Of a stretch of 64,000 bases of DNA, positions 1-64,000 are shown piece by piece. Source of the stretch: Yamagishiella unicocca (lineage: Eukaryota; Chlorophyta; Chlorophyceae; Chlamydomonadales; Volvocaceae). The notes under the pieces are model-generated. The model saw nothing but the letters and a program-made list of their open reading frames with translations, ran no database searches and was not told the origin of the DNA. How positions within the stretch are numbered: the stretch's first letter is position 1; every line of letters starts with the position of its first letter. The DNA lies in NCBI GenBank assembly GCA_003116995.1, contig BDSL01000065.1, positions 281,001 through 345,000 of the forward strand. Reading direction: 5' to 3'. A program made the position numbers and the translations under genes.

Positions 1-100
1 TATGTGTGTATGTGTGTATGTGTGTATGTGTGTATGTGTGTTTTAAGTATGCTGAGCTGAGCCGCGAAGGAGACTGTGTATGTGTGTATGTGTGATAAAA
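1..100. repeat. TATG/TG microsatellite
   Basis: Simple tandem TATGTGTG units fill bases 1-40 and recur at about 74-92. They probably lie in an intron of the minus-strand beta-oxidation gene. The next coding exon of that gene is not recognisable here and must be beyond the left edge. Confidence 0.8.
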
Positions 101-332
101 GCCATGGCCGTGGGGATCATGGAGCATGGGAGACGTCCCGCCGAGAGCGCCGCGCCACGGTGTGTGGGCCACCCCGCCACTGCTGCTGACCTGACCTCCA
201 CCGCCACTGCTGCTCAGACACGGGCCCCCGGCCCCTGTCCCCACCCCCTCCCCCCCGCCCCACCCCCTCCCCCTCCCTCCGCTCCCTCTACTCCCTCTGC
301 TCCCTCGCCCCCCTGTCCCCCCCCTGCCCCAC

Positions 333-3300
333 CTGAAGGGCCCCATGGGCATGCCGAACTTGCCCGCCACGACTGCGTCCACCCGGTAGGGGTCCATGCC
401 CAGATCGGCCAGCATCACCGCAGACATGGTGTAGGGGAAGAACACCTGTGTATGGAAGGGGGGAGAAGGGGGGGGCATAAAGGACCGGCGAGGGGGGGCG
501 GTTCGGGGTTGCGGGTCCTGTTTCCCGTGGCACGCCCTCCTACCCCCTCCCGGGCCCCTCCTCGACCCCTCCCGGGCCCCTCCTCACCCGGTTGACGGCG
601 AACCCTGTGCAGTTGCCCACCACCACGGGGGTCTTCTTGATGCGGGCAGACAACGCCAGGGTGTCCAGCAGGGCCTGGGGGGCAGGGGAGGGGGGCGGGG
701 GGATTTCTCCATAGGGGCCGCACACCGCAAAATGTAACACCACACGACGACGACAACCCCCTCCTCCCCCCCGCCGTACAAACACACGCCTTCCCCCACC
801 ACCACACCCCTCGAACCCCCCACCACACCCTCCCTGGACCCACCTGCGCGCTGGTGCGGCTGGTGCGCACGATCTCGAGCAGCGGCATCACGTGTGCGGG
901 CGAGAAGAAGTGCGCCCCCAGCAGCCGGGGCGCCGACTTGGCTCCCCCGCCCTCCATCTTGGCTCCCACGAGGTCGATGTCGATCGTAGAGGTGTTGGTG
1001 GACAGAATAGCATCCGGGCGGCAGGCCTTCTCAAGGTCTGGGGGTTGATATGGGGGTGGGGGTGCGGGTTTTTTTAGAAGACCCGGTTACACGACATAGG
1101 AGACGGAGGACTGAAACTAGCTGGCAAAAAGGTTTCGGGAAAAGGTTTCGGGCAGCCATTTTGAGCGTACATGCCGGTTGATTACGTTGGAAACGGAACG
1201 AGAGTAGTAGCGGGGGAAAATGATGTTGTTACTAGCCGGCGGCCGCTTACTACCCACGCGGTCGAGGCATCAGAGGATAGCGCAGAAAAGCGTGTTTGAT
1301 TGATGAGACGAAACAATCGACAGCGAGTGGGGGTGACGAGGTGAGACGGGGCGTGCGCCACTCGCGACAAGGGCTGCTCCAGGGAGGGCCGGGAGTCAAC
1401 GTCAAATCTTCCCCTCCGCCCCTATACCCCCCTTCCCTACACCCCCATCCCGGTTCCTCCTCGTCAACACGTTTCCGCTCTTCCGCCCTTCGCCGCCACA
1501 ACGCTCGTTGCCGCAATGCAAAGGATGGGAGGGGGAGTTGTTGTGCGCGTCAGCAATGGTAGTACGACAGCACGTGGTCACGTGGTCCGTACCCGCGAAA
1601 ATGCGTTGCTTGATTCCGATGTCCTCGATGGCCGCCTCGATCACCATGTCCGCCGCCCCGAAACCAGAGTAGTCCAGAGTGCCCTTGACACGACTCAGAG
1701 CCTGGGCGGCAGCGTCAGCACTCATGGCGCCCTTCTTCACCTGGGGGGAGAAACAAGTCCAGGAGGAGGGGTTACAATAAAAGAACCGGGGGGGGGGGGA
1801 GAGTTGACAAGTGGTGATGGAGGTGAAGGGTCAGAGACGTGGATGCCTTGGCCTGAGGACTGCCTCTCAACGTCGAGTTACTAACTACTACTAATTACCG
1901 CAAAATCGACATACAACCTCCCCTTCTTTTCCGCTGCTAAAAGCGCTCTCCCTGCAAAAGAGACACACCCATTTTCCGTGGCGTTCCACGGCTGGCTTAT
2001 AAAAAACAACACGCGCCCCCTCCCTCGCACCCCCCTCCCCCCCCCCCGGGTCTTTCTCGAACCCTCCCCCCACTCTCCGCACCCTGCTCTGCAGGTTGGC
2101 CTTGATGCGTCCGATGCCCCCCTCCAGAAAGCCCTGGTTGACCTCCTTCAGGATCACGTCCACACCCGCCAGCACGAGCGCGGTTGCGATGCCGCTGCCC
2201 ATCAGTCCGCCGCCCAGCACCGCCACGCAGCGCATGGGGCGGGGCTTGAGACCTGGGCAGGGAAGACACGGCGGCAGGGAGAACACGGCGGCAGGGAGGG
2301 CAGGGCGGCAGGGAGGGCAGGGCGGTGAGGTAGGGGAGACAGGGCAACAGGGAAGATAGGGCCGCAGGAAGGGTGGCGAGGTGGTGGGGGCGACAAGGTA
2401 GCAGGGACAGGGCGGCAGGGAGGGCGGCAGCGAGGTGGGGGGGAGTGATGGCGGCTCATGGCAGCACACCGCCAGAGGGCCGCAGCCCCCACAGCGTAGA
2501 TTCGTATACACCAACTAATATACCCACCTGATCTGCGATGCGACACCCATGTTAAGTTAGCAGCCTGGCTAGCCATCTTCTGACTTCAGGACATCAGCAC
2601 CCCCATTACATAAGGCCCACAACCTCCTCTGTAGTACCAACCTCCCCAGCCTCGCCCGGGCTTCTGCCCCACATCAGCAACTCCTTACATAAGGCCCACA
2701 ACCTCCTCTGTAGTACCAACCTCCCCAGCCTCGCCCGGGCTTCTGCCCCACAACCCCAGGAACGTTTCCCTCCTCCTCCTACATCGTGTCCACGACTCTC
2801 CTCGCCATTTCCTCCCCCCCTTTCTCGGCTGCCCGCCCCCCTTCGGCTCTCCTAGCCAGTGCCGACCCACGGGTCATCCGCTCATACCCCTCCCCTCGCT
2901 CGCACTCACCCGGCACGTCCGTCACGCCCCGGACCTTCTTCGTGGACCGCTGCGCGAAGAAAATGTGCACCAGGGCCTTATGCGTGTCCAGGGAGGCCGC
3001 GGCGGCGAATGCGGCCCCCTCCGCCGCCAGCCCCGCGTCACCTCCGTGCTCGATGCCCGCCTGGATGGCATCCAGGCACAGCTGCGGGTGCCGCAGCCCC
3101 CGGGCCCGCCGGTTCGCCTCCGCGCGAGCCATGTCCACCATAGCCAGCGCCTCAGCCAGCGGGGGAAGCTTGTCTGAAGGGCGGGGCAGTGGGGTTTTGG
3201 GTTTTGGTGCGGCTGGGTTTTGGGTTTTGGGTTTTGGGGGTTTTGGGTTTTGGGGTTTGGGGTTTTGGTTGGGGTTTCGGTGCGGCTGGGTTTTAGGTTT

Positions 3301-5134
3301 TTGGCGCGAAGAAAAGAAATGTGCACCAGGGCCTTATGCGTGTCCAGGGACCCCTGGGCACGGGTAGCTAGCAGCGCCCCAGCGCCCAAGCCACGATCCC
3401 TCCCTTCCCCCCCTCCGTTTCCTACGTCGTGTAACCGGGTCTTCTCGCTCCCCCCCCCCCGTCCGCCTCACCCGTGCGGTACAGCGAGTACATCCGCGGC
3501 TTCCTGCCCTCCGCAATGTCCAGCGCCAGAGCCTTGGCGGCCGACAACAGCTGGTCGGCGGGGGCCAGGGCGTCCACCAGACCCAGCTTCACACCGGCCT
3601 GGGGGCAAGAGGGGGGGGTAGCGTAGGAACACGTGTCGGGTGGGTTGCAAGGAACACGTGTTGGGTGGGTGGGTGGGTGGTTGTGTGTCGGATCGACGCG
3701 CAGTTTGGGTCGGTGCGTTTCAACATGGTTCCACCCGTGTTGAGGCACGCGACGAGGGGAGGGGGCCGGCAGGCAGCACCCGCCCTCCTCCCCTCCGACG
3801 TGGGGCTCCTGGCCACGCACCTGCCGGAGCTGCAGCTCAAGGAGCGGGCGATGGAGGTGGTGCAGGTGCGACCGCTAACACCCTCTGCGACCCCTAACAG
3901 CGAGCGGCCGCCTGCTCACCTCCGCCTTGATGGGTGCGCTCGTGAGCATCATCTCCGCCGCCTTGGCCAGCCCCACCAGGCGAGGCAGCCGCTGGGTGCC
4001 TCCGAAACCAGGCAGGATGCCCAGCTGCAGCTCGGGGAGGCCCAGCTTGGTGCCGGGGACCGCCACCCTGGGTGTGGGGGGGGTATGAACGGGGTTTTAT
4101 GAGTGGGGGTTGACTATTGTGTGACGGTTTTTGGCGGCTGAGAAGGGCCGATCGCCACATACTGCACACTAAATCGCGGCTGCACTGCATTCATTCCATC
4201 CTACTTTGCAGATCCTGGGTGCGGGAGCTTATTTTGCCTGCTCAGCAAGCCCGATTTATCCTCCTTCCGAAACCACGACTCGCCAGAAATCAGGTAATCA
4301 CACCAGACGGCTCGGGTGGTTCCAACGGCCCGCACCTGGCGTTACACCCCATAGCCACCTCCAGGCCGCCGCCCAGAGCGACCCCCTGTACGGCAGCCAC
4401 GGTGGGCTTGGGCCCGCCTTCCAGCACATCGCAGATGGCCTCATTGATCTTGTTATCGATGCCGCCGCCCGAGCCGGCCGAGGGGTTCTGGAACTGGTTG
4501 ATGTCGAAGCCAGCGCAAAAGTTACCGTTGGCGCCGGTTAGGACGATGGCGCGAACGGCGGGATCGGCATGCGCGCGGCGCAGCTGCTCGAAGAGGGAGC
4601 GGAGGACTGCGGCAGCAACCCAAAAGAGTGGGGAGGGGGGGTGGGAAAGGTTGGCGAAGGTTGGCGGGTCGTGGTGGGGTGAGGTGTAGGGAAGTGGAAG
4701 GTGGAGGGGTAGGGAGGGAGAGCAAAGGGCGAAGAGCGCGCGGCGACTCGCGCTGGAGGGGGGGCGGACGTAACGATATCCGTCTATAGGCCAATTCGTG
4801 ATCCGCTCCTGGTTGTGGATAATGTCTTAGGTTCTGCCATGCGCTCCATGGACTGAAAAGGGAAGGCGTGTCGCAGTCTTTGCAGTTAATGCTGTCACTC
4901 CTTTTGGCCCGCCGACAGGTTCTACATGCATGCCCGTCAGATTGCCAGCCCCCAAATAAATGCATCAACTGCGCCCGAGCGCCAAGACAGCGTCCTCCAG
5001 CTCCCGGCGCGTTGCGTCCCCGCTGCTGGGCACTCACGCAGCGGGTGCAGAGCGTTGAGCGGTGGAAAGTTTAGCGTGATGACCGCCACGCCACCCTCCA
5101 CACGATACTGCGCTTCAGGCTGCTTGGACGCCAT
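333..5134 (-). CDS. MFP2: Peroxisomal multifunctional protein (enoyl-CoA hydratase / 3-hydroxyacyl-CoA dehydrogenase), 3' end off window
   Basis: Catalyses the second and third steps of peroxisomal fatty-acid beta-oxidation: hydration of 2-enoyl-CoA, then NAD-dependent oxidation of 3-hydroxyacyl-CoA. Ten exons join in frame: 5134-5038, 4606-4336, 4067-3920, 3598-3472, 3173-2910, 2252-2083, 1740-1593, 1037-844, 674-588, 445-333. They give about 539 codons of the roughly 720 usual for plant MFPs. The start is the ATG of [20 protein letters not shown]. The hydratase half shows [19 protein letters not shown] and [18 protein letters not shown], with both catalytic Glu residues present. The dehydrogenase half shows a Rossmann GGGLMGSG loop, the NTSTI serine, GAHFFSPAH with the catalytic His, and [10 protein letters not shown]. 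The last visible exon ends in MPMGPFR, so the C-terminal dimerisation domain and any peroxisomal targeting signal lie off the left edge. The gene is head-to-head with an ACX4-type oxidase. Gene identity is firm; exact splice sites are inferred from GT-AG, phase and family alignment recalled from knowledge. Confidence 0.93.
2608..2752. repeat. Tandem duplication (~72 bp x2) in MFP intron
   Basis: The stretch containing 'cataaggcccacaacctcct' and 'cgcccgggcttctgcccca' occurs twice in succession in the intron between the exons ending at 2910 and starting at 2252. It is non-coding. Confidence 0.75.
3190..3301. repeat. Telomere-like TTTTGGG/TTTTGGGG tract in MFP intron 4
   Basis: About 110 bases of irregular GGGTTTTGGGTTTTGGGG units interspersed with GTGCGGCTG. 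They resemble degenerate volvocine telomere repeats (TTTTAGGG) or a simple G/T repeat. The tract lies between coding exons, so it is not a chromosome end. Confidence 0.7.
3303..3349. pseudogene. Duplicated fragment of MFP exon 5 inside the adjacent intron
   Basis: The plus-strand block starting 'gcgcgaagaaaagaaatgtg' and running through 'ccttatgcgtgtccaggga' nearly repeats the exon 5 segment at about 2953-2992, which encodes [14 protein letters not shown] on the minus strand. It has a 3-4 base insertion that breaks the frame. It looks like a small local exon-fragment duplication and is not expected to be coding. Confidence 0.7.
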
Positions 5135-5861
5135 GTTGGCGTTGCGCTGAGAGAAAGGCTAAAAAGCGGCGGAAATTGCTTTTAAGCGGGAGGCGAAGGC
5201 TGCTACAAGGGCGATGCGCAAACGTATTGGGTAAAAAGCAATGGGTTATGGCCAAATCGTGCGGTTTGTTGCTCTTAACTAAGGGCTTCCCGAGACCCTC
5301 GTCGGTTTGTGTCCGCGTCCAGCTCAGCACGAACCGTTGCAGTCGGAAACGGCTAAGCTCCGAGGCGTGTTAGGCACCACAACAGGTCATTTTTTCAACG
5401 TTTGTCACAGACAACACAATTTTGCATACTCCACCTGCAAAGCTCTCGCATAGGATTATTTTCGCGGTCACCGGAAGCCCCGAGACCTCCAGCCAGCTAC
5501 TTCGCTACCCTGACCGTATTCAGCTAGACAAAGTTTCAAAGATGGCTTCTGAGCCCATCAATTCTGCGCAGAGTCGCCTCGGCGTCCTTGCACAGCATCT
5601 AGCTCCCATGGAACGTGAGCGCGTGAGGCTGTTGTGTGGCGCAACAAGGGCGCCGCATGAAAGGCAAAATGCACACGCGTATAGGGTCCTGCGCTCGGGG
5701 CTGGAGCATATCATGGTGACGCGGCACCCTACCAACCTTGTACCGGCGGTGGACCAGCACCCACCAGCCTTTCGCCGCTCTGTTACCTCTCCCCCGCGAC
5801 AAAAAACATCGCACAAATACACAAAGACACTGTCCCACGAACTGCCCGTGCAGCCGGTGAC
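5135..5861. promoter_or_regulatory. Shared 5' region between divergent MFP and ACX4 genes
   Basis: This 727-base interval separates the start codons of two divergently transcribed beta-oxidation genes, so it must hold both promoters and 5' UTRs. No clear TATA box was recognised. An open frame over 5422-5868 is in a different phase from the ACX4 start and has no family similarity that I recognise. Co-regulation is inferred from arrangement and shared pathway, not seen. Confidence 0.6.
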
Positions 5862-8800
5862 ATGCTGACTCAGCAGTTGACGTCGTCCTCGTCATCCTAC
5901 TCACGCGGCGGGTACGACTCGACCTTCCCCCAGGTACTGCTAGGCGTCAGAAGCGTGGAAATGGGAGGAAAGGGGTGTGCGAGGCTAAGACGACCCGGGG
6001 GGTTACAGGAAAGACGACCCGGGGCGGGGAGGAGGGGGTAATGGGACGGGCGGGATGCCGAGCTAAGCAGATTGAGGTGGTGGTCATGGGACGGGCGGGA
6101 TGCGGGGCTTAGAAGATGCGGAGGGGGAAATGGGATGTGCGGGAAACAGGATCATGTGTGGGGCGAGTGACGGGGGTCGTTGCGCTTGTGCTGGCTGTAC
6201 TCCCTCTGTGATCCCGTCACCGTCATTTGCACATACACAGCCACATGGAATCCCCCGTCACACGTGTTGGGCCCCCCCCTAAGCGTCTGAACTCCTGCCC
6301 CTGCTCCGGCCTCCAACCAGGCTTTCAGTTTCCCTCCATCCCTCGTTGGCCAAACACGCAGTTTTGCACTTCCCCCGCCCCCCTCAGGCCACCACCTCTG
6401 CTGCCTTCCCCCCCGCCGTTCACGACCTGCTGGCGCTGGAGGGGCTGCTGACCCCCGAGGAGCGCCAGCTGCGGGACAGAGTGCGCACCCACATGGTGGG
6501 TGCGTGGCCGCGCGTGTTCAACTAACGCTTAGCCGCGAAACTCCAACGCGTGTGTGTTTCACTGACTTGCTGTGTTTTACTGGCTTGCTGTGTTTCATTG
6601 ACTCGCTGTGTTTTACTGGCTTGCTGTGTTCTACTGGCTTGCTGTGTTCCACTGACTTGCTGCACCGCTGAGCGGCCGAGCCTGCGTGTTGTGGGTACGG
6701 TGTGGCTGTGTGGGTGGTTGGAATCATGGACCACGCCGCCCCAGCGCAGGAGGGGGTGTGTCTGGGTACGACGACGCCCGCTCTACGTCCTACCAAACCC
6801 TAAACCCTAAACTCATCCTTGCTCCCGCGCGGGCTGCAAACCCAAATCAATCGCCGCCGCACCCAAACCCACGCAGGAGACCTACGTAGCCCCCGTGATT
6901 GCGGACTACTGGGAGAAAGCCGAGTTCCCCTACCCGCTGGTGCCTGGCTTCGCGGCGCTGGGGCTGGCTGGGGGGCCCATCAAGGGATACGGCTGCCCGG
7001 TGGGTGGGTGGGGGGCGGCGAGGAGATCCGGTTAGGGGGGGGGTGCGGGGTGGGTTTCGGCCGGTTAAACCGCTGAATTGGCAGAGGACATGCATTACTG
7101 GCTTGGGGGGGGATTGGCATTACCACCTGGGGCGAGTAGTAGGGGGACTGAGGACGGGGGTCTTGGGCATCGCCCAAGGGGACGCTCTCCAAGGCGGGTG
7201 GGAGGACCGAGGGTTGCGGCTGCGGGAGTAACCCTAGGGAGGATTCCGGCCACGGACCTTACGGTCTGGCGGTTGCGACACAGCGCCGATGAGAGCCCCC
7301 ACCCGAAGGAACCCTAGGCAACGAACCCGTCCTCCCGAATTGCACGCGCCATCCCCTCGTCCCGCTTCTCCCCAACATCAACAAAACCACCGCAACCACC
7401 TTGCGCGGCACGCAGGGCCTGTCCATCATGGCCAACGGTATGGCGGTTGTGGAGGTTGCCCGTGTGGACGCCTCGATGAGCACCTTCCTGCTGGTGCACT
7501 CGCACCTGGCCATGCTGACGATCGGGCTGCTGGTGGGTGGCGGTTGGCGGTTGGTGGTTGGGTTGTTGTCTGCGGGACCAACGACGTGTGTGTGGTCGCC
7601 ATTTTGGGGCCCCCGTGCGCGGTTTACAGACCGTCCCACCAGATCGCAAGCCAGGGGGAAAGCAAAAACGTGGTTGTTCACCCGCCTCTCCCTTTACCTG
7701 AAGATGCGCACCAGGTGGCGCACGTGGTTTACATATCCGCACGAGTCAGTTATGTCCAGAGTGTGTCAGTTACGACAGTTGATGACCTCGGTAGCTAGTT
7801 GGCTCGTCCACCGGCTCACTCGCTGGAATAAAACAATTCGATTACTGCTGCCGCTGCCGCCGGCCCCGCTGCTGCTGCAGGGCTCCGAGGAGCAGAAGCA
7901 GGAGCTGCTGCCGCGGATGGCCAAGTTCGAGGTAGGCCCCGAGGGACGCAGGGGCGGGAGCCGCAGCTCCGTCCAAGGGGTTGCACCACCACCACTGTTC
8001 GAGTCCCTTTAGGTTGTCACCTTGCCACTTTGCTTCCGGCGCACCTACTCTACCCCCGACTCAGCAGCGCCTCCGCTCCGTCTCCTTGCCGCGCCTCTCC
8101 GCTGGACCACCACCTTCACCGCCCTCGGTTGGTCGGCTGTGGATTCGCGGACTCTCTTGTTAAACCCCCGACTCGACACCCCCCCCGCATCCCCGTCGAG
8201 TAACCGGGTCTTTTTGCAACCCCCTCCTCCCCTCTTATCAAACCCCCCTTCCTCCCCCCCTTGCCCCTCCCCCCCTCCCCCCCCCCCAGCTGGTGGGCTG
8301 CTGGGCCCTCACGGAGCCGTCCAACGGCAGTGACGCCTCGTCGCTCACCACCTCGGCCACCAAGGTCCCAGGTGGGTCCGCACCGACCCGTGGGTCTTGC
8401 ACCCTTCCCCTCGCCCCCGCAGCCCGGCATTGCCCTCCGCGCGCACCGCCGGTTACCGACCCTTGGGTCTTGCTTCGCCACCCGCGGCCCAATCTCAGGC
8501 GGCTGGATGATCAACGGCTACAAGCGGTGGATCGGCAACGGCACCTGGGCGGATGTGACGGTGGTGTGGGCCCGGAACAACCAGGACGGCCAGGTGGGGG
8601 CACGGAGGGGGGAGCGGAAGGGGGCAGGGAGGGGGGGCGGTAGGGTTCAGGGAGGGGGGAGCGGAAGGGGGGAGCGGGAGGGGGCAGGGAGGGGGGGAGC
8701 AGAAAGGGGGAGGGGAGGGTACCGCATGCCAATCGTCGCTGTCGAGGGTTGGCGCAGTTCGCAGACAGGCGGCTCGTGTACCCCGGTTTCGTGCCTCGCT

Positions 8801-10837
8801 GCCGCCCCGTGTCTTTCCATGACTCGATACTGGGATGCAAGGGGGGGCCACCGGCCCAATCTAGACACCAACATAGAAACCACTCCGTGCTGCTGTTCCT
8901 CCCCCATACGGCCCCCCCCGGCGTCTGTTCTAAACGGGTTTTTTCGGGCATCCACGGGTCTTCCTCGAACCCCCCCGGCGCAGGTCAACGCCTTCATCGT
9001 GCGCAAGGGCAACCCCGGGCTGCGCACCAGCAAGATCGAAAACAAGATCGCCCTGCGCTGCGTCCAGAACGCCGACATGGCCTTCTCGCAGTGCTTCGTG
9101 CCGGACTCGGCCCGGCTGCCCGGGGTCGGCAGCTTCGGAGACACTAACAAGGTGGGCCGGGGTATGGGGCGGGGGTGGGATGAGTGGGAGGGTGGGGGCA
9201 GGCGGAGCAGAGTGGTTTGGAGGTGGGTTAGAGGTGGGGACAGGACGGGGCAGCGGAGGGCAGGTAGGAGAGAGTTGGGGAGCAATTCACATACGTGGGC
9301 GGCAGGCTCACTTGTTGCGACACCCCCTGTCCTCGGAAACCTAAAACCCTCTCTCCCCCTTCTCTCCCCCCGGACACGGGTTTTCCTTGCTGCAATCCCC
9401 CCGCTGCTGCAGGTCTTAGCCATCAGCCGCATCATGGTGGCCTGGCAGCCCGTGGGTCTGTCTGTCGGAGTGTACGACATGTGCTGCAGGTGAGTCACCG
9501 GCGCTCCAACCATGTTGCGATGTCTTCTCAGCGCCCGGGCGCACCCGCTCGTCCCGAACGACCACCGATTCAAGAGGCTTCACACGCATCGTTGCTCATC
9601 CCCACCTCCCCTCCTTTCCTTTCCTACTTTCCCTTCATCGGTTCACCGGTTCCCTCCGTCTCTCTCTCTCTGGGCCACCTCGCCACACCCACTCTTCAGC
9701 TCACTCGCGCCAAACACCCCTCTCTTCGCCCCACGTGTTCCTACGTCGTGTAACCCGCCCCCCTCCCCTCCCGGGCCGGTACCAGCTACACCTCCCACGT
9801 CGAGTAACCTCTTCTTTTCCGTACGGTCTGTATGCCACCCCCCGGGCAGGTACCTGACGGAGCGCAAGCAGTTCAACGCCTCCCTGGGCAGCTTCCAGCT
9901 GGTGCAGGAGAAGCTGGCGCGCATGGGAGGCAACATCCAGGTGTGGACGGACGCTGACGTGGCACCTAGCGTGGGATAAAGGGGACAGGGATCGCGGAGC
10001 AAGGGAAAAAGGGGGGAAGGCCGAACCCTGGGGGGTGGCGCACTTGAGGTCCCTAGTTGCCCATGCGCCCGTCCCAGTCTGCTCCGAAACCCCGCCCCTG
10101 CCGCTCCCCTCGCGCCCACCCCCCCAGGCCATGTGGCTTGCTTGCTGGCGGCTGAGCAAGCTGTACGAGGAGGGCAGGATGACGCACGAGCAGGTGGGTT
10201 GCTGGGTTGCGTGGCGGCCGGGTTGCTGGGTGGGCGAGCGGGCAAACATGTTGGTCGGTCGGTTTCCTCGGGGCCACCGCGATAATTCCGAAACCACCGC
10301 TAACCCCACCCCGCCCCGCTCCTGGCTCGTCCCGCAGGCGTCCCTGGTGAAGGCCTGGAGCAGCGCCCGGGGACGCGAGGTGATGGCGCTGGGCCGCGAG
10401 CTGCTGGGCGGCAACGGCATCCTGGCGCACTTCCACGTAGCTAAGGTGGGCGGTCGAGCCGGCTGGGGGGGGGGCTAGCTGACAGGCGGGAGCCCGGACA
10501 GACAGGAGGAAGGGGGATGCGCGCTTCCGCGTTTGGGGTAACCGAACTAGCCTTGAAGACGCTGTGTATAGCTGCTCCACCCGAGCGGTGCGGCCCCCGA
10601 GCCCCGGACCCACGTGCCGTACCCCCCTCCCTCCTTGTCGTACCGGTGCCATGCCATAAGGCCTTTTGCGACCTGGAGGCCATCTACACGTACGAGGGCA
10701 CGTACGAGGTCAACGTGCTGGTGGCCGGCCGCCGCATCACGGGCGTGTCGGCGATCCGGCCCGCCTCGCCGCCCAAGCAGCAGGGGGCGAAGCGGACGAG
10801 CAAGAAGGCCGGAGAGGGCGAGGCGGAGCGCAAGTAG
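5862..10837 (+). CDS. ACX4: Acyl-CoA oxidase 4-type (short-chain acyl-CoA oxidase)
   Basis: FAD enzyme of the acyl-CoA dehydrogenase superfamily that starts peroxisomal short-chain beta-oxidation by making trans-2-enoyl-CoA. Thirteen exons join in frame: 5862-5933, 6388-6495, 6877-6999, 7416-7532, 7881-7931, 8290-8371, 8499-8593, 8984-9151, 9413-9489, 9850-9940, 10128-10193, 10338-10445, 10661-10837. The product is 444 aa (Arabidopsis ACX4 is about 436). Diagnostic stretches in order: [112 protein letters not shown] and [16 protein letters not shown], the last carrying the catalytic Glu. The junction [12 protein letters not shown] supports the first exon and the ATG at 5862. The related glutaryl-CoA dehydrogenase is less likely because the [14 protein letters not shown] region matches ACX4. 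The predicted C-terminus ends AERK, without a canonical SRL/SKL-type PTS1. Confidence 0.93.
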
Positions 10838-11497
10838 ACGGCCGGCAGGACGGGGTGCGCAGTTGTACAGTCCAGCGCAGAGCAGCTCTCGGCCTTGGTC
10901 TGCTGGCGGTGGCGGTTTGCATCGCGCTGGGTTTTATGGGTGGTTGTTGCGTCGGTGAGGCGACTCAGGGCGATGGTGGTGCCGACGTGGTGATTGTGGC
11001 GGTGCTATCGAGGTGTGCGCGTCGAGTTGGGTGCTTGAGTCTCGTAGTACAGGACGGCAGGGTCCGATGGCTCGTTTTTTCATACAGCCCGCGGTTCTGG
11101 TCACCTGTATATGTAGTCTTCGTTTCTTCCACGGCTTAGCCCAACAGTCTGGGGACAGGGTTACCTACCGTACCGGAATCGATATTGTACCGGTAGTTGT
11201 GTCTCCTGTGGTATCACTTTTGTGCCGGTGTTGGTCTGCGCAAATAGCGACGCTGCAAGGCCACTTGCTGATTGTGAGGCGCATGGTGGTGCCCTGTCGG
11301 GATGCACAATTGCGCCAAGTGGATGCCGTACTGCTGACCAAAAACTGAATTTTGCCAGACACGCATTTTGTCTGTACATTTTACATTATTGGAAACGTTC
11401 TTGACACGATATGACCTTGAACCGTTCATTCTACATCCGTGGGCTCCACGGGCCACGCCGACCTCTGTAAACTAGTACTGGCTAGGATCCCAGGAAA
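10838..11497. other. Intergenic: ACX4 3' UTR and THO1 upstream region
   Basis: No coding signal was recognised. A TGTAA pentamer at 11466-11470, the usual green-algal poly(A) signal, is the only clear candidate for ACX4 and lies just 28 bases before the proposed THO1 start. The two transcription units are therefore packed very tightly or the signal is fortuitous. Confidence 0.5.
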
Positions 11498-14400
11498 ATG
11501 GATAAAGCTATTGACTTCAATTCCGACAAAGCACGTATAGAGGTTAGCACGGTCGCAGCAGGAGGAGTCTCCGTCTCTGTTGGACTTGATACGGCGTCTC
11601 AACCCTGTCATGTTGCTTTCTCAGGAAGCCATCCTTACTGCAATCAATACTTCACTCCAGCCAGCGGAGGCAGCAAGGAAGGCGCTCCGGGGAGCATTTC
11701 CATCCGCGAGCTTCGTTGACAAGGTGCGACAGCAGCTTTGGGTCGGTAATTGCATGCCTTGCATCGGCACACAACTAAATAAGTAGGAAATGATCATGAT
11801 CATGGTTGGCACCGTGCAGGAGGATGGCACGCTCAGCGTCCAAGGGCTCGATGCGGCGCAGCGGCAGAGCCTGGAGGATACCCTGTTTGAGTTAAACCTA
11901 TCGCTTGCCAGCCAGGCTGTGGCAAAGGGTCTCCCGCTCATGCAGTACCTGCACCCGGACGCCACGCACGATGGCATTATGACCATACCCAGGTACACCT
12001 GAAGGTCTTGCAGCGGCCCTTTCCGCCCCTGAGACTGGTCGAAGGGAGTGTGCACGGAAGTGGCCGGTGGGCAGCATAAGCGGTGGCCCCGGCAAGGGGG
12101 GGCCGGCGGCAAAAGTTGACCCGGTCGCATGCTAGCACCCGACTCTGCGAATGCGCCTGGCCTCAATCTCTTCTCATCTCCATGTTCCTGTCAACCTTGC
12201 GATCTGGGGTCGGCACCAGAGGGCTCGGCCCCTTGCAGCCTTGCCAAGACGCCTCCCTGGATCCACCCCTGGATCCTCGACGCCCGCCCGCCCACCCACC
12301 TACTCAGGTTCCTCCAGGTGTGTCTGGAGTTCTCTCGGCCGCTGCTGGCGGAGCCCATCAAGGACCTGGAGAAGGCGGGGGGCCGCAGGCGCCTCATCGA
12401 CTACGGTGCGACCGGCTCGGGGGGCTCCGGAACCTCCTGGGGCCTCCCGGGTTGCGATTAGAATGCGCAGAGAATGTGGGCAGCGGGGATATACTAGCGC
12501 AAGCAGCGTATACCCCCGCTTGTGCTCCCAAGCAGCGTACCAACAATATCACCCACCCACCCACTCTCCCGCCTGTGTGTGCGTGCAGAGGGCTGGGCGC
12601 GCCTGTTCGAGGGCCTTATGGAGGTGGGCACCATCGCCGACTGCGCGGACCTCTTTCGTCTGATGGAGGGCGCCACTGGGCGAGTGCAGCAGCAGGGCGC
12701 CACCGGCGCGGAGGCCGACCTGGGCTGGGCGGCGGTGTTCTGCATGGAGGACTTCCGGCGGGAGCAGGGCGCCAAGCTGGCGCTGCTGCGCATGAGCAAC
12801 ATGCTCTTCAGGCGCCTGTCAAAGGTACGGCAGCCCTGCGGCCGTACAGCCGGACGTACGACAGCGTTCGTGAAGGGCGCGTCGCGGGCAGGCCGGGGGC
12901 AGGCGGCGTTGCGTGGTGGTGGTGGAGGAGCCTGTGGACTGATTGGCCGTGGCGCACCTTCGTTCTGGCTAGGACTGGGTTTGCGTCTCGGGGAGGGTGG
13001 AGGCAGGAGAGGACGGAACGGGGGAGGCAAGAGAGGAGGGAAAGGGTGGAGGCAGGAGAGGAGGGAACGGGGGAGGCAGGAGAGGAGGAAACGGGTGGAG
13101 GCAGGAGAGGAGGGAACGGGGGAGGCAATGATCCGCAGCATAAAGGACGTGTGATGTGTGATGTTACAGGCGTACGACGTGAGGTTATGCGGGCGGCTGC
13201 TCATCTTCATCTCGCGATGCTACGAGCTGAACGACAAGAGCGGACTCAACGTGGCGGTGGGTACAGGCTGGGGTTACAGAAAAGAACCGGTGTGATGAAG
13301 TGGGATGGGGGGCTCCTCGCAGGGGACGGGACGTGGGTTCAAGCCCGGAAGGGTGCTCGGCCGGGAGGGGGGAGGGGAGAGGGGCTGCCGGATGATGCTT
13401 TTGCACTACTGGGGTGGGTGAAGGTGGGGTGGGGTGAAGGTGGTTGGGTCGGCGTGGGGCACCTCCATAGGACGGGAGCTAGGGACGGCGAGGCGGATGG
13501 GCGGGTGGGCGGCGGCGGTGGTCTGCGTGAGCGCTATGCGCGAGGATGTGGCGTCATGGCTCCCGGCAAGTGGGGGCGGCAGCCGGGCGGCAGCAGCCCG
13601 CGGAGGGCATCAAGCAGCGCCCTGACCGAGGGAGCCACCTGCCCTTGCGGCGCTCCGTTACCCCAGGGCGCGCTGAACACGGGACTGGCGCTGCCTGTGG
13701 ACGAGGTGGAGGCGGGGGCGGTGGACAGCATCGGAGAGCAGATCGACCGGCGCCTGTACACGTGCTTCTGGGGGCTGCAGGCCGTGTTCCAGGTGGGAGG
13801 GGCGTGTGCGCGTGGTGCGTTACGTCATCTGACCGGGCCTGAAGTTGGCCATGGGAAGCTACCCTGCCTAACGGAAAGACCGCCGAAGCACTCCCCTATA
13901 AGGAGAGGGGCGTGAGGGACCGCAGTCCCCTCCTGTGGGTGCGTGCGTGTGTATGTGTGGAGAGGAAACGAAGGAACTGTTGGTCGGCACCGAAAAGGCG
14001 GGAGGGAGCAGGGGGTGGGCATCACCAGGGCACCGTCTTATACAAAGTGCCGCCGTTACAACGGCAGGGGAAGGGGAGGGGTGTGCGCAAGGCTGAAGGC
14101 GCAGCTTTACCCTTGGGCTGCAGGGAGGGCAGCTAGGCGCGCCACCTGCATCTCGCACCCATTTCCCATCCCCCCCCAAAAATTGCCGCCACCCGCAGAA
14201 CCCCGCGCAAGTGCTCCAGCCAGTGGTGTACGGCAAGGTGCTGGGGGACATGACGATGGTGCTGGACGAGTTTGCGGCCATCAAGAACCCAGTGGCCGCC
14301 ACCGGCCCGTGGGTCGGCTCGCGTCCCGGCCAGCGCTCGGCAGCCGACGCCGGCGGTGACTCGATGGACGTGGACGATGCGGCGGCGGGCGCAGGGGCGG

Positions 14401-17400
14401 CGGCGGACGCCTCCAGGGATGGCAACGGCAACGGCGACGCCGGCGGTGTGGGCACTCGCTACCTGACCAGCAGCAAGCTGTTTGGGTTGCAGCTTCGGGA
14501 CTGCACGTTCAGGTGGGGGGGGCTGGTGTGAAACCGTTGACACGAAAAACGGCAAGATAGTGGGCGCATTGTCGGCGGACAGCGAGGATGTGGGCGCATG
14601 CTGGAACATTGGGATGAGCAGGTGGGGGGGGGGAAGCGGAACTGAGTGGGGGAGGGCTGAGGAAAGCCCGTGGACTAGGAAGCCGAGTAGGAAACCGTTT
14701 GGTGCGCACATGTTAAAAGAGCGGGGAGCAGAGCTGAGCGCGGGGGGAGGGGGCCGCGACCAGCTGCCAGCTTCCCTCCGAAACCTGTACGACGTCCTGT
14801 CCTCAGCGGCACTCTCCCTCTGTAAGCGCAGCAGGCATCAGGCAAATACGACACTGTCTACTGTAAGCTGCGAGTGGTACCGTACTTAGGGTTTAGGAAC
14901 GTACACGCACCGTCTCCCTCCTCCCTTTCTCCCCGTCACACGTCTCCTCGGCTGAAGCCTGAAGCCTTGATTGAATCAAGGCTTCAGACCTCCCAATGGG
15001 AATCAAGTTGATTCCCATTGGGCTCCGTCCCTGAGGCCAGGTGGCTGGATGGCCCGCAGCCCCCCAGCAGTAGGGGTGGTTGACCGGCGTCATGCTTCCA
15101 CCAGCTCACCAACGGCGCCGCGCCCCACCCCCACCCATCCGATCCCCACCCACACCCATCCGATTTCCACCCCCACCCATCCGATCCCCACCCACACCCA
15201 TCCGACCCCCACCCCCACCCATCCGACCCCCACCCCCACCCATCCGACCCCCACCCCCACCCATCCGACCCCCACCCACACCCATCCGATCCCCACCCGC
15301 GCGCGTGCTCCCCCTCGCAGGCGGCACTTCCTGCTTCAGTGCCTGGCGCTGCTGCAGTACATCGAGCAGCCCAGCAAGGCGGACCGCTCCACGGTTGGGC
15401 AGCGGCCCGAGGGGCTCGAGGCGCTCAGAGCCAAGGTACGGCACGTACGGCAGGGGAGTAACTTACCCCCCCTCGACTCATCCCACCCATTGGCCAACCC
15501 ATTTCACGCTACGACCAGCACACACGGGTACATGACCCACGGCACCCCACGGCTTAGCGTGGAGATGGAACGCGGCCCGATTCCAGGGCCCCTCCACCCT
15601 CCTCCTCCTCCCGTTTTTATCCCCTCCCTGGACCCCCCCTCCCTGTCGGCCGTGGATTCTGCGGGGTATCCTTCACCCCCCCCCCTCCTGTAGCTCTACA
15701 CGGCGCTCTCCGACACCAAGGACTTCGGACCGGACTTCGCGGCGGCGGTGCGCTGCGTGCTGCAGCACGAGGCGCACTGGGTGGCGTGGAAGCACAGCAC
15801 GCAGCCGCCGGGCGGCGCGGCGGGGGCGGTGGCGGCGGGGTTGGGGGCGGGTGGGGCTCCGGGGGCGGGCGCCGCGGCGGCGGCGGCGGTGGCAGCTGCA
15901 CCCACGGGGTCGGCGGCGGCTGGTGGCGCCGGCGAGCTGTGTCGGGACTTCTCCCGGCCGTGCGCCCCTCCCACCAAGGAGATTACCTCGACATCACACG
16001 GGGTGCGTGGCTCTGGCTGGCTGGTTGAGAGGGGAGGTGGGAGGAAGGGAGGGAGGAGTGGCGCCCCAAGCGGGGCTGGCCCGCCTACTGGCTGGTGGCT
16101 GATGGCTGGTTCTCTTGGAGCATGCAGTCAGGCTTGGCGGCGGGTGGGATGGGGGCTGGCTTGGGTGCGTCGCATTGGGAGCTTTGGGGGTGAGGGTGCG
16201 CACCGGGGATACGCGGGTTGACTGGTTGGTTGGCGGGGTGGCGGGAGTGCGGGTTAGTTGGTTTCGAGGTGGCGGGAGTGCGGGTTAGTTGGTTTCGGAG
16301 TGGCGGGCGTGCGGGTTCCTCCTGCGGCCTCCAGGGTCCGAGCCTGGGCGCAACGCGGCGGCGGACGCCCCGATTTCGAGCCGCCCTCGCGCTCGCCCTT
16401 GCCTTGACGGCTTCACCGAGGTATCGCTCCCCACCCCCCCACATCGCGCCCCTCAACCCTATCCCACCCCTGCCGCCCCGCAACCCTATCCACGGGTCTT
16501 CCTCGAAACCCCTGCCGCAGGACGCCACCGGTGCTGGACCCCCGAAACGCAAGCGCGGCGGGGCCGCCCGCGCCGGCGGTGGCGGTGGCGGCATGATGGG
16601 TGCTGGCGGGCGCTTCGCGGTGTCCCGTGGAGTGACGGGCATCTCGGACCCGCTGGCTGGGCTGAGGGTGACGGAGAGGCGCACCCGGTCGCGCAACCAG
16701 ATGGGCGAGGAGGAGATGGTGCCCATGCTGCCCAGTGCGCCGGTGCGGATGTCGTGCGTGCGGGGCGGGAGGGTGGGAGGCCGGGGGTTTGATCAGAGAA
16801 TCCGCGAATCCACGGCCGACAAACCGAGGGCGGTGAAGGTGACGGGAGGCCGGGGGGCATGAAGGAGGGAAGGAGGGAGGACTAAAATGTGGGAAGCGTG
16901 TAGGTAAGACCTGTGAACGGAGGAGGAGGAAGAAGTTAGGAAGTAGATAGCTGGAGTAAAGGTATTGGCTTAGATAGCTGGAGAAATATTTTGGACATGC
17001 ATTGGCAAGGAGGGGAGCGAATGGTGAGGATTGTGGGAGTTGTGGGAGGGGGGAAAGCGGTTGGTCTTCCCTCCGTGCATTACGTAATCCCGCCCGTTGT
17101 AGCTCCGCGACCATGTTTGCGGCCCCCCCTGTAGTCTGCTTTGCGAGTTCCGTTTGCGGCCCCCCCTGTAGTCTGCTTTGCGAGTTCCGTTTGCGGCCCC
17201 CCCTGTAGTCTGCTTTGCGAGTTCCGTTTGCGGCCCCCACCCTTATGCACCTCTGTGCTGCTATGCCCCCTGCCAGGTCCCTGTGCTGCTATGACCCCCC
17301 TATTCCCCCCCCCCCTTCAGCGCCCCACCAACCCGACCGACCCACCAAGCTCTCCGGCATGCACACCCAAACCGACTTTCCGCACGCCTCGTGTCCTAGC

Positions 17401-19222
17401 CTGTACGACGCTTTGCCGCGTTTGACCAGTCCGCGTTTGACCAGTCCGCGTTTGACCTGTCCGCGTTTGACCAGTCCGCGTTTGACCGGTCCGCGTTTCC
17501 TACGCTACCTCCTGCTGCTTCGGCATGCTCCTCGCAGACGCATTTCCTGAACTATCACTGTTCACAGTAGAACGATTTCTCGCGCTATATACCATAGCTG
17601 CCGTGCCCAATGGTCCCCCTCGGGCCCCCCTCCTGCTGCTGCAGGAGCTCCTGGCACCCATCCTCGAGGATCTTGATCCCGACAACGATGTGGAGCCGGC
17701 ATTGCGGCGGGTCAAGGAGCAGGTGTTCGGCTGGAAGCGCATGCGCACGCTGGCAAGGAACTGCCTGGAGGTGCGTGGCAACGGGGGGAAGGGGGGCCGG
17801 GAGGAGGCAGGGGCCTGGCTGACGGGTGGGAAGGGGGGCGGGCGCGAGAAGGGCGGTCGAGGGAAGCGACATCGGCCGGTTGTGGTGGGGAGGGTGAACG
17901 ACCAAGGCGCAGGGCAATTACGTAATACATGCTGGCGGGCGTTTTTTCCTTTGTAATACCAACGGTCGCAAACGTATAAGACGTATTATTAATGTCCTAA
18001 ATGTATTTTATTGTATTTCCGTTCTGGATACTACGCTGGCTGATTACATGACAAAGTTTCCAAAAACCTTTGGCGTTTCTTTGTGATGAAAGTACAAGTC
18101 GACATGTTACTCATTGTACAATTGCACAGGACGGTACGTGACAACTGGATATTTAGTACGTAGTTTCCGAAGAAAACTACCTTCTCCTAAACCCTATTAC
18201 CCTGGAACCCCTTCATCCCTGAATTGTGGCTCATGTGATTCGCGCAATTTGAACTAGGAAACAGGTGTTAGTCATGTCAACATATTTAGTAATAGATTAG
18301 TATCCGAGATGTTACAGCGTCCCCCGAGCTCGTGCGAACCCAGGACAAGAGGAACGGCCCATGCCGAGCATCACCATACGGCAGCCAGGGCCGAACCCAG
18401 CAGACGCCCCCAAGAGCACAGGAAAGCCGCGAAAGGCACAAAGACGCCATATTTAGTATTCTACGGCGGAATGGGCCCCTCTTGCCCTGGGTAATAGTAT
18501 GATAATATGTTACAGTATCCTCAAACCCGGGCGAATCCAGGACAAGAAGAGGGAACTATTCCGGGCCTCAGCATTGAGCGCCGGAGCTGAACCCGGCAGG
18601 GCTCCCAAGGGCAGAGGCAAGCTCGAAACTCACAGAGACATTCTCATTATCAATCCCTGAAACATTAGGCCCTTGCAGTCCTGCAACCCAGCGAACAACC
18701 CTAGGAAAACCCTTGCAATAAGAACAGCATCAAGGCCCTCTTCATGCATGACAGGACACGGCCAACCTCGCAAGGATTACGATCAGTTCACGGTGTAAGC
18801 ACTCTACGGTGATCGGGCAGACGTTCGTCACCCACCATCCACTGAGCCTACCTCAGTTTCTCAGTGTCCTCAGGCTCGCGGGACTCAGGACATAAGCAGG
18901 GGCTGGGCCCAGCAGACGCCCCGAAGACGCCACCACGTCTGCGCCGACGCACCCACCTGCTCACGCCCTCCCCTGCCGCGCGCAGTACTACAAGAAGGGC
19001 GACGACCCGGAGGAGTCGGTCCTCGAGATGCACCCTGAGCTCAAGGCCAAGATCGCGGCGAAGAAGGCCGAGAGGGAGGCGGAGCTGGCGGCAGCGGCGG
19101 CTGCGGAGGCGGCGGAGGCGGGAGAAGCTCCCCCGGACGACGCCGGCGACGGCGGCGATCCGAACAAAATAGAGGAGGGGGAAGCGGTGGCAAGCCCGCG
19201 GGGCAAGGGCGCCACGGGGTAG
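11498..19222 (+). CDS. THO1: THO complex subunit 1 (HPR1/THOC1)
   Basis: Subunit of the nuclear THO/TREX complex that couples transcription to mRNP packaging and export. Well-supported exons: 11498-11542, 11625-11723, 11820-11992, 12308-12405, 12589-12824, 13170-13256, 13667-13792, 14199-14512, 15321-15435, 15694-16002; then 16521-~16757, 17645-17770 and 18986-19222. An extra phase-0 exon at 16343-16420 (ending RPCLDGFTE) is possible. Matches to plant HPR1 in order: FEGLMEVGTIADCADLF, LLRMSNMLFRRLSKAYDVRL, FISRCYELNDKSGLNVAGA, FWGLQAVFQNPAQV, VGTRYLTSSKLFGLQLRD, RHFLLQCLALLQYIEQPSK, VLQHEAHWVAWKH and RVKEQVFGWKRMRTLARNCLE. Ala/Gly-rich insertions sit at 14300-14450 and 15800-15930. The last exon (YYKKGDDPEESVLEMHPEL, then a charged tail) is separated by a 1.2 kb intron containing dispersed repeats. 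The region between 16.0 and 17.6 kb is uncertain: I could not find the family's usual segment before 'LAPILEDLDPDND'. Confidence 0.87.
12990..13135. repeat. Purine-rich tandem repeat in THO1 intron
   Basis: Repeated GGAGGCAGGAGAGGAGGGAACGG-like units of about 23-27 bases, five or so copies, just before the 13170 acceptor. Non-coding. Confidence 0.75.
14959..15022. repeat. Two adjacent near-perfect palindromes in THO1 intron
   Basis: Bases 14959-14987 form a 29-base palindrome (arms CTGAAGCCTTGATT / AATCAAGGCTTCAG) and 14992-15022 a second one of 31 bases (arms CCCAATGGGAATCAA / TTGATTCCCATTGGG). Both share the ATCAA core. They would form two consecutive hairpins in the pre-mRNA or cruciforms in DNA. 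Confidence 0.85.
15120..15300. repeat. 21-bp C-rich minisatellite in THO1 intron
   Basis: About eight to nine copies of a unit containing CCCACCCATCCGA lie immediately upstream of the acceptor at 15320. It doubles as an unusually long pyrimidine-rich tract. Confidence 0.8.
17115..17240. repeat. 37-bp tandem repeat in THO1 intron
   Basis: Three to four copies of a unit containing CCCCTGTAGTCTGCTTTGCG. A separate 15-bp repeat (GCGTTTGACCAGTCC, five to six copies) follows at about 17418-17500 in the same intron. Confidence 0.8.
18309..18440 (+). repeat. Dispersed repeat family, copy 1
   Basis: Begins TGTTACAGCGTCC, continues with GAACCCAGGACAAGAGGAAC and ends near CCAGCAGACGCCC. It sits inside the last THO1 intron. 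It is similar to copies at 18505, 18862, 19840 and 20527, and inverted at 20980, 21300, 21668 and 55713. Confidence 0.75.
18505..18650 (+). repeat. Dispersed repeat family, copy 2
   Basis: Same order of blocks as copy 1: TGTTACAGTATCCTCAAACC, then GAATCCAGGACAAGAAGAGG, then GCTGAACCCGGCAGG. It is about 65 bases downstream of copy 1 in the same THO1 intron. Confidence 0.7.
18862..18935 (+). repeat. Dispersed repeat family, partial copy 3
   Basis: Contains GTGTCCTCAGGCTCGCGGGA and GGGCCCAGCAGACGCCCCGA. It ends about 50 bases before the acceptor of the final THO1 exon, so the repeat nearly abuts coding sequence. Confidence 0.65.
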
Positions 19223-19433
19223 GGTAAGAGCAGGGAAGGGACCCGGTTTGAGCGGTTACTGGTCGTACGCCCGCCGTACATGCACCAGCGGGCAGTTGCA
19301 GGGCGCGGACACGCAAGAGGAAGTGGTGAGGGCGGAAAGCGCGGCGGCGTCTGTTGTGTGGAGTGACGGCAAGCAACGGGTGCGCACAAGAGGGCATCCG
19401 TCGTCGACGCGTGCTGGGGTCATCGCCCTGACG

Positions 19434-19438
19434 TGTAA
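19434..19438 (+). terminator. Candidate TGTAA poly(A) signal for THO1
   Basis: TGTAA, the green-algal polyadenylation pentamer, occurs about 210 bases after the THO1 stop codon. It is a plausible but unproven 3' end signal. Confidence 0.45.
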
Positions 19439-19839
19439 CGTCATGACGGTTCCGCTGGCGATGACGTTGGAGGGGCCGATGGGTGGTGGTCGCAAGCGGG
19501 GCGCGTGCGCTCTCCAGCCCTCGACGCGCCCTACAGCTAGTCGGGCTACTGTGGCGGCACCGGTATGTCCGGTCCATCTGGATTAGGAGCTGCACTGTGC
19601 AATCCTGCCACGTCCATGTAGGCCGGAGGGGAGTCATGACCTGGACTTGCCATTCCTAATCTCCTCCACGCATGCCTCTTGCGACCTGCTTCGAATGATC
19701 CTCTACCACCACTTCCTGTGTTACTGCAACCAGGAGTTGAGCCGTACAAACTGAGGCTTGTACGGTCCCGACGAGCCACGAGGCTTATGAACCGCGAAAA
19801 GGCACGCCTAGACCAAAAGGGAGTGAGAAACGTGGTAAA

Positions 19840-20010
19840 ACTGGTGCTAAAATAGCGGGGGGGCCCCATACTTCACCGTACGACAAAGCCAACGCTAGCA
19901 GCCAGTAGACGCCCCAAAAGGCACAGGGGGAAAACACACAGGAAACCCCGCCGAGCCCAAGAGGGCGCGGGGTCCCGGCCAAAAAGAACAACCCAGGTAA
20001 CCCCAGGCAC
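19840..20010 (+). repeat. Dispersed repeat family, copy 4
   Basis: Contains CTAGCAGCCAGTAGACGCCC followed by AAGGCACAGG and an extended 3' part (AAGAACAACCCAGG) that is shared with copy 5. Its reverse complement is close to the copy at 55.7 kb. Confidence 0.65.
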
Positions 20011-20526
20011 ACAGCCGGAAAATCGGCGGTTCCTGGACGTGGGGAGTAAGGAGCAGTAAGGAGCCTAGCACCCGATGCTCATCAATTGTCCTTAAATTTG
20101 GTAGGAAGCGTGTTACAATTCCTTATTATCATCAAGCTATCATAGAACGATGGCACCAAAATACCACACACTGGTTTTCGGCAAAGTCTGTATTCTGATA
20201 CAATGCCCCCCAGCCGCCTCGCTTCTGCATGCTTGGCTCGCTTAACCCTCCCCCACCCGAAACCTGTTGAGAAAGGTCTGGTTGTAGGTACGGCCAGCAC
20301 GAGAGGGACAGGCTAACCCCGAACGGCCCAAGGACAGTCTACAGACTAGGAGACTAGGACCGTCGAAGCTAGCAAGTACATACGTAATGCGTTTTGAAAA
20401 TTACCCTTGGCGGACAGCAGCAGCTGCTAAGACCGGGAGCGTCGCTCCAGAGCCACTGCACTCCGAAAGTTGCAGGAAACCGCGGTTTTCTGCGCTATGC
20501 CCAGGAAAGTCCAAGGTAATGACAAG

Positions 20527-20740
20527 GTGTTACAGTGTCCTCAAGCCCGGGCGAGCCATTCCTGAGCCCAGGAGAAGAGGGGAGGACCATACCGATCCCT
20601 CACTGCACGAGGAGCCAGCGCTTGCAGCCAGCAGACGCCCCAAGAGGCGCAGAAAAACAGGATGCCCCGACTCGCCCAAGAAGGGCGGAGCTCTGACAGA
20701 AAAGGACAACCCAGGCGCCCGAAGGCCCACTGCAAGAAAA
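20527..20740 (+). repeat. Dispersed repeat family, copy 5
   Basis: Begins TGTTACAGTGTCCTCAAGCC, then CCCAGGAGAAGAGGGGAGG and GCAGCCAGCAGACGCCCCAA, with an extended 3' part like copy 4. With the inverted copy at 20980 it forms a pair facing inward. Confidence 0.7.
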
Positions 20741-20979
20741 GTTGGAGAACCAGACAGTCCGGACCGGCGGGCTGGAAACAGAACCCCCCCCGGCGGCCCA
20801 GTTCACCACCCACTCACGAGAAACGCCCCACCCGAAAGGACGGTCAGCAAAGGAACCTTCAGCACAATGGGCTGTCCCAACAAGCCGACGCCAAGAGGAC
20901 GGAAACAACGCAAAACCGGACAAACGGCGCCCCAGGCGCACCCATAGACACGGCCCCAGGCAACAGAAATAGCTAGCCG

Positions 20980-21105
20980 GATCAAGGCTTTTCTGTGCCC
21001 TTCGGGGCATTTGCTGGGCGTCGTGTGGTGAGCCCGTGGACATGGGCCCCTCCTCTTGTCCTGGGTTCGCGGGGGCTTGGGGGCACTGTAAAGTCTCATT
21101 GTTTT
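20980..21105 (-). repeat. Dispersed repeat family, inverted copy 6
   Basis: Reads as the reverse complement of the family: TTTTCTGTGCCCTTCGGGGC, then GGGCCCCTCCTCTTGTCCTG and GGGGCACTGTAAA. Confidence 0.7.
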
Positions 21106-21299
21106 TATATATAACTATGACAAAACATGCTCCCTTTTGGGGCTGCTCTGCCCGGGCTTTTTGTTGTCGGCCTTTCCCGTTGTTTCGTGCGGTTGTGCGC
21201 TTCATTTTGTGGTGCCCGGCAGTTGGCTGTGTTATTGCGTCTTGGCTGCTTAACAATGCCCGCAAGCCCGCTTCTGTTTGGGCGGGGTGGCGTCTGTAT

Positions 21300-21440
21300 G
21301 CCTTTCGAGGCTTTCCTGTGCTCTTCTGGGCAGTTCTGGGCGTCTGCTTGGTTCAGCCCTGGCTGTCGTATGGTGAGCAGGTGAGGCCACGAACACGGGC
21401 CCCACTTCCTTGTCCTCGGTTTCCCCGGGATTGGCGACAT
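21300..21440 (-). repeat. Dispersed repeat family, inverted copy 7
   Basis: Contains TGGGCGTCTGCTTGGTTCAG and GGGCCCCACTTCCTTGTCCT in the inverted orientation. Confidence 0.65.
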
Positions 21441-21667
21441 AGCAACATTTATATATTACGACATTTTGTGGCCTCTGGTGATTGCAGCCGTCGGATCTCG
21501 GGCTCGCCGCGGTCCGAGCGTCCGACAGTGGTCGCCTTGCAATGTCGTAACTTGTCAAGCTCATTACTTAATCAGAAATCTCGCGTACCTAAGATGCATA
21601 TAGAAACAGCAGGATTAATGCGGCGCCACAGGGCGTTGTATTGCTGTAGTGCTGTGCGGTTGTCACG

Positions 21668-21775
21668 AAGTTTTCGGGGCGTCTGCGGAGTTCAGCCCTT
21701 GGCTCTCATATGGCGAGGCCACGGACACGGGTTTCTTGCCCTGGGTTCGCCTGGCCTTGAGCATACTGTAAACAT
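21668..21775 (-). repeat. Dispersed repeat family, inverted copy 8
   Basis: Contains GGGGCGTCTGCGGAGTTCAG and TTCTTGCCCTGGGTTCGCC and ends near ATACTGTAAAC, matching the ends of the other inverted copies. Confidence 0.65.
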
Positions 21776-22199
21776 TACCATTTACATAACCGTTAAAGGC
21801 TGCGCGTTGTGGTTGCGTCAGACGATGGATTGATGATTCCTCCTTACTTTTACGCAAATAAGTTGTTAGAATGAACGTGCTTGTAACTAGGCGTAACGTC
21901 TCGGGGTTCCGTCACTCTTTGTCTCTTGTACAAGCTTACGAAGTGGTTCGAACCACGCAGTACAATATCCAGCCACCGCACTATTGCGTTAAGCGCTAAA
22001 TTTTATGTAGTAATATGATGTTACGGTGGCTGCCTTTGTTTGGTGCAAATGAAACCAGTGTACAGTCACCTAGTGTTAGCTTGCGGCTTAACGACAGGTC
22101 GTAACCTTTTGTCTGTGGACCGTTTCGGTGTTAGTCTATAGTGACGCAGGGATCGCGTTCCTTTCATACGCCCCGTGTCGCCGTGTGCCGCGAAAGGAG

Positions 22200-25100
22200 A
22201 TGCGCTTGCTTTGGGAGTGTTTTGGCCGTTCTAGCGCCCAGGATGGCAATAAAAACAAGGAAGCCTACTGCAAAGACTCAGTAGATGCGCCCGCCGGCAA
22301 GTTTCAGCCGGTGGCCACCGCGACAGGGGGGTTCCGGTCGACACGGTTTGGCTGCAGTGAGGATAGCGGAGACCGACTCCAACATTACAAGGACGTCCTG
22401 TTAAATGACCTCTATCGATTTGCAAGTTCACGGAAGCCGCTTATGGCCCAGGAAGAGGACTCAGGTGAGTGCCGGTCCTTCGCGGCGCCACATCTGTCCA
22501 ACGCGTGCCGCCCGACCAGCATGTGCATGAAAATAAATCACAAGCTGTCCTGTATACACAGCGGCGCACCTGCGCCTTCGCCCTAATTGACTGGTTCCCT
22601 CAAATTCCGCCAAATCTCCCCCTACCCCTTTGCGGCTTGCGGTGCTGCAATTGCTGGGATCTCCCTACCCATTCATGGTTTGCGGTGCTGCAGTGCTGGC
22701 ATATGGCGCGCTGATGGATGCTGTGGACAAGTGCAGTGATCCGGCAGTAATACTGGTGCTAGAAACGGTTCGGGAGTGCTCAACCGCGGCCGCTGGCAGC
22801 ATCAGCCTCGTAGCCTTCGAGCCCCGCGGCTCCCAGACACCAGTCGTGGACCTGGGTCCCCTGATCCATGTCGCTGAGGACGGAAGCGTTCCAGCCGGCG
22901 ACGGGTGCAGTGGGCCCGAGGGCTTTTCATGTGTCGGGGGCGGCCTCCGGTGTAAGCGGGAGCTGCTGCTGCTGGGAGCGCAGGCCGCCTACGCCGGATG
23001 CTCCAGCGTAAGGTACGACAGCGTACGACACATACAACGCGTCAATCTCGCAAGTCGCCGTCCTCCCCATCTGGCTTGAGCCCTGTCGGCTGTACGATGC
23101 CGGGTTTCCGCATCACGCACCCTGCCACGTGATCCGTCCCCCCTCCGTCTCCCCCTCCCCTTCTCCAGGCTCTCCGCCCGCCACCTCAACGGTCCCGCCC
23201 GCTCCCTCCTAGACTGCCCCTCCGCCTCCGATTACCAGTCTCTTCTCGCGGACATGGTGTCTCGCGAGCCGCTGCTCACTGCGGCCCTGCGAGACAGCTG
23301 CCGCTCCGTGTTGGAAGGAACCACCCCACCGCCCTCCGGCATCAGCGGGGCCGACGGGCACGGCGGCTGCGGCAGCAGCCCCGTACTGGTCGCAAACCAC
23401 CCCCGGCCCCTCCGAAACCACGCGCCGGATGGAGGCGCGGCTGCGGCCACCACCACCGCCGCCGCCGCCGCCGCCTGCGTGCCGCTTCCGCTCACGCTCC
23501 TGCCGCTCATTGTCACACCGCCACCTCCAGATGCGACCGCACGCGCGGCGGCGCCGGTGGCGGCGGGGCAGGGCCAGCCGACGGCGGCGGTGGTGGTGGT
23601 GGTGGTGCGGTACCCGGTGTCGTCGGGGCTGGCGGGGCTGCAAGACCAGCTGCAGCGAGGCTACGCCATGCTGTCGGCTATGCCGGGTATGGTAACCCTA
23701 CTGACGCAGGAGGGCCGCGGGGTGCTGTTCCAGAACGCCGCCTCCGTCGCGTTCATGGGGTTCAGGCGTACGGCGTACCAGGTGGCGGCGGCGGCGGCGG
23801 CGGCGGGGGAGCCGCTGTGGTCGTCGGCGCGCAGGAACCCCGGTGGTGGTGGACCGCATCGCGGCAGGCTAGGCGCCTCGTGGAGTGAGGCACAGGCGGA
23901 TGACTTCAACGTCGTCGGGCCCCTGGGGAGCGGTGGCAGCGCAGCTGGCGGCGGTGGCGGGGTGCTGGCTGAGATGTTTGAGTTGGCGCCCGAGGGGCAG
24001 CTGCAGGACTTGCTGCGTCAGGTTGGTACCTTGGCAGCAGTAGCAGCAGCAGCAGCAGTGGCAGCAGCAGCAGTAGCAGTAGCAGTAGCAAATGGCAGTA
24101 GCTGTGGCAAATGGCAAAGGCAGTAGTTCGGGTCAGGAGCGGGTCGAGGGTCCCAGGGAGCAGGGGGGTGGACGGCACCTGCCGGGGCCAGGAGCGGTGG
24201 CTTTGCTGTTCCGAGCCAAGCGCTAGGGCGTCGAATTGCTGCTGGAAACCGCGGGGGCTGCGGGGCTGGGGGACGGCGTACGTCATTTGTTCCGTTGTAC
24301 AGGTGGCTCTGACCTAAAAACGCCGATCGTAGAGCATATATAGAGCTTTCCAAACCGCCTGCCCACACCGCCTGACCCACACCACCTGACCCACACCACC
24401 TGCCCACGCCGCCTGCTGTTGCGGGCCTCCCAACATGGTGGCCGCAGGTAGCTGCTGGTCAGGTGTGGAGGAGCATTGTGCCCGTACCCCCTGACCTCAC
24501 CGCCGGCAGGGGGGCGACCCACCACCACCAGGAACACCAGGACCTGGATCAGCACCCGGGCGCGCAGAAGCGTGCCGGGCAGGCACCTGCTGCCGCCACT
24601 GCCGCTATCCGGCCAGCCATCGCAGCCACCGCCGCCGGGGCGCCGCTGCCGCTGCCGCATCATGCTGTCGGGTCGCCACCGGGTCGGCTTGAGTCGTCGG
24701 ACTGGACCAAGATGCAGGTGGGCAGGGGGCAGGTGGGCAGGGGGCGCTACGATTGCGGCGGTTGCAGCGGCCGGAGAGCGCGCCCTTTGTCGTACCGTGT
24801 CGTACCGTGTCGTACTAGCGCCTCTGGGCGGGGCTGCTGTGTCGGTAGTAGTGTATGGAGGTCCGGAACGGCGGGACAGCGGCTCCCGCTCGACGCGTGC
24901 AGATGCCGTCACCTTTCCGCTGGAGGGTCCCAGCGACGATGCTGGTGGCGGCATCTGCACGCGGTGCTGGTGACGGCATCTGCACGCAGTGCTGGTGACG
25001 GCATCTGCACGCGGTGCTGGTGGCGGCATCTGCACGCGGTGCTGGTGACGGCATCTGCACGCGGTGCTGGTGACGGCATCTGCACGCGGTGCTGGTGACG

Positions 25101-25393
25101 GCATTAGTTGACCTAGATTCCCGTACGGGATGCGGGTGGCGTGGCACGGCTGCTTGTTACGTCCGCTAGGCCGCCTTCCCGCCCAATGCCCCACCCAGCC
25201 ACAGCGCCCCCCCCCCTCCCCCCCGCACCCGCTGTACCTACGCCAACACCCTCACACGCGACTCGTCCCTCGTCCCCCCTCCTTCCTCTTGTACGACATT
25301 TCGACTCTTGTCAAAGTCATCTCTCCGCGGCGTCAGCAGCAGCGGCAGCGGCGCCGTTCCCGCGCTCCCCGTCCCTCCGCCCCGCGCCGGCGT

Positions 25394-25424
<31 letters not shown>

Positions 25425-28400
25425 CCTGACGCCGGCCGGCCCAACTCGGTCCGCGCCTCCTGGCAGGCGCGCATGCTGCCCCAGCTACGTCAGCTGACCC
25501 GCGGCCGGGGCCGCAGCGCGAGCCGCGCACCACCCGGCCCTGGTCCTTTCCGCAGCGCCATGTCTATGTCTGCGGCGGCTCTGGGCGTGTCCTTCGCCTC
25601 CCACGGCCACCTCCCCATAGAGGTCCAGGAGTCCGTCGTCAACGGCATCGGCGGTGTGCTGTACGAGTCCACGGGCACCGCCCGGGGCAGCCTCAGCCCC
25701 AGCGACGCGGATGAGATCAGCATGGTGCTGCTCTCCACAGCGGATCTGGCGGCAAGGACCTCGAGCATGGTGTCGATATTGGGCGGCGGCGGCGGCGGCG
25801 GCGGCGGCGAATCCGCAAATGTGGCCTCGACGGGATCCCCCGGGAGTCGCGACATGGCCACGTCAGCACCTCCGGGGAGCGCAATGTCTCACTTGCATCC
25901 GGCAGCTCCCGGCAGCACTGCAGCAGCTGCGACGACGACGACCAGCCATGCTTTGCCGGTGCCGGCGCCGACCGGCAGGACCCGGTCGATGGGCGGCCGC
26001 CGGCGGATCGCGTTTGCGCCGCCTGGGCCGTTGGGCTCACATGGCAGCGAGCTGCAACCGCTGAGCACCAGCACGTGGGGCGTCCTCGAGACGATGCGGT
26101 GGTTGGAGCGAAAGTCAGTGGCGCCGTACGCCGCCAGCCCCTCGTCGGCGTGTGGTCTCGGAGCCAACTTCACAATGTCAATGACGCCAAGTGGCGACGG
26201 CGCGTGCAGCGGCTCGGGGTATGCCTCCCGCCGGGCGTCGGCGACGATGTTGCGCTCGGCGGCGCCGCCGGTGTCGAGCGGCGGCGGCGGCGGCGGCGGC
26301 ACAGGATCTGGCCAGGATGGCGAGGAGATGATGTCCGAGCAGGCGCTGAGCTTGATCCCGATGCTCGACGGCGCCGGTGACACGGCCGGTGAAGAGGGCG
26401 GTAACAGCGACGGCGTCAGTGGCGGCTGTGCGCAGGCTGGCAGCGACTCCTTCGCCATGACGGCCCCGGCGCCCACCCAGCCGAGCTTCACCTCCCGACG
26501 CAACATGCGGGAGCCGTCCGCCCGCTTCCTCACAATGGTTGAGACGGCGGCTCTGGGCGGCAGCGGCCGCGTCAGCAGCCTACACGTCACCCCCCGCGCC
26601 AGGTCGTGTGTGGGACTGGCGCTGTACGGCATCGCTTCTGGCCCAGCCTCCGTCGGGGACCGGCTGCGGCAACTGCAGCAGCCAGGTCAGGGGCAGGGGC
26701 AGGGGCTGGGGCCCCAGCCGTCGGGTAAACCACGCAACGCTCGAGCCTCCATGGACTGCCTGCCGCCGATTGTGGCGGACGGCCGCGCCCGGTCCTTTCC
26801 TGACAAGCTGCAGCCGCCGCCGCAGCACTCAGCGCGCCAACCGGCCACGGCTGGCGGAATCAGCAGCGTCGGCAGCGACGGCACCACGCAGCAGCGCGAG
26901 CAGGGCGGCAGGGTGAGCTTCGACGTGGGGCCCGGGGCGCAGCGCCCGCCGACGGCCCCCCGCCCGAAGCACCACCTGGCGGCCTGCTCGGCCAGGGTCT
27001 CCTCCAGCGCGGTCGGCGCCGCCAATGCGGAACGCAGCCAAGGTAGCGTCATGGGTTACATCGCAGCGAGCGGTGTGGACCTGGGGGTGGCCCGGGGTGG
27101 AGATCGGGGTGGAGATCGGGGCGGAGATCGGGATGGAGATCGGGGTGGAGATCGGGATGGAGATCGGGGTGAGGCGCTGGGGTGCGAGGCGCCGGCGGCG
27201 GCCGCCTTGCCGGCGGGCTGGCAGGGCCTGCCCTGGTACGCGTCCGCTGGAGCCTCCAGGGAGGGCGGTCCGCAGTCCGCTTCGGCTGGAGGCGGTGGGG
27301 AGGGCGGTCCGCAGTCCGCTTCGGCTGGAGGCGGTGGGGAGGGCGGTCCGCAGTCCGCCTCGGCTGGAGGCGGTGGGGAGGGCGGAGCGCAGCAGCTGGC
27401 GGCAGGCGAAACAGCAGACGTGGTGGCGGCGGCGGCGGCTGCAGGTCAGGTGAATGGACGCGGGGCCGCCGCGGCACCTGCGGTGGCGGCGACTGATGAC
27501 GTCATCACCGCCGCCGACAGCCAGGTTGTGCCCGCGAAGACGCCTGTCGACGGCGGCGCAGCGGGCGGCGTACAGAACGCAGCATCGGGCGCCGGCGGAT
27601 CGACCCTCCCACGTGGCGGCGCTGCCGGCGGCGGCGGCGCCGCCGCCGCCACTGTGGCGCCGCCGCCGCCGCCACAGGCTGCGTTGCGGCAGAGCGGCGG
27701 CGGCGGGTTGAACTGCTGCTGGCACGAGGTCACTGCCAGTCCGCTCCGAGACCCGGTCAGCGGACAGCAGTCGCTGCTGCTGATGCAGGTGGACGTGACG
27801 GCGAGGGTGCGGGCGGAGAGGCAGATCGCCGAAGTGTTGGAGACGGAGCACCGCCTGCTGGAGGCCATCTTCCCGAGGTGGGGTTGGGTGGGGCGTCGGG
27901 GGGGTGGGGGGATTGCAAGGAAAACCCGTGTACGAAGGAAAACCGTTTAGGACAGACGTTTCGAGATGCATGCTGGAGAACTTGGTTAAGAAAACTAAAG
28001 TCGGAGGTGGTGTGGTGTGGTGTGGTGTGGAGTGGGGTGGGGTCGAGTCGGCAAGGAGGGCAGGGGGCCGGTCTTGTGTTGCAGAATGGCCACAACGGAC
28101 ACCCCGGGAGTAATTGGCGATGCTCGCCTCAAGTGTTATTCGGATGTGGTTGTGTCACATCGCGTGCGACATGTGTCACATCGCGTGCGACATGTGTCAC
28201 ATCGCGTGCGAGGGGGGTACCGCATGTGGCTGGCATGGCATGGCATGGCATGGCATGGCACGGGGCTGAGAGCTGCTATGGGTCGGGCATGCCCACATGC
28301 ACAACGGCAGCAGCTGCTGACAGCCATTCCGTACTGTCGTACTGTCGTACCGTAAGGTTAAACCGCTCGGCCCACGCAGGCACGTGCTTGAGGTCGCGGC

Positions 28401-31400
28401 CGCTCGCCGTCGGGACTATGACGACGGCGTGCTTCTCCACAGCGACAGCGGCCGACCCGCGGGTCGCACCCAGGCGGGTGACCGACTGCACAACGCCACC
28501 ACCTGCCGCAGCCTGATGCAGCTGCCGCTGGCCACGGACTGCACGTCGCTCGCGACGTACCACCCGATGGTGGGTCCAAAACGACGGACCTGCGTGGGGT
28601 GGTGGCGGTGATTCTGACGGATTGATTGTTACCAGGTGGTCGCAACCCTGTCCTCACACGCACGATAATATGAACACTTCCTAACCACGCGCGCGCCGCC
28701 CGCCCACCCGCCCGCGCGACGCGGCTGGCCCGTCTCTGCACGGTTATGTACGACAGGTCACCATTTTGTTTGCGGACATCATTGGCTTCACGGAGATGTG
28801 CCACTCGGTGCCGTCCACCATCGTCATGCAGTTCCTGAACCAGCTATACTCGAGATTGGGTGAGTGGCGCCCCTTTCCGCGAGGAGAGCGTTCGGGGAGA
28901 GCGGGGAAGGCGGGGCAATGGAGCGTAAGACGAAACACTCGGGGAGGCGGGGGGCGGCCACAAAGACCCGGTAATACGACAAGGGTATAATAGCTGGCGT
29001 ATTGCCTTCGGACACATAGTTGTGGGCGCATGCTGGAGCACTTGGATTCACTGCCGAGAAACCTGTGGAGGTGGCCAGGCAGCAGCCGTTTACTGGAAAG
29101 GAAACAAGCGAATGTGCGGTAGCGTGCGACACACCCGGGGAGGGGCGGCGTACATTGCTGGGTATGTTTTCTTAATCATAATCTGCATGTGGCTTGGAGC
29201 TACCGGCAGTCTACAGATTGGTCCATCCAGAAGATCCCCTCAGTCGCTGCATCTGCTGATCCCTCCCGCGCACCCACCCCCGGCTGCCCTCATACACAGA
29301 CTCGCTGCTTGATGTGTACGGCGTGTATAAGGTACGAGCGTTCCGCATTTGGCACTTTGACAAAATACACTTCGCACGTTTCGTGCTGCGGGTTTGAACA
29401 GTGCCCCCTCCGCAATCGCACGGACGGACTCGCCCTGCTGCTTGTTAGCGGTGCATGCACATTGGTGTCCATGTGCCCTGCCGGTGTCCATGTGTGGGCA
29501 TGTGCGCACGTTTCCTCATCTCCCACATCCACCCACGCTGGTTGTCTGCCCGTGGGGTTCTATACCGCAACGCCAAGCGAACAGTCCCCGCCCGGCCGCA
29601 CCCGGCCCCCTCCCACCCCACTCCCACCCTTTGCCTCATCCCCTCAACCTCTCACCTTGTGCGCTGCCGCATGACGCCCGGGCGCGCCCTCCTCTTCCCC
29701 CTCCCCTTCCCCCTCCCCTTCCCCCTCCCTTCCCTCTTCCCTCTTCCCCTTCCCCCTCCCCTTCCCTTACCCGACACCCACCTCAGGTCGAGACCATCGG
29801 AGGTAAGCACCATGGTCGGGCTGTGTGTGGGGGGGGGGGAAGAAATTCAACGCGCGGTTCTGGCCCGGCTCCCATCCCGGCCCCGACTCCGGTTCCATCC
29901 CGGCCCCGAACCCTGCTGGTTAGGCCTCTGCGACGAGCACGAGATCCGACCTTGCGTGCTGCGCTTCTCGATCAGCACCACCATGCAACTACCGTTACCG
30001 CGCCTCTTGATCAGCACCAGCATCCCAATACCGTTGCTCCGCCATGTCCCTCGCCGCAGATTGCTACATGGTGGCAGGAGGTCTGATGACTCGAGACGAG
30101 GAGGGCTTCACGGCGGTGCGGGGGCAGGAGAGTGTGGACGAGCTGCACGCGGCGAAGGCACTGGCGTTCGCTAAGGTCGGCTAGGGGGGAGAGGGGAATG
30201 GGGAGGGGTGCAGGGGAGGGGTACAGGGGCTGGCAGGGGAGAGTTGCGACGAAAACCCGTGTACGAAAAGGAAAAGGGGAGGGGAGGAGAGTGGGGACTG
30301 GCAGGTGAGGGGTGCAGGGGAGTAGTCTCATGGAACGGACAGAGGACCCACCACACATGCATCTCCTCGTACTGTGGCCGCCTCGATGTACTTCAAAGAC
30401 ACGTCCGCGATGAGGACGAGCACCTCACGTCTGTTTGGCACACTCTCTAGTAAGGGCCCGGTGCTGGTGCTGGGCATTTGGGCATTTGGGCTGGCTACGA
30501 CGGCGCGGCCTGTACCCAGTGCAGTTGCTCTTACTGAAGACGCCCACCTACGAGTGCAAAGACAAATTTATTCACACCGACCAACACGCCGGGCGCTCAT
30601 ATCGCAGGCCATGCTGCGCGAAGCCGCTAAGGTGAACCTGCCCACGACAGGTAAAGCCGCTCGCGGGGTTCGCGGGGCTTCAGAGGCCGCATCCCCAGTG
30701 TGTGCGTCGTACTTGCGTCGTACTCGTGTCGTACTTGTGACGACACGTGACGACGCGCCGGTAGCTGGGACGTGGGGTGTAGCTTATTTAATATTAGATT
30801 ACATTACGTGTCGTACTGGCCGCCGTCGGGACTTCCGTCAAAGGTCGAACATAGAATCCCATGGGTGTGTAACTCCCAGATGCCGTACATCGACAGCGCC
30901 TTCCCCAGCCCCAGCTCCGCCTGGTGTCGCCTTCGCCGCCCAGCCGCCCACCTGGATGCTTTCTCACCCTCTCACCTGAAACCCTAAACCCTAACCCCAC
31001 CCCATATTACCGGTTACTTTTCCTCGCTGCCCTCACCCTACCCCACCCCATGCCATGTACCCTAAACCCCTCCTCAGCACGCAAACACTCCGGCCCCCGC
31101 TACCCTGCCCCAGCTACACTTCTCATGTCCAGTAGCCGGTTCTTTTCTGCCCCCACGCCCCGCTGGCCCGCAGGCAAGCCTGTTCTCATGCGTATCGGCC
31201 TGCACTCAGGCCCCGTTATGAGCGGCATCGTCGGGTCTAAGATGCCGCGCTTCTGCCTCTTCGGTGACACGGTGGTGAGTCGGCTGGGGCTGTAGGGTTT
31301 TGATGCTTTAGGGTTTTGCGGCTATAGGGCTCTAGGGTTTTGCGGCTAAAGGGCTTTAGGCTTTAGCGGCTATAGGGCTTTAGGGTTTTGCGACTGGGGC

Positions 31401-32844
31401 AAGGGCTCACTCAGCGTCCCTGTTGTCTTGCGCCACCGCCATCGACACCGGTCGATGCCGCTCGCAAACGCCTTGCCTGCACCAAGCCCTAGCCGTGGCG
31501 GTTGGTGGCGTGGCCGGGTAACTGACTGGGTGCTGCGCGCAACCGGAAAACCATAACCCGATAATCCGTAAACCAACGAATCTCGGACCGCAGAACACCG
31601 CCAGCCGCATGGAGTCTACCTGCCGCCACGGCTGTATCCACGTCAGCGCCGCCACCCGCGAGTACCTGGCGCGCGAGGGGGACGACTCGGAGGGCAAGTG
31701 GCGCTCCACCGGGGGCGTCCAGGTGCGTCTACGTGTGCGGGGGGGGAGGGAGCAGTCGGGGCTGAGGTGAGGGCCGGGCGGGGGCCGAGGTGAGGGCTGG
31801 GAGGGGGCCGAGGTGAGGGCTGGGAGGGGGCCGAGGTGAGGGCTGGGAGGGGGCCGAGGTGAGGGCTGGGAGGGGGCCGAGGTGAGGGCTGGGAGGGGGC
31901 CGAGGTGAGGGCTGGGAGGGGGCCGAGGTGAGGGCCGGGAGGGGATCGAGGTGAAGGTGAGGATCAGGGCGAAAGGCATCGACCGTCAGGGAGATCCGCA
32001 CAGAGCAGGGGCGGGTTGAGGGCAGACCCGTGGGTCGCAGGGCTAGGTTGGTGAGACCCGTGGGTCGCAGGGGTCGGTAGGCAACACAGGAGCGAGGCCA
32101 TGACCTCATGTGCCCTGCACGTCCCTCCGCTGCTCAAACCCCAGCCGTCTCCCGCCACGGCCATCACCCCCTCGCCCCCGCCGCCGCTGCTCCCCTTGCC
32201 GCGGTCTGCTTGCCGCCACCGCCGCCGCTGTGCAGGTCAAAGGCAAGGGCTTCATGAACACCTTTTATTGGAAGCCCAGCTCCAGCAGCGTGTACCCGAC
32301 CACCACGGGGGGACCGCACGACGACGCACACACCCCCACCGCCGTCAGTGCGCGCCGCGCGCGCCGCGCCTCCGACGTGTCGTACATCGGCGGCGGCGCC
32401 GCGTGCGTCAACCGGCGCGTCGTACCCCGTCCCACGGAACCCAGTTCCAGTTTCCGCAAGGTCTGCTTCTTGGCAGGGGAAGACGCGAACCAGCGGTCCC
32501 TGAGCTCCGCTTCCGCCCTGGCTGGCCCGGCCGACGGGGCCGGCAGGCCCCACGGCACGGATGCTGCGGAGGGCGGCGCCCGGTCGGTACCAGCTGGCCC
32601 TGGGGATTCTACCCATGCGCCGCCGGGTGGCACCGCCACCGCCGCCGCAGCCGCAGCGATGGAGCTCCTGGCGGCGCATCCGACGTCAGGCCGCAGCTCG
32701 GGCTCGGTGAGCACGAGCTGGAGGCCCGGTGCCAGCGGCGGTTCCGTGCGGCGATGGAAGCCGCGCAGGACCCGAAGCGCGGCGCTGCTGAGGCCGTCGG
32801 CTTGCATAAGTGGATCGGTTCAGGAGGAAGGGGGAGAGTGCTGA
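22200..32844 (+). CDS. PAS-linked class III nucleotide cyclase, predicted guanylate cyclase
   Basis: Predicted soluble enzyme making cGMP from GTP. Fourteen exons join exactly in frame to 1,863 aa: 22200-22464, 22694-23012, 23169-24021, 24463-24717, 25317-27877, 28380-28569, 28757-28859, 29300-29331, 29787-29802, 30060-30175, 30608-30650, 31174-31274, 31594-31722, 32236-32844. A PAS-like segment is near residues 350-385 ([20 protein letters not shown]). After a long Gly/Ala/Ser-rich linker, the pre-cyclase segment [12 protein letters not shown]...FPRHVLE leads into the catalytic domain at about 1480-1670. That domain has [14 protein letters not shown] and [12 protein letters not shown] (both metal Asp), FCLFGDTV, and NTASRMEST (the Asn/Arg pair). 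Glu in VETIGD and Cys in FCLFGD are the guanylate-type specificity residues; adenylate cyclases usually have Lys and Asp. No membrane segment was seen. The linker carries in-frame repeats (GDRGGDR units, SASAGGGGE units). The family is expanded in volvocine algae; which member this is cannot be told. Confidence 0.88.
24948..25103. repeat. 25-bp minisatellite in cyclase intron 4
   Basis: Six copies of GCATCTGCACGCGGTGCTGG plus TGACG, with single-base variants, lie between the exons ending at 24717 and starting at 25317. Confidence 0.9.
27100..27388. repeat. Two in-frame coding repeats in the cyclase linker
   Basis: A 12-bp unit (GGAGATCGGGGT) repeated about six times encodes GDRG/GDRD blocks at 27100-27172. 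A 39-bp unit repeated three to four times encodes [13 protein letters not shown] at about 27262-27388. Both keep the reading frame and lengthen the flexible linker before the catalytic domain. Confidence 0.85.
28142..28262. repeat. Short tandem repeats in cyclase intron 5
   Basis: Three copies of a 21-bp unit GTGTCACATCGCGTGCGACAT are followed by five copies of TGGCA. Non-coding. Confidence 0.85.
31763..31960. repeat. 23-bp G-rich minisatellite in cyclase intron 13
   Basis: Seven to eight copies of GAGGGCTGGGAGGGGGCC plus GAGGT lie between the exons ending at 31722 and starting at 32236. Confidence 0.9.
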
Positions 32845-35800
32845 GGAACGGGACGGAACGGGTGACCTGCGGCTCCCGGTACGCACCCGGTACGCACCCG
32901 GTACGCACCCGGTACGTACCGTACGTGTCTGCAGTCGCGATGACGTCGTCGTGGTAGCGTACGGCGGCAACGACGGAGCGTACGGTATGTACGGCTGGAC
33001 AATCGGCCGAGGCTAGGTATACGGCCGGATGGGACGTGAGGAATGAGTGACGGCAGACCGGCGCCTGAAAGGGGCTGGGGCGCGTTTCAAGGGAGGCGCC
33101 GCTGGTCCTAAGCCGCAGTAGCAAAACCGAGAGGGATCGATCTACCGGGCAGGGTAGCTGCGCTCGCCGGCATAGTTTTTCGTTAGTTTAACAGCCGACG
33201 TGTATCCAGGGGTTTCGGCTGCGGAGCCAACTAACACGGGTTTCCGTGTTGCCGCGACTCCATTATGTTTAGGTGGGTGTGAACATGTTACGTCATGAAA
33301 TATGAAATGTACGGGGCGGGGGCAGGGATGAGCAGCGGCCTATTGTTGCGATCGTTATTGTTTTCTCCTGGGGTTATGACTTTTCAGCGCTGGTGGGCTG
33401 GTCTGTGGTTTTAGTTTGGCTCGAATGACTGTTTCCAAACATTGTTGCGTCCATGAGCTGCGATATGGCGACGAGGTCTTTTCTAGCGCCGAGCTGCAAT
33501 GGGGATGTGGGTTCAGTTCTTTCTTGGTGGAACCTTAAAATAGGCGGAGGGGGTCGGCCTCGTCGCGCCGTCAGGTCGTCCCATGGGTCCGACATGACTC
33601 ACACCTGATTGGTAGTCATCTCTAGGGGACATTGTCCTCAAGGGACAGTCATAGGGGGACATTGTCCTCAAGGGACAGTCATAGCGGCATCGCACTGATC
33701 TTAACCTGAATCATAGCATGTGTGTATGTCGTACGGAGGCATGTCGTACAGCAGCAGCAATGAGGCGTACGGTTGGACCCGCCAGCCGCCATGCCATACT
33801 GCGAACACGAGATGGGCGTGCGCGACTTGATTTGGCGCACCGCGACACCAAAATAGCAACAATGGAGAAGGGAACAAATAACTCGAAAAGAGGAAACGAG
33901 CGCCGACGGCACACCGAATAACCGTATGGCGTCGGTGTGCGCGGAGCGGGCCCTGGCCCCCGGCACTTCACTAGGGGTTTTGTTTGGTCGGATTAGGTGA
34001 ACGCTGGTTGGACAAAACGGGTCTTCATGGGCATGTGAAGCTGAGGGCACGGATGTAGGTGCCGTTTTTTGTTGGGCGCGGGCGCTGGTGCTACAAACTC
34101 CTGCCGTACGCGGTCAGTATCGTCGCTCTAGGTATATGGCACAGCATAGCAGCAACGCTCCGGCTTGGGCTTACTTTGCAATTTATCTAGGGGGGCGCAG
34201 GAGGTCATCCGGCAGGTTGCGTGATGCAGCTCCCACCGAGGGCGGAACACGCGGTGCTGGGGTGAGTATGTAGTGCGCGGAAGGAGCCCCCTGCGGCCCT
34301 AGCATTCATTGTTGCCATTGGAGGGCGCCAGGTGTTGCTTATTTGCTGTTCGGATGTTAGGTTTCTGTCTTACCTCTTGGCCACCTAGCACCCGCACAGG
34401 TGCGGAGGTTAATGCGGATTTCCGCTACCGCCTCAACTGTTTTTCATGCTGACTTCTTGGTCGTTTGCTTTCGTTTCAGCGATGTCATGCGCCCAAGGAA
34501 CGGGAAATTCGCAGCTTTGTGTTTATTTTGCGGTAGGTATCGTCATCGTGGGCTCGAGACCATAAGATAGAGCCATCAGCCTTCTTTTGCGTTCAGAGAG
34601 GCGAATGCGTGGCAGCTTGCGGATGTCTAGAAGCCGGTGGAGCCGGTGAGAGGGTTTGTGGACTGGTCGCGTCTTGAGAAGATTTGCGAGCTGGGAAGGT
34701 TTAGAAGCTTGGAGATCTGTTACCTTTATGTTATGCGAGAACTGAAAATCCTGGGGGAGCTGCTGTATCGGGCCCTGCCGCTTAGAACGCAGTGCCGGGC
34801 CCGCCAGCCAGCGCCTGGCCAGCCTTACAGCAGCGTCCATGTTCGTACGATGTACGTATATGCCCGAGCCAGCACTTTCGCGAGAGCAACGATTCGGAGG
34901 TATAATAAAGGTGTACGGTACTGGTAGCTTGGTCGTTTTGTTGCGGAAGTATGCTTGCAGCTCCGCAAGAACGTTGTACGAGTTGCACCTTGGCAGGGTG
35001 GGTCATCAGTTGGTTGATTACCAGTACTGACCTTTTGTCGACGGCCCCACCTTTTGGCCGAGCGGCTTGATTATTAGGGAGGCGAGGAGATCTAGTTGGA
35101 CACACCAGTGGGTCGGTGACGTAGAGTTTCCGCATCATAATCTCGTGTGTCCCAGTACGATGCTTCTAGTCCACCGGGCCAGCGGAGGTGCTGCATATCA
35201 TTTCCCTGCTCAACGATATGTATTTCTTGTGATGGACTCGTAGAAATCATTTCGGTTTATTGACGTCGATCGCTCCCTACTGTATGGCCATATGGCTCCT
35301 TTTCCGTTGAGCTCCCTTTGACGTCGCTCCTATCCTTATGAGCCCCCTTCTGCATAGCTCCCTCTTTGTAACTGGTTGAAACCGCCGCGAATCCGGGGGC
35401 CAAGTACTAAATCCTTATCGTTGACTGGCTTACATCCGAACCTGTCCGAACGGCCGTGGACAGAAAACAACTCGCAAGTAGTAAGAAATGAAACACTAGA
35501 TGACAATAATACTAGATTAGTTCACGTGTCTGATGATGAGAGCAGGTACTAATCGGCAACTCAGTACGTGCAAGCACTTGATTCGAAATGCGGTAATAGG
35601 ATAGGTATGGCCGTTGCAAGTAAAATGCCCCTAACTCCTCGGTCAAGTGCATGCCCTCCTGCCGTGCACAGGGGACGACACTGGCTATGCTTCACCAGTA
35701 ACGTCTGTCATAAATGAGTGTAGCAGCTCCACCCAGCGCCGGATTACCCGGGAAGATGCAGGGAAGGTCAATGCGTCACTTGCCACTCACACAACGACAC

Positions 35801-37148
35801 TAATACTCTGGTACCAGATCCATACAGCGTGCCACCTGCCACCTTGCCTTCGAGTCCAATAGCCACGTTTTATAACATGAGTGAAGGGAAATGAAAAATT
35901 ATGGCGCGCAAATTCTATGATAATGTGGCTCTGCTTACTAGCAAAGAAGGGCCGAAACGCCCTGCTGCTCGCGTTAGAGGCAGGCCAGCCGATCGAATCC
36001 CCCGAGCACGTGCAAGCACGTACGTCCTGACAACGATTCCGCCCACGTCCGCATGCACCTACCTAACATTATTGTCCGAGCCAGTCCGAGATGGTTCCAT
36101 AATTCGAAGTTTTAGCCAGTTTAAGCCAATCAGCATGCAACAAGTAAGGACAACCCGATCCAAAAAGACACAACGGCCAAGGTACCCCATCGAGGCAGAT
36201 GTATGGCCTGGTTTAGACCACAGAAGCAAAGACGACACAACTCTTCCTGGCGCTCTGAACAAGCTCAATGCTCATCTATCGCTTTCAGTTGCCACCGGCC
36301 GGCGCCATCACGGAGGGGACTGAGAGCGACCCGTATGTGGGGTGCCCTCCACACGCTACCGCACCTCATCGGCTGCAAATTTCAAAATGCATGTATGGAA
36401 GCGTCTTCCCATCCTTGTTCTCGTCGTTTCGTGTAAGCCTGGACATGCGGCCGCTCAGTATGTCGTCCAGCCGGCCAGCTGAGGATGAGTTTGATATTTA
36501 GGTACAGGGCTTGGCAATCCCACTCATGCAGTTCATTATTCTGCTGCCGCCTTGGTCCTGTCCCGGAGACTACGTGCCTCTTCTGCTCCTACCAGCGACA
36601 CGGATGCACTTCGGGATTCCTCGGGCGCCGCACACTGAAGGATGCAGTAGGCTGCACCTTCATAGCTGTTTCGCGGAGCCGCTGACATCACGCTCATCTG
36701 ATGCCATGCTGCTTTCTTCATCCTGTGCGCAGTTTAGGCCATTGGGGCTGTCAGTGCAATGTCAAACGCAGAGGCTTAGTACAAAGACACATCATGTGGC
36801 GTCTGTAGGTGACTTCTGCGTGATTCATCTGGCATAATACAGCGTCTAAAGGCTGCATGCGCTTCATGCTGAAACACCAGGTCCATATTTCCTTGTGCCG
36901 TTCGGCACCCATGCATGCAAACCACGCTCAGCTGGGTGCGCGACATAAGGTAGGACGGATATACACAGATCGGAACAAAAGCATTATTCTCAACATGAGT
37001 ATTAGTTATCAGAAGGACATGCAGCTGAGGAAGGGCGGATACGCAGTCGCTCGCTTGTAGTCACGCCGTTGGCTGCCGCGCACGGGACGCGATACAGGTA
37101 TGCGACCGGAGAGGAGACTGGGAACGACGAAATTCATGAACCTACCTG
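32845..37148. other. Gene-poor stretch, nothing recognised
   Basis: About 4.3 kb with lower GC than the flanking genes. No frame resembles a known family and no consistent exon chain was found. A 30-bp direct duplication containing GGGGACATTGTCCTCAAGGG lies at 33626-33683. Frames of up to 140 codons, for example 35901-36323 plus and 34523-34840 minus, have no supporting features. The first part should include the cyclase 3' UTR. Confidence 0.5.
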
Positions 37149-37538
37149 TTAAGCATCAGGCGCAATCGACGCCGGCCTCCTCGAGCAGCAGCAGAAAAAT
37201 GAGAGGAGGAGGAGGCCAGCCACGAACATGACCCCCCCAGCAATAAGCTCCGCAAGTGGACCGGTGGCTATGAAGCACCACCCGTAGAAGTTACTTCTGG
37301 CATCGATCTCAGACGCAAGCTCTGGCTCATAAAGCGAGAACGCGAACACCTTCACGATGCAGTCTTTGGTGATGTCCTGGCCCTGATTTAGCTGATCGTC
37401 AAGGGTTTCATAGCATGCTCCGCAAGAGCCAGTTTCAAGACCGCCAATGATGAGCCAGATGATGCCGTTTGCCAGTAGTAGAGCGACCCATATCCACACA
37501 CCGAAAGCAGCTGGAGTTTTATAGCCCCAATACGCCAT
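37149..37538 (-). CDS. Small two-segment membrane protein, paralogue 1
   Basis: Unrecognised single-exon gene of 129 aa starting at the ATG of MAYWGYKTP. A GTG 33 bases upstream is in frame but is unlikely as a eukaryotic start. Seen in the sequence: a hydrophobic segment at residues 12-34, a loop with CxxC at 39-42 plus Cys60, the motif FAFSLYEPELA at 65-75, NFYGWC at 83-88, a second hydrophobic segment at about 93-115, then CCC at 116-118 followed by a short basic tail. The CCC next to a membrane segment could be a palmitoylation site (inference). It is clearly paralogous to the gene at 41350-41733: same start, same cysteine positions, same length after CCC. A TATA box lies 76 bases upstream. 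Function unknown. Confidence 0.75.
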   Translation of the reverse strand: MAYWGYKTPAAFGVWIWVALLLANGIIWLIIGGLETGSCGACYETLDDQLNQGQDITKDCIVKVFAFSLYEPELASEIDARSNFYGWCFIATGPLAELIAGGVMFVAGLLLLSFFCCCSRRPASIAPDA

Positions 37539-37613
37539 ATCACTGATTTTGGTCAACCCGAATAGCTTCACGTGGAGTTATGTTATAGGATACATTGCCC
37601 AATTGCCCGCCAC

Positions 37614-37620
37614 TTTTATA
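37614..37620 (-). promoter_or_regulatory. TATA box upstream of small membrane protein 1
   Basis: GGATATAAAAGTG on the minus strand, 76 bases before the MAYWG start codon. It is a good match to a core TATA element and supports this strand being transcribed. Confidence 0.6.
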
Positions 37621-37924
37621 TCCAGCCGAACTTACTTATACAAGATGGGCCTCGTACTCATCACCATTCAACCTTCCCGTAAGGCATTACTATGTATGAT
37701 TATTGCATTAGGGTGGAAGTAGAAGACAGGTGTTGGCGTTCCCTTGCGCTTTAGGTGGCAGGCTATCCTGGCCGTCCAACAGTACCACCTGCGCATATTT
37801 TTTCCTAATTGCTATTTGAATACCTGTAAACCAAAACAGCGTTAAAGCAGCTGCGCTCCTAGGGCTTACGTATGCAGCGCCGCTTGACTGCGGTCCTCCT
37901 TCGTTTTTCACACCCTGGAAACAT

Positions 37925-39057
37925 ATATAATATTTATAACATATTTGGTATTACTCGCAGCTGGTCGCCTCCACCCCGTCTTCGGGGTGGCTACCGACCC
38001 CGAACAAACGGCTTTCCTGTTGCACCGCCGGATTTCCGACTCCGATCTCCTACAGCGGCTCCTGCCCGCCCTCCGTGCGGAGCTTGCTCCTATGTTGTGG
38101 CTTTCCTCGACTTGCGCAAGGCCGACGAGACGCCTGACCGGACCTTCTTCTCCGAGTGCACCGTGGCCGCGTGCACCACCCGGCGGCCGCCGGCCACCAG
38201 ACCGGCGGCATCCGGGGCCACAGGACCAGCGGAGGCATGCCCCCGGCTGCCGCCATGGCGGCAGCGGGGCAGGCTGGAGGGGGGGGGGGGCAGGCTGGGT
38301 TCGGGCGCCGCCGGAGTTTTGACCTTGCGGCCTGTAGGGCTGCTGGCCGGAGGCGGCATGAAAGGTGCGTGAACATGGCGGCTAGGAAGCGGGAAACGTG
38401 GGCGAGCGGACGGAGGAGGGGCCCACAGTCGTACGTGTACTGGGAGGCTGTGAGGCGGAGATCGGCCAGGGAGATGCCAAAGCTGCTGCAGCCAGGAGAT
38501 GAGGGCCTCGGCGGGGGCGAGGTAGAGGAGGGCCTGGGCGGGGGCGAGGTAGAGGAGGGCCTGGGCGGGGGCGAGGTAGATGAGGGCCTGGGCGGGGGCG
38601 AGTTAGAGGAGGGCCTGGGCGGGGGCGAGGTAGAGGAGGGCCTGGGCGGGGGCGAGGTAGAGGAGGGGCGCCGCCGGGAAGCCCTGCGGGACTCCTGCAG
38701 GGATGGGGACCCAGCTGGACATGTGTTTGTTGACCAGGATGGCGGACCGGGTGCCAGCAAGCAGCCGGCGCACCCAGGCCAGGAGGCCAGGGCCGACGCC
38801 CATGGTGTCAAGATCTCGACACCCAATTGGGTGTCACCTACCGCTCCAGGCGCCCTGGCCCCTACTCAGTGGACCTGCGCACCGCGTCTATGGCCACCGG
38901 CTGCTTGCCTGGAGCCTGCCGCTGTCCACGTCTGGTCGCGCTTTTGCCGCCTCGGGCTACACACTCAGCCGCGTCCACTACCACAACGGGTTCCTGGGCC
39001 TCCTGCCCTTCGGGCCCTGACCGATCTCCGTGCCAACAAAGCTGCTTTCGCTTTGTA
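37925..39057. mobile_element. Decayed non-LTR retrotransposon (reverse transcriptase) fragment with internal inversion
   Basis: On the plus strand, TDPEQTAFLLHRRISDSDLL (from 37993) and, one frame over, VVAFLDLRKADETPDRTFF (38094-38150) match the start of a LINE-type reverse transcriptase with motif A. On the minus strand, running from about 38803 leftwards, GLLAWVRRLLAGTRSA, PAGVPQGFPAAPLLYLAPAQ and then ADLRLTASQYTYDC match the following RT segments; the catalytic YADD is altered to YTYD. The right end may resume on the plus strand (VHYHNGFLGLLPFGP, DLRANKAAFAL). Frameshifts and the lost catalytic Asp make it non-functional. A 27-bp repeat has expanded inside the RT region. Confidence 0.7.
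38510..38668. repeat. 27-bp repeat expanded within RT-coding sequence
   Basis: Six copies of a unit containing GGCGGGGGCGAGGTAGAGGA. On the minus strand each unit encodes LYLAPAQAL, a segment normally present once in this type of reverse transcriptase. Confidence 0.85.
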
Positions 39058-41349
39058 GCGCCTGCTCCTGGATGTGCCTTTGGACTGGGTGGTGGCCGCG
39101 CGCACGGTGCATCGCCAGCCTGCCAGCGTTCTAACTTTATTGCGCCGCGACGCCGCAGAGGCGAAAACAACACCGTTAACCCACAAACAGGTGGAACCAT
39201 GCATGAGCACCAGACGTCCCCATGCCTGCATGCATTCCGTGCAGCCATGCCACGCGCGCCTCGTCACTGCCAAAATTAGTTAGTGACGTAGGCAGAACCC
39301 GTACGAGCCGCTGCAGTTGGTGGCATTGCTCGCAAATCCAACGCCAGCAGGTACCGAGAGGTCCGTCGCTGCGTCCTCGAGGTTCAACCCCACTGTTGTA
39401 CTACGCCTTATTAAGAATAACTCGCAAGCGGATGTCCATCCTCGATCCATCCTCGTAGTGCCCAGGATACATCACCCACGACATTCATTGTTGTTGTAAC
39501 GTTACAGTGGGTTACATCCATGTACATGCCACTCCGGCGTGCCACATCATAGCTCCTATGCTTGGCCGGCCCCACGGTGCGGGAGACACGACCCATGCGC
39601 AGCGGGCAGCCCTCGTCCCTCAACTGATGGTCAGTGGCCTACTCCTATGACCCCGCAAAGGGGCGCTTGCGTACTTGTATCGGCAGCAGTAAAATGTATC
39701 TAGCCAAAAAGCGGCGTGACGTGACGGTCGTCCCTGCGACAAAATAACACCCCCAGCATCCCGCGCCATGTTGGAAGCGGGCTGCACAAGGGCGCCACTG
39801 TCTGCACCTCCATGTGCATTGAGCTACTCGTTGGCCTAAACCCTGATACCGTTGCGAGTCGTGCAGCTACGTAGCCACAACACGGCGCGGTGTCCTAGTT
39901 GGGCACTGATGGGTCTGGTCCGTCCCCCATTTACGGCTGTCTGTGTAACGGTGTAGTTTTCCGCTAAGTCGTAAGACGGCCGCACGCACCAACTCCGCCG
40001 TACAGTATTTTGCCCAGACAATGAATGCTCCCATGTCATGCCAGCAGGAGGTGATGAAACAGCGATAATATTATACAATTGTAAAGGAAAGTGGATGTTG
40101 TCGTTTTGTGTAAATTCATCGATCATAAGAGGCCCGGAAACCCAGGGTGGGGCCAGCAGCCGGCAATGAAGACCGATAGATCCCTGCCTGCAGTTCCAAC
40201 AGCAAGTAAGCCCCCCTCAACGGCGCAAAGTCATTGCTTGCAGATATGGGAATATTTGCGTGCATGATCCAGTGTAACGTCTTGAAAATAAAGAAACCCC
40301 AAATCAAGTTAACGAGAATAACTCGCAGGCTAGGGTAGGAATAACGGAGCCACAATTGTACCTCCTATGAAAACCAAAGCTGCTTGTCCATGCTGCCGTG
40401 TGAGGACACTGCAACAAATAATTATGTAAAAGCGAATCATAGGTCTGGGGATGTTATAAAGACCCAGCAAAAGTTTAGCCCGCTTCCGCCGGGCTCCTTT
40501 CAGCTCTTAAGAGCGGGCGAGCCCTGGCGAGCAAGCCGCCCGCCGTCATCCCATCCAGTCCCGTGGCCGTCGATGTCATGAACACAGCTTGCGCGCTACT
40601 AGTACCAAACTATGAATGACGGCAAATCCGTCATCAATATAAGGAGGAGCTAGTGCTCGAGCATATGTCGTTAGCGGATGCATGACGACGGATGAGCACA
40701 TAGACTTGGCAATCAACATATATATTGAGGCAACCCAAATCCCCTTCAGCGCATGTACGATTAAGATGCGCCTAAATAGACAGGAGACACCCTCGATGAA
40801 CACCAACTAGCCACGTCAGGCACTTCGACCCCTCTCCGCGTTCTTAAGGGGGCCAGTTTTCCTTGGGTGGCCTCGATCAGTTCGCCTTGTTCTGCAATGT
40901 CATGGCGAGTTTCTCCGCCCGCGGCTCTCTGGACATTACTTAAGCGCGTTAGGCACGACGACTGCCAGGAGCTTAAACCTTGATTGGTTCGGCCGTAGGC
41001 ACTGGAGCTTCTGTGAACAGTAGGGGTAGAATAGGATGCGGAGGCACTTATCATAATTCGTATGCACGCATGCTTGCCAATCCCAGTGCCCAGGTCCTAA
41101 AGGATCATAAAGCTTGAGCAGCAGACGCCAGTTTCACCTGATGGATGCATACTGTCGTGTTTTGTGGCAATCAAGTCCCCACTCTGTGCAAGACTACGAA
41201 CGCAAAGTCATTTGTATGTACTAACATGGCAGCGCAGCGTCCATGCGTAATGATGCGCTGGTGTATTACTGCAAGCTTTCAGTCTAGATACGTACGAGCC
41301 CCAAAGGCCTGTCTTGAAAGGAAGCAAAAGCCCGAACGTCAACATGCAG
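39058..41349. other. Gene-poor stretch between retroelement and second small membrane gene
   Basis: No gene could be supported. Two minus-strand hydrophobic frames (40116-40355 and 40576-40806) were examined. They do not resemble each other convincingly or the adjacent small membrane proteins, and no splice chain joins them. Confidence 0.5.
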
Positions 41350-41733
41350 CTATGTTAATATCTTACCGGTACGTGGCCTCTTTGCACAGCAGCAGAAGTG
41401 GAATAGCAGGAGGAAGCTGGTGAGGAAGACGATGCTTCCAGCTATGATTTGCGCCAGGGGCCCAAGGCTGACGCACCAGTAATAAAAGTTGTCTGCTGCG
41501 TCGTCCTCCTGAGCGAGGTCCGGCTCCCAAAGCGCAAATGAGAACGCTGCGGAAACGCAGTTCTTTTCGTTACCGATGTCGTCATTCTTATTGCGAATTT
41601 GATCCCGGCAGTAATCGCAGCCCACTACTCCAGCGATACCAATAGGAAGCCAAACTGCTCCAGTGACGAACAGAACTGCAACAAACATCCACACGACGAA
41701 GTTAGACGTAGTCTGAAACCCCCAGTACGCCAT
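41350..41733 (-). CDS. Small two-segment membrane protein, paralogue 2
   Basis: Unrecognised single-exon gene of 127 aa starting MAYWGFQTT. It aligns along its length with the protein at 37149-37538: first hydrophobic segment at about 12-35, CxxC at residues 39-42, Cys59, FALWEPDLA at 66-74, NFYYWC at 82-87, second hydrophobic segment at about 90-113, CCC at 114-116, then an 11-residue tail. A GTAAGA donor-like site overlaps the tail, but reading through gives the same tail length as paralogue 1, so an intronless model is preferred. A TATA box lies 43 bases upstream. Predicted membrane protein with a cysteine-containing loop; role unknown. Confidence 0.75.
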   Translation of the reverse strand: MAYWGFQTTSNFVVWMFVAVLFVTGAVWLPIGIAGVVGCDYCRDQIRNKNDDIGNEKNCVSAAFSFALWEPDLAQEDDAADNFYYWCVSLGPLAQIIAGSIVFLTSFLLLFHFCCCAKRPRTGKILT

Positions 41734-41775
41734 TTTGCAGCACGATCGTTCTTAACACCAGCAGGGCAGAAGGAG

Positions 41776-41783
41776 TATTTATA
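41776..41783 (-). promoter_or_regulatory. TATA box upstream of small membrane protein 2
   Basis: CTATAAATA on the minus strand, 43 bases before the start codon, with a further AT-rich TATATATTT about 40 bases upstream. Confidence 0.6.
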
Positions 41784-43992
41784 GCTGCGCGAATGGCTAT
41801 TCTTGTCAGTTGCCCTAAATATATAAAGTCACGATACTGGCGCTCGTACGGACGACCTAGGTGTCACCAGTCAAATATATAGCAATTGCTTTCATTCAGC
41901 TGTAGCTTTACTTAAATAGGTTAATTACCCTAGTGCATGCAGTGCAACTTCATGTTGCATTGTTGCTGGCAGGGTACGACAATAGCAAGCATCCATACAA
42001 GCTAAACTAGCATCACATATAGTGCGTTCACGAAGGCCAGAGCGTAAACGTGGGTGAAGTGCCAGTTCAACGTACAGGCGAAGGACGAAGGAAACCTTAG
42101 TGCGGCAGTTGGGCCCTGCGGGTTTGCTGCAAGCCACTCGCGATTGTAGCCGCCTCAAGCCGCCCGCCCGCCAGCTTGCCACGCGCACACCGTCGCTCAG
42201 AGGCTGGGAGCCCGCAGCAAGCAGTGTCAAGACTGTGTAGATAGGAACACCGGGGGAAACACCGCCACCAGTTACCACAGTGGCCTCGCGATGAAACTGC
42301 ATTCGGTTCGGTCTGTCTGAAAGCCGGAATTGTTCAGTAATTACAAGGATGCTTCGGGAAAACAAGTAGTAACGCCATGCGCACGGGGGTGTACGAATTA
42401 CAACCGTAGCGTAGAAGGCCCGTGACACCTTGCGTCTTGCAACGCAGCTGGACGGGACGAAAGAGAGAGCTGCTGCGGAACTACGGTAATAAAAAGTTCT
42501 TAGCCCGACATAAGCAATGCCCTACCGACTCTGCAGGCAATGCGCTTCCTTTCACGATCCCCCTCCCCCCCATGGTTGGACATATGCAGAGAAAGTTGTC
42601 TCGCCCAGGTACCATACCATACAACAACCCATGCGCAACAGAGGGCACCTAATTCAATCATTGAGAGCTTTGGGAGCCACGAGTATGAGCCGCCGGTCCT
42701 CAGCGGTGCGTGCTGGCACCGCACGCACCGCACCGCAAGACACACGGATTATTCCGGTCCCACTGCCAGCCGGCCACAAGTGCCCTGCTGTAGCGCACCA
42801 TTATCGCCTGCCGAAGCCTTAGCAGTGTAGCATAAGCATACCCATCGTCAACTTGCCCATCGTCAGGAGAGGCTCTGCGCGACGTGTATGCCGCCGCCAC
42901 ACTCGGTTTGAAACCCCTACTTTCCCACACTCGGTTTGAAACCCCTACGTTCCCACACTCGGTTTGAAACCCTTACGTTCCCACACCAAACGGCTCCGAG
43001 GAAGGCCTGTAGTGCAGCCGATGACAGGTTCATAAGCGACCTGGCGGATAGGGGTTCATGACGCCCAGTGCAGCGGCCTTCCGCATGCGTCAGACATATG
43101 CGCATACGGACACGCAGTGTCACCTCCGAGCCCTGCCCAAAAAGCAAGTTCGCCGCCATCGGCGGCTTCACGTCATCACTGATATGGCATCACTCTTATG
43201 TACCTACAGTACCTGATGGACAGCCCGTTAGACACCATCGCCAATATTACGGAAAAAACCGACCTTACCCAGCCATCAAAGGGGCTGAGGGTGTACGGCA
43301 ATCATGCGGAATCACTGAATAAATAATATAAACCCCAAACCCTCGACCACGTCCCGCAGCCGCCCTAGGACGCAAGACGTCAGCTGTCACGCGGTCGCGT
43401 CCGGCGACTGGCCCGGGCGGTTCTGGCCCTGCAGCAGGCCAGTTTAAGCAATGTTCGGCACTAAGAGCCCCAATATGGTGTCATCAAGAACTACCTGAAA
43501 GATCCCTGGCCGACCGCCTGACTCGGCGGCAGGCGGCCTCCGCAGGGTGCGGGTACGCGACAACGTCGGGACTGGACGCATCGCCCGAATTACCCGTCAA
43601 CACCGTCAACACCGCTGACGCGCGCCTGGCAGCACCGCGGACCTGTTCGCAACTAGCCCGGCTACAAACCGCACGAGCCTGCCCCACTGGATACACGGCT
43701 GGGGCCCCCCTCCCTTCGGGCCGGCACACAGGAATCTCACCCGCCCAACCCCCACCTGTTACGCTGTCACGATATATGCCCGTCAGGCTCGCGGAGCTCG
43801 CCAGCGCAAACACTGTTTCTGTTGGATTATATTCACGTACAAACCCAACTTGGGCCCATCTCCCGCGGTGCGGTTGAGCCCGCACCCAAGCCACAGCAGT
43901 TGTAACGACAACCGCCAAATTCCTAACCGCACCGCAGAGCGCGCTGAACCTGGGTCGCGTACTTGAGCTGAGGCGCAACCAGTCGAGTCGAG

Positions 43993-43997
43993 TTACA
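43993..43997 (-). terminator. Candidate TGTAA poly(A) signal for gene B
   Basis: TGTAA on the minus strand, 100 bases after the gene B stop codon. Confidence 0.5.
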
Positions 43998-44096
43998 CTG
44001 CTCTGCTGTGCTTACTTAGATGCCTGATCGCGGCGCACCACGCACTGGTGGCACTGCCACCTCCTCTCACAGCCGCCGTGCCCAACCCCCATCAGC

Positions 44097-47000
44097 CTAC
44101 TGCTCCCAGCGCTCTCTCCCGACCGCGCCTTGCGTGTACGGGCCCGCATAGGGCCCCCCGGATGCTGCACCAGTGGGGTGCGCGCCAGGCCCCCGCTGAT
44201 ACCCCCCGCCGATGCCGTCGGCGCTGTTGGCGTGATAGCCCGCGGGCCCTGCCGAGTGCGACGGGTGGCGCAGCGAGGAGTTGAAGTTGCTGTTCACGGG
44301 GATGGCACGTAGGGATGCGTTCAGGGTGGCCGTGGGTGCGGAGGCGTTCGTCACGGACATGTAGGGCGCCAGTGGCGGGAGGCCGCTGCGGCGACCCAAG
44401 GTGCCGTTCAGGGTGCCGTTGGCGCCGTATATCGGCAAGGGCGGCGAAGACGCCGTGCCCACACCAGGCGGAAGAGGCCCCGCCGATTGCTGCCAAGGTG
44501 TCCCGCCGCCTCCGGCCCTACTACTCCCGTCCGCTGCTATCTGCGACGCGGACACTGAGCCGCTAGGCGCGTCCGGGTGGTGCTGGCCGGTGGGGTGGGA
44601 CCGCTGGTGCGTGTAACTGTAGCTGCCACCCACGTTGCTCCGCAGAGCGGTGGCGTCGCTGCCGCCATCTGCATGCACGAAAGCCGAGTTGGGATAGGTG
44701 ACATAGCCGTTGTTGAAGCTGCTGTTAAGCTGGTGCGAGGGGGCACCTCCCGCCGTGCCCAGGGCCTGCTGGAGCGGCGGCACAGGCAGCACGGGGCCGC
44801 CGAAACTCGTGCGCTCGGGCTGCACCGGGAACTTGGGTGGCGGCAGGTGTGTGGACAAGCCCCCCGGGCCGCTGCTGACGTGCGCCGCCGCGCCGGTCCG
44901 GGAGATCCTGCCCGCGGCTGATCCTGCTGTGGAGTTGAGAGCCGCGGAACCATTTGCTGTGGGGTAGAGCGGGTAGTCCTGCGCCACCGTGGGGTCGGAG
45001 CCAAGCGCCGCGGGGACCAGCGAGTGGTAGAGCTCTGTACTCTTGCCCTGCGGGGTTGGGGGCAGGAGGGCGGGGGGTTGGGGGGAGGAGGGCAAAAGGA
45101 AGAACCTGTACGAAAGGAAAACCGTTTAGGACAGACGTGGGAGGAGGGCGGGGGGTTGGGGACAGAGAGACAGGTAACTGCCACGGACGGAGCAAATCCC
45201 GGACGGAGTCGGGATGACGCAGTCTGGGTTTGCAGAGACAACCCGTGGACTGAGGGGGCTCACCAAGTGCGGGCGGCGGGGGTACGCGAGTGCGGGGGGC
45301 AAGATACTGTGTCGGTTGTGGCTCCGGATACGGGGAGTGGATGCATTCCGTGTAGGAGCAGTTGGGAGCGCAAGGCAGGGAGTGTAGGGTGGGTGGTGGT
45401 GCCGTGCCGGCGAGTCTGCGGCTGCTGAGTGAGGACGAGTGGAGTGAGGACGAGTGGAGTGAGGACGAGTGGGTGGCGACGGCACCGGCAGCCGAACGGG
45501 GCCCGGCTGCAGAGCGCGAGTGACGGACAGGTTGCTGCAATGACCGACAGATGCCCCAGACACGACTCGGGCCCCCTTCCACACAGGGCGTGTCCGAAAC
45601 CTATTCGCCGGTAGGTTTCTGCGTTTCCTTTGTTGTGTACAACCGGGTCTTCTCGCCCACCCCGGCTGGCTCCCCCGCTGCGATCCCAGCGCACTACTGT
45701 ACGGCGCACCTGCCGAATCGACCCGCCGCCGTTCTTGCCGCCCATTGTGCCGTCCAGGCAATTGGGCGGCAGCGTGGACGCGAGGCGCAAGGTCATCTGG
45801 TTCATGTCGCCGTTCTTGAAGTTGTTCACGACGGTCCGCTTAATCTACGGCAGCAACAACGCGCAATCGTGTTAGGCGAGGGAGGCTGCGGCTCGTGTGT
45901 CTTGAGCTGCTTATCATCACGCGCTGTGTCTCTGCCCGAGCGGCCCCCCCCCCCGCCCTTGGTTTGTCGGCCCGTGAATTCGCGGATTATCTTTTATTCC
46001 CCCCAACACACAAAACACGACAGCGATGCAGGGAGCAACCAGCACGCTGGAGGTCGTCCACACGACCCTAATAGGATGAATGATGAGGCGGGAGATAGTG
46101 GGGGGGTGCATGGCAAATTGGCCTAACGATACGGTTTCCCCCAATTTGCCTCCCGCGGGGACAGCAGCGCGACGGAGCAGCCGGCACCTGCTCAGCGCTG
46201 TTGGGACGGGTTTGTGGATGCATGCAGGAGGGGGTTCGCAGGGAGGTCCCCTTGCAGCTTAAAGGAAGAGAACTGCGGCACTTCCATCCCATGCCGGAGC
46301 CATCCACACCCTTACGCTTGCTGCGTGCGTTTCTCTCTCCTTCCTCGACACGCACCCACGCATTCGCGGCTTCGCTGCCAAGAGACGTACGCAGGCCCCG
46401 CAGCACCGCTTTCGCCCTCACCTGACGTTTGCGCTTGTATCGATACAGCAGCAGGCCCACCAACACGATGACGACGACTCCGACGCCAACGCCAATCCCA
46501 ATGAACACCGGGACCTTACTCGACTTTTTGCTGATACTGCCGCCGCCGCCGCTGTCGACTGGCGTAGGAAGCGGGCTGGGGGTCCAACACTGGGCCCCGG
46601 CCGCCCCGCAGATGTACGCTGCGGGGGTTCAGATCCAGATCCAGATCCAGCGCGGGGGGGGTTAGAGGAGACCGGTAGGTCGGCACCGCGGGGAGGGGCG
46701 CGTCAGCGCAGCCATAGTGTCAATAGTGAAGTGGCGAAGGCCGTGCATCGACCCTTTCTCCGCCTCCACATTTCAAAGCTGCTGGTGTTGATACTGCTAC
46801 TCGCCGTCCGTGGCTGTGCGTTGCTACCTTACATAAGAATAAAAATATGCTCGCTCGCCTTTAGACCCAATACGCTTTGCCACCGCCTATCCTGTTGTTA
46901 GCCATCCGCCGCTTCCCGTGGCCTCGATTTTCCCGAAGTAACTCACTCGGCCCATAGGCGACCTGCTCATGCTCGCCCCCCCCCCCTGCTCCCCAGTCAC

Positions 47001-50000
47001 CACCGCCCCCTGCCCACCTTTATTAATCGCCGCTTCCTCCATTCGCTTCGTCAGCGCTGCTCCCGTGTACCTGGTCGCGATGTTCTGAATGGCCGTAACC
47101 AACAGCAGACCGCTGTTGTAGTCAGCAGACATGGCCTGGGGGCGGGAGGGGGGGGCGCCCGTACATACACGTGTTGGCAAGATTGGGGTTGCCGGTTGCC
47201 GGTGTGGATGAGGTCAACCGCTAAGTCAGGAGCTCGAACATGCACCCCATGCAGCCACCCCTGCTTCCATGCCACCCCTGCTTCCATACAGCCCCTGCTT
47301 CCATACAGCCCCTGCTTCCATGCCGCCCCTGCTTCCATGCCGCCCCTGCTTCCATGCCGCCCCTGCTTCCATGCCCACCCATGCTTCCATGCCAACCCAT
47401 GCTTCCATGCCAACCCATGCCTCCATGCCACACGGTCCCAACCTGCAACAACTTACGTTTGCCAGTTCACTGTAGAGGCTGTACTGCAGCACGAAGCCCA
47501 GCTGTGCCGACTTGGTCACCAGGTCGGTCAGGTTGTACGATGTCGTGTAGTCGGGGGTGCCGGCAGCGGCCTTCGACTGGAACTGGATGGCCTGCAGCCG
47601 GGTGTTGATGCCAGACAGAATCTGGGGAGGGAGGGGGCCGCAGCACGGCGTCCGGGGCAGCATGAAGTGGCCGAGGTTGAGGGTTGCAACCATTGCGGGT
47701 GGCTCAAACGACCCAAACGAGCCACAGCATCATCGCAGGTCTGCGTGTGGGTCGCGAATGCAGCGCCCAGACAACAGCCCCTTGCGTGATGGTTCCAGCG
47801 AACCCACCCCGACCTTCAGCCCTGAGACCTCCAGTCCTGAGACCTCCAGTCCTGAGACCTCCAGTCCTGAGACCTTCAGTCCTGAGACCTCCAGTCCTGG
47901 CCTCATACCATGGCCACCAACCGCAATACACGCTCTAAAGCCGGCCTCACCTCCGCCACCTTATTGTACACGTTGACCATGTCCGGATCGTCAACGTACA
48001 CCGCCAGCCGGCGCCGCTTCCGCCCTCCGGCTCCGTTCGTCCGCCGGTCCATGCCTTTGGCCCTTCCGTCCGCCCTCTCATCTCCTCCCCAACCCGCATC
48101 GCCACCCGCCGACTGCCCCAGCTCGAGCCCCAGTTCCATCTGTTGCCGCATCAGCGCCTGCGGGCTCACCACGCCCCCTAGGACCAGGTCAGCACGCACG
48201 CTGCGCGGAAGGCTTGCGGCTGCCAGGTGCCGCGAAGAGGCAGGCCCCAGGCTCTCCTGCACGTGCAACTGCCGCTGCGCCTGGAGATGGCGGCGCCGAC
48301 GGTCGCGGGCTGTGGCAGCGCCGATGGCACTGGCGCTGCCCCCCGACAAAAAGGTCCCCCTTGCGACGGGAGGTGCGTTCTACGACCAGGGCGGGACGTG
48401 AGGCGGGGTTGGACGAGGGGTCAGCCGGTGGGGTGGCAACACGTGCTCGGCCGGGGCCGCGGCTCTCCGACGGGCAGCCAGCAGAGCCGCTTGACAAAAC
48501 ACGGCTGCCCCCGCGAGCTTCGCGCTCAGGTCGGCTGGCCGCGGGAGCTTCGCGCACAGGTCGGCTGGCCCCGGGAGCTTCGCGCACAGGTCGGCTGGCC
48601 CCGGGAGCTTCGCGCACAGGTTTGCATGCTATGCCCTGCGGTAAAGCATGCCTTCAGACCCGGCAGGTCAATATCATCACCAGGGAAGTATCCATCACCA
48701 GGTGGGTAGTCATCACCAGGTGGGTAGTCATCACCAGGTGGGTAATCAACCGACCCGCAGGTCCCTCAACGTGTACTGTGGTGCTTCAAGCGCCTAGCAG
48801 CACCGGCGCCTGACCAGCCAGATCCCACGACGGCGTGGCGGGCTGTTTGTGACCTCCACGACCCCCTGCCTCATCGTCACGTGCCCCAGTCAGCCCGAGG
48901 CATTAGCGGCACCCACCGAGATCGCCTTCGTCAGCACCGTGCTGTTAAAGTAGCACGCCTCTGCCACAAACGCAAACATGGCGTTGAGCTGGTCCTCGGC
49001 CGTAAGGTCCAAGATGCTGTGTATGAGAATTCGCCGGGCAGGGGGAGGGGAGGACAGCAAGTTTGGGTTAGGAGGACGTTCGTCTGCGATATCGTTAGGT
49101 GTTTGCGAGGTGGTGCGAGGTGGTGCGAGGTGGTGCGGTCGTGGACAGCAGGTCACGAGCCATAGGCTGGTGTCCGGGTTCGCAAGAGCCACGCGACTCG
49201 GACGTCGTACTCGCCATACTCGGACGCCGCACTTTGGCATTTGATTGCACCGCTAGCAGGAGACCGTAGCGACCTGACTCACGGACGATTGTGGGTTGTG
49301 GCCGCAGGTTTGGTCCGAATTCGACATAATTGAAAGCAACAACGGCAACGCAATTCATAGCAAAACCGCAGGCAGCCCCATTGCAGAGCAGCCCGTCGTG
49401 GCCCTCTGCTGGAGGTCAAGGAGGCCCCCCAGGCCCTTGTCCAACCACTTCCGTTGTCCAACCACTTCCGTTGTCCAACCACTTCCCTTGTCCAACCACT
49501 TCCCTTGTCCAACCACTTCCCTTGTCCAACCACTTCCCTTGTCCAACCACTTCCCTTGTCCAACCACTTCCCTTGTCCAACCACTTCCCTTGTCCAACCA
49601 CTTCCCTTGTCCAACCACTTCCCTTGTCCAACCACTTCCCTTGTTCAACCACTTCCCTTGTCCAACCACTTCCCTTGTCCAACCACTTCCCTTGTCCAAC
49701 CACTTCCCTTGTCCAACCACTTCCCTTGTTCAACCACTTCCCTTGCCCAACCACTTCCCTTGTCCAACCACTTCCCTTGTCCAACCACTTCCCTTGTCCA
49801 ACCACTTCCCTTGTTCAACCACTTCCCTTGTCCAACCACTTCCCTTGTCCAACCACTTCCCTTGTCCAACCACTTCCTTTGTCCAACCACTTCCCTTGTC
49901 CAACCACTCACCCGCCGCCTTCCTCCGCCAGCACTGCTGCCACGTACGTCGTGAGGGTGCCGATGAACGACACCGCGTTCTCACCGCTGTCCAGGTCGTA

Positions 50001-53000
50001 CGCGTAATAGCAGGATGTGGTGAACAAAGCTCTGCGTGCGTCGTGAAGGGGTGGGCGGCCGGCGGGAGGAGGCGGAAGCAGGAGGGGTGGTGAGTTGGTG
50101 GATTGACTGAGAGGTCAGAGAAGGCCAGTGAAGCCGCAAAGAAGCCTCGCCTGTGGAGGAGAGGTCGGTGCTGAGGGAAGCGGCCGCTACGGCGGCCGCA
50201 TGATACGCCTGGGCGGAGGCAGCAGCAGCACCAACCGAGTCGTACGCTGCCTTACTACGTAAAACGGCATCCATATATTCACGCCGCAAGGGCCGTGCTG
50301 GACGGGGGGCTGAAGTAATCCCGTGCCTAGTAGACGTTTGGGGTTTTCAATCCTTAATATCAGCCCATGTGGGGACCTTTTTACAAGGATTACTACCCTG
50401 GCTTCCGAACTTTAGGTAGCGTTCATGAAACCAACCCCCTTCTGGCAGCGCAGGAGTCCCGAACCCAACCTGACCCAACTGCAGGAACGCGCAATTCCTC
50501 ACACGGCCCAGGCGCGCCCATGGATACCTGATCGCGTAGAACACGCCCACCATCTGCGAGTTGGCAGCGATTACTGCACCCATGAGTGGATGACTCAGGT
50601 TGAATGTTTGAATGCTGGTGAGGACGATTGGAGCGGGAGGCGATGGCGGCAACGGCGGCGGCGATGCCAGCTGCGAGCTCGGCGAGGGCAGTGATGGAGG
50701 CGGCGAGGAGCTTGTGTTGGCGGGAAGGTTGACCATGAACTCGTTGTACGCCGCCAGCTCCAGGCCCATCGCGGTGAAGGCGGCGGTTTGCTGCGCCATC
50801 GTCACGGTGGTTAGTCGCTGCGTCGCCTGGAGCGTGTAGAAGCCCTGGTGCGGCGGCATTTGGGGGTCGGTCCGTGGAGAGACGTTAGGGTTCCATGGGG
50901 ATTGAGGCAGCGTCGGAATGGACTTACGGAACGGGCGTCCGTTTCAAACCGGCTGATACTTACTCCCATGCTATTGTAGTGCCACGGTGCGATCCGTCGG
51001 GCGCGCCGCGCGCACATGGCCATCGTCCTGCCCACCATCAACGTCATGCCCAGCGCCAACAGCCCAGGGAGGTAATACATATGATATCCAAATACCGCCA
51101 AACCTCCTCACCACGCGCTGCATTTCGGGCCCAATCCTACCCTCATTGCCCCCATCTCCTCCTCCCTTGACTGCTGCCATCGAGCCCCAACCATCCATGC
51201 ACCTCCCGCCTGCCGCGACTGCCCATCGTCATGCTGCTTAGGGTTCGCATCTGCAGCGCTCTTGTACTTCCTCGCCAGGTGCCAGGTGGGCTTCCAACCT
51301 CCTTGCTGACTGTTCCCCCTACCACCCCTCATCGACCCTGGCCGCCGGTCTGCGTGGCGTCCCCGGTTGGTGGCTAGATGGCGACATCCGGGCTGTCGTC
51401 TGAACTGCCTCTACTGCTTACACGGACGCTGGCCCGCGTCAGGTTGCGCAGCTAATGGCATTTAGGATGCATGGCTGGTTTCGTCCGTCCCGCATTCTCC
51501 GGTCACCAGCCCACCCGCCCTCAGCCCAGCTCGGCCGGGCTGACCCGGACCGGACCAATCCAGACCCGCCCGCCTAACCACCGCAGACCCACCTGCGCCA
51601 ACATCGCCACAGGTGACACGCTGACAGCGGGCATGGATGGACCCAGGTTTGACACCGTCATGGACAGCTGGATCAGGGAAAGATAGTCTTGGCAGTACCT
51701 ATAGGGCGACACTGCCATGGAGCCCTGTCCCTTGGCCCGCAGCGACACCGCTCCCAGGCCGGTGGTAACGAAGGCCTCATATCTGGGCGTCCACATATCG
51801 TTGGCCTGCCCCACGCAACCATTCAGTGGCCCTATCATGTGGACGGCGCCCGAAGCTGCCACCGGCGCCGCGGGCGGGGGCAAGCCCACGGTGACGTGTA
51901 TAGCAGCCACATCTACGGATGATTTGCTGAGCCGCTCAGGAAGCGCGTCCAGGACGTATGTGTGCAGCGCTGCTGGGTCCGACCCCAGCAGGTTGGACAT
52001 CTGGTTGGCTGCGTCCGCCTGCGTGGCGCGCGGGCGATGCGAGCGTTGGTACCGAAGGGTGGAACCCACACCCACGAAGAAAGAGCGGCCGCCCGAGAGG
52101 TCCGCAGGAAGTAGCCAGGCGGTGGCGCACGCGCTGTGTACGTGGCGGGAGGTGTGTCTAGAAGGGGAAGGGGAGCCCCCTTGAACTCCACCACGCATCC
52201 GGCCGCTTAACCCACGCCCGGATTCTCCCCCGGTGCTATCTTGTTGCGACCTCCGTGTCAACGCAACGCGATTGACAACGCAGGATTTCAACAGGCTCCA
52301 CTCCTAATATCAACACGCATTGTTTGATCTTCCGGGTTTGCACCCTATCACGAAGGTCGGCCCGGCCGTTCTAGGGCCACCTACAAGAGAGCGGGCCTAC
52401 CTGTACGGCCGCGAGCCGTGTGAGTGTTATAAGGGCATTGAGCGGATTAAGGCCCATGTTGCTGCCCATCAGCTCCAGGAGTGCCACCCGCTTCAGCACC
52501 TCTGCATAGGACGAGATGCCGGACACCACCTCAGCGGTGGCGTTGAGCGCGTACGACAGAACGGAAACATTGGCGCGGTTTGCGGCCGCGGTGAGGATGT
52601 CGTACACCACCTCCAACGTGTACAGGCCGCCCACGGATGCTGCCAACGGCGCCGGCGGCGGCGAGGGCGGCGAAGGGACCGGCGAGCCCAACGTGTTGGT
52701 CGCGGCCGTCGCATTCCGTGCCGCTGCTTCTGCCGCCTCCTCAGCTAACAACGCCTGCCGCATCGCTTCCAGTTGGACCAGCTGTCGCATTCCTTCCGCT
52801 GCCACAATGCGTGCCAGCACTGTCACGTTGGCGACTCCCCCGGTGGTGGAGTATACGGACGCGTTCAGCAGCGCTGCGCCCAGCACTGCCAAGGCACCCA
52901 TCTCTACATCCGCCGCCAGCAACGCCACCGCCAGGTTGCGAGTCGTCGCATTGGCACTGGGTAACATGCTGAACGGCTGTAGCTGCAGCGAATCTAGGCC

Positions 53001-53955
53001 GTAGGCATGCAGGCTGATGTTGAACGTGCCATAAAGCTCAGTCATGTTCTGCCGTATTACTGAGGCGTTGTTGGTTAGCTTGCTGGTGGCGCTGGTGCTT
53101 ACGTCCAAGTCGGTGCTGTCTGGCCCAGCTGACACCACGAGCTCCAAGTGCGATAGGCACATGAAGGACGCATAGCCCACACTTGCTTGCGATGCATTTA
53201 ACGGTGCGGCCGCCGACAGCTGGAACGGCAGCGGCAGTTTTGTGAACAGGTCGACGCAAGAGGCGCCCGGCTGAATGTCCACCTACGGCGCAGCGGAAAC
53301 GAAGGTCCTAATAGGCGAAGATGCATAGCAGGACAATCCGAGCGTCAATGCAGTCATCAGGCGGGGGGGGGGGGCACAGCTCGCTACTTATGCTGCATGC
53401 GCGATGAACCCTGTCCCCTTTTTGCAGTAACGGGTAGTCACCGAAAACACGCCAGGTTACACAAAAACCCTACGGCGCTGCCTGACTCACTCTGTAGACC
53501 TCATCAGCATTTTCCGAAAAAGATGCATTAAAGACACCGTTTATGTCCGTGGTGCGGTTCGCGGCCAAGCTGCCACTGCGCATGCCTGATATCCTTGCCT
53601 GTGTACGTTGACCCGGCAGCCGACAAAGAATGTTGGTCAGCCGATCTTTAACCTAGCCGTGCACATACGATACCGTTAACCTGGAGGCAGCTAATAGGGA
53701 GGCGCGCACCTGGCAGCTGCGCAGTGGCCCTGACAGCCGGGCAAGGCCACCCACGATACCTTGACCTGTGATCACGTGAATAGCATTAAAACGAAGCATC
53801 CCATGCAGAATGCATCATCCGCCATCAATTGTGCAGTCTGGCGCGGGACGGCCGACTTAACAACGTCGACACCCACCTTGCACCAGTCGTGGAATGGCAA
53901 ACCATAAAAGCAGGAAAGCAGGAGCTAAAACTGTGGCCCTGAAGTCAGGCCTCAT
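44097..53955 (-). CDS. Gene B: type I membrane glycoprotein with large ectodomain, family not recognised
   Basis: Fourteen exons join exactly in frame to 1,360 aa: 53955-53877, 53765-53710, 53598-53491, 53282-52401, 52018-51593, 50844-50528, 50031-49912, 49016-48917, 48379-47951, 47621-47457, 47135-47018, 46618-46422, 45844-45710, 45047-44097. Order: signal peptide (MRPDFRATVLAPAFLLLWFA); residues ~27-90 with C.....NRTTDINGVF...C, resembling a carboxypeptidase-regulatory-like beta-sandwich (inference); a long helical, Ala-rich ectodomain with about a dozen N-glycosylation sequons in the first four exons; SPVPSPPSPPPAP and SSPPPSLPSP linkers of hydroxyproline-rich-glycoprotein type; one membrane helix at about 971-991 followed by YRYKRKRQ; and a 369-residue Ser/Pro/Gly/Asn-rich cytoplasmic tail without an enzymatic domain. 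Topology suggests a cell-wall-facing adhesion or receptor-like protein, but no function is established. It is a tandem paralogue of gene A. Confidence 0.82.
45048..45709 (-). other. Gene B intron 13 with inverted motifs at both ends
   Basis: In the sense direction the donor side carries AAGACCCGGTTGTACACAAC then AAAGGAAACG (plus 45631-45658). The acceptor side carries CTAAACGGTTTTCCTTTCGT then ACAGGTTCTT (plus 45104-45140), roughly its reverse complement. This is the clearest example of the paired motif found in introns of several genes here. Confidence 0.6.
47255..47430. repeat. 17-18-bp minisatellite in gene B intron 10
   Basis: About ten copies of CCCCTGCTTCCATGCCG-like units lie between exons 47621-47457 and 47135-47018. 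Confidence 0.9.
47818..47898. repeat. 15-bp minisatellite in gene B intron 9
   Basis: Five to six copies of CCTGAGACCTCCAGT. Confidence 0.9.
48526..48745. repeat. 30-bp and 17-bp repeats in gene B intron 8
   Basis: Four copies of a 30-bp unit containing GGGAGCTTCGCGCACAGGTC occupy 48526-48622. Three to four copies of CATCACCAGGTGGGTAGT follow at about 48675-48745. Confidence 0.88.
49437..49908. repeat. 17-bp minisatellite (~27 copies) in gene B intron 7
   Basis: CTTGTCCAACCACTTCC repeated about 27 times with very few variants, beginning two bases after the donor side of the exon that ends at 49912. The open frames over it are artefacts of the repeat. Confidence 0.97.
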
Positions 53956-55712
53956 GTGTGGCCAGGCTCAGAACATTCAAATGTCTTGTCCGGTCATGCG
54001 GCAATATCGGCAAATTATCAAATAGTCACTGCTTTAATAGCTGAACCAGTTGCGGATGCGCTTCGTTATACAGGAAGGTTGTCGGTGTAGGCGATAGCGC
54101 GATACTCATGGCGTTCATAGACACGAAAGCTGTATTCATCATATACATACTGATTTGCGCTGTGTATTGGGTCACCTAATGATTTAGCAAACCCATAAGG
54201 TTTTCGTGGGCCCAAGGCTTGCGTTTCGTTTGCCTGCCGTATATCACACAAGTCCGGCCCGACAACTGCCGCAAGTGCCGATTGAGTCGGCAAGCATTCC
54301 GACCTTTTATAATAACTATTTTGTGCTGGCTCATCTGATAACATTGGTCCCTTATCGGAATTTGGGGCAATATCCAGACTTTCCAACCCACCTGAAGGTC
54401 TACCACGGGTCCTGAGGTTTACCGTCCAATGGAAGGCCCGGCGGGCAGCAGCTATCGGAGCCAAAATAATATATACAGTCCAGATTAGTTGCTTTTGGGT
54501 TTCGCGTCTTGGAGAGTGCCAGAGAGGGATGCGTGCTCATTCGCTGGCTTGGCGGTTCACTGGGGATGGCTTCGCGAAGGACAGGATCGGCGTGTAACAG
54601 CAAGATGGAGCAATGGACTGCTCTGATGGCGATCCAGCCGACCCAGCCGGTGTAGTACAGGTGACCCCAACAGGAAGGGCTGCGCGTCGTGAAGTGCATG
54701 GTCGTTCTGGTAACCCTTGGCAATCCATCAGAACGCAAAGTGAAGAGGTGATGTCCTTCCAAACCTGAATTATATGACTGCCCCCAGGATTGTGAAGGTG
54801 GGGGTCTTAGTGAACCTGCCGTCCTCGACTGCGCCGCGCTAGCGACCATCTCGCACCTTTTGGTGCCATTGGTGCCGGTCTTTTACCTGCCCAAACCCCA
54901 GAGTCACTATCGGACTAGGGGCGCCGCTGGCGGCTGGAACGAATGTCCGGTGGGTTCCGGCCGTGCTGTTCGTGCTTTCCTGGCTGACCGTATTGGCCGA
55001 CTCCAGGCCTGACTGGACGTGCGCTGTCGTTAGCGCTTAGGCTACAACTGACCAGATCGTAGACAAGTTCGCAGGTGAACGCCGCAAGCCGGTTCTGCCC
55101 CGGGTATCCTGATTCCCGACCGAAGCGCGGCCCACAGCTGCACTGTTCCTTGCGGGGCAACAGATGCTCGCCACTGTCGTTACACGTTTGTAACTGGGCA
55201 CCTCGTGCGAGAGGTTACATTGAGCACGGCCGGGATTACCAGGAGTGGCATCCAGCCGTGCTAAGGCGGTGTAGGCTACGTGGGCCCGATATGCGCACCC
55301 TCAGCACCCTATCCGATTGTGAGCCAGCTATTGTCCAACGCCGAAAGCTATCAGACGATATAAGACGACGTCCGTTACTCAGTGTCAACGCATCCTACCT
55401 AACAATGCACCCGCGAGATATTTCACTCCAACCGTCGCGATTCGTGTTTCTGGAGCGGCGCCGTAACCATGACCAATGCCCGCGAATCGACTTTGTCGGT
55501 TCTGGCGCATGACATGGGCACCGACGGGGCGGCATGACCATGTCAGACGCAGAGTGCCCGCACAGGCCCGCAATCAATGCGAATTGGTGATACTCCAGGA
55601 CAGGCATCAGAGGCAAGATGAGCAGCCCACATCAATGCCTGGAAGGGCCTGAAACCAAACCTCCAATCCGATCTGTGCTTGCTGGTTCGACCGTAGCCAC
55701 AGCCAACCCTAT

Positions 55713-55825
55713 GCCTTTTGGGGCGTCTGCTGGCTGCTAGCGCTGGCTTTTCGTACGGTGAGGTCTCAGTATGGGGCCGCCCCTCTTGTCCCCAGCTTGA
55801 CCGGGCTTGCGGACACTTACAATGA
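55713..55825 (-). repeat. Dispersed repeat family, distant inverted copy 9
   Basis: CCTTTTGGGGCGTCTGCTGG, then CTAGCGCTGGCTTTTCGTAC and GCCCCTCTTGTCCCC. Close to the reverse complement of the 19.84-20.01 kb copy, showing that the family is dispersed and not one local array. Confidence 0.7.
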
Positions 55826-57121
55826 TGATATCAAGACGAAGCCCTAACCCGCAATAGATAATTGTCGCGGCGGCAAGCAGATTACATACGCCCGCCTGTA
55901 AATGCAGGACGTTCAGAGGTAAAGCTCTGCGTCGACCTTCGGCAGCACACTGCAACGTCCTAGGTAGGAATAACTGCTACAGTGGGCCCCTGACGCGCTG
56001 CTAGGCATATGAAAATACAGGGTTAGGTGCGTGCACCTGTGGCATGTGTAAAAAACATGTACACGGTTTGCCGCAGCAAAAGCTGATGAGCTCAGGGACC
56101 GCGGCTGCCGTTAGCACTAGTCGTCACGACTAGCCACGAGCAAACGGGAGACGGAATCAGGATGACGCAGGCCTCACTAGTCATCGGCCGACTCTGACGC
56201 TATGTGGCGTAAACTGGCAACCAAGCAATGGCAGCGCAACCCAGTGTAAAGCAATGGAAAAGCACATAGGAATGCAAGACGTTTTAGAGACCTATTAATC
56301 GTGTAGAACGATAAAAAGTGGGATAGGGAAGAAAATCAGGACATGGCCGATAAGGCCGATACTTGGCAGACGCAGGCTTTGGCTTCAATTTCCATGTACC
56401 ACACAATCTGTAAAGTCATGCATTAATCTTTTCCGCATGGTCCGCATACCTCGCTCCGGAGCAACACCGTAACAGAATTCCCCGCCATCCCCTGGCCACA
56501 GCAGCTGCCAGTGTCACGAACGAACGCCCAGGAGCCGAGGGAAGAAGCTACCTCCATGTACCTCTATAGGCTCCGCGGTGGGGATCTGGTTGGGGCATGG
56601 GAAGGCGAGGAGGTGCGCAGGGGCACATGCGGGGGGACGTCAGCACACAAGCAGCAGCACCCATCGAAATACAGCTAGCAGAAGATATAATGCACAGGCG
56701 CGCGACATGGGAAGCCGCACGGAGAGGCCGCACGACTAGTTATCCAAGTTAAGGGATAGGTTGGGATTAAGCCCCGTAAGGCCCGGAAGGAAGGTCTCAC
56801 CGGTGCGTCGTGGGCGGTGGGGCCGTAGCCGAGCTGGGGACCAGGTTCTGTGGTGGGGAAGATGGGCGGGGCCGAAACGTAGTCAGCCAGGATTTTGCGG
56901 TGCATTGGAGGGTACGGGGTTTAGGGTCGCTGCGGTGCGTGGGTTACCAAGGTCACTAAGAAATGCCCATGACCAAAGGAAGGTGATGACGTGAGGTGGA
57001 GCCTTGCAGCCGGCATTACATATGACGTGCATTGGAAGGAGCCTACCCAGAGCCAAGGCACGCAAATTGAGGCCTAAACGTAAGAGAAGCCATTGAGGAC
57101 TAATACCATCCACTGTAACCG

Positions 57122-57126
57122 TTACA
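57122..57126 (-). terminator. Candidate TGTAA poly(A) signal for gene A
   Basis: TGTAA on the minus strand about 175 bases beyond the gene A stop codon. Confidence 0.45.
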
Positions 57127-57300
57127 ACCACCACCTGTCGATTGGCGTTCTGGTGGTTTGCCTTTGTTCCGGTGCACGTCGGTCCTCCGTCTTCCTCAGT
57201 GTCAGGCGATGTGCTCGATGGTTCTACCTTTTGGTCTTGAACCCACTGTAACCGTCACAACAACCACCAGCAACAGCACCATCCACAGGCACGGGCGCCT

Positions 57301-60300
57301 TCACACGCTGCCTGTTGTTGTCTGCCACGTCGCCCCTGCCACGTAAGCACCACATACCGGTGGGGCAAGGCCCTGTGATGAAGGATAGCCTTGGGGCGTT
57401 GCAGCAGCCTGCGGCGTTCCGGGCGCGTCCGGCGTTCCGGGCCCCTCGGGCTGCAGCTCGACACCCTCTCGAGCGCCTTCAACCGTATCGGCCGGCTCCA
57501 AACGGGCATGGGTGCAGTCGTTGTCGCCGTTATTACCGGCAGCGGCAGCAGCAACTTCGGCAGCGGAGATGTCCGCGGTCGGAGCGTTGGATGGCTGCTG
57601 GTCGCTTTTGCTGCAACCAGCAGCAGCAGTAGCATTGGCGGTTGAAGGTCTATGACCGTCCGGCTCGACAGTCACGAGCTGCAACTGACTGGGCTTCACA
57701 ATCGGTGGGAGCTGCAGAGCGGCAGAGATCGTGCGGCGGGGGCATACGCGGGCGGCAGAGTCAGACGAGGGAAAATGTGGACGCTGCGACAACCGCACCT
57801 AACGGGGCTCGTTCTGGTGACGTACGCAGATGTATCCCTGCCCTGCCCACCTTGACGGCCCATCCGGGCATTATGCCGTTCTTCCCAGCAGGCTCGCCGC
57901 CGCCAGGCTCGATAAGGTAGGGCAGCAGCGGAAGCGGGGGGTAGTCCAGTGCGGCCAGGTCCGTGTTGTCGATGACATTGCCCTGGAGGGCCGAGGAGGA
58001 GTGCGGAGGCCCGTTGGTTGGTGGGGATACTAGGGGCCACGAGGATGCGGATGGCGCGGTACCAGGCGAGTCCATCGGCAAGGTGTTTGGGCTTCTCTGG
58101 CCTCACATCGCCATCCCTGCTATCTTCGTCCTACGACGGTGTCCGCCCGGCGAGCCCGCTCTTCCCTGGCGAGTCGCTCTTCCCCTGCCCTGCCCATCCT
58201 TCCCCGGCGAGCCCGCGCTTCCCCTGCCCTGCCCATCCCTCCCCGGCGAGCCCGCTCTTCCCCTGCCCTGCCCATCCTTCCATGCGAGCCCGCCCTTCCC
58301 CTGCCCTGCCCACCTTGACAGCCCATCCGGGCATCATGCCGTTCATCCCAGCATACTCGCCGCCGCCAGGGTAATTGGCGTAGGGCAGCAGCGGCAGCGG
58401 GGGTAAGTCCAGTTCGGCCGGGTCCGTGGCGGCGATGCAATTGCCCTGGAGGAGAGGGGTGAGGAGGAGTGCGGAGGCACGTCGGTTGGTGGGTGCTACG
58501 GGGCACGAGGATGCGGATGGCGCGATACCAGGCGAGTCCATCGGCAAGGTGTTTGGGCTTCTCTGGCCTCACATCGCCATCCCTGCTATCTTTGTCCCAT
58601 GATGATGTTCACATAAGTGTCACCCCACGGCACCATGGATCCGAACGCCCGGGCATACGTGCATACCGGGGACCCTTCCCTAAGGCTTCTTTGCCACGCG
58701 CCGCCCCCAAGCGCTTCATTGCTACCCCAAACAGATAAAACACACCGCACGATACGCACCTGACCACGACGTCTACGACGGCACTGACACACTATAAGGC
58801 AGATCACTATCACTGCTGCAATTACACTCGCAACAACAACTGGTATTAGGAATATTAGTCTGGGGAAAATGCTGCCTGGGGAATTGCCGTCGTCTGGCTT
58901 AAAGCCGACCGGGAGATTGCCGCCGCCAATGCCGCCACCGCCATTGTTGTCTGGCGGTGTCGGTGATGGCGAAGATGTCGGGGGCATGTACCCTGACGCC
59001 TCCTGGGCCTCCGCGAACAACGCTGCGGGGAAGAAAAACGCCACAGGGGCGCGAGCATAGGGAATCCAATGTAAGTCTGCGTACTATAATTCAGGTAAAG
59101 GACCAGGACATGGTCGAGGTGCGTGCCCCCTTGTTTCCCCTAGTGCTCCGCCTGTAGTGTCAACGGTAGTAGTTATTCCAGTATCCTTACAGTATCCCAT
59201 CCGTAGTGTCCATCTTTGTTGTAGCCCTAGCGCCCAAGGCACCCCTCCCTTTCCTGGGGATCTTCACCTGCGTCAAGTTTCACCGCCGCTAGGGCGCCGG
59301 CCAACCGCGGCTCGACGTACGTGGCCGCAGAGGACCACATGGTCGATGCAGACACACTCAAACCGCTTCCAAGGGCCTGCGAACGGCCGGTTCACCAGAT
59401 GCAGGCGACGAGGGCGATTCATTCACTCGCGGCTGTGAGGTGTGGTCCAGGCGAGTTAGCGCGGCAATCGCGTCGGGATCCGAGACCGAAAGGAGGGATG
59501 GGACCTCACTACTGTGGCGAGGAGGTCCGCCGCTTGCGGTAGCCGCAACATGCCGTGGAGGAGCGTGCACTGAAACCCTGAAACTGCACGGCATTGTACG
59601 ATGAGATGAGACCAGACAACGTGCCGTGGAAGGAGCGTGCACTGACACCCTGAAACTGTACGGCATTGTACGATGAGACGAGACCAGACAACGTGCCGTG
59701 GAAGGAGCGTGCACTGACACCCTGAAACTGTACGGCATTGTACGATGAGACGAGACCAGACAACGTGCCGTGGAAGGAGCGTGCACTGACACCCTGAAAC
59801 TGTACGGCATTGTACGATGAGACGAGACCAGACAACGTGCCGTGGAAGGAGCGTGCACTGACACCCTGAAACTGCACGGCATTGTACGATGAGACGAGAC
59901 CAGACAACGTGCCGTGGAAGGAGCGTGCACTGACACCCTGAAACTGTACGGCATTGTACGATGAGACGAGACCAGACAACGTGCCGTGGAAGGAGCGTGC
60001 ACTGACACCCTGAAACTGCACGGCATTGTACGATGAGACGAGACCAGACAACGTGCCGTGGAAGGAGCGTGCACTGACACCCTGAAACTGTACGGCATTG
60101 TACGATGAGACGAGACCAGACAACGTGCCGTGGAAGGAGCGTGCACTGACACCCTGAAACTGTACGGCATTGTACGATGAGACGAGACCAGACAACGTGC
60201 CGTGGAAGGAGCGTGCACTGACACCCTGAAACTGTACGGCATTGTACGATGAGACGAGACCAGACAACGTGCCGTGGAAGGAGCGTGGCTGGGGCTGACT

Positions 60301-63300
60301 GGGTTGGAGCGGGTCGAGACCAGCCTGGAGGTACCGGCGATCGAGACCTATTGGGACCCGTTAGGCGCGGTGCACTGACACCCTGAAACTGTACGACATG
60401 TACGATGAGACCAGCAAACGCAGGCAAAAGTATGGTGCGCACGCACTCACGCGCAGTATGTCGTTGTAGAGGTTGTCCTGCAGCACGACGCCCAGCTGCG
60501 CCGCCTTGGTCACCAGGTCGGTGACGTACGATGACGGGTAATTTTGGGTGGCGGCGGCCGCGTTCGACTGGGACTGGATGATCCTCAGCCGGGTGTTGAT
60601 GCCAGACAGAATCTGGGGGTGGTGAAGAAGCCCGTGTAAACGACGTAAGGGAAAGAGGCGGAAGGACCGGCGAACAGTTTGGGATCACGCGTTTTAAATT
60701 TCGCAGGCCGGAAACGATCGGACAGGGTATAGGGAGTTGAGCGGCAACATCTGCGTGCGCCCTTGAGGGAGCGGCAAAACGCAGCGATGTATGCAGGGGG
60801 CTGGAGCAGGCAGTAAATGCATTGGCAGGCACGCCATGTCTGAAACCCTAAAAGAGTGAATCCCATGACGTAAGTCATCACACGCCTGAAATACGCCTGG
60901 TTGAGATCCGGTCAGGGCCGGGCAGCGCGGCAACGCGACAGGAGGCAGGCAGGGCAGGGAAGCAGCCTAACTGACGACTCATTCACGCCCCGCCAGGGTC
61001 TTGCCTCCGGAAGCATCACCTACCTGGGAGACGGCCATGTACAAATCGACAAGGCTTTGCTCATCAAGGGACAGCGCCCTGCGCCGCGGCCCGGTCGCCC
61101 CATCTCCTGCTCGGTCGGAAGCCCCCGCATCTCCTCCCCAACCCGCGTCACCACCCGCCAACTGCCCCAGGTGCAGCTGGTGCCTGAACAAAGACTCCGG
61201 GCCCAGCACTCCGAATCGCAAAAGATCTGCGCGCAGGCGCTGCTGCTGGCTAGTGCCGGCATCGGGCTGGTAGGTGTCCGACCCCTCGGCCGGCTCGGGC
61301 AGCTGCGTCTGCAGGCGCCGTCCGTTAGCTGTAGCGGCGCCGACGGCGACGACGGCGCTGACCCCTGATAACAAAGTCCCCTTCCCACGGGACGTTGCGC
61401 TCTGCAGCAGGTGCATACGCAGCAGGTTCTTACGCAGTAAAACAAGAAGCGAATGCAAGGAAGGGACACCAAGGCAACGGCGTTTGGTATTGAAGGGCAC
61501 CTAGGACAGGGCGGGCAGCGGGGTGGCTGGGGGACGAGGCCACACCCACCTCGCTGGGGGGCCCCAGCTGTGAGTTGCTGAAGTAGCAGGATGCAGCCAC
61601 GAAGCCGAAGATGTTGTTGAGGACCTTCTCGTTCGAAAGATCCAGGATTCTTTGTTCGTACAATCAAACGAACGGGCGGGACGGGGGCACATGCGTCATG
61701 GCGCGGAAAGCGACAGGGAGTGAATTTCCGCAGGCAAGGCGGGCGGCGTAAAGGCTTAAACGCACTTTTTTTCCAGAGCCGAGCAACTACTTAACGACGA
61801 CAACACGCCGACGCGACCAAATTGTAGCGTATGGTCCTGGGGCGATGGGCAGGGGGCTGCCCTTCCACCCGCCAGATCGCCCCCTGAAGATACGCCCTAG
61901 TTGCGCAGGAGTGGAAGAGCGCCGCAGCAGAAGGTGGCGAAGTGGAAGAGCACCACGGCCGAAACGTGTCCCGCTGCATCTATGATAGCACATCAGCCCG
62001 AGCCCCTGCACACGCACCGCCGCTGCTGGCAGCCCAAGCCCCTGCACACGCATCCGCCGCTGCTGGCAGCCCAAGCCCCTGCACACGCATCCGCCGCTGC
62101 TGGCAGCCCAAGCCCCTGCACACGCACCCGCCGCTGCTGGCAGCCCAAGCCCCTGCACACGCACCCGCCGCTGCTGGCAGCCCAAGCCCCTGCACACGCA
62201 CCCGCTGACAGCTGCTTGCTGCGCGGCCGCATACGTCGTGAGGGTGGTGGTGAGGTCAGCTTCGCCCCCCGCGCTACTGCCGTACGCGTCGAGGCAGTGC
62301 TTGGAAAACATTGCCCTGCAGGGCGAGGTAATCGCCGGGGGCTTGTGAGGAAAGCCCGTGTACGAGGGAGCTGACTAGGAAACCGTCTGTAACCGCCGGA
62401 GGCATCTGAAGCGGTGCTGGGTTAGCCAACGGCGTCAGATGCGGTGGCAATGCTTCATGGCGGCGGGAGAGGAATCAGACCGCCAGAGGACACCTTCGGG
62501 AGCTGCGGGATTTCATTGCGCAAATCGAAGGCCCTACATCATCACAGCTCAGCCGGCGTGCGACTCCAAATGTTTGGGGTTACCGTCATTGTTGCCACTA
62601 AGATCAAGGCGCTACCACTACGCAACGGGATCAGGTATCAAGGTTGGGCACAAGGCAAGGCATTCATTGCGGTTATGCGTCGACATTAGGCATCAAGATC
62701 GCGCAAAAGTTTTCCTAGGCACCAATGTTAGGCTGGGGGAACGGCCGAGCCTGCAGGGTCCGCCCAGCAAGGTACCTACCTGGCCGCGTACAAGACGCCC
62801 ACCAGTTGCGCGTTGGCGGCGATGACGGAAGCCATCAGCGGGTGACCGACGTTGAAGACCTGCTCGGCGGCTTGGGCTGGCGGCATAACCGGAATGGCTG
62901 GCGCGACCCACATTAACGTGAATGGGTCTAAGACTGGCACGGGTGCTGGAGGCGGTGGGGGGGCGGCCTGGACGCGACGAACCATGAAGTCGTTGTACGC
63001 CGCCAGCTCCAGGCCCATCGCGGTGAAGGCGGCGGTTTGCTGCGCCATCGTCACGGTGGTTAGTCGCTGCGTCGCCTGGACCGCGTAGAAGCCCTGGTGC
63101 GGTGGCAGCGCGTGTTGGTTGGGAGTTGGTAAGGAAGTCGATGCAGGTTGCGTACGGAGAGTGAGGAACGTTTGCAGCGGGTCTAGTTGGCGGCAGGACG
63201 TGGCTGGAGCTTGATTTGCGGAGTGCTACCGCCATACTTGCGCGTGCTTGCTTCGCACCCCGACCTACCTGCGCCAGCATCGCCACAGGCGACACACTGA

Positions 63301-64000
63301 TGAAGGGCATGGCTGGACCCAGGTTGGACACCGACATGCCGACACCCAGCCCCGTGAAGCGGTCCTTGCAGTACACATCGGGTGACGTGGCCAGGATGCA
63401 CGTGCCCTTGTCCTGCAAGTCAAACGCGCCGGAGCTGGTGGTGGTGACCTCCGGGCTCGGTGGCCAGATGTTACTGGTTTGGACGCGGCAATCGGCCAGC
63501 GGTCCAATCAAGTGGGCGACGCCCAGTGAGGCTGCTCGCGGCGGGGGTGCGGGTTGGTTGAGCGTGGTGTGGATGGCGGCCAAATCCACGTAAGCCTCCC
63601 GGAGGCGCTGCGGCAGGACATTCGGCTCGTAGTATGAAAGCCATCCTCGGCCAGACGGCGAGGGCACGTTTCCGGCCGCAGCAGCCTGCAGCAGCAGAAG
63701 CAGCAGCAGCAGCAAAAGATGGAGGGAGTTGCGGCCGAGGCCGCCCTTCAAGGGAGTGATTGGGAGGGAAAAGATTCAACGGCGGCCTTGGGTCGCAACG
63801 GAAATTGTACGACGGTGTCGCCCGCTGATGGGTAAAAGGATCCCGGGATATATAACGTTCCTACCTAAAACGTCGATCTCACTGCGTTACTACATTTCTT
63901 GTTGCTCTTAACACGCGCTGCATGGTGAGGTCGGTGTATTGCTTCCGGGCCGGACCTGACATGACATTGCACGTAGGCATCAAAAGGCCTACCTGTACTG
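57301..64000 (-). CDS. Gene A: tandem paralogue of gene B, 5' end off window
   Basis: Twelve exons visible, joining in frame: 64000-63993 (partial, AVQ as in gene B exon 4), 63685-63269, 63093-62780, 62315-62202, 61649-61550, 61401-61024, 60612-60451, 59376-59268, 59022-58760, 58445-58314, 57982-57851, 57783-57301. Every exon up to the membrane exon has a gene B counterpart at the same phase. Shared stretches: SNLGPAMPFISVSPVAMLAQ (SNLGPSMPAVSVSPVAMLAQ in B), TVTMAQQTAAFTAMGLELAA, GGDAGWGGD, and ILSGINTRL. The membrane helix (IFLIPVVVASVIAAVIVICL) is followed by CQCRRRRRGQ. The tail is shorter than in B (a 160-residue last exon) and includes a duplicated 132-bp exon encoding PPLPLLPY...MPGWAVK. 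The signal peptide and N-terminal domain lie beyond the right edge. Function unknown; a cell-surface role is inferred from topology. Confidence 0.8.
57851..58445 (-). repeat. Tandem duplication of a 132-bp cytoplasmic exon in gene A
   Basis: Exons 58445-58314 (GNCIAATDPAELDLPPLPLL...) and 57982-57851 (GNVIDNTDLAALDYPPLPLL...) have identical length and phase and similar flanking intron sequence (for example CCATCGGCAAGGTGTTTGGG at both 58072 and 58542). The duplicated unit is about 463 bp. Confidence 0.85.
58137..58312. repeat. ~37-bp minisatellite in gene A intron
   Basis: About four copies of CCTTCCCCGGCGAGCCCGC plus CTTCCCCTGCCCTGCCCAT-like units between the two duplicated exons. Confidence 0.8.
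59552..60292. repeat. 72-bp minisatellite (~10 copies) in gene A intron
   Basis: Unit contains GTGCCGTGGAAGGAGCGTGC, ACTGACACCCTGAAACTG(T/C)A and GATGAGACGAGACCAGACAA. It lies between exons 60612-60451 and 59376-59268. Because 72 is a multiple of 3 it creates long spurious open frames in several phases. Some copies carry TGCACG where most carry TGTACG. Confidence 0.97.
62001..62208. repeat. 37-bp minisatellite in gene A intron
   Basis: Five to six copies of a unit containing CCGCTGCTGGCAGCCCAAGC and CCCTGCACACGCA. It starts within a few bases of the donor of the exon ending at 62202, the same intron position that holds the 17-bp array in gene B. Confidence 0.92.

What the first reader, a model, noticed from the sequence alone, without database searches (positions are those of the whole stretch)
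44097..64000. Tandem pair of large, undescribed type I membrane glycoproteins (genes A and B)
Two adjacent same-strand genes share exon boundaries, phases and ectodomain sequence over at least eight exons. Gene B has a signal peptide, a cysteine-containing beta-sandwich-like start, many N-glycosylation sequons, Ser-Pro linkers like volvocine wall glycoproteins, one membrane helix and a long low-complexity tail. I recognise no named family. The architecture fits a wall-facing sensor or adhesion protein. The tails have diverged completely while the ectodomains are conserved, so the paralogues may read similar ligands but signal differently.
Basis: partly seen in the sequence, partly recalled or inferred. 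Interest (0 to 1): 0.8.

Follow-up and report, generated by a model that had tools for sequence, protein, structure and literature searches.

The report
Undescribed algal wall-facing membrane receptor family
Two neighbouring genes in a green alga of the Volvox group encode members of an undescribed family of single-pass cell-surface glycoproteins that share a repeated outer domain but each carry a different inner tail, which makes them candidates for the still unknown sensors that tell these algae about the state of their cell wall.

Summary
Gene B (minus strand, 53955-44097, 14 exons, 13 GT-AG introns) encodes a 1,360-aa type I membrane glycoprotein. Gene A is its upstream paralogue; its start lies beyond the window's right edge, and its exons 1-12 keep B's phases.

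New here:
(1) The outer part contains two copies of a ~85-residue Cys-containing module (hhalign E 2.9e-11) matched by no Pfam family at cut-off and no PDB sequence.
(2) B has homologues in six named Chlamydomonadales species; its tail holds conserved motifs.
(3) Four further genes in this genome, three with proline-rich stalks, align collinearly through the membrane helix (E 2.7e-20; reversed control 0.042) and share the module's intron sites (8 of 8 modules).
(4) Tails of the six paralogues look unrelated (15 of 15 pairs within z 2.2), while B's tail matches four tested orthologues (z 3.4-41).
(5) A evolves faster, lacks B's N-glycosylation excess, and shares a 127-bp gene-conversion tract with B.

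Most likely wall-facing receptors or tethers, analogous to yeast Mid2/Wsc but not members. Function is inferred; structure prediction failed.

The parts
53877..53955 (-). gene B exon 1: start codon and signal-peptide-like stretch (aa 1-26)
   Evidence: KD peak
53710..53765 (-). gene B exon 2: first segment of module 1 (GLARLSGPLRSC)
53491..53598 (-). gene B exon 3: module 1, TTDINGVF segment
52401..53282 (-). gene B exon 4: end of module 1 (CVDLFTKLPLPF), helical region, first SP-rich linker
51593..52018 (-). gene B exon 5: helices and module 2 (GPLNGC ... CQDYLS ... VSPVAML)
50528..50844 (-). gene B exon 6: stretch after module 2, second SP-rich linker; contains most of the gene-conversion tract
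49912..50031 (-). gene B exon 7
48917..49016 (-). gene B exon 8
47951..48379 (-). gene B exon 9: variable linker with basic stretches (RRRRHL, KRRRL)
47457..47621 (-). gene B exon 10: juxtamembrane region
47018..47135 (-). gene B exon 11: juxtamembrane region
46422..46618 (-). gene B exon 12: two Cys, Ser/Gly linker and transmembrane helix
46446..46514 (-). gene B transmembrane helix, about aa 969-991, followed by YRYKRKR
   Evidence: KD19 2.95; coordinates computed by hand
45710..45844 (-). gene B exon 13: cytoplasmic, tail motif 1 (IKRTVVNNFKNGDM..MTLRL)
44097..45047 (-). gene B exon 14: rest of the cytoplasmic tail and stop
44961..45032 (-). tail motif 2 (YHSLVPAALGSDPTVAQDYPLYP)
   Evidence: coordinates computed by hand
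44640..44705 (-). tail motif 3 (VTYPNSAFV ... DATALR)
   Evidence: coordinates computed by hand
44262..44411 (-). tail motif 4 (LNGTLGRRSGLPPLAPYMSVTN ... LNASLRAIPVNSNFNSSLRHP)
   Evidence: coordinates computed by hand
63993..64000 (-). gene A exon 4, last 8 bases only; exons 1-3 and the rest of exon 4 lie outside the window (extended coordinates 66283-66202, 66076-66021, 65910-65803, 64760-63993)
63269..63685 (-). gene A exon 5 (module 2)
62780..63093 (-). gene A exon 6
62202..62315 (-). gene A exon 7
61550..61649 (-). gene A exon 8
61024..61401 (-). gene A exon 9
60451..60612 (-). gene A exon 10
59268..59376 (-). gene A exon 11
58760..59022 (-). gene A exon 12: transmembrane helix
58314..58445 (-). 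gene A exon 13: tail, first copy of a duplicated exon
57851..57982 (-). gene A exon 14: tail, second copy (32 of 44 residues identical)
57358..57711 (-). gene A exon 15: tail
56797..56847 (-). gene A exon 16 with stop; least certain exon (another splice ending near 56550 is possible)

Best explanation
A and B are type I plasma-membrane glycoproteins of an undescribed Chlamydomonadales family. The outer part is two copies of a Cys-containing module (GxARxxGPLxxC ... TxxxGxF ... CxDxxTxLxLxF), each followed by a stretch that looks helical, then a further helical-looking region, one membrane helix and a basic stop-transfer (read from sequence). Three of four relatives carry a proline-rich stalk in front of the same ectodomain. 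I infer that the ectodomain touches the hydroxyproline-rich glycoprotein wall, that stalk or SP linkers and glycans hold it there, and that strain on, or loss of, the wall is passed through the single helix to a tail that docks a paralogue-specific cytoplasmic partner. B is the conserved receptor with conserved tail motifs. A is a faster-evolving copy that kept the ectodomain plan but has an unrelated tail, so it would hear a similar cue and speak to a different partner.
For: Gene models, hydrophobic start, one strong TM, sequon excess in B. Internal repeat: hhalign Prob 97.2, E 2.9e-11 for the two modules; five other segment pairs compared in the same call gave Prob 9.1 or less. Homologues in seven named records of six species; three (P0001-P0003) cover B from the start, four (P0004, P0005, P0007, P0009) begin inside the ectodomain, and all seven run through the TM into a tail. 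Family II (four genes) aligns with B over 679 columns, Prob 99.3, E 2.7e-20; reversed control Prob 1.2, E 0.042. Module introns: GT directly after GPxxxCx and AG at, or one codon before, the VxxxxxC segment in 8 of 8 family-II modules and in module 1 of both A and B. Proline-rich open frames before module 1 in C52a (854 aa, 44% Pro), C7 (436 aa, 41%) and C52b (140 aa, 26%). Private tails: 15 of 15 paralogue pairs within z 2.2, against z 41.1, 30.5, 14.0 and 3.4 for B and four of its seven tailed homologues. Literature gap: PMC6704257 (2019; passages read) finds no CrRLK1L or WAK homologues in C. reinhardtii and names only candidate wall receptors; it describes yeast Wsc1/Mid2 as single-TM proteins with O-mannosylated Ser/Thr-rich ectodomains.
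Against: No experiment, expression or localisation data. No known ligand-binding, kinase or adaptor-binding domain was found. A and B have only short SP linkers, and C98 shows no proline-rich stalk, so the stalk is not a constant feature. Family-II pieces were chosen and joined by me for resemblance, in genomic order, which favours the alignment; the reversed control does not remove that bias. The structure models are too poor to show a fold. A tether with no signalling role would look the same. Tail motifs 1-4 were delimited after seeing the alignment, and clustering of invariant tail columns alone is not beyond shuffles (13 in 20 columns; shuffles mean 9.7, maximum 14). A has three further hydrophobic peaks (KD 1.67-2.04) and B one (1.92) besides start and TM.
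Confidence: 0.4

Rival explanations
1. Structural tether: the family anchors the plasma membrane mechanically to the wall, and the tails bind the cytoskeleton or scaffold proteins without signalling.
For: Same anatomy: proline-rich stalks in three of four relatives, glycan-rich ectodomain in B, single TM; no catalytic domain found in B or in 9 homologues.
Against: Six mutually unrelated tails, one of them conserved across species, are more than a generic anchor needs.
Confidence: 0.25
2. Recognition or adhesion molecule of gametes, cilia or inverting embryos rather than a wall sensor.
For: Large glycosylated ectodomain, fast-evolving paralogue A (branch 1.25 against 0.38 for B), tandem duplication and gene conversion, which are common in recognition genes (general knowledge).
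Against: B is 40-50% identical over the aligned part to its four longest first-search homologues and 49-50% to the Volvox ones, with the tail kept; no sex-linked evidence was looked for.
Confidence: 0.13
3. Secretory-pathway cargo receptor or assembly chaperone for hydroxyproline-rich glycoproteins; the conserved Tyr-containing tail motifs are sorting signals.
For: Motifs DYPLYP and TYPNSAFV are short, conserved and Tyr-containing.
Against: Sorting motifs were not tested; stalked relatives look extracellular.
Confidence: 0.12
4. A is a decaying duplicate and only B is a functional gene.
For: A has few sequons (2 against 16 in the ectodomain), lacks the two Cys before the TM and shows none of B's tail motifs above chance; no A-like protein appeared among the 9 hits of a profile search that included A (7994 candidates scored) and none matched A's residues 900-1179 (7987 candidates scored).
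Against: Reading frames, splice sites and phases are intact over 12 shared exons; ectodomain pN 0.36 against pS 0.59 (777 codons outside exon 6) indicates constraint.
Confidence: 0.1

Closest known systems
Yeast Mid2/Wsc cell-wall stress sensors (Pfam PF04478, Mid2)
   Same: Single-pass type I plan, Ser/Thr/Pro-rich glycosylated outer part beside the TM, cytoplasmic tail without catalytic domain; weak Mid2 profile matches at the TM: E 0.17 in B, 9.6e-5 in P0009 (1 of 9 members), 0.0068 in C52b.
   Different: All three matches lie below the curated cut-off and cover only 34-43 residues at the Ser-rich/TM stretch; the algal ectodomain has two Cys-containing modules and helical-looking regions that Mid2 lacks (Mid2 anatomy from PMC6704257 passages and recall).
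Volvocine hydroxyproline-rich glycoproteins (extensin-like and pherophorin-like wall proteins)
   Same: SPPP/PPSP linkers in A and B; proline-rich stalks in three of four relatives.
   Different: Membrane-spanning with a cytoplasmic tail; no pherophorin-type Pfam match in what was scanned. The stalks themselves were not scanned.
MAW8 of Chlamydomonas
   Same: Membrane-attached hydroxyproline-rich wall protein (name and class recalled).
   Different: Described as lipid-anchored with a putative anchoring signal (PMC12002436, passages read), not as spanning the membrane; its sequence was not compared.
Plant wall receptors CrRLK1L and WAK
   Same: Single-pass wall-facing receptors, by analogy only.
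   Different: No kinase or malectin/GUB_WAK match in B or 9 homologues; PMC6704257 reports no homologues in C. reinhardtii.

Membership tests
Mid2 (PF04478) | Profile score at or above the curated cut-off | tested here: not met
   B 12.1 bits, P0009 22.6 bits, C52b 16.6 bits, cut-off 23.2; no Mid2 match at E <= 1 in the other 8 of 9 homologues
Mid2 / Wsc type sensors (works like) | Signal peptide, one TM, glycosylated Ser/Thr/Pro-rich stretch, cytoplasmic tail | tested here: met
   by hydropathy and motif only; no topology or signal-peptide predictor was run, and weaker hydrophobic peaks exist in the ectodomain (one in B, three in A)
Mid2 / Wsc type sensors (works like) | Responds to wall stress and signals to Rho1-type GTPase | not testable with these tools
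   needs experiments
CrRLK1L / WAK / receptor kinases | Cytoplasmic kinase domain and malectin or GUB_WAK ectodomain | tested here: not met
   no such Pfam match in B or in 9 homologues
Pherophorin / extensin-like HRGP | Pherophorin domain (Pfam) | tested here: not met
   no match in B, 9 homologues, six module segments, joined C52b and the first 515 aa of A, or three N-terminal open frames of C98 and C52b
Carboxypeptidase-regulatory / transthyretin-like beta-sandwich | Profile match or confident beta-sandwich fold | tested here: inconclusive
   no Pfam or PDB match for the module; strands in a model with pLDDT near 31-39 there; the resemblance is recalled
The new family (A, B, C52a, C52b, C98, C7) | Two modules, helical-looking regions, one TM in collinear order | tested here: met
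   hhalign E 2.7e-20 over 679 columns, reversed control 0.042; family-II pieces hand-joined
The new family (A, B, C52a, C52b, C98, C7) | Intron after GPxxxCx and intron end at or one codon before the VxxxxxC segment of a module | tested here: met
   8 of 8 family-II modules and module 1 of A and B; module 2 of A and B lacks both; splice sites inferred, no transcripts
The new family (A, B, C52a, C52b, C98, C7) | Proline-rich stalk before module 1 | tested here: not met
   present in 3 of the 4 relatives, absent in C98 and in A and B, so not a defining feature

The most novel reading that the evidence does not exclude
This family is the missing plasma-membrane wall-integrity receptor set of the Chlamydomonadales: one conserved, duplicated strain- or ligand-sensing ectodomain architecture, held in the wall by proline-rich stalks or glycans, joined in each paralogue to a private cytoplasmic tail, so that one wall cue is distributed to several pathways. 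Tandem duplication with tail replacement (A beside B) made new branches.
Probability: 0.22. Interest if true: 0.85.

Novelty: new variant of a known kind. Interest (0 to 1): 0.56.

Why it matters
Chlamydomonas cells sense removal and rebuilding of a protein wall, but in a 2019 study their plasma-membrane wall sensors were only proposed candidates (PMC6704257, passages read). A conserved single-pass family with stalked relatives, a new duplicated ectodomain module and private tails gives a short, testable list, including one gene in C. reinhardtii (XP_001699368.1), where mutants can be made. The module found no Pfam or PDB match and no confirmed relative in a two-pattern scan of a collection of 84,980 prokaryote species, so its fold is an open structural question as well.

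Tried and rejected
Structure: AlphaFold jobs on P0009 (9-row alignment) and P0004 (8-row) gave mean pLDDT 34.3 and 36.8; Foldseek on the P0009 model gave 88 matches with E <= 10 and none with E <= 0.001. I draw no fold from them. Weak profile hits were set aside: Pfam TMEM51, PycTM, Romo1, Lamp2_2nd and others (best E 0.01-0.7), HAMP_2, Bacteriocin_IIc, Tnp_DNA_bind, T2SSM; NCBIfam PRK10591 in 3 of 9 members, best E 0.025; PDB sodium channel beta-2 chains (E 0.0023 and 0.0042, profile positions 854-908, which I take for the TM), a maltose-binding/huntingtin fusion (0.14) and a Fab (0.45).

Polycystin/REJ or GAIN-type ectodomain: my first guess from the Ala/Leu-rich text; no Pfam support, dropped.

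MAW8-type protein: set aside because MAW8 is described as lipid-anchored.

Bacterial origin of the module: A9 scan of genome contigs, two peptide patterns, 75 stretches matched, 0 confirmed.

Origin of A's tail: no match in the protein set (7987 candidates scored) and none in the own genome besides itself; motif-by-motif comparison with B's tail is at chance (278, 438, 443 and 353 of 1000 shuffles reach the score).

Weak own-genome hits C87, C27, C41 (E 0.33-0.67) and C22 (E 0.04) were looked at and not counted as members. Timing of the A/B split: A+B clade 94/91 with 9 rows over B aa 370-999, only 73/79 with 7 rows after leaving out aa 518-548 and exon 10, so it is left open.

Literature: five identifiers of the homologues occur in 0 papers. 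Word searches on wall sensors and membrane HRGPs listed no title describing this family; I saw listings only (15 of 145 papers; 0 papers), and passages of PMC6704257 and PMC12002436. That is absence in this library by these words; supplements were not searchable.

Full report
What is there. The window is G000:C65:281001-345000 of a 133-Mb genome. It starts with a hydrophobic stretch (KD 1.86), ends its ectodomain at one strong membrane helix (KD 2.95 at 973-991) followed by YRYKRKR, and has 16 ectodomain sequons against 6.5 expected from its composition (1 of 2000 shuffles reach 16). One further hydrophobic stretch in B (aa 198-216, KD 1.92) and three in A (KD 1.67-2.04) lie in ectodomain regions; I read them as buried helices, not further TMs, but that is inference. 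Gene A lies upstream. Its first exon is at extended coordinate 66283, outside the window, so the 44097-64000 interval cuts A. Exons 1-12 of A and B have identical phases; exons 2, 3 and 8 have identical lengths.

What the ectodomain is made of. Profile-profile comparison shows that aa 31-118 and 430-511 of B are two copies of one module: GxARxxGPLxxC, then TxxxGxF, then CxDxxTxLxLxF (hhalign Prob 97.2, E 2.9e-11; longer segments Prob 96.0, E 3.9e-9; five other segment pairs Prob 9.1 or less; 10 invariant columns in 11 segments). The sequence after each copy and before the membrane looks helical. Secondary-structure strings of two poor AlphaFold models agree with strands in module 2 and helices elsewhere, but with mean pLDDT 34-37 they prove nothing. 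No Pfam or NCBIfam family reaches its cut-off in B (Pfam only) or in 9 homologues, and the module segments and profiles match no Pfam family at cut-off and no PDB sequence at E <= 5.

Orthologues. The first protein search gave 6 proteins (7992 candidates scored) and the profile search 9 in all (7994 scored): two records from Volvox africanus, one each from V. reticuliferus, Astrephomene gubernaculifera, Gonium pectorale, Chlamydomonas reinhardtii (XP_001699368.1) and C. chlamydogama, and two unnamed ones, P0006 and P0008, which end before the TM. Only P0001-P0003 cover B from its start; P0004, P0005, P0007 and P0009 begin inside the ectodomain, which may be their gene models. Identities in the first search are 40-50% for the four records aligned over 58% or more of the query (P0001, P0002, P0004, P0005), 46% for P0003 and 62% over 19% for P0006. 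Seven of the 9 proteins reach the tail. Motif 3 (TYxNsaFV) is seen in 7 of 7, motif 2 (PAALGxxPxVAxDYPLYP) in 6 of 7, and motif 4 in full in 6 of 7, with a short piece (LNNSMRTV) in C. chlamydogama. Local tail alignments of B with four of the seven (P0001, P0005, P0007, P0009) score z 41.1, 30.5, 14.0 and 3.4 above 100 shuffles each. In an alignment of five of the tails, the motif regions are 57-70% identical to B against 27-42% for the rest, but I drew the motif borders after seeing the alignment, and the clustering of invariant columns by itself is within shuffles (13 per 20 columns; shuffle mean 9.7, maximum 14). So 'long low-complexity tail' understates the constraint on B's tail.

A wider family. 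A weak own-genome hit on contig C52 (E 0.235) had the same module text. Following it gave four more genes: C52a and C52b (a second tandem pair), C98 and C7, plus a fragment on C37. Their open frames give, in genomic order, two modules, helical-looking regions, an RRRL/RRL-type linker, one TM and a tail. Before module 1, C52a has an 854-aa open frame with 44% Pro, C7 436 aa with 41% and C52b 140 aa with 26%; C98 has none, and three N-terminal open frames of C98 and C52b match no Pfam family. From hand-joined exon pieces, family II aligns with the A/B group over 679 columns from aa 31 to 999, TM included (Prob 99.3, E 2.7e-20), while the reversed family-II profile gives Prob 1.2, E 0.042. I chose the pieces for resemblance, which favours this result. 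An independent sign is intron position: GT directly after GPxxxCx and AG at (7 of 8) or one codon before (1 of 8) the VxxxxxC segment occur in 8 of 8 family-II modules, and the same two introns in module 1 of A and of B; module 2 of A and B has neither. In some family-II modules I did not identify the middle TxxxGxF exon. Family size is a lower bound.

Tails. Among the six paralogues all 15 tail pairs lie between z -1.6 and 2.2 (highest B-C7 2.2 and C52b-C7 1.9); family-II tail ends are taken from the last open frame. Together with the conservation of B's tail across species this is a shared-ectodomain, private-tail design; whether family-II tails are conserved across species was not tested. 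The C98 tail holds four RRx[S/T] sites, three of them in an RR.T.SGAE repeat; the C7 tail holds eleven [S/T]P sites, many in a repeat. Whether they are phosphorylated is unknown.

A against B. Outside exon 6 the ectodomains differ by pS 0.59 and pN 0.36 (777 codons). Codons 518-548 of B have pS 0 and 29 of 31 identical codons; the DNA tract is 127 bp at 97%, i.e. recent gene conversion. Exon 10 is also closer (pS 0.20). A's branch is 1.25 against 0.38 for B. The A+B clade has support 94/91 with aa 370-999 and 73/79 without the converted codons and exon 10, so the age of the duplication is open. A has 2 ectodomain sequons (4.5 expected), shows none of the tail motifs above chance and carries a duplicated tail exon (32 of 44 residues identical). 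No protein among 7987 scored candidates matches A's residues 900-1179.

Mechanism. Read from sequence: secreted start, duplicated module, single strong TM, conserved private tail of B, stalked relatives. Inferred: wall contact, mechanosensing or ligand sensing, docking of partners. The nearest functional analogue is Mid2/Wsc; the Mid2 profile touches the Ser-rich/TM stretch in B, P0009 and C52b but never reaches its cut-off, so membership is rejected while 'works like' stays possible. PMC6704257 (passages read) states that C. reinhardtii lacks CrRLK1L and WAK homologues and discusses TRP channels and SRCR proteins as possible sensors; this family is not among those named in the passages I saw. 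The supplements of that paper could not be read.

Limits. The prokaryote scan used two peptide patterns and confirmed no relative among 75 stretches; eukaryote genomes other than this one could not be searched by DNA.

Noticed in passing
window 50732-50858 and 62981-63107: 127-bp tract 97% identical between A and B inside otherwise strongly diverged genes: recent gene conversion of exon 6 and its upstream edge.
   Followed up: yes
window 57836-58608: Tandem duplication of an exon plus flanking intron in the tail of gene A (86% and 92% identical pieces).
   Followed up: partly
window 49434-49925, 62017-62205, 59559-60290: Minisatellites (17, 37 and 72 bp units) in introns; intron 7 of B and intron 7 of A both carry an array, with different units.
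   Followed up: no
L032 and L033 (C52:364500-374400 and 376000-385900): Second tandem pair of the family, with proline-rich stalks of very different length (854-aa against 140-aa open frames).
   Followed up: partly
L034 minus strand, ORF 6300-7794: Cytoplasmic tail with three RR.T.SGAE repeats, looking like repeated kinase sites.
   Followed up: partly
L034 minus strand, ORFs at 929 and 1761: Cys-rich open frames just before module 1 of C98, where the other relatives have a proline-rich stalk; no Pfam match.
   Followed up: partly
L028 (C37:481647-481793): Isolated module exon almost identical to that of C52b; the other family exons searched gave no C37 match: a duplicate fragment, pseudogene or assembly copy.
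   Followed up: no
L031 (C41:277085-277279), minus strand ORF at 1489: Unrelated single-pass membrane ORF whose cytoplasmic start reads like a class III cyclase (recalled motif TDIEGST); Pfam gave no cyclase hit for the piece.
   Followed up: partly
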